In this document: one piece after another, positions 1-36,090 of the stretch | Layout: each line of letters starts with the position of its first letter | How positions within the stretch are numbered: the first letter of the stretch is position 1 | Assembly (NCBI GenBank): GCA_947074185.1 | Contig: CAMTOO010000012.1 | Location: 1 to 36,090 of the forward strand | Length of the DNA: 36,090 bases | Reading direction: 5' to 3' | Source: an uncultured Negativicutes bacterium | Lineage (GTDB): Bacteria > Bacillota > Negativicutes > Acidaminococcales > Acidaminococcaceae | Position numbers and translations under genes: made by a program | The notes under the pieces: model-generated | What the model was told of the DNA's origin: nothing | What the model saw: only the letters and a program-made list of their open reading frames with translations | Database searches by the model: none

Positions 1-50
1 GTGGTGAATACGCTAATTATTACGATAAAATGTATGGTGAAAAATTATAA
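1..50 (+). CDS. C-terminal tail of an upstream gene (partial)
   Basis: The third frame from the left edge is open from base 3 and ends at a TAA at 48-50, giving the tail GEYANYYDKMYGEKL. It lies 21 bases before the RgpF-like gene, with a ribosome binding site between them, so it is probably the last gene upstream in the same surface-polysaccharide operon. Too little is present to name a family. Confidence 0.5.
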   Translation, partial: GEYANYYDKMYGEKL

Positions 51-71
51 TTGATTTGCTAAGGGGAATCT

Positions 72-1046
72 ATGAGTAGCAAAAGGACTCTAAAACAAAA
101 AATTAAAAATTTTGCATTCCAACACTATTATACAGCTACAGCTTATAAAGGTATTGGTTATGTGCGTCGTCATGGTATTGTTGCAACAAAAGATAAGTTT
201 GCCCAGTGGCTTAAGCAACATAAAGATACCAAGATGTTTTTGGCGCGTCGTAAAGATACATATAGTTTTGATGATTTGGCTACTGTAACGCCTCTTGAAC
301 ATTTAGAGAAATCCATTGCAGCTCATGTGCATTTGTACTATGTGGATTTACTTGATGAGTTCTTTGGATATCTAAATAATATTCCTTATAAGTTTGATAT
401 TTATGTTTCTACTAAGGATGAAAAAGATATTGCTAACATTACAGATAAGCTTAAAACTCTTAAAAATGTAGATAAAGTAGATGTAAGGGTTACTATCAAC
501 AGAGGGCGTGACATTGCTCCCTTGTATGTGCAATTTGCTAAGGATTTAGCACCTTATGACTATGTTCTTCACGTACATTCTAAAAAGTCCTTATTTGTAG
601 GAGATGAACAGTATAGATGGCGTAGACACTCTATGGATTGCTTGTTAAAGAGTGAGAAGTTAGTTAAACAAATCTTTGGTGCTTTTGAATCATCTACTGA
701 AAAAGTTGGAGTAGTTTTTCCAGAACCTTTTACGGGTATAGTACTTCCATACGGCTGGCTTAACAATGGAAAAATGGGTAAAGAATTACTTGATTCTATG
801 CATTTACCATTTAAAGATGAAATGTTCTATTATCCAACGGGCAGTTTCTTTTGGATTAAAGGAGAAGCTATCAAGCCTTTGTTTGATTTAAATTTAAAAG
901 TAGAGGATTTTCCTGAAGAAGCTGGTCAAATAGATGGTACTATTGCACATGCGCTTGAACGAGCTATTGCGCTTGTTGCAAATGGAAAAGGTTATAAATT
1001 ATGTATGATAGATGCTAATAATGACAAAATATCTATTGAGAAATAG
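72..1046 (+). CDS. RgpF-like rhamnan synthesis family glycosyltransferase
   Basis: The 324-residue protein matches what I know of the rhamnan synthesis protein F family, which helps build rhamnose-containing surface polysaccharides in the cytoplasm or at the inner membrane face. Visible signatures are AHVHLYY at residues 84-90, followed by the acidic DLLDEF and a predicted beta strand FDIYVST. NRGRDIAP lies at 143-150 and HVHSKKS at 167-173. The first 80 residues are basic and aromatic and resemble no known domain to me. It starts at ATG 72 after AAGGGGAAT. Thirteen bases after its stop lies the dTDP-4-dehydrorhamnose reductase gene, which supplies dTDP-rhamnose, so the two probably share an operon and a pathway. 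The exact sugar linkage cannot be read from sequence. Confidence 0.8.
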   Translation: MSSKRTLKQKIKNFAFQHYYTATAYKGIGYVRRHGIVATKDKFAQWLKQHKDTKMFLARRKDTYSFDDLATVTPLEHLEKSIAAHVHLYYVDLLDEFFGYLNNIPYKFDIYVSTKDEKDIANITDKLKTLKNVDKVDVRVTINRGRDIAPLYVQFAKDLAPYDYVLHVHSKKSLFVGDEQYRWRRHSMDCLLKSEKLVKQIFGAFESSTEKVGVVFPEPFTGIVLPYGWLNNGKMGKELLDSMHLPFKDEMFYYPTGSFFWIKGEAIKPLFDLNLKVEDFPEEAGQIDGTIAHALERAIALVANGKGYKLCMIDANNDKISIEK

Positions 1047-1059
1047 AAGGAGTTAAACT

Positions 1060-1899
1060 ATGAAAATATTAGTAACAGGTGTGGGTGGTCAACTTGGTTT
1101 TGATGTAGCACGTGTTTTAAAAGACCGTAATATTGACTATGTAGGTGCTGATCTACAAGAGTTTGATATTACAGACTTTGCTGCAGCTCACGCTTTTATT
1201 ACAGAGCATAAGCCTGATGCAGTAATTCATTGTAGTGCATATACTGCAGTTGATGCTGCTGAAGACAACAAAGAACTTTGCTATAAAGTTAATGTTACAG
1301 GTACTGAAAATATTGCTCGTATTTGCAAGGGAATCGGTGCTAAGATGATGTACATTAGTACGGATTACGTATTCCCTGGTACTGGTGATTGCTTCTATGA
1401 AGTAGATGCTGAAACTAAACCAATTAATCACTATGGCTTAACTAAGTTTGAAGGGGAAAAAGCTGTTCAAACCATTTTGAAGGACTATTACATTGTGCGT
1501 ATCTCTTGGGTATTTGGTGAAAATGGTAACAACTTCATTGATACTATGGTGCGCTTAGGTAGTGAACGTGCTGAACTTAATGTAGTTGCTGATCAAATCG
1601 GTTCTCCAACTTACACTTTTGATTTAGCTCCGCTACTTTGTGATATGATTGCTAGTGATAAATATGGTGTTTACCATGCTACTAATGAAGGTATTTGTTC
1701 TTGGGCAGATTTTGCAGAAGAAATCTTTAAGTGTGCTGGAATAGATTGCAAAGTTAATCATATTACTTCTGCAGAATATCCAACAAAGGCGAAAAGACCT
1801 TTTAATAGTAGGCTGAGTAAAGCTAAGTTAGTTGAAGAAGGATTTAAGCTCTTGCCACCTTGGCAAGATGCAGTTAAAAGATATTTAGAAGTTAAGTAA
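1060..1899 (+). CDS. rfbD: dTDP-4-dehydrorhamnose reductase
   Basis: This 279-residue short-chain dehydrogenase/reductase makes the last step of dTDP-L-rhamnose synthesis, reducing dTDP-4-dehydro-L-rhamnose with NAD(P)H. The N-terminal Rossmann motif GVGGQLG is at residues 7-13. STDYVF is at 100-105, and the catalytic Tyr-x3-Lys is Y125/K129 in YGLTK. Length and motif order are those of RfbD/RmlD. An AGAAGGAG ribosome binding site precedes ATG 1060. It follows the RgpF-like gene by 13 bases, consistent with local supply of the activated sugar to a rhamnosyl polymer. The other three rml genes are not in this window. Confidence 0.93.
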   Translation: MKILVTGVGGQLGFDVARVLKDRNIDYVGADLQEFDITDFAAAHAFITEHKPDAVIHCSAYTAVDAAEDNKELCYKVNVTGTENIARICKGIGAKMMYISTDYVFPGTGDCFYEVDAETKPINHYGLTKFEGEKAVQTILKDYYIVRISWVFGENGNNFIDTMVRLGSERAELNVVADQIGSPTYTFDLAPLLCDMIASDKYGVYHATNEGICSWADFAEEIFKCAGIDCKVNHITSAEYPTKAKRPFNSRLSKAKLVEEGFKLLPPWQDAVKRYLEVK

Positions 1900-1920
1900 A
1901 CATTTTAGGGGGAGTTTAAT

Positions 1921-3288
1921 GTGTTAGAGAAATTTTTTAAAATAGGTGAACGTGGAACTAGCGTTAGACAAGAGGTTATCGCAGGTATTACAACATTTGT
2001 AACAATGGCTTACATCTTGATTTTGTGTCCAAACTTGATGTCTATTGCAGGTGTTCCAAGTGAAGCAGTCTTTGTAGGAACTGCACTTGCGGCAGCATTT
2101 GGTAGCTGTGTTATGGCATTTTCTGCTAACTATCCTTTTGGACTTGCTCCAGGGGTAGGATCTATTGCTTTCTTTGTATTTTCTATCTGTATAGGTATGA
2201 AAATTGATTACAAAGTTGCTTTGTTGGCAGTATTTGTTGAAGGTATTATCTTTGTTCTAATGAGTTTCGGTAAAATTCGTAGTGCTATTTTCAATGCAAT
2301 TCCTATTTCTATGAAACATGCAATTAGTGTTGGTTTAGGACTATTTATTGCATTTATTGGTTTTGCAAATGCTAAACTTATTGTGGATTCTCCTGCTACT
2401 TTAGTCCAATTACAAAACTTCAGTGAGAATTTTAATTCTGTTGGTATTGGTGGGATTATTTGCATAGTAGGTATTTTTATTATCGGTGCACTTATGTATA
2501 AAAATGTGCCTGGCGCAATGCTTATAGGAATGCTTATTAGCTGGTGTATCACCATGGTTTTAGAAATTGCTGGTATTTATGTACCTAATCCAGAAGTTGG
2601 GATGTTCTCCTCTTTACCTAGTTTAGCGCAAGGTATTAATTTTATGCCTTTCTTTAATACAGTTGGTGATGTGTTTAATGCAGATATCAGTACTGTTGGT
2701 TGGGGGACATTTATTGTAATAACTTTATCTTTCTTATTTGTAGATACATTTGATACATTAGGCACAATAATTGGTGTTGCTTCTAAAGCAAAACTTCTTG
2801 ATGAAGATGGACAAATGGAAGATTTAGAACCAGCTCTTTTATCTGATGCAGCGGCAACTACTGTTGGTGCAGTAATGGGTGTTCCAACAACTACTACTTA
2901 TGTAGAAAGTGCGGCTGGTGTAGCTGCTGGTGGTAGAACTGGTCTTACAGCTCTTGTAATTGCTGGGTTGTTCTTAGTATCTTTAGTATTTATGCCGTTC
3001 TTCCAAGCAATTCCTGGCTTTGTAACTTCTTCTGCTCTTATTGTTGTAGGTTTCTTCATGTTAGAAAGTGTTAAAGAAATCAATCTTGAAGATCCATCTG
3101 AAGGTATTCCTGCATTCTTATGCTTGATTATCATGCCGCTTAGCTATAGTATTGCTGATGGTATTGGTTGCGGTTTACTTGCTTATACAGCAATTAACTA
3201 TCTTTCTGGTTCTGAAGGAATGAAAAAAGTTAGTATAATTACCTTAGTTTTATCTATTTTATATATTTGCAAATTTATATTTCTCTAG
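1921..3288 (+). CDS. NCS2 family purine permease (AzgA/PbuG type)
   Basis: This 455-residue inner-membrane protein has about a dozen hydrophobic segments and the typical AzgA-type opening GERGTSVRQEVIAGITTF followed by VTMAYILILCPN. A central SFLFVDTFDTLGT and the loop GVPTTTTYVESAAG match the substrate-binding helices of the adenine/guanine/hypoxanthine permease branch rather than the uracil/xanthine branch. The start is GTG 1921, seven to eight bases after AGGGGGAG. An ATG two bases earlier is followed at once by TGT TAG and cannot serve. It lies 21 bases after rfbD, so it may be cotranscribed although functionally unrelated. No purine riboswitch is visible upstream. Substrate preference within the purines is inferred. 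Confidence 0.88.
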   Translation: MLEKFFKIGERGTSVRQEVIAGITTFVTMAYILILCPNLMSIAGVPSEAVFVGTALAAAFGSCVMAFSANYPFGLAPGVGSIAFFVFSICIGMKIDYKVALLAVFVEGIIFVLMSFGKIRSAIFNAIPISMKHAISVGLGLFIAFIGFANAKLIVDSPATLVQLQNFSENFNSVGIGGIICIVGIFIIGALMYKNVPGAMLIGMLISWCITMVLEIAGIYVPNPEVGMFSSLPSLAQGINFMPFFNTVGDVFNADISTVGWGTFIVITLSFLFVDTFDTLGTIIGVASKAKLLDEDGQMEDLEPALLSDAAATTVGAVMGVPTTTTYVESAAGVAAGGRTGLTALVIAGLFLVSLVFMPFFQAIPGFVTSSALIVVGFFMLESVKEINLEDPSEGIPAFLCLIIMPLSYSIADGIGCGLLAYTAINYLSGSEGMKKVSIITLVLSILYICKFIFL

Positions 3289-3337
3289 TGTTTAAGAGGG
3301 GTTACGGCAAGTTTACTAAAAATTCACAGTAAAACCA

Positions 3338-3365
3338 TTGTAATTTTGTTTGGATTTGCTATAAT
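3338..3365 (+). promoter_or_regulatory. Sigma-70-type promoter of the riboswitch/adhesin transcript
   Basis: A perfect -10 box TATAAT at 3360-3365 lies 16 bases after a -35-like TTGTAA at 3338-3343. Transcription would begin near 3372, just ahead of the c-di-GMP aptamer. The -35 is 4 of 6, so strength is uncertain. Confidence 0.6.
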
Positions 3366-3390
3366 GAAAGTAGATTAGAGTCTAAAAACT

Positions 3391-3475
3391 TAATATTGGG
3401 CAAACCTAGTGAAAGCTAGGGACGCAAAGCTAAAGGGTCTAAAAAATGTAAATTTTATGACAGCCAGTTGCACTT
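3391..3475 (+). promoter_or_regulatory. c-di-GMP-I (GEMM-I) riboswitch aptamer
   Basis: The conserved blocks of the GEMM-I aptamer appear in order. GGGCAAACC is at 3398-3406. The stem CCTAGT/GCTAGG is closed by a GAAA tetraloop, followed directly by GGACGCAAAGC at 3419-3429. A GTCTAAAA ... TTATGACAGCC segment has the look of the tetraloop receptor and second helix, and CAGTTGC supplies the closing 3' strand. It lies in the leader of the autotransporter gene and is followed by two hairpins and a terminator, so it most likely controls transcription elongation into the adhesin gene in response to cyclic di-GMP. Confidence 0.93.
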
Positions 3476-3525
3476 TGTACTATACAATACAAAGTTATTC
3501 TCTAGCAGAAGAAGTTCTGGTAGAG
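3473..3525 (+). promoter_or_regulatory. Expression-platform hairpins between aptamer and terminator
   Basis: Two hairpins follow the aptamer. The first pairs CTTTGTA (3473-3479) with TACAAAG (3488-3494), a perfect 7-bp stem. The second pairs CTCTAGCAGAA (3500-3510) with TTCTGGTAGAG (3515-3525), 11 pairs with one G/G mismatch and a GAAG loop. Neither has a T-tract, so they are not terminators. The first overlaps the 3' edge of the aptamer and could compete with it. TAGAG at 3376-3380 could also pair with CTCTA of the second hairpin. I could not find a clean antiterminator for the terminator arm. Confidence 0.5.
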
Positions 3526-3543
3526 GGTCTATTGATTAGTATA

Positions 3544-3576
3544 GGCACATATGCAGATGGCATATGTGCCTTTTTT
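3544..3576 (+). terminator. Rho-independent terminator in the riboswitch leader
   Basis: A perfect 10-bp stem GGCACATATG (3544-3553) / CATATGTGCC (3561-3570) has a 7-base loop and is followed by six T. It sits between the aptamer and the ribosome binding site of the autotransporter, so it acts as an attenuator for that gene. Confidence 0.9.
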
Positions 3577-3617
3577 GTGCACATGTGTAGTCAACCGATG
3601 TTCGAGGAGGGACTATC

Positions 3618-6600
3618 ATGATTAGTAAAAAGAAAAGTTGGTTAAGCAAAGCGGTAACGCTTGGTTTGATCACAGGTATGGCAACAATGGGAGCAAATTC
3701 CATTGCTTTTGCAGGTGAAGGGGACGGACCTATCATTGCAGAACGTACAAAAGTTGTCGGAATTACTACTGATGTAACAACTTCAATAATTCATGCTTAT
3801 GGCAGTTTGGCAAGTGACGGTAGTAGCGCAGCAGTAGGTGCTGTAACAGACATTATTGGTGGGGTCATTAATATAAATGCCAATGAAGGCAAATATATGG
3901 ATCCAGAAGGAGTGGCTATTCCTGATCCTAGCCACATAGAAGCAACTGCCACTACGGGTGCTGCTATTCTTGCGTATTCGAAAACTGCAGATGCTAAAGG
4001 TCCTATCATTACACTAGCTGCTGATGAAGTTGTAGCATTTAGCGAAACAAGTGTTGGTATTCAAGCTACTGTTGCTAGTACTGCTAAAAACAATCCAGTA
4101 ATTACTGCAGCTAACGCACCAACAGTTAGCATTAATGCTAAAACCATTACCGCAATTGGTTATCAAGGCGGTGTTTCAGCACAAGATGGTGTTGTAAATC
4201 TTGGTAAAAAAGAGAATTATGCAGATGTAATTCATATGGAATCAACATTTACTACAGATTTGAAAGCTGCAACTTATGATGATCTTTATAGTGCACTCTA
4301 TGTTCGTAGTTATGGTACAGCTGGTGAAACTGGCGTGATTAATGCTCACGGACATAATATATACGTTATGACTCCAAAAAATCCTTTTACTAATGCTGAA
4401 AATGCAAGTGCTAACGATGGCATGTATGGAACTGCAATTGCAGGTAATGGATATGGACTAGTTAACCTTAATTCAGATCACTACATGGTAATTCATGGTA
4501 ATATTGAAGGTCAAAATGAACTTTTGAATCCAGATGGAACTTCTGGTCTTCACATCTTAGTTAACCAAGATGTTGAAACTCCAGCAACTCTAAATTTTGT
4601 TGGTGATTATATTACTGCAGCAGATGCTGCAGTAGTAAAGATCGCAGGTGGCGAAAATTCTAATGTTGAAGTAAATAAAATTGCAGCATCTTCTTCTAAA
4701 GTAGAAGGTGGCTTAGTAGAAATCACATTAAGTGGTGAAAATAGCAAAATTCAAAATAAAACTATTACCGCTCAATATGGTGGTGAAGTTGATGTAGAAG
4801 CTGCTAATATTAAAACTCAACAAATTCAAGCTTTAGGTAGTCAAGCTACTGACGCAGGAAGTTCTGCAGTTGGTGCAAAAACTACTGTAAAAGGTGGTAA
4901 AGTTAATATTAGTGTTACTGATAAATTATTTGCTACAGGTGAAAGCGATGCTATTCTTGCTAAATCTACTTATGCAGATCAAGAAGCACCTCAAATTTAT
5001 ATTGAGGGCGGAGATGTTTATGCTGAAAGTTCAAAAGGAACAGGTATCTGGGCTACAGTAGCTAAAACAGCTAGAAACAACAGTGCGATTACAGCAGAAA
5101 ATGCTCCTACTGTTACTATTAATGCAGAAAATATTACTGCAATCGGTGCAGATTGTGCAGTAGTTTCGCAAGATGGTATCATCAATCTTGGTTCTAGAGA
5201 TAACTATGCTACAAATGTTCAACTATCTTCTACTTACACTAGCGATAGTGCAAGTGATGATTATACAGATCTTTGGAGTACAATCTTTGTTCGTAGTTAT
5301 GGTACAGCTGGTGAAACTGGCGTAGTAAATGTATACGGCGAAAATGTATATGTATTATCTGAAGCAAACGCATTTACTAATGAAGCAAATGACAATTATG
5401 CAGATAACAAACATGGTTCTGCAATTGCAGGCAATGGATTTGGTACAGTTAATCTCAATGCTTCTAACAAAATGATTATTCAAGGTATTATTGAAGGTCA
5501 AAATGAACTTTTAAATCCAGATGGAACTTCTGGTCTTCAAATTTTAATTAACCAAGATATCGCAAATGCTGGTCAAGTAGACTATACTGGTGCTTATATT
5601 AGCGCTGCAGATGCTGCTAAAATATTAATGACTGGTGGAGATAATTCTACAGTAGATACTTATGGTATCATCGCATCTTCTTCTAAAGTAGATGGTGGTA
5701 CAATTGGTATTGCTCTTGGTGAAAACAGTACTATCAACAGTGATGTTATCACTGCACAATATGGCGGTAGAGTTGCAGTTAAAGCTTCTGAAATTAACGC
5801 TGAAACAATTGGCGCATACGGAAGCCAAAAAGCTGACGCTGGTAGCTCTGCAGTAGGTGCAAAAACAGCTATCAACGGTGGCACAGTGATTGTTGAAGCT
5901 GGTAGTCTTAAAGTACAAGATGAAGATAGTTCTATCGTTGCAATTTCTCAATATGCAGATGCAACAGCTCCAACAGTTGCGATTGTTGCTGATTCTGTTG
6001 AAGCAACTAGTACTGGTGGCGCAGCAGTTTGGGCATCTGTTCAAAAAACTGCTTCTGGTAATACTGCAATTAATAAAGAAAATGCTCCTCGTATTGCAAT
6101 TATAGCTGAAAATATTAATTTAATAGGCGCAGATTGCGCAGTTATTTCTCAAGATGCTCTTGTAAATATTGTAGGTGATGATATTTACTTAGCTTCTACT
6201 TATACAAGCAACAGTGCAACTGATCGTTACACTGATATGTGGAGTGCATTATATGCTCGTGGTTTCACTACTCAAGATGAAACTGGTATCATCAACGTTT
6301 ATGGTGGTAGAGTAACAATCGATACTCCAGAACAAGCATTTACTAATGAAGAAAATGCTAACTATGATAAAAAATATGGTAATGCAATTGCTGGTAATGG
6401 TTTTGGTGCAATCTATGTAGATGCAACTGAAGAATTAACTATCCATGGTATCATTGAAGGTCAAAACACTTACATGAATCCAAATGGTAGCTCTGATCTA
6501 AAAATTCACATTAACCAAAAAAATAAAGAAGCTAGCAAATTAAATTATGAAGGCGCTTACATTGAAGCGGCTGATAATGCTGAAGTATTACTTTCTGGTG

Positions 6601-9413
6601 GAGATGGTTCCACAGTAATTACTGATTACATTAAAGCTTCTTCTACTAGCAAAGCTGGTGGCGTTATTGGTATCAACTTAGCAGGTGAAAGTACTTTCGC
6701 TGGCGATATCCTAGCTACAAAAGGTGGCCAAGTTTCTGTAAAAGCAGCTAACATCGACTCTGGTACAATCGGTGCAGATAATGCACACATCGCTATTGAT
6801 GCTGGCATAGCTAACGCAGATACTCTTAATGCAAGTGATGACGGTGTTATCTTAATTCGCGGTGGCAAAATAACTGCTGAAACAATTAAAACTTCTGGCT
6901 TTGGTGCTGTAAAAGTAACTGGAGGCACATTACACGCTGACTCTTATGAAGCTGAGGAAAACGGTATCCAAATTTCTGGCGCTGGTGCTTTAGAAGCACT
7001 TACTGGCCAAGTATTTGATAATGGTTATGTAGATGTTGAATCTAATCCTACAGCTAAAAAAGAAATGTTCTACTTTGACGATGGTACACTCGTACTTTCT
7101 GATGAAGAAATAAGTCTTGCATATTTATCAAATGCTAAAAATATCATCAATGTAGGTGAAAATAATACTACAATTGTTACTTTAGCAACTAAGTTTGCTG
7201 AAATTGAATTAGAAGATGGAAAAGTTAGCATTGATGTAATTAAAGATCTTGAACTTAGCGATATTGTTTTAGGTCAAATCACTGGTACTAATGACGGTGA
7301 CCTTGATGCTACAGGTAAAAACATTGCTTTCAAAAACCTTGACTTAGGCGATGGTAAAGAAGTTACTATCGGTGATAGCGGTGTTGTAACCTTAATGGGT
7401 GGCGCTCCTGGTACAGATTTAGTTGAAGGCGGCGATGGAGATAAAACTATCGCAGTTGAAGAAAACGGCAAACTTTCCTTAGGTGTTCCTGGTGTTGATA
7501 CTGAAGGCATCTTCGCAGGTACAATCCGTGCTCAAGATGGTAAAGTAGACGTAAACGGTGGTAGTTTCACAGTAGGTGAAATTAATCTTGCTGGCGCATC
7601 TGAATTAAATGTTACTGCTACAGCTAATCTTAATAGCTTGCAAGCTGATGCAACTAGTATTGTCATAGTAGGTAATCACGATACAGCTGGTACTTTAAGA
7701 ATTAAAGAAGCAGAACTTAAAGGCGGTATGTTATTCCTAGATCCTGCTTGGAAAGCTGGCGTAAACCTTCCACAAGAAGCTTCTAGTGTTGCAATCGAAC
7801 GTTTCACTAATGGAGATGTTGATGGTAACTTAGCAATTGGTCAAAACTCTATCTTAGCAATTGGTACTGCAACTGCTGATTGGGCAGAAACTGCAGTTAA
7901 TAAATCTGGCGTAACTTGGGGGCCAAGTGGCGTTGGTGCTGCATTAGCAATCGGTACTTCAGGTCAAGTACTTAGCGCTGGTAACAGTATCTTAGTAGAT
8001 GGTAGCTTAACAAGTGTACCAACTCTTACACCTGATAAAGTTGTATTCAAAGCAAACTCTGCGTTTATCGTAGATGTAGCTGGTTATACTAATGCTGATC
8101 TAGCTCTATGGGCTCCTACTGCTACAACTACAGTAGAACCTGGTTCTAAACTCATTCTTGACAATGCAGTAGCTGGTAACGGTTATTGGGTTCTTGATTC
8201 AGCTTCTGATCCATCAATTGGTGGTGCTGCAAACTGGACTGGTAATGTATTAACTACTGATAGAATGATTGATGCTTCTGGCGCAAAAGTAACTGCTGAT
8301 GGTTATGTAGATGGCTTAGTAGTCGCTTCTGACCCTGGTGATTATAATATCCCAACTATCATGGATGAGATTTGGACTAACAAATTAAATGATCCTAATA
8401 GTTTAAACCCTGGTATTTCCTTCTTATCTAAAGCAACAAACACTTTATATATTCCAAATAAAGCTGATTCTGAAAGAACTATCAACAGTGCAACTCAAAT
8501 TGCTGCAATCGGTGGTATGCAAGCATCCACTTTAAGCGCAGTGAAAATGTTCGGTGGTGCAGTTGCTGATCGTCTCAATTTGATGGACGAAGGAGATCAT
8601 CTCTGGGCTGTTTATAACCATGGTAAAACTAAAGTTCGTGACTTAGATGCAGGAAACTACAAAACTGGTTACGACGATAAAGTAAATGGTATTACAATCG
8701 GTTATGACTTCAAAAACGATGAAACTGGTAAATATGGTGTAGCATTCACTTATGGTGAAGGTAAAGTTACTAGCGTTGGTGATTTTGATCCAACTCGTAA
8801 CGACTACAAATACTATGGTTTAGATGCTTACAAAGTATGGCGTAACGATAAAGTGGATGTTCTTGCTGATATCGGCTATATTCACAATAAAGGTGAAATC
8901 GCTCAACAAACACTTCTTGGTGAATTAAAAGCTGATGTTAAATCTAACGTTTTAACAGCTGGTGTTCGCGGCAATTTCAAAACTGCAAACGAAGCAATTA
9001 CTCCATATGCAGGTTTACGTTATGTTAACTTAGCAACTAAATCTTTCAATACTACTGATGCTACAGGTACAGTATTTGAAACTGACAAAGACACTCAAAA
9101 TATCTGGTTATTACCAGTAGGTGTAAGTTATGCTAGAGAAATCAAAAAAGGCGATAACCTATTTATCCCTAAAGTTGATATCGGTGCTCTCTTCACTTTC
9201 GGTGATAAAGATATTAGCACTGTAGTAAGAGTACCTGGTATTGCTTCTAGCAACACTATCGGTCTTAGCATGGCAGATTCAGTGTCCTTCATCGGTAGTG
9301 CAGGATTTGAATACAAAACTAAGAAAGTTAATTATGGCTTAAGCTATCAATTACAAGCTTCTTCTAAAGAAGTACGTAATGGCTTATTAGCAAACATCGA
9401 ATTCAAATTCTAA
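3618..9413 (+). CDS. Giant type V autotransporter adhesin (1931 aa)
   Basis: The protein begins with a basic, hydrophobic signal peptide (MISKKKSW... ending AFA, cleavage likely after residue 32), so it crosses the inner membrane by Sec. Residues about 60-1050 hold three long tandem repeats of 317-345 residues. These are rich in Gly, Ala, Thr, Asn and short beta strands, as in beta-helix passengers. A non-repeated Gly-rich passenger follows to about residue 1630. The last about 290 residues alternate polar and hydrophobic strands and end in NIEFKF, the C-terminal aromatic signature of an outer-membrane autotransporter barrel. ATG 3618 follows AGGAGG. A c-di-GMP riboswitch and terminator precede it and a Sia-type c-di-GMP module follows it, so a surface adhesion or aggregation role is inferred. 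No protease or pectinase catalytic motif was recognised. Confidence 0.92.
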   Translation: MISKKKSWLSKAVTLGLITGMATMGANSIAFAGEGDGPIIAERTKVVGITTDVTTSIIHAYGSLASDGSSAAVGAVTDIIGGVININANEGKYMDPEGVAIPDPSHIEATATTGAAILAYSKTADAKGPIITLAADEVVAFSETSVGIQATVASTAKNNPVITAANAPTVSINAKTITAIGYQGGVSAQDGVVNLGKKENYADVIHMESTFTTDLKAATYDDLYSALYVRSYGTAGETGVINAHGHNIYVMTPKNPFTNAENASANDGMYGTAIAGNGYGLVNLNSDHYMVIHGNIEGQNELLNPDGTSGLHILVNQDVETPATLNFVGDYITAADAAVVKIAGGENSNVEVNKIAASSSKVEGGLVEITLSGENSKIQNKTITAQYGGEVDVEAANIKTQQIQALGSQATDAGSSAVGAKTTVKGGKVNISVTDKLFATGESDAILAKSTYADQEAPQIYIEGGDVYAESSKGTGIWATVAKTARNNSAITAENAPTVTINAENITAIGADCAVVSQDGIINLGSRDNYATNVQLSSTYTSDSASDDYTDLWSTIFVRSYGTAGETGVVNVYGENVYVLSEANAFTNEANDNYADNKHGSAIAGNGFGTVNLNASNKMIIQGIIEGQNELLNPDGTSGLQILINQDIANAGQVDYTGAYISAADAAKILMTGGDNSTVDTYGIIASSSKVDGGTIGIALGENSTINSDVITAQYGGRVAVKASEINAETIGAYGSQKADAGSSAVGAKTAINGGTVIVEAGSLKVQDEDSSIVAISQYADATAPTVAIVADSVEATSTGGAAVWASVQKTASGNTAINKENAPRIAIIAENINLIGADCAVISQDALVNIVGDDIYLASTYTSNSATDRYTDMWSALYARGFTTQDETGIINVYGGRVTIDTPEQAFTNEENANYDKKYGNAIAGNGFGAIYVDATEELTIHGIIEGQNTYMNPNGSSDLKIHINQKNKEASKLNYEGAYIEAADNAEVLLSGGDGSTVITDYIKASSTSKAGGVIGINLAGESTFAGDILATKGGQVSVKAANIDSGTIGADNAHIAIDAGIANADTLNASDDGVILIRGGKITAETIKTSGFGAVKVTGGTLHADSYEAEENGIQISGAGALEALTGQVFDNGYVDVESNPTAKKEMFYFDDGTLVLSDEEISLAYLSNAKNIINVGENNTTIVTLATKFAEIELEDGKVSIDVIKDLELSDIVLGQITGTNDGDLDATGKNIAFKNLDLGDGKEVTIGDSGVVTLMGGAPGTDLVEGGDGDKTIAVEENGKLSLGVPGVDTEGIFAGTIRAQDGKVDVNGGSFTVGEINLAGASELNVTATANLNSLQADATSIVIVGNHDTAGTLRIKEAELKGGMLFLDPAWKAGVNLPQEASSVAIERFTNGDVDGNLAIGQNSILAIGTATADWAETAVNKSGVTWGPSGVGAALAIGTSGQVLSAGNSILVDGSLTSVPTLTPDKVVFKANSAFIVDVAGYTNADLALWAPTATTTVEPGSKLILDNAVAGNGYWVLDSASDPSIGGAANWTGNVLTTDRMIDASGAKVTADGYVDGLVVASDPGDYNIPTIMDEIWTNKLNDPNSLNPGISFLSKATNTLYIPNKADSERTINSATQIAAIGGMQASTLSAVKMFGGAVADRLNLMDEGDHLWAVYNHGKTKVRDLDAGNYKTGYDDKVNGITIGYDFKNDETGKYGVAFTYGEGKVTSVGDFDPTRNDYKYYGLDAYKVWRNDKVDVLADIGYIHNKGEIAQQTLLGELKADVKSNVLTAGVRGNFKTANEAITPYAGLRYVNLATKSFNTTDATGTVFETDKDTQNIWLLPVGVSYAREIKKGDNLFIPKVDIGALFTFGDKDISTVVRVPGIASSNTIGLSMADSVSFIGSAGFEYKTKKVNYGLSYQLQASSKEVRNGLLANIEFKF
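3795..6765 (+). repeat. Three long tandem repeats in the autotransporter passenger
   Basis: Landmarks recur three times: the blocks AYGSLASDGSS (residue 60), ALGSQATDAGSS (405) and AYGSQKADAGSS (733). Each unit also contains an IEGQNxxxNPxG segment (bases near 4505, 5495 and 6455) and an AIAGNG(Y/F)G segment. Unit lengths are 345, 328 and about 317 residues. Units 2 and 3 are more alike and share GADCAV, where unit 1 has IGYQGGV. Confidence 0.9.
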
Positions 9414-9489
9414 TTTTAAGGCAGCAAGTCTTTCATATCTTGCTAAATGATTAAGTTATAAGCAGACTGCAAGTACGGCGGATATAAGA

Positions 9490-9523
9490 GGCGGTTATTA
9501 CCACACGGTGGTAACCGCCTTTT
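9490..9523 (+). terminator. Terminator after the autotransporter gene
   Basis: A 13-bp stem, GGCGGTTATTACC (9490-9502) with GGTGGTAACCGCC (9507-9519), includes two G-T wobbles and an ACAC loop and is followed by TTTT. It separates the adhesin from the siaD-like gene. Confidence 0.85.
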
Positions 9524-9527
9524 AAGG

Positions 9528-9533
9528 TATAAT
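9528..9533 (+). promoter_or_regulatory. -10 box upstream of the Sia-like operon
   Basis: A perfect TATAAT in the context AAGGTATAATGC lies 32 bases before ATG 9565. The expected -35 position falls inside the preceding terminator stem and is not a good match, so this is a weak or unusual promoter call. Confidence 0.4.
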
Positions 9534-9564
9534 GCTTTGCAACAAAATTTGAGGAGGTGAGCTC

Positions 9565-10296
9565 ATGGTAAATGATTTATTTAGTCGCGAAGAAGAGGTC
9601 TTGAAACAAGGCGAAAAGTATTTGCAATCAGTAACTGATGAAGCTGTTACTGCTGAATATGCTAAATTATTAAAAGAATATGGGCGCGTCCTCAAACAGT
9701 TGCGAAGAGTTACTAAAATATCTGATAGAACTACAGGGGAATTAAACAATAATAAGCTAGATTTAATTGACAAAGTACAATTTGATCCATTAACAGGGAT
9801 TTATAATCGTCGTTATATGGAAACTGCTTTGAAAAAAATATTACTAGCCTTAGCTGCTAATTCTGAAGACTTATGTATCATGATGCTTGATATTGATTTC
9901 TTTAAAAAATACAATGATACTTATGGTCATCAAGAAGGTGATGAATGCTTACGACAAGTGGCTCAATCTATTAGTAAAAGTATTCGCAAAGATGATTTTG
10001 TAGCGCGTTATGGTGGAGAAGAATTTATTGTGGTATTACCTAAAGCGAATGATTCTGGAGCTAGATTAGTTGCAGAAAAAATTTTAACAGGTATTCGAAG
10101 TTTAAAAATTCCTCATAAAGCAAGCGAGGTTGCTGATTATGTAACTATTTCTATTGGGATTGTTCAAGATAAAGTAACAGATCCTAACGTTGTTAGTACA
10201 TATATAAAAACAGCAGATAGCGCATTGTATGTTTCAAAGAATTCAGGCAGAAATAGATTTACATTTAAAAACCTAAAAGGGGAGGATAAAATATGA
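9565..10296 (+). CDS. siaD: GGDEF diguanylate cyclase, SiaD-like
   Basis: The 243-residue cytosolic enzyme makes cyclic di-GMP from two GTP. Residues 1-68 form a helical, probably coiled-coil stalk with YAKLLKEYGRVLKQ and ISDRTTGELN, the pattern seen in front of SiaD-type GGDEF domains. The GGDEF domain begins at FDPLTGIYNRRY (73-84). It has the metal-binding LDIDFF (108-113), an intact active-site GGEEF (150-154) and the inhibitory I-site RKDD (141-144) five residues before it. There is no membrane segment. ATG 9565 follows GAGGAGGTGA. Its stop overlaps the start of the siaB-like gene (ATGA), so the two are translationally coupled. By analogy to Pseudomonas SiaD, its activity should depend on binding unphosphorylated SiaC. 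Confidence 0.9.
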   Translation: MVNDLFSREEEVLKQGEKYLQSVTDEAVTAEYAKLLKEYGRVLKQLRRVTKISDRTTGELNNNKLDLIDKVQFDPLTGIYNRRYMETALKKILLALAANSEDLCIMMLDIDFFKKYNDTYGHQEGDECLRQVAQSISKSIRKDDFVARYGGEEFIVVLPKANDSGARLVAEKILTGIRSLKIPHKASEVADYVTISIGIVQDKVTDPNVVSTYIKTADSALYVSKNSGRNRFTFKNLKGEDKI

Positions 10297-10853
10297 ATAG
10301 TCTATTAGATTTTTATCGTTTTGTTAAAGATAAAGACATTAATATTATCTATAGCGGTCCTATTTGGAGTAACGGTGTAGAAGGTATTGGTGATACTTTA
10401 AAACGTCGCTTAGAGTTCGATGATTTGCCACTACCAACTTCACAAGCAGTATTTTCTGTATTCGTAGAGCAAATGAATAACATGCTTATGTATTCTGCAG
10501 AAAAATTTGTTGCTCCAGCAGTTATGGACGAAAAACAAGCTGCTACAGCTACAGGAATTTTTCTCTTAAGTTGCAGAGGTAAACAATATTTTGTTCAATC
10601 AGGCAATGTTTTACGTAATGATCAAGTAAATATTATGAAAGATAAAATTGATTATTTAAATACGTTAGATAAACAAGAATTACGTAAATTCTATAAGCAA
10701 AAATTGCGTGAAGAAAATGACAATCCTGAAAGCAGGGGAGGCGGAATAGGGCTGGTTGAAATTGCTAAACGTGCTAGTTCAAAAATTGATTATTCTTTTG
10801 AACGATATGATGATGCACATTCATTTTTTACAATGAGTGTAACAATAGAGTAG
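10293..10853 (+). CDS. siaB: SiaB-like protein kinase (DUF6272)
   Basis: The 186-residue soluble protein resembles the SiaB family, GHKL-fold ATPases that phosphorylate SiaC. The ATP-binding N-box is FVEQMNNMLMYS at residues 57-68, and the glycine-rich G-box is RGGGIGLVEIAKRAS at 148-162. Length and motif placement fit the family. ATG 10293 overlaps the siaD-like stop codon by four bases and is preceded by GGGGAGG. The siaC-like gene starts 14 bases after its stop. In Pseudomonas, SiaB phosphorylation of SiaC lowers diguanylate cyclase activity, and the same antagonism to the downstream phosphatase is inferred here. Confidence 0.8.
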   Translation: MNSLLDFYRFVKDKDINIIYSGPIWSNGVEGIGDTLKRRLEFDDLPLPTSQAVFSVFVEQMNNMLMYSAEKFVAPAVMDEKQAATATGIFLLSCRGKQYFVQSGNVLRNDQVNIMKDKIDYLNTLDKQELRKFYKQKLREENDNPESRGGGIGLVEIAKRASSKIDYSFERYDDAHSFFTMSVTIE

Positions 10854-10867
10854 AGGGAGGATATAAT

Positions 10868-11251
10868 ATGTTAAATAGATTAGAAAAAGAGAAAACTGGC
10901 TCTACGCCTTATATCCTTTTTGATGCAGACCAGCATTATATGAAGTTTGCGGGAGAGTCATTTCACGAAAATGTTATCGAGTTTTATGGGGAAATAGATA
11001 GTAATTTAGGGGAATATATGGCTACTGATTTTGGTAAATTTACTTTTGATTGCGAACTTACCTATTTTAATAGCTCTACAGCAAAACTTTTACTTAATAT
11101 GCTTTTAGGCATGGATGATGCCATTGCAGGGACGGATAAAGAAGTAATTGTAAATTGGATTACAACAGAAGATAATGACATTATTATTGAATGCGGGGAA
11201 GACTTTGAGGAAGAAGTGGAGAACATTCAGTTTAATATAATTATGAAATAG
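10868..11251 (+). CDS. siaC: SiaC-like regulatory phosphoprotein (DUF1987)
   Basis: This 127-residue protein fits the SiaC/DUF1987 family. These are small STAS-like partner proteins that switch a diguanylate cyclase according to their phosphorylation state. Visible family blocks are FAGESFHENVIEFYGE at residues 27-42 and LTYFNSSTAKLLLNML at 64-79. The NSST at 68-71 occupies the place of the phosphorylated Thr in the Pseudomonas NTSS motif, so Ser69 is the likely phosphosite (inference by alignment from memory). The gene lies between the kinase-like and phosphatase-like genes with gaps of 14 and 18 bases and has a GAGGGAGG ribosome binding site. Confidence 0.85.
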   Translation: MLNRLEKEKTGSTPYILFDADQHYMKFAGESFHENVIEFYGEIDSNLGEYMATDFGKFTFDCELTYFNSSTAKLLLNMLLGMDDAIAGTDKEVIVNWITTEDNDIIIECGEDFEEEVENIQFNIIMK

Positions 11252-11269
11252 ACTCGATAGGAGGCAGTT

Positions 11270-13348
11270 ATGTTGGATGGATTAGGCTTGGAAACTAACG
11301 AAGATAAATGCGTCGGTTGTAATAAATGCATTTTTGTGTGCCCGACACATGCTAATGATGCTTATTTAACTCATGAAGCTAACCGCATCCATGTGAATGA
11401 TGATTTGTGTATTCGTTGCGGTGAATGTATGGATGTTTGCGACCATGCCGCTAGGGAAATAACAGATGATACAGTACGCTTTTTTGATGATTTAAGTAAA
11501 GGCGAGGAAATATCTATTATTGCAGCTCCTGCAATTAAACACAACATTCCTGAATACAATAAATTATTTGGATATCTAAAAAGCTTGGGTGTAAAAGTTT
11601 TTTATGATGTTTCTTATGGTGCGGATATTACTACTTGGGGTTATATTAAAGCCTATACTGAACATGGCGCGGAATCTATGATTGCGCAACCTTGTCCTGT
11701 AATAGTAAATTATATTGAACATTTTCAACCATCTTTAATAAAACAATTAGCTCCTGTCCATAGCCCTGCTATGTGCACTGCTATTTATATGAAAAAGTAT
11801 CGAGAAATTTCTGGAAAAATTGCTTTCCTATCTCCTTGTATTAGCAAAAGTAATGAATTCGAAGATCCTAATACCCATGGTATGATTTCTTATAATGTTA
11901 CTTACAAAGAGTTATTAAAGTATTTGGCTGATAAAAAAGTTGATTTGGCAGATTATCCTGAAATTAATTTTGATAATGTTGAAGGTAGCTTAGGTTTTAC
12001 TTTTTCTCGCCCTGGCGGATTAAGAGAAAATGTTAAATTATATTTGGGAAGTACTCTTTGGATTAAGCAAATTGAGGGTATTAAAAATGTTCAGCACTAT
12101 TTTGTAGAATATGAAAAAAGAGTTGCTGAAGGAAAACCAGTACCACAACTGATAGATGTATTAAATTGCGAACATGGTTGCAATGTTGGCACAGGTACTA
12201 ATAAAACTTTAGAAATCGATCAAATCGATTATCAAACTAATCAAATGAAGTATAAGCTCGAAAAACGTCAAGCAGAAGAGCTTATGGCTTATTTTGATAA
12301 AACACTCACCTATGAAGATTTTGTACGTTCTTATAATGATAAGAGCCATGTTCAAGTTAAAGCTACTGAGAAGCAGTTAGAAGAAGTGTTTACGCGTCTT
12401 GAAAAATACACTCCAGCGGAACGCAAAATTAATTGTTTCGCCTGTGGTTATGGTAATTGTTATGATTTTGCTAATGCAGTAGCTTTGGGTCAAAATCATA
12501 TTGAAAATTGCTTTAATTATTCTCAAAAACTTTTACATGAACAAGCTCTTGAAATTCATGATAAGAATGAAGCAATTGTTTCTAGTTTAGAATATGCTAG
12601 TAAAATTCAGCGTAATCTGTTACCAGCACGTGATGCTTTTGATAAAAGTTTCCACGATTATGAGGTGCTTTGGCATCCTAAAGATATTGTAGGCGGAGAT
12701 ATTTATTGGTTTAGACAATTTGAAGATGGGGCACTCCTTTGTGTTTGTGATTGCACAGGTCATGGCACTCCTGGCGCGTTGCTTACAATGTTAGTTGCAA
12801 CAACTTTAGATAGTATAATCAATAAAGATAATTATTCTGATTTAGGTTCTGTTATGATGAATTTGGATAAACGCATGGTAGAAGTACTTAATGTTGTTGA
12901 GAAAAATCATCATGCGGGCTGGAAGAATACAACATCCATCAATGATGGTGCTGATTTAGCTCTACTTTGTATCAAGAAAACTGGCGAAATCACTATTGCT
13001 GCTGGCAATACACATGTATTTATTTGTGATGGCAAGGAAGTACAAGATATTAAAGGGCAAAAAATTCACGTTGGTGAAGGGTTGATTACAAGTCCTGAGA
13101 TGATTGAAATTTCTACTATTAAAAATAGTCCAAATTTAAAATACTATGTAGCGTCTGATGGTCTTTTTGATCAAATTGGTGCTGCAAGTGGTATTCCTTT
13201 TGGCTATCGAAAATTCAAGAGTATTATTAATGAAAAACATGATGCTGCTCTTAAAGATATTTTTGAAGAAGTGTGGTGCGAGTTTGAGGCTCATAGAGGC
13301 GAAGAATGTCGCAGAGATGACGTAGCTTTTGTAGGATTCGTTCCTTAA
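11270..13348 (+). CDS. Fe-S / [FeFe]-hydrogenase-like sensor fused to PP2C (SpoIIE) phosphatase
   Basis: The 692-residue cytosolic protein has four parts. Residues 12-60 hold a two-cluster ferredoxin (Cys14/17/20/24 and Cys47/50/53/57). Residues about 75-340 resemble the [FeFe]-hydrogenase large-subunit domain, with Cys142 in QPCP, Cys190 in SPCISK, and Cys300 and Cys304 in CEHGC, the four positions that hold the H-cluster cubane. The neighbouring proton-transfer Cys of true hydrogenases is Pro141 here. A further Fe-S domain has Cys389/392/397/414. After a helical linker (415-450) comes a SpoIIE-type PP2C phosphatase with VGGD (474-477), DCTGHGTPG (494-502), Asp562, ASDGLFD (628-634) and RRDD (681-684). 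It closes the siaD-siaB-siaC operon and takes the place of SiaA, the SiaC phosphatase, with a redox or H2 sensor in place of a membrane sensor. Catalytic hydrogenase activity is unlikely. Confidence 0.88.
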   Translation: MLDGLGLETNEDKCVGCNKCIFVCPTHANDAYLTHEANRIHVNDDLCIRCGECMDVCDHAAREITDDTVRFFDDLSKGEEISIIAAPAIKHNIPEYNKLFGYLKSLGVKVFYDVSYGADITTWGYIKAYTEHGAESMIAQPCPVIVNYIEHFQPSLIKQLAPVHSPAMCTAIYMKKYREISGKIAFLSPCISKSNEFEDPNTHGMISYNVTYKELLKYLADKKVDLADYPEINFDNVEGSLGFTFSRPGGLRENVKLYLGSTLWIKQIEGIKNVQHYFVEYEKRVAEGKPVPQLIDVLNCEHGCNVGTGTNKTLEIDQIDYQTNQMKYKLEKRQAEELMAYFDKTLTYEDFVRSYNDKSHVQVKATEKQLEEVFTRLEKYTPAERKINCFACGYGNCYDFANAVALGQNHIENCFNYSQKLLHEQALEIHDKNEAIVSSLEYASKIQRNLLPARDAFDKSFHDYEVLWHPKDIVGGDIYWFRQFEDGALLCVCDCTGHGTPGALLTMLVATTLDSIINKDNYSDLGSVMMNLDKRMVEVLNVVEKNHHAGWKNTTSINDGADLALLCIKKTGEITIAAGNTHVFICDGKEVQDIKGQKIHVGEGLITSPEMIEISTIKNSPNLKYYVASDGLFDQIGAASGIPFGYRKFKSIINEKHDAALKDIFEEVWCEFEAHRGEECRRDDVAFVGFVP

Positions 13349-13370
13349 TATTGTTGGGTGAGTGTGAAAA

Positions 13371-13407
13371 AGAGAGTTGTGGCTATTGCTGCAACTCTCT
13401 TTGCTTT
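13371..13407 (+). terminator. Terminator after the Sia-like operon
   Basis: AGAGAGTTG (13371-13379) pairs perfectly with CAACTCTCT (13392-13400), with a 12-base loop. The T-tract is short (TTTGCTTT), so efficiency may be moderate. Confidence 0.7.
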
Positions 13408-13441
13408 CGGGATAATAGTTTTTATTTTATTTTAAAAGTGG

Positions 13442-13447
13442 TATAAT
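13442..13447 (+). promoter_or_regulatory. -10 box for the DUF805 gene pair
   Basis: TATAAT at 13442-13447 lies in the context GTGGTATAATG. It overlaps the first in-frame ATG of the downstream reading frame, which excludes that ATG as the start. No convincing -35 is visible. Confidence 0.5.
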
Positions 13448-13478
13448 GAAATATAAGATTAAAACTGGAGGGATACCT

Positions 13479-14162
13479 ATGGGGTTTATTAAAAATACTT
13501 TTTGGAGTTTTAGTGGTCGTTTAAATAGAATGGCCTATTTTACAAGGTTTTTTATTTTAGTATTAATTGGTCCGGCTATACACTATGTTTTGGGTATGGT
13601 TTTTGGTTATGAAAATATTGCATCAAATGCAAAAGGGTTCGCGTCCACTCTTACTATGCTAATAGAAGGTGTTTGGGGATTTCTAACAAGTCTTGCAACG
13701 ATTTCTTTAATGACAAGACGTTTGCACGATCTTAACCATAGTGGTTGGTGGCAATTATTATTCTTCATTCCATTTTGTACTGCTGTAGTAGCTTGCATGT
13801 TTATGTTTTTTGGCATGGCAGCTTCTAGTGCAGGTTCTGGCTTGATGGCATTAGGTGTAAGTATTATTGGTATTGCTTTAATATTCTTTACTTTATTATT
13901 TAGCTTATGCTTTAAACTTTATGTTTTATTCTTCAAAGGTACAGATGGTCCTAATGATTATGGTCCAGATCCGCTTAAACCAGATTACGTAACTCCTGGT
14001 GTTCCTGTATCGGAAATGCAAAAAGTTCAAGAAACTCCTGCGGAACCAGTTAAAACTGAAGAAGTTAAACCTGTCGTTGAAGAGTCTAAGCCTGAAGAAA
14101 CACCTGCAGAACCAAAACCTGAAACAGAGGAAAAACCTGTGGATGGCGAAAAAACTGAATAA
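13479..14162 (+). CDS. DUF805 membrane protein with acidic Pro/Glu tail
   Basis: The 227-residue inner-membrane protein has the DUF805 opening FWSFSGRLNRMAYF and the conserved RRLHDLNHSGWW segment between its first and second pairs of hydrophobic helices. It ends its membrane part with KGTDGPNDYGPDPL, also typical. The last about 50 residues are a hydrophilic tail rich in Pro, Glu and Lys, not part of the family core. I place the start at ATG 13479 after CTGGAGGG. An in-frame ATG 33 bases upstream lies inside the promoter -10 box. A paralogue lacking the tail follows 49 bases downstream. DUF805 function is not established. Confidence 0.85.
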   Translation: MGFIKNTFWSFSGRLNRMAYFTRFFILVLIGPAIHYVLGMVFGYENIASNAKGFASTLTMLIEGVWGFLTSLATISLMTRRLHDLNHSGWWQLLFFIPFCTAVVACMFMFFGMAASSAGSGLMALGVSIIGIALIFFTLLFSLCFKLYVLFFKGTDGPNDYGPDPLKPDYVTPGVPVSEMQKVQETPAEPVKTEEVKPVVEESKPEETPAEPKPETEEKPVDGEKTE

Positions 14163-14211
14163 GTTATTTAAACGATATCGTGAGTAATAGATAAAAGTGG
14201 GGGGGATTTTT

Positions 14212-14736
14212 ATGAGTGATTTAAAAAGCACGTTTTTTACATTTGATGGTCGCTTAAACAGATGGAAATTTTTTAAATACAATGCGATTCTTTGGATAAT
14301 TGGAGCTGTTTTGCAAGCTATTGCAGCGGCAATGTTTCCATCAGTTGTTACGACAGCTACAACAACACAAAATGTGCCAGGTGTAATGGGTGTAATCCTT
14401 GGTGTTTGGGGGCTTGTAACAGCAGTAGCATCCATTTCTCTTGCTTGTAGACGTTTACATGACTTGAATTGTAGTGGTTGGTGGCAATTATTACCAATTG
14501 GGGCGATACTTATTTTTATATTCGCTGTTGTGGGTATTAGTATTTTCACTGGAGTTGTTAGTGAAGGTGGAAGTCAGCAAATAGTTGGTGCATTTCTTGG
14601 AAGTTTCCTCTTGGGCTGGCTTGCATTATTTATTTTTAATTTGGGATATATGATTTTCCTTTACTGCATAAAGGGTACAGAAGGACCTAATAAATATGGC
14701 GAAGATCCATTAGCATTTGTTGAAACAAATCTTTGA
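14212..14736 (+). CDS. DUF805 membrane protein (second copy)
   Basis: The 174-residue inner-membrane protein is a paralogue of the preceding gene. It has TFDGRLNRWKFFKY near the N-terminus, RRLHDLNCSGWW in the middle, and KGTEGPNKYGEDPL near the end, with four hydrophobic segments. It lacks the Pro/Glu tail. The start is ATG 14212. A GTG five codons earlier overlaps the GGGGGGG ribosome binding site and is not credible. The pair probably arose by tandem duplication and shares a transcript, because no terminator lies between them. Function is unknown. Confidence 0.85.
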   Translation: MSDLKSTFFTFDGRLNRWKFFKYNAILWIIGAVLQAIAAAMFPSVVTTATTTQNVPGVMGVILGVWGLVTAVASISLACRRLHDLNCSGWWQLLPIGAILIFIFAVVGISIFTGVVSEGGSQQIVGAFLGSFLLGWLALFIFNLGYMIFLYCIKGTEGPNKYGEDPLAFVETNL

Positions 14737-14744
14737 TTAACTAA

Positions 14745-14774
14745 AAAAGCTACTAGCATTTGCTAGTAGCTTTT
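14745..14774. terminator. Bidirectional terminator between convergent genes
   Basis: AAAAGCTACTAGCA (14745-14758) and TGCTAGTAGCTTTT (14761-14774) form a near-perfect palindrome with A- and T-tracts on each side. It serves the DUF805 pair on the plus strand and the pentapeptide gene on the minus strand. Confidence 0.9.
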
Positions 14775-14777
14775 ATT

Positions 14778-15524
14778 TTATTTGAAAATAGCTGTGTCGT
14801 TTATGGCATTTCCCCAAACAACATTTTGTAAATTTGCATTTTTTAGAATGGTATCATTCAAGGTTGCTTTTTCAAAAGTAGTATCGGCTAAATTGGCATT
14901 GACCAAATTTCCTTTACTAAGAGTTGCACCTGTAAAATTCGCGTCTTTAGCTTGCAGATGATTTGCTTTTACATAGTAGAGATTGGCGTTTACAAAGCGA
15001 GCTTTTTCAACAGTTGCTTTAAAAAACCAAGTATATGCTAAATTAGCTTGGGTAAAATCAGCACTAGTGCCAGTTACTAAATCAAAATTGCTTTCTTGTA
15101 AATCTGCATAGTAGAAAGTAGCATTAGTGATATTTGCTGCTTTAAAACTTGATCTAAAACCGTTTAAATGGCTTAAATCACTGCCTGTTAGATTACTGCT
15201 GCCAAATTCAATGTAGCGACCTGAGGCATTTTTAAAATTTGTGTTTTGAAGATTTGCTTCGACAAAACGTGTGCGAGTTAATTTAGTATCTGCTAAATTT
15301 GCATTTTCCAAATTTGTTTTAAAGAGCCTTGCGCCAGAAAGATTAGCGCCAGAAAGATTGGCTCCGGAAAGGTCTAAGTTAGATAAATCAGCACCTGTTA
15401 AGTCGCCATTTGGACAACTGCCAGTTGCTCTAAGGTAGTTATAATCATCTGAACTATAGGCAAAGGCGGAACTTACAAGAGCGATATTTATTATTAAGGT
15501 AAGAAAAACTAGATGTTTTTTCAT
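14778..15524 (-). CDS. Exported pentapeptide-repeat protein
   Basis: The 248-residue protein has a clear Sec signal peptide (MKKHLVFL... ending SSAFA, cleaved near residue 22) and no lipobox Cys at the cleavage site. From residue about 43 to the end it is built of A(D/N)LxX pentapeptide repeats such as GADLS, GANLS, NANLA and EANLQ. These predict a right-handed quadrilateral beta-helix, here located in the periplasm or secreted. It is the second gene of a minus-strand pair. An AGGAGG ribosome binding site lies in the 8-base gap after the HAD gene stop. Most characterised pentapeptide proteins are cytosolic, so the export is notable; no function can be assigned. Confidence 0.88.
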   Translation of the reverse strand: MKKHLVFLTLIINIALVSSAFAYSSDDYNYLRATGSCPNGDLTGADLSNLDLSGANLSGANLSGARLFKTNLENANLADTKLTRTRFVEANLQNTNFKNASGRYIEFGSSNLTGSDLSHLNGFRSSFKAANITNATFYYADLQESNFDLVTGTSADFTQANLAYTWFFKATVEKARFVNANLYYVKANHLQAKDANFTGATLSKGNLVNANLADTTFEKATLNDTILKNANLQNVVWGNAINDTAIFK

Positions 15525-15532
15525 TGTTCCTC

Positions 15533-16222
15533 CTAATTATTGATAAGTTTAGCAAAATCTTCTGGATTTGCTGGAAGTTCGTCTAATATTTTCCAAGGTT
15601 CGTAGACGGACATTTCTTCTGCTGTATGTTCTGAGCCTGCAAGAAGCAAAATACATCGCGCTCCAATGCTATGAGCACATTTAATATCTGCTGCAGTATC
15701 GCCGATGAAGATAAGATCATCAGGAGTTGCTGTTGCATCAGAGATTTTGATACGGTTAAGAAGAATTCTTGCTAATTCGTTGCGATCTTCGCTTAAATCG
15801 CCGTAGGCACCATGTGTAAAATTAAAGTATTGATTTATCTTGTAATGTTCTAATTTTGCATGAGCTCCAATGCTAGTATTGCCTGAAAGGATGATGTTTT
15901 CCCAATCTGGCAAGTTGCTTTGTACGTATTTAAGAGTTGTCTCTACATTTGGCATAAGGTGACCTTGATGAGAGACTAAATTTTCTTTTAAATATTTGTG
16001 ATAGTTAATTAAAAGACTTGCTGCATCTGCACTAGTGCAACGGCCTTTAATGTCTGTAATAATATCTTTAACAATTTGGGAATCAGTGCGTCCTGCTAAA
16101 GAGTAAGAAAACTCGTAATCGTCTTTGAAAAAACGTACTTTAATTGCTTGTTTTAAGGCATCCATGCCAGCACGTTTAGTTAAAAGTAATGTGCCATCTA
16201 TATCCCATACTAAATATTTCAT
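15533..16222 (-). CDS. HAD-superfamily hydrolase, phosphoglycolate phosphatase-like
   Basis: The 229-residue cytosolic enzyme has the four HAD motifs. The nucleophile loop is VWDIDGTLL with Asp7 and Asp9. Motif II is the Ser/Thr in ILSGNTS, a Lys lies in the following helix region, and the metal-binding loop is FIGDTAADIKCA. A helical cap lies between motifs I and II, as in the Gph/phosphatase subfamily. Start ATG 16222 follows GGAGGAAT on the minus strand. It is the first gene of a two-gene unit with the exported pentapeptide protein. The natural substrate cannot be read from sequence; phosphoglycolate is only one possibility. Confidence 0.85.
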   Translation of the reverse strand: MKYLVWDIDGTLLLTKRAGMDALKQAIKVRFFKDDYEFSYSLAGRTDSQIVKDIITDIKGRCTSADAASLLINYHKYLKENLVSHQGHLMPNVETTLKYVQSNLPDWENIILSGNTSIGAHAKLEHYKINQYFNFTHGAYGDLSEDRNELARILLNRIKISDATATPDDLIFIGDTAADIKCAHSIGARCILLLAGSEHTAEEMSVYEPWKILDELPANPEDFAKLINN

Positions 16223-16324
16223 GTTATTCCTCCAAAATATGTATAATTAATTGTACCTTAAAACAAAAGATAATTCCAGTATAGATATTTTTAAAAATTT
16301 AACTTACATAAATTAATGGCAATA

Positions 16325-16333
16325 TGCTATAAT
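16325..16333 (+). promoter_or_regulatory. Extended -10 promoter for the DUF190 gene
   Basis: TGCTATAAT at 16325-16333 is a perfect extended -10 element. A weak -35-like TTACAT lies 18 bases upstream of the TATAAT. Confidence 0.55.
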
Positions 16334-16380
16334 TAATAAAAGCGACATACATAACAAATCTTTTACAGGGGGTGTTTTAT

Positions 16381-16758
16381 ATGGAATTTAGACAATTAAC
16401 ATTACTGAAAATTTATACTGCAGAGGATGTAGTATATAATGAAAAACCTTTTTATAAGGCTGTTTTAGAGGAAGCTCGAAGATTAAAATTAGCGGGTGGT
16501 ACTTTGAGTCGTGCAGAACAAGGCTACGCTACAGAAACGCGTGGTACAGGTGGTGTAGTGCAAAACTTTTTTGGTGGTGTGCCTAATTTACCTATTATAA
16601 TAGAGATTGTTGATAATAAAGAACATATAGAATTGTTATTCCCTTTTTTAGAAAAAGCTGGAGATAAACATTTCCTTGCTGTAACAACAGAGGTAACAGC
16701 TTTACAAACTAAATATGTAGTTGAAAATAAATTAAGATTAGAAGAAGCTCGTAAGTAG
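16381..16758 (+). CDS. DUF190 family PII-like protein
   Basis: The 125-residue cytosolic protein fits the DUF190 family, whose members adopt a PII-like ferredoxin fold. It has the early KIYTAEDVVYNEKPFYKAV segment with the helix ARRLKLAGGTLSRA, then PIIIEIVDNKEHIELLFPFL, in the expected order and length. The start is ATG 16381 after AGGGGGTG. A GTG nine bases upstream overlaps that ribosome binding site and is less likely. The stop is followed after nine bases by a DUF697-like gene, so the two are likely cotranscribed. DUF190 proteins are often associated with fluoride exporters (CrcB) or transport genes, but no crcB is present here. The ligand is unknown. Confidence 0.8.
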   Translation: MEFRQLTLLKIYTAEDVVYNEKPFYKAVLEEARRLKLAGGTLSRAEQGYATETRGTGGVVQNFFGGVPNLPIIIEIVDNKEHIELLFPFLEKAGDKHFLAVTTEVTALQTKYVVENKLRLEEARK

Positions 16759-16767
16759 GAGTAAATA

Positions 16768-17253
16768 ATGACTGAAGAAAATACAGTAATTGTTATTGAT
16801 GATAAAGATCGTAAAGATGAGGCAGAACTTTTGTGTAAATGGGCTGCTGCTCGCGCAGGAGTTATTGTTGTAACACCTGTTTTGGGTACAGTTGCTTTGA
16901 CTGCTAATGATGTTTACATGGTAATGAAAATCGGCGAAGTGTACGAAGAAAAAATCACCGAAAAAGCAGCAGCAAGTCTAATTGTCGGCATGGGTGCATT
17001 TTTCATTGGTGGTCGCTTAAGCACGCTTGTTCCTTTTGCGCCTTTACAAATTCCGGTTGCGATTGCTACCACTTATGCTTTAGGTCGTGTAGTTACAGAG
17101 TGGATTATTGCAGGCAAACCTAAGGATTTAAGCCCTTTCAAAACAGTTTATGAAGAAGCTGTTGAAGATGCCAAAAAGAATATTGATATATTTAAAAAGG
17201 CTGAAAATAAAGATACTCCACTAGGAGATGAAAGTAAAAAGTTTGAGGACTAG
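16768..17253 (+). CDS. DUF697-like membrane-associated protein
   Basis: The 161-residue protein has a short charged N-terminus and two hydrophobic hairpins (about residues 27-50 and 68-112) with Gly-Ala-rich turns. It ends in a charged helix (KTVYEEAVEDAKKNIDIFKK). The pattern, with VVTPVLGTVALTANDVYMV and TTYALGRVVTEW, resembles the DUF697 domain that often accompanies small GTPases. No GTPase domain is present here. The start ATG 16768 lies nine bases after the DUF190 stop with a GTAGGAG ribosome binding site. Family assignment is by pattern recognition and moderate. Confidence 0.6.
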   Translation: MTEENTVIVIDDKDRKDEAELLCKWAAARAGVIVVTPVLGTVALTANDVYMVMKIGEVYEEKITEKAAASLIVGMGAFFIGGRLSTLVPFAPLQIPVAIATTYALGRVVTEWIIAGKPKDLSPFKTVYEEAVEDAKKNIDIFKKAENKDTPLGDESKKFED

Positions 17254-17330
17254 AGGGTTTTCAATTTTGTCTTTCTAGCTAATTAAATATGTGGTACAAT
17301 AGATATATATATTCTGGAGGATTTTAATTA

Positions 17331-17693
17331 ATGGATTTTGATTTTTTTGTATTTTTGGTATTTATGTCTTTTGTATCTTTTGCAGTAGCATTTTTAGCGT
17401 ACGCAGCTGTTGTTAGAGTTTTTGGTACTGAAGGGGCAGCATCTAGATATTCTCAAATATTCTTTATCCCTTTATGTATTATTGCTTATGATTTTTTTAC
17501 AATTACTGTGGATGCTAAATACAGATATGTAGTAGGAGCTATTCCTATGCTACTAATTGGATTGATTGTTTTATATTATCGTTTTGGTGCTAGTGGTGCA
17601 TATTATGATGCGCCGTCTCCAAGTGATTTTAAGAAACCTGAAAGTAGTAAGTCTAAACGTATTCGCGAAAGTCGTGCAAAGAGAAAAAAATAG
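17331..17693 (+). CDS. Small membrane protein of unknown function
   Basis: The 120-residue protein has three predicted membrane segments (about residues 5-30, 42-58 and 66-84). A hydrophilic, strongly basic C-terminus ends KSKRIRESRAKRKK and is probably cytoplasmic. I do not recognise the family. ATG 17331 follows CTGGAGG, with a TACAAT -10-like box at 17295-17300. Twenty bases after its stop lies the first UspA gene, so it probably leads that operon. Confidence 0.65.
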   Translation: MDFDFFVFLVFMSFVSFAVAFLAYAAVVRVFGTEGAASRYSQIFFIPLCIIAYDFFTITVDAKYRYVVGAIPMLLIGLIVLYYRFGASGAYYDAPSPSDFKKPESSKSKRIRESRAKRKK

Positions 17694-17713
17694 ATTAAAG
17701 GATGGTGCTTGTT

Positions 17714-18151
17714 ATGTTTAAGAAAATAGTTGTTCCTGTAGATGGATCTGAAAGTGCTTGGAGAGCATTACGTCAAGCTATGGAAGTTGGAATGAAATTT
17801 GATAGTGAAATTATTGTTATAACAGTAATTCAACCTTATAATAATGCAGCATTACTTGCTGTTCCTTTGGACAACAATGTTATTAGCCAAAGTAATGCAG
17901 ATTTAGAACACATTGGTCAAGAAGTTTTACGTGCAGCAAAAGATGTTGTTGGTGATTACAAACATAATGTAACTTATACTTTAGAAGTTGGTCACCCTTC
18001 TGAAAGAATTATTGCTGCTGCTAAAGAAACTGGTGCAGATGCTATCGTACTTGGTAGCAGAGGTTTATCAGGTATTGCTGAATTCTTCTTAGGTAGTGTA
18101 AGTTCTAAAATTGCTCAATATTCAAACGTGCCTGTATTGATTTGTAAATAA
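17714..18151 (+). CDS. Universal stress protein (UspA family)
   Basis: The 145-residue cytosolic protein opens FKKIVVPVDGSESAWRAL, with Asp10 expected to contact adenine. It has the ATP-binding motif G-S-R-G, nine residues, then G-S (114-128), intact. It is therefore of the ATP-binding Usp class. I choose ATG 17714, which gives the standard N-terminus; an ATG 12 bases upstream sits on the AAAGGA ribosome binding site. A second usp gene follows 15 bases after the stop. Confidence 0.92.
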   Translation: MFKKIVVPVDGSESAWRALRQAMEVGMKFDSEIIVITVIQPYNNAALLAVPLDNNVISQSNADLEHIGQEVLRAAKDVVGDYKHNVTYTLEVGHPSERIIAAAKETGADAIVLGSRGLSGIAEFFLGSVSSKIAQYSNVPVLICK

Positions 18152-18166
18152 TAAGGACTGAGTGTT

Positions 18167-18601
18167 ATGTTAAAGAAAATTTTAGTACCAATAGATGGAA
18201 CTGAATATTCTTGGAGAGCATTAGAATATGCGTTGGGACTAGCTAAATTATCTGGTGGTGAGTTAGTAGTTTTAACGGTTATTAAAGATGGAGAAAATGC
18301 TGATCGAGACGAAATTGCTTTTGATGAAGAAAGCGATGAAGTTGATGTTATGCAAGTTGGTAACGAAGTTTTATATGCGGCAAAAGCTATTTTGGGTGGA
18401 AACGAAGACGTGCCTAGGTCTTTTATCTTAGAAGAAGGCATGAAACCTGCAAATGTAATTTTGGAGGTTGAAAAGCGTGAGCACTGTGATACTATCGTAC
18501 TTGGTAGTAGAGGGTATAGTAATTTAAAGGCCATTTTTAAAAATAGTGTCAGTAAAATAGTTTACGAAGAAGCAGATGTTCCAGTAATAATAATTAAATA
18601 G
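18167..18601 (+). CDS. Universal stress protein (UspA family) with altered ATP motif
   Basis: The 144-residue paralogue has the N-terminus LKKILVPIDGTEYSWRAL and G-S-R-G at 113-116, but the second glycine of the G-2x-G-9x-G(S/T) motif is Asn126. ATP binding may be weakened or lost. It also carries an acidic stretch (residues 47-60) absent from its neighbour. It lies 15 bases after the first usp gene, in the same transcript, and a strong terminator follows. Tandem pairs of this sort often act as homo- or heterodimers, which is an inference here. Confidence 0.9.
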   Translation: MLKKILVPIDGTEYSWRALEYALGLAKLSGGELVVLTVIKDGENADRDEIAFDEESDEVDVMQVGNEVLYAAKAILGGNEDVPRSFILEEGMKPANVILEVEKREHCDTIVLGSRGYSNLKAIFKNSVSKIVYEEADVPVIIIK

Positions 18602-18613
18602 TAAATTTAAAAT

Positions 18614-18645
18614 AAAAAAAGTCACGCCTAGGCGTGACTTTTTGT
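18614..18645. terminator. Bidirectional terminator between usp and corA
   Basis: The palindrome GTCACGCCTAGGCGTGAC (18621-18638) is flanked by an A-tract before and a T-tract after it. It serves both convergent transcripts. Confidence 0.9.
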
Positions 18646-18656
18646 TTTTGCAATAG

Positions 18657-19607
18657 TTAGAACATTTTACGTTTCCAGAGCCAGTAAGCAGTGATAGCAC
18701 TAATTACTGTTGCTAAACCTACAACGGTGATGAAACCGTGTGGATATTCTGCAAATGGTACTGGTACGTTCATGCCCCATAAGCCTGATACGAAAGTAGG
18801 TATCGCTAAAAGGATGGTTACGGATGCGAGGAATCGCATTACTAAGTTCAAGTTATTGTTGATGATAGAGGCGAATACTTCCATCATGTTGCTTAAGATA
18901 TGAGTATACATTTCTACCATCTCAATTGCTTGTTTGTATTCGATAATAACATCTTCGAGTAAATCTTCATCTTCTTCATATAATTTGATTAAATGTTGAG
19001 ATTGACTTGTAAGACGAAGTCTAAGGAGCTTTTCAGTTACGATGTAGTTACTTCTAAGTGATGTGGAGAAGTAAGTTAAGGATTTTTGAAGATCTAGTAA
19101 GCTGAAAAGATCGGAGTTTTCCATTGATTGACGAAGTTGGCTTTCTAATTCGTCAGTACGTTTGATGATAATACGAATGTATTTTAGGTATAACGCAGCA
19201 GATTTATAGAGGATTTGGAATAGGAAGCGAGTCTTTTTAAAAGTGCTAAAAGTTCTGTGGTTGTAAGCAGAGAAATCTGCGGTTACAGCATTTGCTTCCA
19301 AACAAATAGTTACTATATAGTCTGCAGTTACGATGATGCCTAGAGGCAAGGTGTCGTAAACTTTGTTACTGCGAAGGAAAGGAATATCCACTAATACAAG
19401 CAATTCATCATCTTCTGCATCAATACGGGATTTTTCTTCTTCGTCAAGTGCGGCAGTTAGAAAATCCATATGAATATTTGTTCTGCGGGATATTTCTAAA
19501 AGTTCGTCTTGTGTTGGTGCTACAATATCAATCCAGCAACCTTTTTCGATTTGTTCTAATTCTAATTCATCGATACCAGTATCAGTAGTTTTAAGAATTT
19601 TGTACAT
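18657..19607 (-). CDS. corA: CorA family magnesium/divalent cation transporter
   Basis: The 316-residue protein has a large N-terminal cytosolic domain and two C-terminal membrane helices (about 262-284 and 291-312). Between them lies the signature Gly-Met-Asn in LWGMNVPVP, which forms the pore mouth of CorA pentamers and takes up Mg2+ or other divalent ions. Length is normal for the family. A short basic end (WLWKRKMF) lies in the cytosol. On the minus strand it follows the TSCPD gene by 35 bases and has an AAGGAGGAG ribosome binding site, so the two may be cotranscribed. Confidence 0.92.
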   Translation of the reverse strand: MYKILKTTDTGIDELELEQIEKGCWIDIVAPTQDELLEISRRTNIHMDFLTAALDEEEKSRIDAEDDELLVLVDIPFLRSNKVYDTLPLGIIVTADYIVTICLEANAVTADFSAYNHRTFSTFKKTRFLFQILYKSAALYLKYIRIIIKRTDELESQLRQSMENSDLFSLLDLQKSLTYFSTSLRSNYIVTEKLLRLRLTSQSQHLIKLYEEDEDLLEDVIIEYKQAIEMVEMYTHILSNMMEVFASIINNNLNLVMRFLASVTILLAIPTFVSGLWGMNVPVPFAEYPHGFITVVGLATVISAITAYWLWKRKMF

Positions 19608-19642
19608 TGGAATCTCCTCCTTTCAGTAATATTGCGTAAATT

Positions 19643-19882
19643 TTATAAGTGTTCTTTGATTGCTTTAGAGAGCTGATCAGAACAAGAAGTTGGGCGTACA
19701 CCGCAACGAGTTCCTTCTAAAAGCTCAGCAACTTCTTTAGCGTCTTTTCCTTCGACTAGCTTGCCAATAGCAATTAAATTGCCTGGGCAACCAGTATCGA
19801 ATTTAACATTGTGTAATTTGCCATCTACAATGTCAAAGGTTATGTTTTTGGCACAAGTGCCTGTTGTTTTATATGTATACAT
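19643..19882 (-). CDS. TSCPD domain protein (TIGR03905 family)
   Basis: The 79-residue protein carries the conserved Cys positions of this small family: TGTCAKNI near the start, TGCPGN in the middle, and the closing TRCGVRPTSCSDQL. The four Cys suggest metal binding, but the role of the free-standing family is not established; related domains occur at the C-termini of some ribonucleotide reductases. ATG 19882 follows TTGGAGG on the minus strand. Confidence 0.88.
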   Translation of the reverse strand: MYTYKTTGTCAKNITFDIVDGKLHNVKFDTGCPGNLIAIGKLVEGKDAKEVAELLEGTRCGVRPTSCSDQLSKAIKEHL

Positions 19883-19990
19883 TTTCTACCTCCAAAAGAA
19901 ATTATTTCTAATTCCTAACAGTATAATATTCGACAAAATCTAAAAAAATCCTTGTGGTTAATGCTCGATTCAAAAAAAAAAACTCGATAT

Positions 19991-20018
19991 TTGCAAAAAT
20001 GCTGTATTTTGGTATAAT
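19991..20018 (+). promoter_or_regulatory. Promoter of the symporter-hutP operon
   Basis: TTGCAA (19991-19996), a 16-base spacer and a perfect TATAAT (20013-20018) give a credible sigma-70-type promoter. The transcript would start near 20024, 168 bases before the symporter start codon. Confidence 0.7.
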
Positions 20019-20047
20019 AGAGAGGTAGAAAACGGAAGGAGTGTAGC

Positions 20048-20062
20048 ATGGTAGTATTGTAG
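20048..20062 (+). CDS. Possible four-codon leader peptide (MVVL)
   Basis: ATG GTA GTA TTG TAG follows a good GGAAGGAG ribosome binding site with six-base spacing. It could be a true leader peptide or simply the UAG-triplet array read as codons. There is no independent support for translation. Confidence 0.25.
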   Translation: MVVL

Positions 20063-20083
20063 GAGCACTATGGTAGTGCATTG

Positions 20084-20121
20084 CTATATGATATCTTTAG
20101 GGATTATTATATAGTTTTTTT
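20084..20121 (+). terminator. Attenuator-like terminator in the symporter leader
   Basis: CTATATGATATC (20084-20095) pairs with GATTATTATATAG (20102-20114), with one G-T pair and one bulged T, and is followed by seven T, one A and five T. The stem is AU-rich but long and has an excellent T-tail. It lies about 70 bases before the symporter start, so readthrough must be regulated or partial. Confidence 0.7.
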
Positions 20122-20191
20122 ATTTTTAGCTGGGTAAAACTCACGAGAAATTTATGTAAAATTATTAAATGTAGAAAGGTAGTGTGGTTAA

Positions 20192-21601
20192 GTGTCTATT
20201 CAATTGTTTATTGTAAGTGCATATATTGTGCTATTATTTGGTATTAGTTTTTGGGTAAAATCCCGAGCGGATAAGGGGTCTACCGAGTATTTATTTGCAG
20301 GTCGTAAATTAGGCGCTGGTCTTATTGCTGTAAATATTACAGGACTTGCGGTTGGTGCTGCATCTACTGTTGGTGTTGCGGAAAATGCTTTTAGAGTTGG
20401 TATGGCTGCTGGTTGGTATAATGCAGCTTGGGCAGCAGGCGCTATTATTATGGGGCTTGTAGCCGCTGGTAAACTTCGTGCGATGAAGATTTCCACTATT
20501 CCTGAGTTTTTTGAAAAATATTATGACACTAAAGGTCGTGTTGTAAGTGCTATTGGTCTTGTTATTATTATGTCTGTTATTACTGCACTTCAATATTTGG
20601 CTGGTGGTGCTATTTTAGCTGCTTTGCTTCCTGATATCTTTACTTTTAAAATGGGTATGATGGTTAGTGCGGTAGTATTTATTGGTATTACTTTGATCGG
20701 TGGTCTTTGGTCTTCTGGTCTTTCTAATATGCTTAGCGTAGTATTAATTTATTTAGGTGTTTTATATTCTTGCATCACCGCTGTTGGTAATGCAGGTGGA
20801 CTAAATGAAATTGCGGCTAAGCTTCCTACTAATATGGACTGGCTTGATCCACTAGCAGGTATTCCTATGGCAGTTATTATTGGCTGGTTTATCGTAATGA
20901 TTACCCAAGCTATTACTGCTCAAGGTCCTGTGCAAATTGCGTGTGGTGCGCGTGATGCTGCTACTGCTCGTAAAGGTTTTATCATGGGTGGATTTTTAAT
21001 TTTCCCAATAGGTTTCCTTTGTGCAATGCTTGGTATTGTTGCAAAAGTAAGTTTCCCAGAAATTACTGCTACAATGGCTTTGCCAAAAGTTATCATGAGT
21101 CTTAATCCTGTTGCTTCAGGTATTACGCTTGCGGCAATGTGGGCAGCAGATGTATCTACTGCTTGTACTATTTTATTAGGTGCGGGAACCTTGTTCTCTC
21201 AAGATATTTACAAACGTTTTATTAATCCTAGTATTTCTGACGAAAAATTTGTTACTGTAAATCGTATTACTGTTTTCTGTGTTGGTCTTATTACACTTTG
21301 GTTTGCATTTAATGCTGCTGGTATTTTGCGCACTATGATCGCTGGTCTTAGTATGACTACTGCGCTTACTTGTGTATTCTTATTTACAGTATTTGCACCA
21401 AGTCTATGTCGTCGTAGCAGTGCTTTTTATACTACAGTTGTAGGTCTTATTGGTATCGTAGTATGGGAATTTGTGCCAGCTCTACATGTTTTAAAACACG
21501 TAATCTATTTTGAATGGATTATCTGTGTGGCAACTTTCCTTCTAGTTTCTGTTATTGATAAAACTCCTATTAAGGTACCTGAATTGGTAGAAGAGGATTA
21601 A
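20192..21601 (+). CDS. Sodium:solute symporter (SSS family)
   Basis: The 469-residue inner-membrane protein has 12-13 hydrophobic segments. The SSS features include an N-terminal helix followed by STEYLFAGRKLGAGLIAVN, the GAASTVGVAENAF region and ISTIPEFFEKYYDTKGR between helices. The core ends near LFSQDIYKRFI. It couples uptake of a small organic solute to Na+. The start is GTG 20192, preceded by GAAAGG. The HutP-family gene starts one base after its stop, so both are in one operon behind the UAG-rich leader. The substrate is unknown. Proximity to serine dehydratase and HutP suggests an amino acid (serine or histidine), which is inference only. Confidence 0.85.
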   Translation: MSIQLFIVSAYIVLLFGISFWVKSRADKGSTEYLFAGRKLGAGLIAVNITGLAVGAASTVGVAENAFRVGMAAGWYNAAWAAGAIIMGLVAAGKLRAMKISTIPEFFEKYYDTKGRVVSAIGLVIIMSVITALQYLAGGAILAALLPDIFTFKMGMMVSAVVFIGITLIGGLWSSGLSNMLSVVLIYLGVLYSCITAVGNAGGLNEIAAKLPTNMDWLDPLAGIPMAVIIGWFIVMITQAITAQGPVQIACGARDAATARKGFIMGGFLIFPIGFLCAMLGIVAKVSFPEITATMALPKVIMSLNPVASGITLAAMWAADVSTACTILLGAGTLFSQDIYKRFINPSISDEKFVTVNRITVFCVGLITLWFAFNAAGILRTMIAGLSMTTALTCVFLFTVFAPSLCRRSSAFYTTVVGLIGIVVWEFVPALHVLKHVIYFEWIICVATFLLVSVIDKTPIKVPELVEED

Positions 21602-21602
21602 T

Positions 21603-22028
21603 ATGGAAGAAAAAACTAGTATTGAAATTGGTAGATCTGCTTTGAAAATAGCTCTTACTGCTAACAGAGAAGAAGAACAACGCGTTAAAGAGGTGCTTGC
21701 TAAGGAAGGAATAAAGTCTACAGCAGTAGATTTTGGCGGGGAGTTTGTAACTTCTATTGTGAAAATTGTTGAACGTGCTGTTGTTGCAGCACAACGCCAA
21801 GGTCTTGTTTCAGAAAGTCATGTTGGAGCAGGTGCTGTTGCAGGTGCTGCCCATGCTGCTTTAGAACAAGTAAAAGGCAAAGCTACAGGGTTTAATGTAG
21901 GCGGTAAAATAGGTATCGCTCGCTATGGTGAACATCTTTGTGTAGCTATTTATATGGGTGTAGGCGTACTTAATTTGAACGAATTAGGTGTTGGCTTAGC
22001 TCATCGCTCTCTAGATACAACAGAATAA
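21603..22028 (+). CDS. hutP: HutP-family RNA-binding antiterminator
   Basis: The 141-residue protein matches the HutP family. RSALKIAL opens the domain and ESHVGAGAVAGAAHAAL contains the conserved Glu71-Ser-His73. GGKIGIARYGEHLCVAIYMGVG and the closing VGLAHRSL supply His111 and His134. In Bacillus HutP, histidines at the positions of His73 and His134 bind the divalent metal that, with L-histidine, enables binding to UAG-rich mRNA; the Bacillus His77 is Ala here. ATG 21603 begins one base after the symporter stop. No histidine-utilisation genes are visible, so this is a HutP-family regulator of a different operon, possibly its own. Confidence 0.88.
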   Translation: MEEKTSIEIGRSALKIALTANREEEQRVKEVLAKEGIKSTAVDFGGEFVTSIVKIVERAVVAAQRQGLVSESHVGAGAVAGAAHAALEQVKGKATGFNVGGKIGIARYGEHLCVAIYMGVGVLNLNELGVGLAHRSLDTTE

Positions 22029-22032
22029 TTAG

Positions 22033-22061
22033 TTGTTTCTATAGGGTTTTTAAGGTATAAT
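22033..22061 (+). promoter_or_regulatory. Promoter-like element directly before a terminator
   Basis: TTGTTT (22033-22038), a 17-base spacer and a perfect TATAAT (22056-22061) lie immediately ahead of the hairpin at 22071. Transcription from here would make an RNA of roughly 50 bases, or the match is chance in AT-rich DNA. Confidence 0.4.
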
Positions 22062-22070
22062 AAAAATATA

Positions 22071-22118
22071 AATACTCGTACATAGGCGTGCGTAAGCATG
22101 GTGTACGAGTATTTTTTT
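22071..22118 (+). terminator. Terminator after hutP
   Basis: AATACTCGTACA (22071-22082) pairs perfectly with TGTACGAGTATT (22102-22113). The loop contains a further small stem CGTGC/GCATG closed by GTAA, and seven T in total follow the AGTA. Confidence 0.92.
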
Positions 22119-22198
22119 ATAACTATATAAAAAGTTTGCTGATTTATGGTAGAATAAAAGATACATAATAATGATAATTTTTAGAAAGGATACCATTT

Positions 22199-22864
22199 AT
22201 GAATTTAATTGATGTTATTGGACCGATAATGATTGGACCTTCAAGTTCTCATACTGCTGGTGCGGTGCGCTTAGGGCTTCTAGCTACAGCGATTTTGGGC
22301 GAAACTCCTAAGAAAGCACAAATTTTCTTGCATGGTTCTTTTGCTGAAACATATAAAGGACATGGTACGGATATGGCGCTGCTTGCCGGTCTTATGGGCT
22401 GGCTTACAGATGATGTGCGTATTCCTAATGCTCCTGAAATTGCAGCAGAAACAGGTATGGAATTTTCTTTTGAACCTATTGATTTAGGTGAAATGACTCA
22501 TCCTAATACAGTTTATTTTAAAATTGAAGCAGCAGATGGTAAGAAATGTGAGATAATAGGTTCTTCTATTGGTGGAGGGCAAGTACAAATTACACAAATA
22601 GATGGTTTCCCTGTAGAGATTACAGGGCGTTTGCCTGCTCTTTTAGTACCTCATAAAGATGTACCTGGGGTTATTGCCTTAGTAAGTAGCAAATTAGCTG
22701 CTGCAGGGATAAATATTGCGTCTATGCGAGTGTTTAGAACCGATAAAGGTGGTACTGCGTTTATGGTTATTGAATGCGATCAAAACATTCAAGGAGTTTT
22801 GCTTAACGAAATAGAGGCTTTGGAACCTGTAATAACAGTTAAATTTATTGCTAGTGTTTTGTAA
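22199..22864 (+). CDS. sdaAB: L-serine dehydratase, iron-sulfur-dependent, beta subunit
   Basis: The 221-residue subunit opens IDVIGPIMIGPSSSHTAGAVRLG, the characteristic beta-subunit sequence. It has a GxGTDxALLAG block (HGTDMALLAGLMGW) and ends in an ACT domain (about 147-221, with VPGVIALVSSKLAAAGINIASM). With the alpha subunit it converts L-serine to pyruvate and ammonia using an oxygen-sensitive [4Fe-4S] cluster. ATG 22199 follows AGAAAGGAT. The alpha-subunit gene starts 27 bases after its stop. The ACT domain suggests amino-acid-responsive control. Confidence 0.95.
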   Translation: MNLIDVIGPIMIGPSSSHTAGAVRLGLLATAILGETPKKAQIFLHGSFAETYKGHGTDMALLAGLMGWLTDDVRIPNAPEIAAETGMEFSFEPIDLGEMTHPNTVYFKIEAADGKKCEIIGSSIGGGQVQITQIDGFPVEITGRLPALLVPHKDVPGVIALVSSKLAAAGINIASMRVFRTDKGGTAFMVIECDQNIQGVLLNEIEALEPVITVKFIASVL

Positions 22865-22891
22865 CCAATACTTATAAATTATGAGGTAGCT

Positions 22892-23764
22892 ATGAAAAAA
22901 GAGAAATTATCTTTAGAAAAGTGGATAAAAGATGCAGATGCTCGAAATATTACTTTGGCAGAGTTCTGTTTAGAAGAAAGTGCTAAAGAGCTTAATACTG
23001 CTAATATTGCTGTAATGGCTAAGATGAAGGAAGTGTTAGAAGTTATGCACGCTTCCATTGAGACAGGCTTAAGTGGTGTTAAATCACATAGTGGTCTTAC
23101 TGGTGGCGATTCTAAAATCTTAGCTGAATATAAAGGAAACGCATTACTTGGTAAAATTTGCTATGATGCAATGACTTATGCTATTGCTGTAGGTGAGGCA
23201 AATGCTTCTATGGGTAGAATTGTTGCAGCTCCTACTGCTGGCGCAAGTGGTGTATTGCCAGGGGTTTTATTTGCCCTAAAAAAGCATCATGAATTTAGTG
23301 ATATAGATTTAGAAAGTGGACTTGTGGTTGCGGGCTCTATTGGTAAAGTTATTGGTAACAGAGCTTCTTTAGCTGGTGCTACTGGTGGTTGCCAAGCAGA
23401 GTGTGGTAGTGCTGCGGCAATGGCAGCAGGTGCTGTTGTAAGTATGATGGGTGGCACAAATAAACAAGTCGGCACAGCTGTTGCTATTGTTTTTAAAAAT
23501 ATTTTAGGTTTGGTGTGTGATCCAGTTGCTGGACTTGTAGAAGTGCCTTGTATTAAACGTAATGGCTCTTGTGCAGTACAAGCGTTAGTTGCAGCGCAAA
23601 TGGCTCTTGCTGGGGTGGAAAGTTTTATCCCTGCAGATGAGGCTATTGATGCAATGAAACGAGTTGGAGATCAATTGCCTTGTGCTTTACGCGAAACTGC
23701 AGGTGGAGGCATGGCAACTTCGCCTACAGCACTTGAATGGGCGGAAAAATATTTTGGTAAATAA
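22892..23764 (+). CDS. sdaAA: L-serine dehydratase, iron-sulfur-dependent, alpha subunit
   Basis: The 290-residue catalytic subunit contains RIVAAPTAGASGVLPG, the Gly/Cys-rich GGCQAECGSAAAMAAGA, and VCDPVAGLVEVPCIKRN, which supply the conserved Cys ligands of the [4Fe-4S] cluster. Length is standard for the two-subunit form found in Firmicutes. It follows sdaAB by 27 bases with a TGAGGTAG ribosome binding site. The pyruvate produced can feed the pyruvate:ferredoxin oxidoreductase encoded further downstream. Confidence 0.95.
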   Translation: MKKEKLSLEKWIKDADARNITLAEFCLEESAKELNTANIAVMAKMKEVLEVMHASIETGLSGVKSHSGLTGGDSKILAEYKGNALLGKICYDAMTYAIAVGEANASMGRIVAAPTAGASGVLPGVLFALKKHHEFSDIDLESGLVVAGSIGKVIGNRASLAGATGGCQAECGSAAAMAAGAVVSMMGGTNKQVGTAVAIVFKNILGLVCDPVAGLVEVPCIKRNGSCAVQALVAAQMALAGVESFIPADEAIDAMKRVGDQLPCALRETAGGGMATSPTALEWAEKYFGK

Positions 23765-23789
23765 TATTTTAAAATGATTTATGGGCTTT

Positions 23790-23826
23790 AAAAATTTGGC
23801 TTCTACGGAGGCCTAAATTTTTTATT
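23790..23826 (+). terminator. Terminator after sdaAA
   Basis: An AAATTTGGCTTC / GAGGCCTAAATTT hairpin with one bulged T and a TACG loop is followed by a T-tract. Its tail abuts the -35 of the tRNA promoter. Confidence 0.8.
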
Positions 23827-23854
23827 GACACTTAGTATTACCTTGTGCTATAAT
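23825..23854 (+). promoter_or_regulatory. Strong promoter of the tRNA cluster
   Basis: Consensus TTGACA (23825-23830), an 18-base spacer and TGCTATAAT with consensus TATAAT at 23849-23854 form an extended -10 promoter. This is the best promoter in the window and it fits a stable-RNA operon. Confidence 0.9.
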
Positions 23855-23891
23855 TACTTTCGTTGACAAGCTAAATTAGTTTAGTCCATAT

Positions 23892-23968
23892 GGTGGCTAT
23901 GGTGAAGTGGTTAACACGGCGGGTTGTGGTCCCGTTATGCGTGGGTTCGATCCCCACTAGTCACCCCA
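23892..23968 (+). tRNA. tRNA-His (GTG)
   Basis: The acceptor stem GTGGCTA/TAGTCAC has the extra G at 23892 opposite C73 that marks tRNA-His. The anticodon GTG is at 23926-23928 in the loop TTGTGGT. The T-arm contains GTTCGATCC and CCA is encoded. Confidence 0.97.
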
Positions 23969-24000
23969 TAAAAAATGCCACAAAAGACCAATTTTATTAT

Positions 24001-24076
24001 TGGGGCGTCGCCAAGTTGGTAAGGCACGGGACTTTGACTCCCGCATGCGTTGGTTCGAGTCCAGCCGCCCCAGCCA
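24001..24076 (+). tRNA. tRNA-Gln (TTG)
   Basis: The acceptor stem TGGGGCG pairs with CGCCCCA. The anticodon stem CGGGA/TCCCG encloses CTTTGAC with anticodon TTG. The T-loop is GTTCGAGTC, followed by G73 and an encoded CCA. Confidence 0.97.
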
Positions 24077-24079
24077 AGT

Positions 24080-24155
24080 GATCCATTAGCTCAGTTGGTA
24101 GAGCACCTGACTTTTAATCAGGGTGTCCCGCGTTCGAGTCGCGGATGGATCACCA
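24080..24155 (+). tRNA. tRNA-Lys (TTT)
   Basis: The acceptor stem GATCCAT pairs with ATGGATC. The D-arm AGCTCAGTTGGTAGAGC is canonical. The anticodon loop CTTTTAA carries TTT between CCTGA and TCAGG. The T-loop GTTCGAGTC is present and CCA is encoded. Confidence 0.97.
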
Positions 24156-24188
24156 TTTTTTTTACAATTTTATAGCTTTTTTTTACAT

Positions 24189-24272
24189 GCGGGTGTGGCG
24201 GAACTGGCAGACGCACTAGACTTAGGATCTAGCGCCTTTGGTGTGCAGGTTCGACTCCTGTCACCCGCACCA
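24189..24272 (+). tRNA. tRNA-Leu (TAG)
   Basis: The acceptor stem GCGGGTG pairs with CACCCGC. The anticodon stem CTAGA/TCTAG encloses CTTAGGA with anticodon TAG. The long variable arm typical of Leu (GCGCCTTTGGTGTG) is present, and CCA is encoded. Confidence 0.97.
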
Positions 24273-24281
24273 AATAAAAAT

Positions 24282-24326
24282 AAACCATTAATGTGTATTA
24301 TTACGCATTAATGGTTTTTGTATTTT
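24282..24326 (+). terminator. Terminator of the tRNA cluster
   Basis: AAACCATTAATGTGT (24282-24296) pairs with ACGCATTAATGGTTT (24303-24317), 15 pairs with one G-T, and is followed by a T-tract. Confidence 0.9.
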
Positions 24327-24463
24327 ATTAACTTTCGTCTACAAAGGTAGCGATTGATTTTTTAAGTGTTCTTGACTTAGAGTAGACTCGAACTGTTAAT
24401 ATTAATTAAGAAGATTTATTGCTTGAAGATTATATTAATATTAAATACAGAAGGGAGTAGGAA

Positions 24464-25546
24464 ATGAAGAAAATAATCAGCTTGGTATTTTTAAGGGTAG
24501 TAAATCTGAGTTTAAGTGTTTTAATGACACTAGTATTAACTGGGTGTGGTCAGGCTGCTGTTAACACCTCATCTAATGCTACGCAAACAAGCCAACCAAA
24601 TGCTACGCAAGCAAGCCAACCAAATGCTACGCAAGCAAGCCAAACTTCCACAGCAGCGACTAATGAATCACAATATAATTTGCAACATAATGTAGAATCT
24701 CCTGATGCTCCTATAGTATATTATACAAAAGACGTTAGTTCAGCAGGTTTGTTAAAGGTGTATGAAGCGTTAGAACAACAAAGACAAGGTAAAGTAGGTA
24801 TTAAATTATCTTTTCAATCTCCTAATGCACTTCGCCTAGATCCGCAAATGCTAAAACCTTTGGTGGAAAAAGTAAATGGTACTTTTATTGATTCTAATGG
24901 ATTTAGTTCCCCGCGAAATACTACTGCTGGGCACTTGAATTTAGCAAAAAATCATGGCTTCACCGATGTTGGCCCAGTAGATATTTTAGACAGCGAGGGA
25001 GAAATAGACTTGCCGATTGCAGGTGGCAAAACTTTAAAGTTCCTTCGTACAGGTTCTCATTTTAACAACTATGAGACTTTAATTTCTATCGTTCATTTTA
25101 AACCACATAGTTTGAGAGATTATGGTGGAACTATTAAAAATCTAACCATTGCTCTTGCTTCTACAGGTGGAAAAGGTCTTATCCATAGTGGTGGTAGAAC
25201 TACTGGTTTTAGTGAAGGTAGTATGGAGAGTTTTATGGTATCTTTGGCTGATGCTGCTAAAGGGGCGATGGATGCTAAAAAAGGAAGATGGGCATTTATT
25301 AATGTATTGAATAATTTGCAAGTGAGAGATTCTTGTTCTGATGCCCATGATTTACCTGATATAGGTATTATCGCATCTAATGATCCTGTAGCTGTTGATA
25401 GTGCGGCTTTAGATTTTACCTATGGTAGTTCTAAAAATTCAGCAATACGTGCAGATTGGGAAAATAGGCATAATGCAGATGTTTTAAAATATGCTGAAGA
25501 ATTAGGAATAGGTAAAAGAAATTACCGGTTAGTAGAATTAAAATAA
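24464..25546 (+). CDS. DUF362 domain lipoprotein
   Basis: The 360-residue protein has a long lipoprotein signal peptide with lipobox VLTGC, so Cys28 is the likely lipidated residue anchoring it to a membrane. Residues 38-61 are three copies of an octapeptide near NATQASQP, a flexible Thr/Gln/Asn linker. From about 85 to 340 it has the DUF362 pattern: KVGIKLSFQSPNA, GHLNLAKNHGF, and late DIGIIASNDPVAVDSAALDF. The C-terminal ferredoxin found in many DUF362 proteins is absent. DUF362 function is not established. ATG 24464 follows GAAGGGAG. No promoter of quality is visible, and it is monocistronic. Confidence 0.85.
   Translation: MKKIISLVFLRVVNLSLSVLMTLVLTGCGQAAVNTSSNATQTSQPNATQASQPNATQASQTSTAATNESQYNLQHNVESPDAPIVYYTKDVSSAGLLKVYEALEQQRQGKVGIKLSFQSPNALRLDPQMLKPLVEKVNGTFIDSNGFSSPRNTTAGHLNLAKNHGFTDVGPVDILDSEGEIDLPIAGGKTLKFLRTGSHFNNYETLISIVHFKPHSLRDYGGTIKNLTIALASTGGKGLIHSGGRTTGFSEGSMESFMVSLADAAKGAMDAKKGRWAFINVLNNLQVRDSCSDAHDLPDIGIIASNDPVAVDSAALDFTYGSSKNSAIRADWENRHNADVLKYAEELGIGKRNYRLVELK
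24575..24646 (+). repeat. Three 24-base tandem repeats in the lipoprotein linker
   Basis: The units start at 24575, 24599 and 24623 with the core AATGCTACGCAAGCAAGCCA. Copies 1 and 2 differ mainly by ACA versus GCA (Thr versus Ala). The period is a multiple of three, so copy-number change keeps the frame. Confidence 0.93.
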
Positions 25547-25605
25547 TATGAATAATATTAGGAATTTTACTAGGTTTATGGTAAAATAATTTATATAATT
25601 TAATA

Positions 25606-25697
25606 AATCCACTAGGGGAGCTTCGGCTGAGAAACTTTATGTTGACCCTTGGAACCTGATTTTCCGGATAATGCCGGCGGAGGGAAGTGGCGATTGT
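25606..25697 (+). promoter_or_regulatory. TPP riboswitch (THI element)
   Basis: The conserved blocks are in order: GGGGAGC, GGCTGAGA, ACCCTTGGAACCTGAT, CCGGATAATGCCGGCGGAGGGAAG. The closing stem is CCACT (25609-25613) with AGTGG (25686-25690). It precedes thiC and a terminator, so thiamine pyrophosphate should reduce thiC transcription. Confidence 0.97.
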
Positions 25698-25713
25698 GTT
25701 TTAAAAAGCAATT

Positions 25714-25745
25714 AACCGACCTTTGTATTAGGTCGGTTTTTATTA
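25714..25745 (+). terminator. Terminator of the TPP riboswitch expression platform
   Basis: AACCGACCT (25714-25722) pairs perfectly with AGGTCGGTT (25730-25738) with a 7-base loop, followed by TTTTTATTATTAT. It lies between the aptamer and thiC. Confidence 0.92.
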
Positions 25746-25776
25746 TTATAATGAAGAAATTTAGGGGGAATAAAAA

Positions 25777-27075
25777 ATGGCTACACAGATGCAACATGCA
25801 AGAAATGGAATTATTACTAGGGAAATGAAAATAGTTGCAGAGCAAGAAGGTCTTTCAGAAGAACTTATTCGCGAAAGAGTCGCGAAGGGAACCATTGCTA
25901 TTTGCGCTAATGTTAACCATAAAAATCTAATACCACGTGGTGTGGGTGAAGGTCTTACTGTTAAGGTAAATGCTAACATTGGCACTTCTAGCTCTTATCC
26001 TGATCCTGCGCCTGAAATTGAAAAACTTAATGCAGCTATTGCAGCTGGTGCAGATGCTGTAATGGATTTATCTACTGGGGATAATATCAACGAATCTCGT
26101 AAAGCGATAATTGCTGCTTCTACTGTTATGGTTGGAACGGTGCCTATTTATCAAGCTACGGTTGAAACTATTAAGCGTACTGGTGCGGTAGTGAATATGA
26201 CTAAGGAAGATTTATTTAAGGCTATTCGTGACCAGGCAGAAGATGGTGCGGACTTTTTGACTATCCATTGTGGTATCACGAAAACTGTCTTAAAAGCGCT
26301 TGTAGACGAAGGACGCGTTATGGATGTTGTTAGTCGTGGTGGTAGTTTTATTACTGGCTGGATGCTTCATAATGATAAGGAAAATCCTTTGTATGAATAT
26401 TATGATGAAATTTTAGATATTTGCGAAGAATTTGATGTTACTATTAGCTTGGGAGATGGTTTAAGACCTGGTTGTCTTGCTGATGCTACAGATAGAGCGC
26501 AGATTCAAGAACTTTTAAATATTGGCGAATTAACTCAAAGAGCTTGGGAACGCGGCGTACAAGTTATGTGTGAAGGACCTGGTCACGTGCCGTATAATCA
26601 AATAGCTGCTAATATGCAACTCCAAAAACGTATTTGTCATGGAGCACCTTTTTATGTATTAGGACCTCTTGTTACTGATGTTGCGCCTGGTTACGACCAT
26701 ATTACAAGTGCTATAGGTGGAACTCTTGCTGCAGTAAGTGGTGCGGACTTCCTTTGTTATGTAACACCTGCAGAGCATTTAGGTTTACCTGATATGGATG
26801 ATGTGCGTGAAGGTGTTATTGCAACAAAAATTGCAGCTCATGCAGCAGATATTGCTCGCGGGCTTCCGCAAGCTTGGGAATGGGATTTAAAGATGGCGCA
26901 AGCAAGAAAAAATTTAGATTGGGATGCGCAAATCAAACTTGCTCTTGATCCGGTGAAAGCACAAAGCTATCGTGATAAAAAGAATAAAAGCGATGACGAA
27001 GCTTGTTCTATGTGTGGGGATTATTGCGCAGTTAAAATTGTTGGTGAATATTTAGAGAAGTGTAAAAAGAAGTAA
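25777..27075 (+). CDS. thiC: Phosphomethylpyrimidine synthase ThiC
   Basis: The 432-residue radical-SAM enzyme converts aminoimidazole ribotide to hydroxymethylpyrimidine phosphate for thiamine synthesis. TQMQHARNGIITREM opens the protein. NANIGTSSSYPD, MDLSTGDNINESRKA and QVMCEGPGHVPYNQI are core blocks. The C-terminal cluster motif CSMCGDYC (Cys410, Cys413, Cys418) binds the [4Fe-4S]. It is the short form lacking the N-terminal ThiC-associated extension. A TPP riboswitch and terminator lie upstream, supporting the thiamine role over the ThiC-like benzimidazole synthases. No other thi gene is in the window. ATG 25777 follows AGGGGG. Confidence 0.97.
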   Translation: MATQMQHARNGIITREMKIVAEQEGLSEELIRERVAKGTIAICANVNHKNLIPRGVGEGLTVKVNANIGTSSSYPDPAPEIEKLNAAIAAGADAVMDLSTGDNINESRKAIIAASTVMVGTVPIYQATVETIKRTGAVVNMTKEDLFKAIRDQAEDGADFLTIHCGITKTVLKALVDEGRVMDVVSRGGSFITGWMLHNDKENPLYEYYDEILDICEEFDVTISLGDGLRPGCLADATDRAQIQELLNIGELTQRAWERGVQVMCEGPGHVPYNQIAANMQLQKRICHGAPFYVLGPLVTDVAPGYDHITSAIGGTLAAVSGADFLCYVTPAEHLGLPDMDDVREGVIATKIAAHAADIARGLPQAWEWDLKMAQARKNLDWDAQIKLALDPVKAQSYRDKKNKSDDEACSMCGDYCAVKIVGEYLEKCKKK

Positions 27076-27076
27076 G

Positions 27077-27120
27077 ATAAAGAACTCTAATCATATTAAG
27101 ATTAGAGTTCTTTATTTTAT
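27077..27120 (+). terminator. Terminator after thiC
   Basis: AAAGAACTCTAATC (27079-27092) pairs perfectly with GATTAGAGTTCTTT (27100-27113), followed by ATTTTAT. The A-tract on the left is short. Confidence 0.9.
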
Positions 27121-27130
27121 AAAGTATATG

Positions 27131-27159
27131 TTGAAAATAATAGATAGAAAAGATATAAT
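27131..27159 (+). promoter_or_regulatory. Sigma-70-type promoter of the second autotransporter
   Basis: TTGAAA (27131-27136), exactly 17 bases, then TATAAT (27154-27159). The first in-frame ATG of the downstream frame (27128) touches this -35, which excludes it as the start codon. Confidence 0.85.
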
Positions 27160-27199
27160 TAGCGTATATGTTCGAGTTCTTATACGTGAGGTGTTATTT

Positions 27200-29950
27200 A
27201 TGAAAAAAAGTAAAGTTGCACAGATTTTATGTATGGCAATGGGGATGATAGCCATTGGAAATGGTGTTGAGGCGGCTGTGGCAACAATGTACTATGGTGA
27301 TGGTATAGCTCGTACTGGCAGTTCGGTAAATTTGGACACCAGTGCAGATACAGTAGGCATTTGGGTGCGATATCCGAATACTAGTTTAATTTATAGTGGT
27401 GCAGTAAATTTAACATCTGTTAATAATACAGCTGCAACAACTTATATTATGTTAGTAGAGAATGATGCGGACTTTGAGGCCGGCTCTTTAAATGTGAATG
27501 TGTCAAATATTAATTCTAAAGTGAGTTATGGTATGGTTAGTCGCACTGGTGGTTCTGCAAAAATCTCTGGAAATATTGAAATGAATATAATAAATACTAG
27601 CACAGGCACAGAGGATTCATCTGTTATGGGAATAAGGATAAATGATGCTTATGCTAATATTAATACTGCAACAATTAACGTTAAGGGTTATGGAAATAAT
27701 GCTTATGCTAGAGCTATTAATGTGCAGGATAATGGTGTTTTAGATATAAATGGCGTAACGAATCTGGATGTGTACAGCGCTTCTACAACTTTAGAAACAG
27801 GCGGAATATTTTTAGGAAGTGGTGCTACAGTAAATATTAATGCTAGTAGTAACATGAAAATAGAGGCACCAAATAATACGGTTATGGGAATTGGACCTAC
27901 TAACGCGGGAACAATTGTAAATATTAGTAATGGTGCTGTTATTAACGCAGAAGTTATTGGTGGAGCGAATAACAGAACTATGGGTATGGGTCTTGGTTCT
28001 GGTGGTTGTATTGTTAATCAAGATGCTGGAACTACAGTTGATTTGAAAGTAAAAGGAGACAGTAGCTTAGTTTATGGTATATATGTATCTGCAGCAGCAG
28101 AGTATAATGGCTATGGTGATGTGAATATTGTTGCTGAAGGTAATAATGCTCCAAAAGGGATATATGTAGCGGGTACAGGTAAAGGCATATTTGATGGAAA
28201 TACATTTATTAAATCTAAATACGCTCTAGGTGTAGGTGGTTCCACTGCTGCTAGTTTAATTGTAAATTCTACTGGAACTAAAAAAGTTCAATTAGAAGGA
28301 ACAATTAGAAATGCTGGCACAGGGGCTAATGTTATAGACGTTACCTTCAATACACCTGATTCATATTTAACGGGAGAATCTATCTTAGAGAGTGCTGGTA
28401 GTACTAAGTTTGCTCTTGGAAGTACGGCACGTTGGAATATGACAGCAGATAGTATGACTACAGATATTGCTTTTTATAACGGTGGTATCGTAGATATGAA
28501 TTATACTGGTGCTGGTAATTATGAAAAATATATTACTAATACTTTTAGTGGCAATAATGGCGAAATTATAATGACTACAGATTTGCAATCAAGTCATGAT
28601 AATAAGAAAGTACAAGATGGAAACGTTAATGTACTAAGTGACAGGATTGAAATTAGAGGTCAAAGTTCTGGTACTCATGTGATAAATATTTTTGATGCTA
28701 GTTTGTTAAACAATGTAGAAGCAGAAGGGTATTTACTATTGATAGAGGATCGTTATAATGCAGGAAAAGATTATAATAACCTCGCAACTTTTGTAGGTGG
28801 TAATTTAAGAAAAGGTGGTATTTGGAAATATACCCCAGTAATTACAGATATAGATCCAGTATCTACAGCGGTAGATCCAGTAGATGGTTATGACGGAGTG
28901 ACGACAGATGTGTGTCCGCCAGGGTGTGGTGGTAGTTTACTTACTGATCCACCTTGTACTACACCAGGACATTTATGGACTAATAAAAGTTGGTATTTGA
29001 CTGCTTCTGAAAAGACAAATGAAGTACTTCCTAGTGTGCAACCAAATATTAATAGTAGTGCTGTAAGATATCTTAATTATTGGAGAGAACTTGATACCTT
29101 AAATCAACGTTTGGGAGAAATGCGTAGAAACGATGAAGAAGATGGTGTATGGGTTCGCTTCAAAAAAGGTAATGAACAAATCTCTAAACTTGGTTTAGAC
29201 AGCAATAAATATACAATGTTCCAAGTAGGGTATGATAAAAAGTTTGAAAGTAAATCTGGGGAATCAAAGACATATCTTGGAGCGGCTTTCCATGAGACAA
29301 AAGGCGATCAAGTATATGATGAATCTACAGTTGGTAAAACTACAAATAGAGCAGTAACTCTTTATGGAACTTGGTATGGTAATAAAGGACATTATTTGGA
29401 TTTAGTAGGTAAGCTCGGAAGAATGCAAAAAGAATTTACCTATTATGGAGATGGATATCTATATTTAGATGAAGCTGCAGATAGTGCAAATAAGTTTTAT
29501 AACATTAGTGTTGAATATGGTAGAAAAATAGAAAAAGATGGTTGGTACTATGAACCACAAGCGCAATTAACTTATGGTCACATTAGTGCTAATGACTATA
29601 TTTCAGACCAAGAAATTTATGTATATAATGATGCAGTAAGATCTTTAGTAGGTAGAACAGGTTTAATGCTTGGTAAGGTTGTTAACCACAAAGGTTCTAC
29701 GGGAGATATTTATGCAAAGGCTTTTTATAACAAAGAGTTTAAAGGTAAAACGAATGTGTCATTAGAAGATGTATATGGTGATACTTATTCTGAAAGAAAT
29801 GATTACGGCGGAGGTTGGTGGACAGTTGGGTTAGGTACTAACTGGCAAATGGGTCCAAAAAACAACTTCTACTTAGATCTTGAAAAAACATTCGGTGGCT
29901 ATGTAACTACTAAATGGCAAATTAATACCGGTTTAAGATTTAGTTTCTAA
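27200..29950 (+). CDS. Type V autotransporter (second, 916 aa)
   Basis: The protein has a Sec signal peptide (MKKSKVAQIL... ending GVEA, cleavage near residue 25). Its passenger is rich in Asn, Gly, Thr and Val in short repeating beta strands to about residue 560. A linker with Cys572, Cys576 and Cys586 follows. A C-terminal barrel of about 270 residues ends NTGLRFSF, with a terminal Phe as in outer-membrane autotransporters; it includes EDGVWVRFKKG near its start. ATG 27200 follows GTGAGGTG and lies downstream of a strong promoter, giving a short leader. No riboswitch precedes it, in contrast to the giant autotransporter. The function of the passenger is unknown; adhesion is the usual guess. 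Confidence 0.88.
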   Translation: MKKSKVAQILCMAMGMIAIGNGVEAAVATMYYGDGIARTGSSVNLDTSADTVGIWVRYPNTSLIYSGAVNLTSVNNTAATTYIMLVENDADFEAGSLNVNVSNINSKVSYGMVSRTGGSAKISGNIEMNIINTSTGTEDSSVMGIRINDAYANINTATINVKGYGNNAYARAINVQDNGVLDINGVTNLDVYSASTTLETGGIFLGSGATVNINASSNMKIEAPNNTVMGIGPTNAGTIVNISNGAVINAEVIGGANNRTMGMGLGSGGCIVNQDAGTTVDLKVKGDSSLVYGIYVSAAAEYNGYGDVNIVAEGNNAPKGIYVAGTGKGIFDGNTFIKSKYALGVGGSTAASLIVNSTGTKKVQLEGTIRNAGTGANVIDVTFNTPDSYLTGESILESAGSTKFALGSTARWNMTADSMTTDIAFYNGGIVDMNYTGAGNYEKYITNTFSGNNGEIIMTTDLQSSHDNKKVQDGNVNVLSDRIEIRGQSSGTHVINIFDASLLNNVEAEGYLLLIEDRYNAGKDYNNLATFVGGNLRKGGIWKYTPVITDIDPVSTAVDPVDGYDGVTTDVCPPGCGGSLLTDPPCTTPGHLWTNKSWYLTASEKTNEVLPSVQPNINSSAVRYLNYWRELDTLNQRLGEMRRNDEEDGVWVRFKKGNEQISKLGLDSNKYTMFQVGYDKKFESKSGESKTYLGAAFHETKGDQVYDESTVGKTTNRAVTLYGTWYGNKGHYLDLVGKLGRMQKEFTYYGDGYLYLDEAADSANKFYNISVEYGRKIEKDGWYYEPQAQLTYGHISANDYISDQEIYVYNDAVRSLVGRTGLMLGKVVNHKGSTGDIYAKAFYNKEFKGKTNVSLEDVYGDTYSERNDYGGGWWTVGLGTNWQMGPKNNFYLDLEKTFGGYVTTKWQINTGLRFSF

Positions 29951-29954
29951 AATT

Positions 29955-30003
29955 AAAAAAGCTATATGACTAAGGTTTTAACCTAAGCCATATAGCTTTT
30001 TAT
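29955..30003. terminator. Bidirectional terminator
   Basis: AAAAAAGCTATATG (about 29955-29968) pairs with CATATAGCTTTTT (29989-30001). Within the loop, a smaller AGGT/ACCT stem extends the hairpin. It lies between the convergent autotransporter and the 165-residue gene. Confidence 0.88.
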
Positions 30004-30011
30004 TATGAATA

Positions 30012-30509
30012 TTATTCTTTTATTAGTGTTTTATTTACATATTTATAACTACAATTTTTACTAGCATCCCAAAAAGAAATGCGTACAGTACCGCCAAGAG
30101 TTAACAAAGTTTCTAGTTCATCAGAAGAGAGTAAGCCTGTTTTGATAAAGATATTTTGCAGGCCGCTCAAATCTAAATCAACTAAATCAGCAGTTTTTAT
30201 TAAACGATCTTGTTTAGATTCCTCATTATTAACAGAAACATAGTCTAGAAGAGAAAGTTTGCCTGTTTTATATTTTTGTAAATCTTCTAGTAAATGTTCT
30301 GCTCCATCTTCTGTATTTGGATAGAAACGAGGAGTTTTGCCAAGTAGCATTTTCAAATCTTCTGAAGTTATATATGTAATTGTAATAGCTTTGCTTACGG
30401 TAGGGTTTTTGATTGATATTTCGACTGATTCTTTTTCTTCCTTTACAATTACATCGGTATTCATCAAGGTTTCTAACTTTTTTTGTAATTCTTTAATAAA
30501 ATCGTTCAT
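30012..30509 (-). CDS. Hypothetical protein (165 aa)
   Basis: I do not recognise this soluble, acidic protein. Residues 1-55 have helix then beta pattern (DVIVKEEKESVEISIKNP), the centre has a helix EDGAEHLLEDLQKYK, and the C-terminal part contains the strand pair GGTVRISFWDASKNCSYKYV. No signal peptide or membrane segment is visible. ATG 30509 follows GAAAGGCGGG on the minus strand, and a TATAAT-like box lies just upstream on that strand, so it appears monocistronic. Composition matches its neighbours. Confidence 0.7.
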   Translation of the reverse strand: MNDFIKELQKKLETLMNTDVIVKEEKESVEISIKNPTVSKAITITYITSEDLKMLLGKTPRFYPNTEDGAEHLLEDLQKYKTGKLSLLDYVSVNNEESKQDRLIKTADLVDLDLSGLQNIFIKTGLLSSDELETLLTLGGTVRISFWDASKNCSYKYVNKTLIKE

Positions 30510-30621
30510 AAAATCCCGCCTTTCTATTATATTATAACATTTTATTGGGAAAAATAAATAAAAACATAAAAAAGTGTAAATGATGAGACATAAATTTTAC
30601 TGAAATCTGTGGATAACTTTA

Positions 30622-30650
30622 TTGTCAAAGGAGTGTAAATATTGTATACT
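30622..30650 (+). promoter_or_regulatory. Promoter of the pyruvate:ferredoxin oxidoreductase gene
   Basis: TTGTCA (30622-30627), a 17-base spacer and TATACT (30645-30650) are each 5 of 6 to consensus. Confidence 0.75.
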
Positions 30651-30700
30651 AATTTTGTGTAACTCATTAAGTATTAATTTGTTAAGAAAGAAGGGCAAAC

Positions 30701-33700
30701 ATGACTAAGATGAAGACTATGGATGGTAACACAGCTGCTGCGTATATTTCTTATGCATTCACTGATGTTGCTGCAATTTACCCAATCACGCCTTCCTCAC
30801 CAATGGCTGAATCCGTTGATGAATGGGCATCAAGTGGCAAAAAGAATCTTTTTGGCCAAACAGTAAAATTAATGGAAATGCAATCTGAAGCTGGTGCTGC
30901 AGGTGCAGTTCATGGTTCATTACAGGCAGGAGCACTTACTACTACGTATACTGCTTCCCAAGGGTTGCTTTTAATGATTCCAAATATGTATAAAATGGCA
31001 GGCGAACTTTTGCCAGCTGTATTCCATGTTTCTGCTCGTGCGTTAGCAGCGAGTTCTCTTTCAATTTTTGGTGATCACCAAGACGTTATGGCTACTCGTC
31101 AAACTGGTTTTGCTCTTTTAGCAGAAGGCAGTGTGCAAGAAGTTATGGATCTTAGTGCTGTTGCGCATTTATCTGCAATCAAAGGAAGAATTCCTTTCTT
31201 GAACTTCTTCGATGGTTTCCGTACTTCTCATGAAGTTCAAAAAATTGAAGTTATGGATTATGATGATCTTGCAAAAATGCTTGATTATGATGCAGTTGCA
31301 GAATTCCGTAAACGCGGTTTGAATCCTGATAACCCTGTTACTCGTGGTACTGCTCAAAATCCTGATATTTATTTCCAAACTCGTGAAGCGATTAACTCTT
31401 ATTATGAAGAATTACCAGAAATTGTAGAACATTATATGAATGAAGTTTCTAAAGTTACTGGTCGTAAATATAGCTTGTTTAACTACTATGGCGCTGCTGA
31501 TGCAGAAGAAATGATTGTAATCATGGGCTCTGGGAGTGAAGCTGTAATTACAGCTGTAGAAAAAATGAATGCTGAAGGTAGAAAAGTAGGCGTATTAGTT
31601 GTACATCTCTATCGTCCATTCTCTATTAAACACTTTATGGGTGCTATCCCTAAAACTGTTAAGAAAATTGCTGTTCTTGATCGTACTAAAGAACCAGGTT
31701 CTTATGGCGAACCTTTATATCTTGATGTACGTAATGCATTCTATAACAGTGATATGAACCCACTTATTGTTGGTGGTCGTTATGGTCTTGGCTCTAAAGA
31801 TATTACTGCTTCTGAAGTTTATGCAGTAATTGAAAATCTTGATGCTGCAGAACCTAAAAATTACTTCACATTAGGTATCGTAGATGATGTAACAAACACT
31901 TCTTTACCTATTAACAAGATTGTTGATGTTACTCCAGCTGGTACTAAAGGTTGTAAATTCTGGGGACTTGGTTCTGATGGTACTGTTGGTGCGAACAAAA
32001 GCGCTATCAAGATAATCGGTGACCATACAGATATGTATGCGCAAGGTTATTTCTCCTATGATTCTAAAAAATCTGGTGGTATAACTGTTTCTCACTTACG
32101 TTTTGGACATGAACCAATTCGTGCACCATATTTGATTAACGCAGCTGATTTCGTAGCTGTTCACAATCAATCCTATGTATATAAATATGATGTAACTACT
32201 GGTATTAAAGATGGTGGTACTTTCCTTCTTAACTGTAACTGGAATAAAGAAGAGTTAGAAAGCCATTTACCTGCTAGTATTAAACGTTATATTGCTAAGA
32301 ATAATGTTAAATTCTATACTATTGATGCTGTTAAAATTGCACAAGAACTCGGTCTTGGCGGTCGTATCAATATGATTATGCAAGCTGCATTCTTCAAATT
32401 AGCTGATATTATTCCTCTTGCTGATGCTCTTAAATACCTTAAAGATGCTGTAGAAGATTCTTATGGTAATAAAGGTCAAGCAATTGTAGATATGAATAAT
32501 GCTGCTATTGATGCAGGCGTTAATGCAATTGTTGAAATCGAAGTTCCAGCTGCTTGGGCTAATCTTGCAGACGATACAACTGCTGCTAACAAAACTGGTA
32601 ATGATTTTGTAGATAATATTCTTGTTCCTGTAAATCGTTTAGAAGGCGATTCTTTAACTGTTAAAGATTTAAAAGGACTAGATGATGGTACATTCCCTTG
32701 CGGAAGTGCTGCTTATGAAAAACGTGGTATTGCAATTGATGTTCCTGAATGGGTTCCAGAAAATTGCATCCAATGTAACCAATGTGCATATGTATGCCCA
32801 CATGCTGCTATTAGACCGGTTCTTATGACTGAAGAAGAAGCTGGTAAAATTCCTTGTGGCGGTGCATCTAAAGATGCTGTTGGTGCAAAAGATTTAAAAT
32901 TTGCTATTGCAGTTTCTCAATTAGATTGTACTGGTTGCGGAAACTGTGCTCAAGTTTGTCCAGCTCCTAAAAAAGCATTGGAAATGAAAGCTCTTGCAAC
33001 TCAAGAAGCTAAAACTCCAATTTGGGATTACTCTGTAAATGAAGTAAGTCCAAAAGCTAACCCAATGAATACAACAACTGTTAAAGGTTCTCAATTCGAA
33101 CAACCATTACTTGAGTTCTCTGGAGCTTGTGCAGGTTGCGGTGAAACACCTTATGCTAAACTTGTAACTCAACTTTATGGCGATCGTATGATGCTTGCAA
33201 ATGCAACTGGTTGCTCCTCTATTTGGGGTGCTAGTGCACCTTCTATGCCTTATACTAAAAACCACAAAGGACATGGTCCAAGCTGGGGTAACTCCTTGTT
33301 TGAAGACAATGCTGAGTACGGCTTAGGTATGTTCCTTGGTGTAGAACAATCTCGTGAACAAGCAGAAAAACTCATTAATGAAGCATTACAAGGTGGAGCT
33401 TCTGGAGATTTAAAAGCTGCTATGGAAGATTGGGTAGCTAATATCAAAGTTAGCGAAAATACTCGTGCACGTGCAGAAAAACTTGAAGCAGAACTTGCTA
33501 AAGCAAAAGGTTCTGATGAATTACTCAATAAAATTTACGATTTAAAACAATTCTTTGTTAAACGTTCCCACTGGATCTTCGGTGGTGACGGTTGGGCTTA
33601 TGACATCGGTTATGGCGGTGTTGACCATGTACTCGCAAGTGGTGAAAATGTAAATATTTTAGTATTTGATACTGAAGTATATTCCAACACTGGTGGTCAA

Positions 33701-34210
33701 TCTTCTAAAGCAACTCCAACTGCTGCAATTGCAAAATTTGCTGCAAGTGGTAAGAAAACTAAGAAGAAAGATCTCGGTATGATGGCAATGAGCTATGGTT
33801 ATGTTTATGTAGCACAAATTGCTATGGGTGCTGATAAAAATCAAACTCTTAAAGCAATCTTAGAAGCTGAAGCATATGATGGTCCATCCCTTATTATCTG
33901 CTATGCTCCATGTATCAACCATGGTTTAAAAGCTGGTATGGGTAATAGTCAACTTGAAGCTAAACGCGCAGTTGATTGTGGTTACTGGGCAACTTATCGT
34001 TTCAACCCAGCTCTTAAAGAAAAAGGTGAAAATCCATTTATCCTTGATTCTAAAGAGCCAACAGCAGACTTTAGAGAATTCCTCATGGGCGAAGTTCGTT
34101 ATTCTTCACTCCTTAAACAATTCCCAGAAACTGCTGAAGCACTTTTCGAAAAAACTCAAAAAGATGCTATGGATAGACTTGCTTCTTACAAAAAGCTTGC
34201 AGGTAAATAA
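30701..34210 (+). CDS. nifJ: Pyruvate:ferredoxin (flavodoxin) oxidoreductase
   Basis: The 1169-residue single-chain enzyme oxidatively decarboxylates pyruvate to acetyl-CoA, passing electrons to ferredoxin. The N-terminal domain has AIYPITPSSPMAE and GALTTTYTASQG. Two ferredoxin-type clusters are at about residues 689-702 (CIQCNQCAYVCP) and 743-756 (CTGCGNCAQVCP). The fourth Cys set begins with CAGCGET (about 810), and the thiamine-binding block GDGWAYDIGYGGVDH is near 962, followed by DTEVYSNTGGQSSKATP. Length is normal for the fused form. ATG 30701 follows GAAGGG. It has its own promoter and terminator. It is a central enzyme of anaerobic pyruvate metabolism and consistent with the pyruvate-forming serine dehydratase nearby. 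Confidence 0.97.
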   Translation: MTKMKTMDGNTAAAYISYAFTDVAAIYPITPSSPMAESVDEWASSGKKNLFGQTVKLMEMQSEAGAAGAVHGSLQAGALTTTYTASQGLLLMIPNMYKMAGELLPAVFHVSARALAASSLSIFGDHQDVMATRQTGFALLAEGSVQEVMDLSAVAHLSAIKGRIPFLNFFDGFRTSHEVQKIEVMDYDDLAKMLDYDAVAEFRKRGLNPDNPVTRGTAQNPDIYFQTREAINSYYEELPEIVEHYMNEVSKVTGRKYSLFNYYGAADAEEMIVIMGSGSEAVITAVEKMNAEGRKVGVLVVHLYRPFSIKHFMGAIPKTVKKIAVLDRTKEPGSYGEPLYLDVRNAFYNSDMNPLIVGGRYGLGSKDITASEVYAVIENLDAAEPKNYFTLGIVDDVTNTSLPINKIVDVTPAGTKGCKFWGLGSDGTVGANKSAIKIIGDHTDMYAQGYFSYDSKKSGGITVSHLRFGHEPIRAPYLINAADFVAVHNQSYVYKYDVTTGIKDGGTFLLNCNWNKEELESHLPASIKRYIAKNNVKFYTIDAVKIAQELGLGGRINMIMQAAFFKLADIIPLADALKYLKDAVEDSYGNKGQAIVDMNNAAIDAGVNAIVEIEVPAAWANLADDTTAANKTGNDFVDNILVPVNRLEGDSLTVKDLKGLDDGTFPCGSAAYEKRGIAIDVPEWVPENCIQCNQCAYVCPHAAIRPVLMTEEEAGKIPCGGASKDAVGAKDLKFAIAVSQLDCTGCGNCAQVCPAPKKALEMKALATQEAKTPIWDYSVNEVSPKANPMNTTTVKGSQFEQPLLEFSGACAGCGETPYAKLVTQLYGDRMMLANATGCSSIWGASAPSMPYTKNHKGHGPSWGNSLFEDNAEYGLGMFLGVEQSREQAEKLINEALQGGASGDLKAAMEDWVANIKVSENTRARAEKLEAELAKAKGSDELLNKIYDLKQFFVKRSHWIFGGDGWAYDIGYGGVDHVLASGENVNILVFDTEVYSNTGGQSSKATPTAAIAKFAASGKKTKKKDLGMMAMSYGYVYVAQIAMGADKNQTLKAILEAEAYDGPSLIICYAPCINHGLKAGMGNSQLEAKRAVDCGYWATYRFNPALKEKGENPFILDSKEPTADFREFLMGEVRYSSLLKQFPETAEALFEKTQKDAMDRLASYKKLAGK

Positions 34211-34222
34211 TATTATTACTAG

Positions 34223-34255
34223 AACGCAGATGGCTTAGGCTGTCTGCGTTTTTAT
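34223..34255 (+). terminator. Terminator after the pyruvate:ferredoxin oxidoreductase gene
   Basis: AACGCAGA (34223-34230) pairs with TCTGCGTT (34243-34250), followed by TTTATT. A second weaker A/T-rich inverted repeat (AAAAAAAGT ... ACTTTTTTT) lies at about 34288-34327. Confidence 0.85.
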
Positions 34256-34383
34256 TGTTCTGGGACTGAGTTTTTAGTTAGGTGGGACAAAAAAAGTAAA
34301 TGTTAGCCAAAAAATGTCACTTTTTTTATTATTGGTTTTAGGGTAGAATTAAAGTTAGGATATAAATTATTACCGGAGGGTTT

Positions 34384-35991
34384 ATGACGTTATATATATT
34401 TGCCTTTTTAGGAGGTTTAGCTTTATTTTTATACGGCATGCAATTAATGGGTGATGGTCTGCAACAAGCAGCAGGACAGAAGCTTCAGAAAATTCTAGAA
34501 GCACTGACTGGTGTAGCTTTTGTAGGCGTAATTTTGGGTGCTTTAGTTACAGCTATTCTCCAATCTAGTAGTGCCACTACAGTTATGACAGTAGGGCTTG
34601 TAAATGCAGGGCTAATGACGCTCAAGCAAGCCTTTGGTATTATTATGGGAGCGAATGTCGGTACTACTATTACTGCACAACTTATTGCTTTTAAATTAAC
34701 GGATTATATTACAATAATTTTATTTATAGGTTTTGCATTACAAGCATTTTCCAAGAAAACTCGCGGGAAATATTGGGGGCAAGTACTGTTAGGCTTTGGT
34801 ATTCTTATGCTTGGTATGAGTATGATGGGGCAAGCTGTATTGCCGCTTAAACAGTATCAAGGATTCGTAGATTTTATCGCTAATTTTTCTAGTAATCCTT
34901 TCCTTGCAGTTGGTGTTGGTATAGTAATGACTGTACTTATTCAGTCTAGCTCTGCTACTATTGGTATTTTGATGGCGATGGCTTCACAAGGCTTAATCCC
35001 GCTTGAAGGCGCAATACCAGTTCTTTTGGGTGATAATATTGGTACTTGTATTACTGCTATTTTGGCAGCAGCTCGTGCAAATTACACTGCAAAAAGAGTT
35101 GCTTTAGCCCATGTACTTTTTAACACTATTGGGTGCATAATCTTTATTGTCTTTATGAATTTATTTATAAAATTAGTCGTGGAAATATCTCCTGCTAATG
35201 ATATTGCTAGGCAAATAGCAAATGCGCATACTGCTTTTAATATTTTAAATACTATTATATTCTTACCGTTTGTAGGATATTTTATTAAATTTGTAGAAAA
35301 AATTATGCCGGAAAAAGGTGAGAAAATTTCTCGTCGTCCAGTTTATTTAGATGAAACTATGTTAGCTACACCTTCTGTTGCGATAACCTTAGCAGAAAAA
35401 GAAGTGGTGCGAATGGGTAAATTAGCTCGGCGCAATCTAGAAGTTGCCTTAGAGTGTATTAATGAATACGATGAGGAAAAAGTGGCTTATGTTTTAGAGC
35501 GTGAACCTATTGTGGATAAACTTGAGGAAGAGATTACGGTTTATTTAACAAAGTTAGCTGAGGCACAAATGGGTGAAGCGTTATCTGCAAGACATACTGG
35601 TCTTTTACATGCTTGTAACGATATAGAACGTATTGGTGACCATGCTGAAACTATAGTCAAAAAAGCACGTACTATGTATGAAGATGAGATGGAGTTTTCT
35701 GATATTGCTAAAGCTGAGATTAAACAGCTGGGTATATTAGTTTTAGAAGCAAATGAGATGTCTCTTAACGCTTTAGAAACAAATGATAAAGGAATTGCTG
35801 AAGTTGCAGTAGAAAAATGTCGCGAAGCAAAACGTTATCAAAAAGATATTCGCAAAAATCATATTGCTCGTTTGAATGATAAAATTTGCGATCCTGTAGC
35901 TGGTTTTGTTCTCTTAGAAATACTTATTAATATCAAAAGAACTTCCGATCATTCTAAAAATATTAGTCAATTAGTATTAGGTGTATTTTAG
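34384..35991 (+). CDS. Na/Pi-cotransporter family protein with PhoU domain
   Basis: The 535-residue protein has an N-terminal membrane half with two inverted Na/Pi-cotransporter repeats. Each is marked by a QSSSAT motif (residues 60-65 and 187-192) in hydrophobic Gly-rich helices. The C-terminal cytosolic half (about 330-535) is helical and PhoU-like (ARRNLEVALECINEYDEEK; CNDIERIGDHAETI). Such proteins import phosphate with Na+, though related YjbB-type proteins have been linked to export. ATG 34384 follows CGGAGGG. A TAGAAT -10-like box lies at 34344-34349 without a clear -35. No pst or phoR genes are nearby. Confidence 0.9.
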   Translation: MTLYIFAFLGGLALFLYGMQLMGDGLQQAAGQKLQKILEALTGVAFVGVILGALVTAILQSSSATTVMTVGLVNAGLMTLKQAFGIIMGANVGTTITAQLIAFKLTDYITIILFIGFALQAFSKKTRGKYWGQVLLGFGILMLGMSMMGQAVLPLKQYQGFVDFIANFSSNPFLAVGVGIVMTVLIQSSSATIGILMAMASQGLIPLEGAIPVLLGDNIGTCITAILAAARANYTAKRVALAHVLFNTIGCIIFIVFMNLFIKLVVEISPANDIARQIANAHTAFNILNTIIFLPFVGYFIKFVEKIMPEKGEKISRRPVYLDETMLATPSVAITLAEKEVVRMGKLARRNLEVALECINEYDEEKVAYVLEREPIVDKLEEEITVYLTKLAEAQMGEALSARHTGLLHACNDIERIGDHAETIVKKARTMYEDEMEFSDIAKAEIKQLGILVLEANEMSLNALETNDKGIAEVAVEKCREAKRYQKDIRKNHIARLNDKICDPVAGFVLLEILINIKRTSDHSKNISQLVLGVF

Positions 35992-36016
35992 GAGCTTTTT
36001 TGTAATAAAAAAACTT

Positions 36017-36047
36017 AATCCCAAGCTTAAAAACTGGGGATTTTTTT
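36017..36047 (+). terminator. Terminator after the Na/Pi-cotransporter gene
   Basis: AATCCC (36017-36022) pairs with GGGATT (36037-36042), with two further pairs beyond a mismatch, and ends in a 7-T tract. The remaining bases to the window edge hold no recognisable gene. Confidence 0.75.
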
Positions 36048-36090
36048 AATGCATTTTACCCTTGAAAATATAGAGAGCTTGTGGTAATAT

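Follow-up and report, generated by a model that had tools for sequence, protein, structure and literature searches.

The window analysed here, a 36,090-nucleotide stretch of DNA from an uncultured Negativicutes bacterium, belongs to an anaerobe with an outer membrane, and the genome assembly comprises 1.57 Mb in 82 contigs. Within about 10 kb, the window carries a GEMM-I aptamer, a terminator and a gene for a 1931-aa autotransporter, followed by an operon for a SiaD-like cyclase, SiaB, SiaC and a phosphatase. The features are as follows:

3338–3365, + strand: candidate extended -10 promoter of the sigma-70 type (TTGTAA-16-tgcTATAAT, consensus scan)
3389–3475, + strand: c-di-GMP-I (GEMM-I) riboswitch aptamer (Rfam RF01051, 77.4 bits, full model)
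3543–3577, + strand: intrinsic terminator in the leader (12-bp stem and T-run)
3618–9413, + strand: type Va autotransporter, 1931 aa (PF03797 beta-domain)
9485–9524, + strand: 18-bp hairpin ending in UUUU, a probable terminator in the gap between the autotransporter gene and the sia operon (fold -27.6 kcal/mol, z -6.4)
9565–10296, + strand: SiaD-like diguanylate cyclase, 243 aa (RYGGEEF, RKDD I-site, SiaD-type N-terminal stalk)
10293–10853, + strand: SiaB-family kinase (NF038262, 161 bits; aligns with SiaB 6kko)
10868–11251, + strand: SiaC-like partner-switch protein (PF09345, 111 bits; Ser69 at the phospho-acceptor position)
11270–13348, + strand: SiaA-like phosphatase fusion, 692 aa (hydrogenase-like module, aa 1–425; PP2C/SpoIIE, aa 426–692)
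11270–12544, + strand: hydrogenase-like input module of the fusion (two 4Fe-4S ferredoxin motifs, H-domain, Cx2Cx4Cx16C)
12545–13345, + strand: PP2C phosphatase domain of the fusion (metal-binding aspartates; aligns with SiaA-PP2C 6k4e)
13369–13402, + strand: 15-bp terminator-like hairpin 3' of the sia operon (fold of 13340–13450, z -4.6)

A first-pass annotation had placed a c-di-GMP-I aptamer and a terminator in the leader of the autotransporter gene, and this was borne out. The aptamer exceeded the RF01051 cut-off of 35 bits by a wide margin (E = 1e-13) and was the only GEMM-I match in a genome-wide search of the assembly. The 12-bp hairpin with its T-run lies between the aptamer and the ORF, which encodes the PF03797 domain at residues 1672–1910 (E = 8e-22). 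In the consensus scan, the candidate promoter had the joint top score (10/12) and was alone among the top-scoring sites in having a TG before the -10, while promoter-like sites overall were not enriched compared to shuffled sequences. Equilibrium folding gave a terminator probability of about 0.98 both with and without the aptamer bonus and predicted no clear switch. Assigning the sign of the riboswitch from folding was abandoned, since the terminator stood at this value in both states and the competing fold near the transcript end at 3560 was marginal and too weak. The type Va architecture of the protein is complete, with a signal peptide (judged by eye), a passenger consisting of three repeats of about 325 aa each, and the beta-domain; no adhesin domain was found in it by Pfam and PDB sequence searches.

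The four sia genes are separated by -4, +14 and +18 nt, and each has a G-rich ribosome site. They had been described beforehand as tightly spaced genes for a cyclase, a SiaB-like kinase, a SiaC-like protein and a PP2C phosphatase; the spacing and all four assignments hold, but the 692-aa "PP2C" is a fusion to a hydrogenase-like module. The cyclase matched GGDEF at 177 bits, and the SiaD model also matched it, from residue 27, over part of the stalk; the match to SiaD in PDB (7e6g) begins at residue 33, and a PDB search with the stalk alone gave no matches. This stalk is common to the SiaD-type cyclases from siaABCD operons of other Negativicutes. The kinase keeps the catalytic Glu and the G-rich ATP motif. 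In SiaC, the phospho-acceptor position is Ser69 in N-S-S-T versus N-T68-S-S in P. aeruginosa, and a phosphorylatable Ser at the Thr68 position is also found in the Negativicutes L058, L062, L065 and L066. The NCBIfam equivalog cut-offs for SiaA, SiaB, SiaC and SiaD were not reached, and the SiaB subfamily model NF038262 alone passed its cut-off. SiaB, SiaC, PP2C and GGDEF genes all lie in one operon, as in SiaABCD modules. These sequence comparisons support the four genes as true relatives of the Sia genes, in which the catalytic, phospho-acceptor and stalk features are conserved. SiaC structurally resembles anti-sigma-factor antagonists (PMC7647112), and the SiaABC switch might mainly control something else, such as an anti-sigma pathway, with a constitutive cyclase. 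We consider this improbable, given that the cyclase is the first gene of the same operon and retains the stalk that the SiaD model partly matches.

In the phosphatase, the SiaA-like PP2C match (171 bits) is confined to the C-terminal part, which has the conserved metal-binding aspartates. Rather than a membrane SiaA with a periplasmic sensor, the N-terminus is a hydrogenase-like Fe-S module, in which two 4Fe-4S motifs are followed by an H-domain with four ligand cysteines (motifs L1 QPCP, L2 LSPCISK and L3 VLNCEHGC) and a C-terminal Cx2Cx4Cx16C. All 16 cluster cysteines are invariant across 13 aligned proteins. When the QPCP, LSPC and VLNC motifs were compared with published ones (PMC8163306), the proton-transfer Cys299 was lost and both Met353 and Met497 were changed. 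The long-type SiaA phosphatases scanned in other Negativicutes carry a dCache sensor as input, which argues that the input part of the window's phosphatase has been replaced. The sensor module is widely fused to signalling outputs: relatives are joined to MCP (chemotaxis), HisKA/HATPase (histidine kinase), sigma-54 and GGDEF outputs, and fusions of the hydrogenase module to GGDEF occur in 12 other Negativicutes genomes. In the tree, the window's module groups with these Negativicutes GGDEF-fused modules with a support of 89/90. No second hydrogenase-PP2C fusion was found among the relatives examined. An AlphaFold model of the fusion (mean pLDDT 54, PP2C part mostly below 50) suggested a long linking helix at residues 410–462.

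All parts of the locus are identified, their order is established and their motifs are intact, and the riboswitch is unique in the assembly. The locus had been read as a candidate self-contained c-di-GMP circuit. This reading is supported in part, in that true Sia relatives lie beside a real riboswitch, the sole one found, but it overlooked the hydrogenase-like sensor input, the most unusual feature here. We propose that the sia operon is a partner switch with a changed input that feeds the riboswitch of the autotransporter, which we regard as plausible, if unproven, with about an even chance of being correct. The cytosolic hydrogenase-like Fe-S module would respond to H2, the redox state or some comparable signal and in turn set the activity of the attached PP2C, which would remove from Ser69 of SiaC the phosphate added by the SiaB kinase. 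Unphosphorylated SiaC would bind the cyclase stalk and turn on c-di-GMP synthesis, and c-di-GMP would bind the GEMM-I aptamer 6 kb upstream and alter termination before the autotransporter gene. In this scheme we infer which way each step of regulation runs, what kind of signal is sensed, and that this cyclase is the main source of the c-di-GMP read by the riboswitch. A hydrogenase-like iron-sulfur sensor seems to gate the c-di-GMP genes, and the arrangement suggests, short of proof, that redox or hydrogen levels control surface stickiness.

One variant of the proposed circuit differs in the input. HydG was not found in this assembly of 82 contigs, and the HydF gene is interrupted by an in-frame stop. 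The [4Fe-4S] clusters of the module could let it sense redox state, Fe-S status or O2 while it binds no H2, because a complete H-cluster would not be made; five other carriers of the module also have no HydG above the cut-off, and four of these have a completeness of 97% or more. HydG may, however, be hidden in one of the gaps of the assembly, and a sequencing error may account for the stop in HydF. In addition, every H-cluster ligand cysteine is conserved, and TamHydS, in which the pocket is similarly altered, turns over H2 (PMC8163306). An earlier argument that lack of HydG means lack of an H-cluster was withdrawn after an intact group A hydrogenase, the interrupted HydF gene and a HydE-like radical SAM protein were found in the genome. 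We give this variant of the proposed circuit, without H2 binding, somewhat less than an even chance.

A survey of Negativicutes for conserved adjacency of the riboswitch, autotransporter and sia genes, proposed in the first-pass annotation, came out negative within the genomes searched. Of the 59 family genomes one has SiaC and 58 lack it, and in the class the count is 25 of 380. The window's genome is the only one in which the adjacency was observed, and it alone represents its genus in the set searched. A genome of the sister genus (G031) has a riboswitch-autotransporter pair without SiaC. These distributions fit a reading in which the neighbours form no private circuit: the riboswitch would read a cell-wide pool supplied by all cyclases, on which four further GGDEF proteins of this genome (two GGDEF-EAL and two others) also act, and the sia operon would serve other targets, having been co-located through gene acquisition at an adhesin locus. 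RNA folding places a strong hairpin between the autotransporter gene and the sia operon, which as separate transcription units agree with this reading. The sole GEMM-I found in the genome, however, adjoins its sole SiaC; by plain arithmetic, made post hoc, if a single sia operon were inserted at random into 1.57 Mb, it would come to lie no more than 6.1 kb from a single GEMM-I in about 0.8% of cases, or roughly 1%. Since no second GEMM-I was found, c-di-GMP from this cyclase, if it acts on any GEMM-I RNA, acts here. We judge the reading without a private circuit a serious alternative with roughly a one-in-three chance. No firm origin was assigned to the operon from a concatenated SiaB-SiaC-PP2C tree, in which the window branch is long, and plasmid records searched with P0005 gave none covering 80% of the query.

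The proposed circuit is favoured by the pairing of the only detected GEMM-I with the only SiaC and by the grouping of the sensor module with GGDEF-fused modules, and it is opposed by the one-genome adjacency, the SiaC-less G031 pair, the four other GGDEF proteins, the intervening hairpin and the terminator probability of about 0.98 regardless of the aptamer. Its fullest form, with the phosphatase gated by a sensory [FeFe]-hydrogenase domain and with H2 or redox acting through c-di-GMP and one riboswitch on a single giant surface protein, all within 10 kb, is by our estimate less likely than not. If true, it would tie surface attachment in anaerobes to the redox balance of fermentation, and the same sensor would reach c-di-GMP by a second path in the direct hydrogenase-GGDEF fusions of other Negativicutes. 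Because the likely substrate (SiaC) of the phosphatase fused to the sensor, its likely target (the cyclase) and the likely readout (one riboswitch and one surface protein) all lie inside the same 10 kb, and GGDEF fusions occur elsewhere, the link from hydrogenase to c-di-GMP is directly testable.

Sia partner switches and sensory hydrogenases are each known, and we found a hydrogenase-like input described for no Sia system. The module resembles [FeFe] groups C1–C3 of HydDB (kinase-, chemotaxis- and phosphatase-linked, and labelled there as of "undetermined role") and the group D enzyme TamHydS in its two N-terminal [4Fe-4S] motifs, altered H-domain and C-terminal Cx2Cx4Cx16C. Unlike these, it sits on a SiaA-type PP2C within a c-di-GMP module, no PAS domain was matched, and its H-cluster is putative. 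Group C3 [FeFe] hydrogenases have already been proposed to signal via Ser/Thr phosphatases (PMC5037454). The [NiFe] group 2c of HydDB, which is diguanylate cyclase-linked, also represents a putative link from H2 to c-di-GMP, but it is a hydrogenase family unrelated to this [FeFe]-like module.

In B. thuringiensis, control of the adhesin Cap through GEMM-I readthrough is established (PMC4933901), and there the Bc2 riboswitch, as here, lies with a terminator upstream of a surface-protein gene. Cap is cell-wall-anchored, whereas the protein here is an autotransporter; no Sia module has been reported adjoining Bc2, whereas the sia operon adjoins here; and the sign of Bc2 is ON, whereas folding does not fix that of the window's riboswitch. 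For P. aeruginosa, the workings of SiaABCD are established (PMC7647112, PMC8457831), and the window shares with that system a PP2C phosphatase, a SiaB kinase, SiaC and a stalked GGEEF cyclase in a single operon, with the catalytic residues and the phospho-acceptor position retained. The two differ in gene order (D-B-C-A here versus A-B-C-D), in the replacement of Thr68 of SiaC by Ser, and in the input, where a cytosolic hydrogenase-like module stands in place of the membrane HAMP sensor of SiaA. In the siaABCD operons of L058, L062, L065 and L066, the short SiaD-type cyclase has the stalk seen in the window and SiaC has NSSTxK, again as in the window, but SiaA carries a dCache sensor and the genes run A-B-C-D.

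All of the elements named in the first-pass annotation, which proposed a c-di-GMP circuit with a Sia module beside a riboswitch-controlled adhesin, were found: the aptamer, the terminator, the 1931-aa autotransporter and the four downstream genes. They are arranged in the window as follows.

3338-3365, extended -10 promoter candidate, upstream of the aptamer
3389-3475, GEMM-I aptamer (77.4 bits against a cut-off of 35)
3543-3577, 12-bp terminator, downstream of the aptamer
3618-9413, autotransporter gene, next after the leader (1931 aa; PF03797, E=8e-22)
between autotransporter and sia operon, 18-bp hairpin (-27.6 kcal/mol, z -6.4)
9565-13348, plus strand, four-gene sia operon (gaps of -4, +14 and +18 nt; clear ribosome sites)

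Genome searches detected one GEMM-I and one SiaC in the window's genome. Folding of the leader gave the terminator as the default structure (~0.98) with or without an aptamer energy bonus, and no prominent aptamer-dependent antiterminator was seen. The closest precedent for the sign of the switch is Bc2-Cap, the GEMM-I riboswitch and adhesin of B. thuringiensis, where the terminator is the default state and the switch is ON (PMC4933901); by analogy, the switch here might also be ON. The autotransporter passenger contains three repeats of ~325 aa each. Since the 18-bp hairpin stands between them, the autotransporter and the sia operon are probably separate transcripts. Directly 3' of the operon lie two adjoining DUF805 membrane-protein genes (13446-14736). 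The window also holds a TPP riboswitch (25604-25702) upstream of thiC (25777-27075), and a second autotransporter (27128-29950; 940 aa, PF03797) between thiC and pyruvate:ferredoxin oxidoreductase genes, for which no riboswitch was detected.

In P. aeruginosa, SiaC is phosphorylated by SiaB and dephosphorylated by SiaA, and unphosphorylated SiaC activates SiaD via its stalk (PMC7647112, PMC8457831). The window's cyclase shows the RYGGEEF motif together with an RxxD I-site, matches the NCBI SiaD model from residue 27, and carries an N-terminal stalk common to short cyclases in siaABCD operons of other Negativicutes. The kinase passes the SiaB-family model, and its alignment to the SiaB structure from P. 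aeruginosa covers the Glu predicted to be catalytic. SiaC aligns with SiaC structures, with Ser69, a Ser shared by the SiaC of Negativicutes siaABCD operons, at the position of the phosphorylated Thr68. The genome also encodes two GGDEF-EAL and two GGDEF proteins; a 1367-aa FIST-EAL-GGDEF protein (L003/L076 4383-8486, G000:C11) may be a second regulator of c-di-GMP, equipped with a small-ligand sensor.

The phosphatase assignment held for the PP2C domain, which aligns with SiaA-PP2C and keeps the metal-binding aspartates, but overlooked a sensory-type [FeFe]-hydrogenase module at aa 1-425 of the 692-aa protein. The module matches Fe_hyd_lg_C (E=3e-32) and PF04060 and has two 4Fe-4S ferredoxin motifs. 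None of the 16 cluster cysteines varies among 13 aligned proteins; they include those of the C-terminal Cx2Cx4Cx16C, a motif known from group C/D enzymes (PMC8163306). Met353 is replaced by Ser and Met497 by Leu, both as in the group D enzyme TamHydS; Cys299 is lost (PMC8163306). Each of the three long-type Sia phosphatases scanned has a dCache domain as its input. The genome also encodes a stand-alone group D HydS look-alike, a 467-aa [FeFe]-hydrogenase-like protein with C-terminal PF04060 (L165 905-2308, G000:C75).

Among the matches listed from 398 phylum genomes, no other spanned both the hydrogenase and phosphatase parts. Eight loci came out of a peptide-pattern scan across 84,980 genomes, whose reach was limited to close relatives; at none of them is the hydrogenase-like protein joined to PP2C. 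In other proteins this module is attached to MCP, HisKA/HATPase, PAS-sigma54 and, in one Negativicute, GGDEF. A class-wide search found 12 genomes with Hyd-GGDEF proteins, of which G045 belongs to the same family as the window; Pfam checks covered L115, L150 and L158.

Hyd-GGDEF loci: L115, L147-L158
Genomes: G243, G251, G102, G283, G284, G285, G262, G264, G116, G216, G226, G045

The window's module clusters with these fusions in the tree (89/90, short of firm support).

The obvious candidate for the signal is H2. HydDB lists groups C1-C3 as proposed H2 sensors tied to kinases, chemotaxis and phosphatases, all labelled 'undetermined role' (PMC5037454). The genome encodes an intact group A [FeFe]-hydrogenase (L163) and a HydE-like protein; an in-frame TGA divides HydF into two ORFs (L170 9488-10705, G000:C6:37517-38689), and no HydG was detected among the 82 contigs. 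This may reflect assembly gaps and error, or real loss; if the loss is real, the module would sense redox or Fe-S state.

The adjacency that the first-pass annotation proposed to survey across Negativicutes does not appear to be conserved: SiaC occurs in 1/59 family and 25/380 class genomes, with the window's genus represented by one genome, and the window's gene set was not found at any other class locus inspected. GEMM-I occurs in 77/380 class genomes. G031 belongs to another genus of the family; the one GEMM-I detected there lies directly 5' of a 1785-aa autotransporter ORF related to the window's (27.6% over 1132 columns, E=4e-66), and the genome has no SiaC; thus the riboswitch-autotransporter pair can exist independently of the Sia module. 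The signal peptide of this ORF (L070 9296-9157, minus strand) is in a different frame from the remainder, with a run of ~8 G between them, which may point to slippage-based phase variation or to an error in sequencing.

In the open-access papers searched, we found neither a hydrogenase-type module as input to a Sia switch nor one fused to GGDEF, and no paper on direct Hyd-GGDEF fusions. HydDB gives a cyclase-linked class for [NiFe] hydrogenases only (PMC5037454). The parts themselves are of known kinds: the Sia partner switch, phosphatase-linked sensory [FeFe]-hydrogenases, and GEMM-I before an adhesin.
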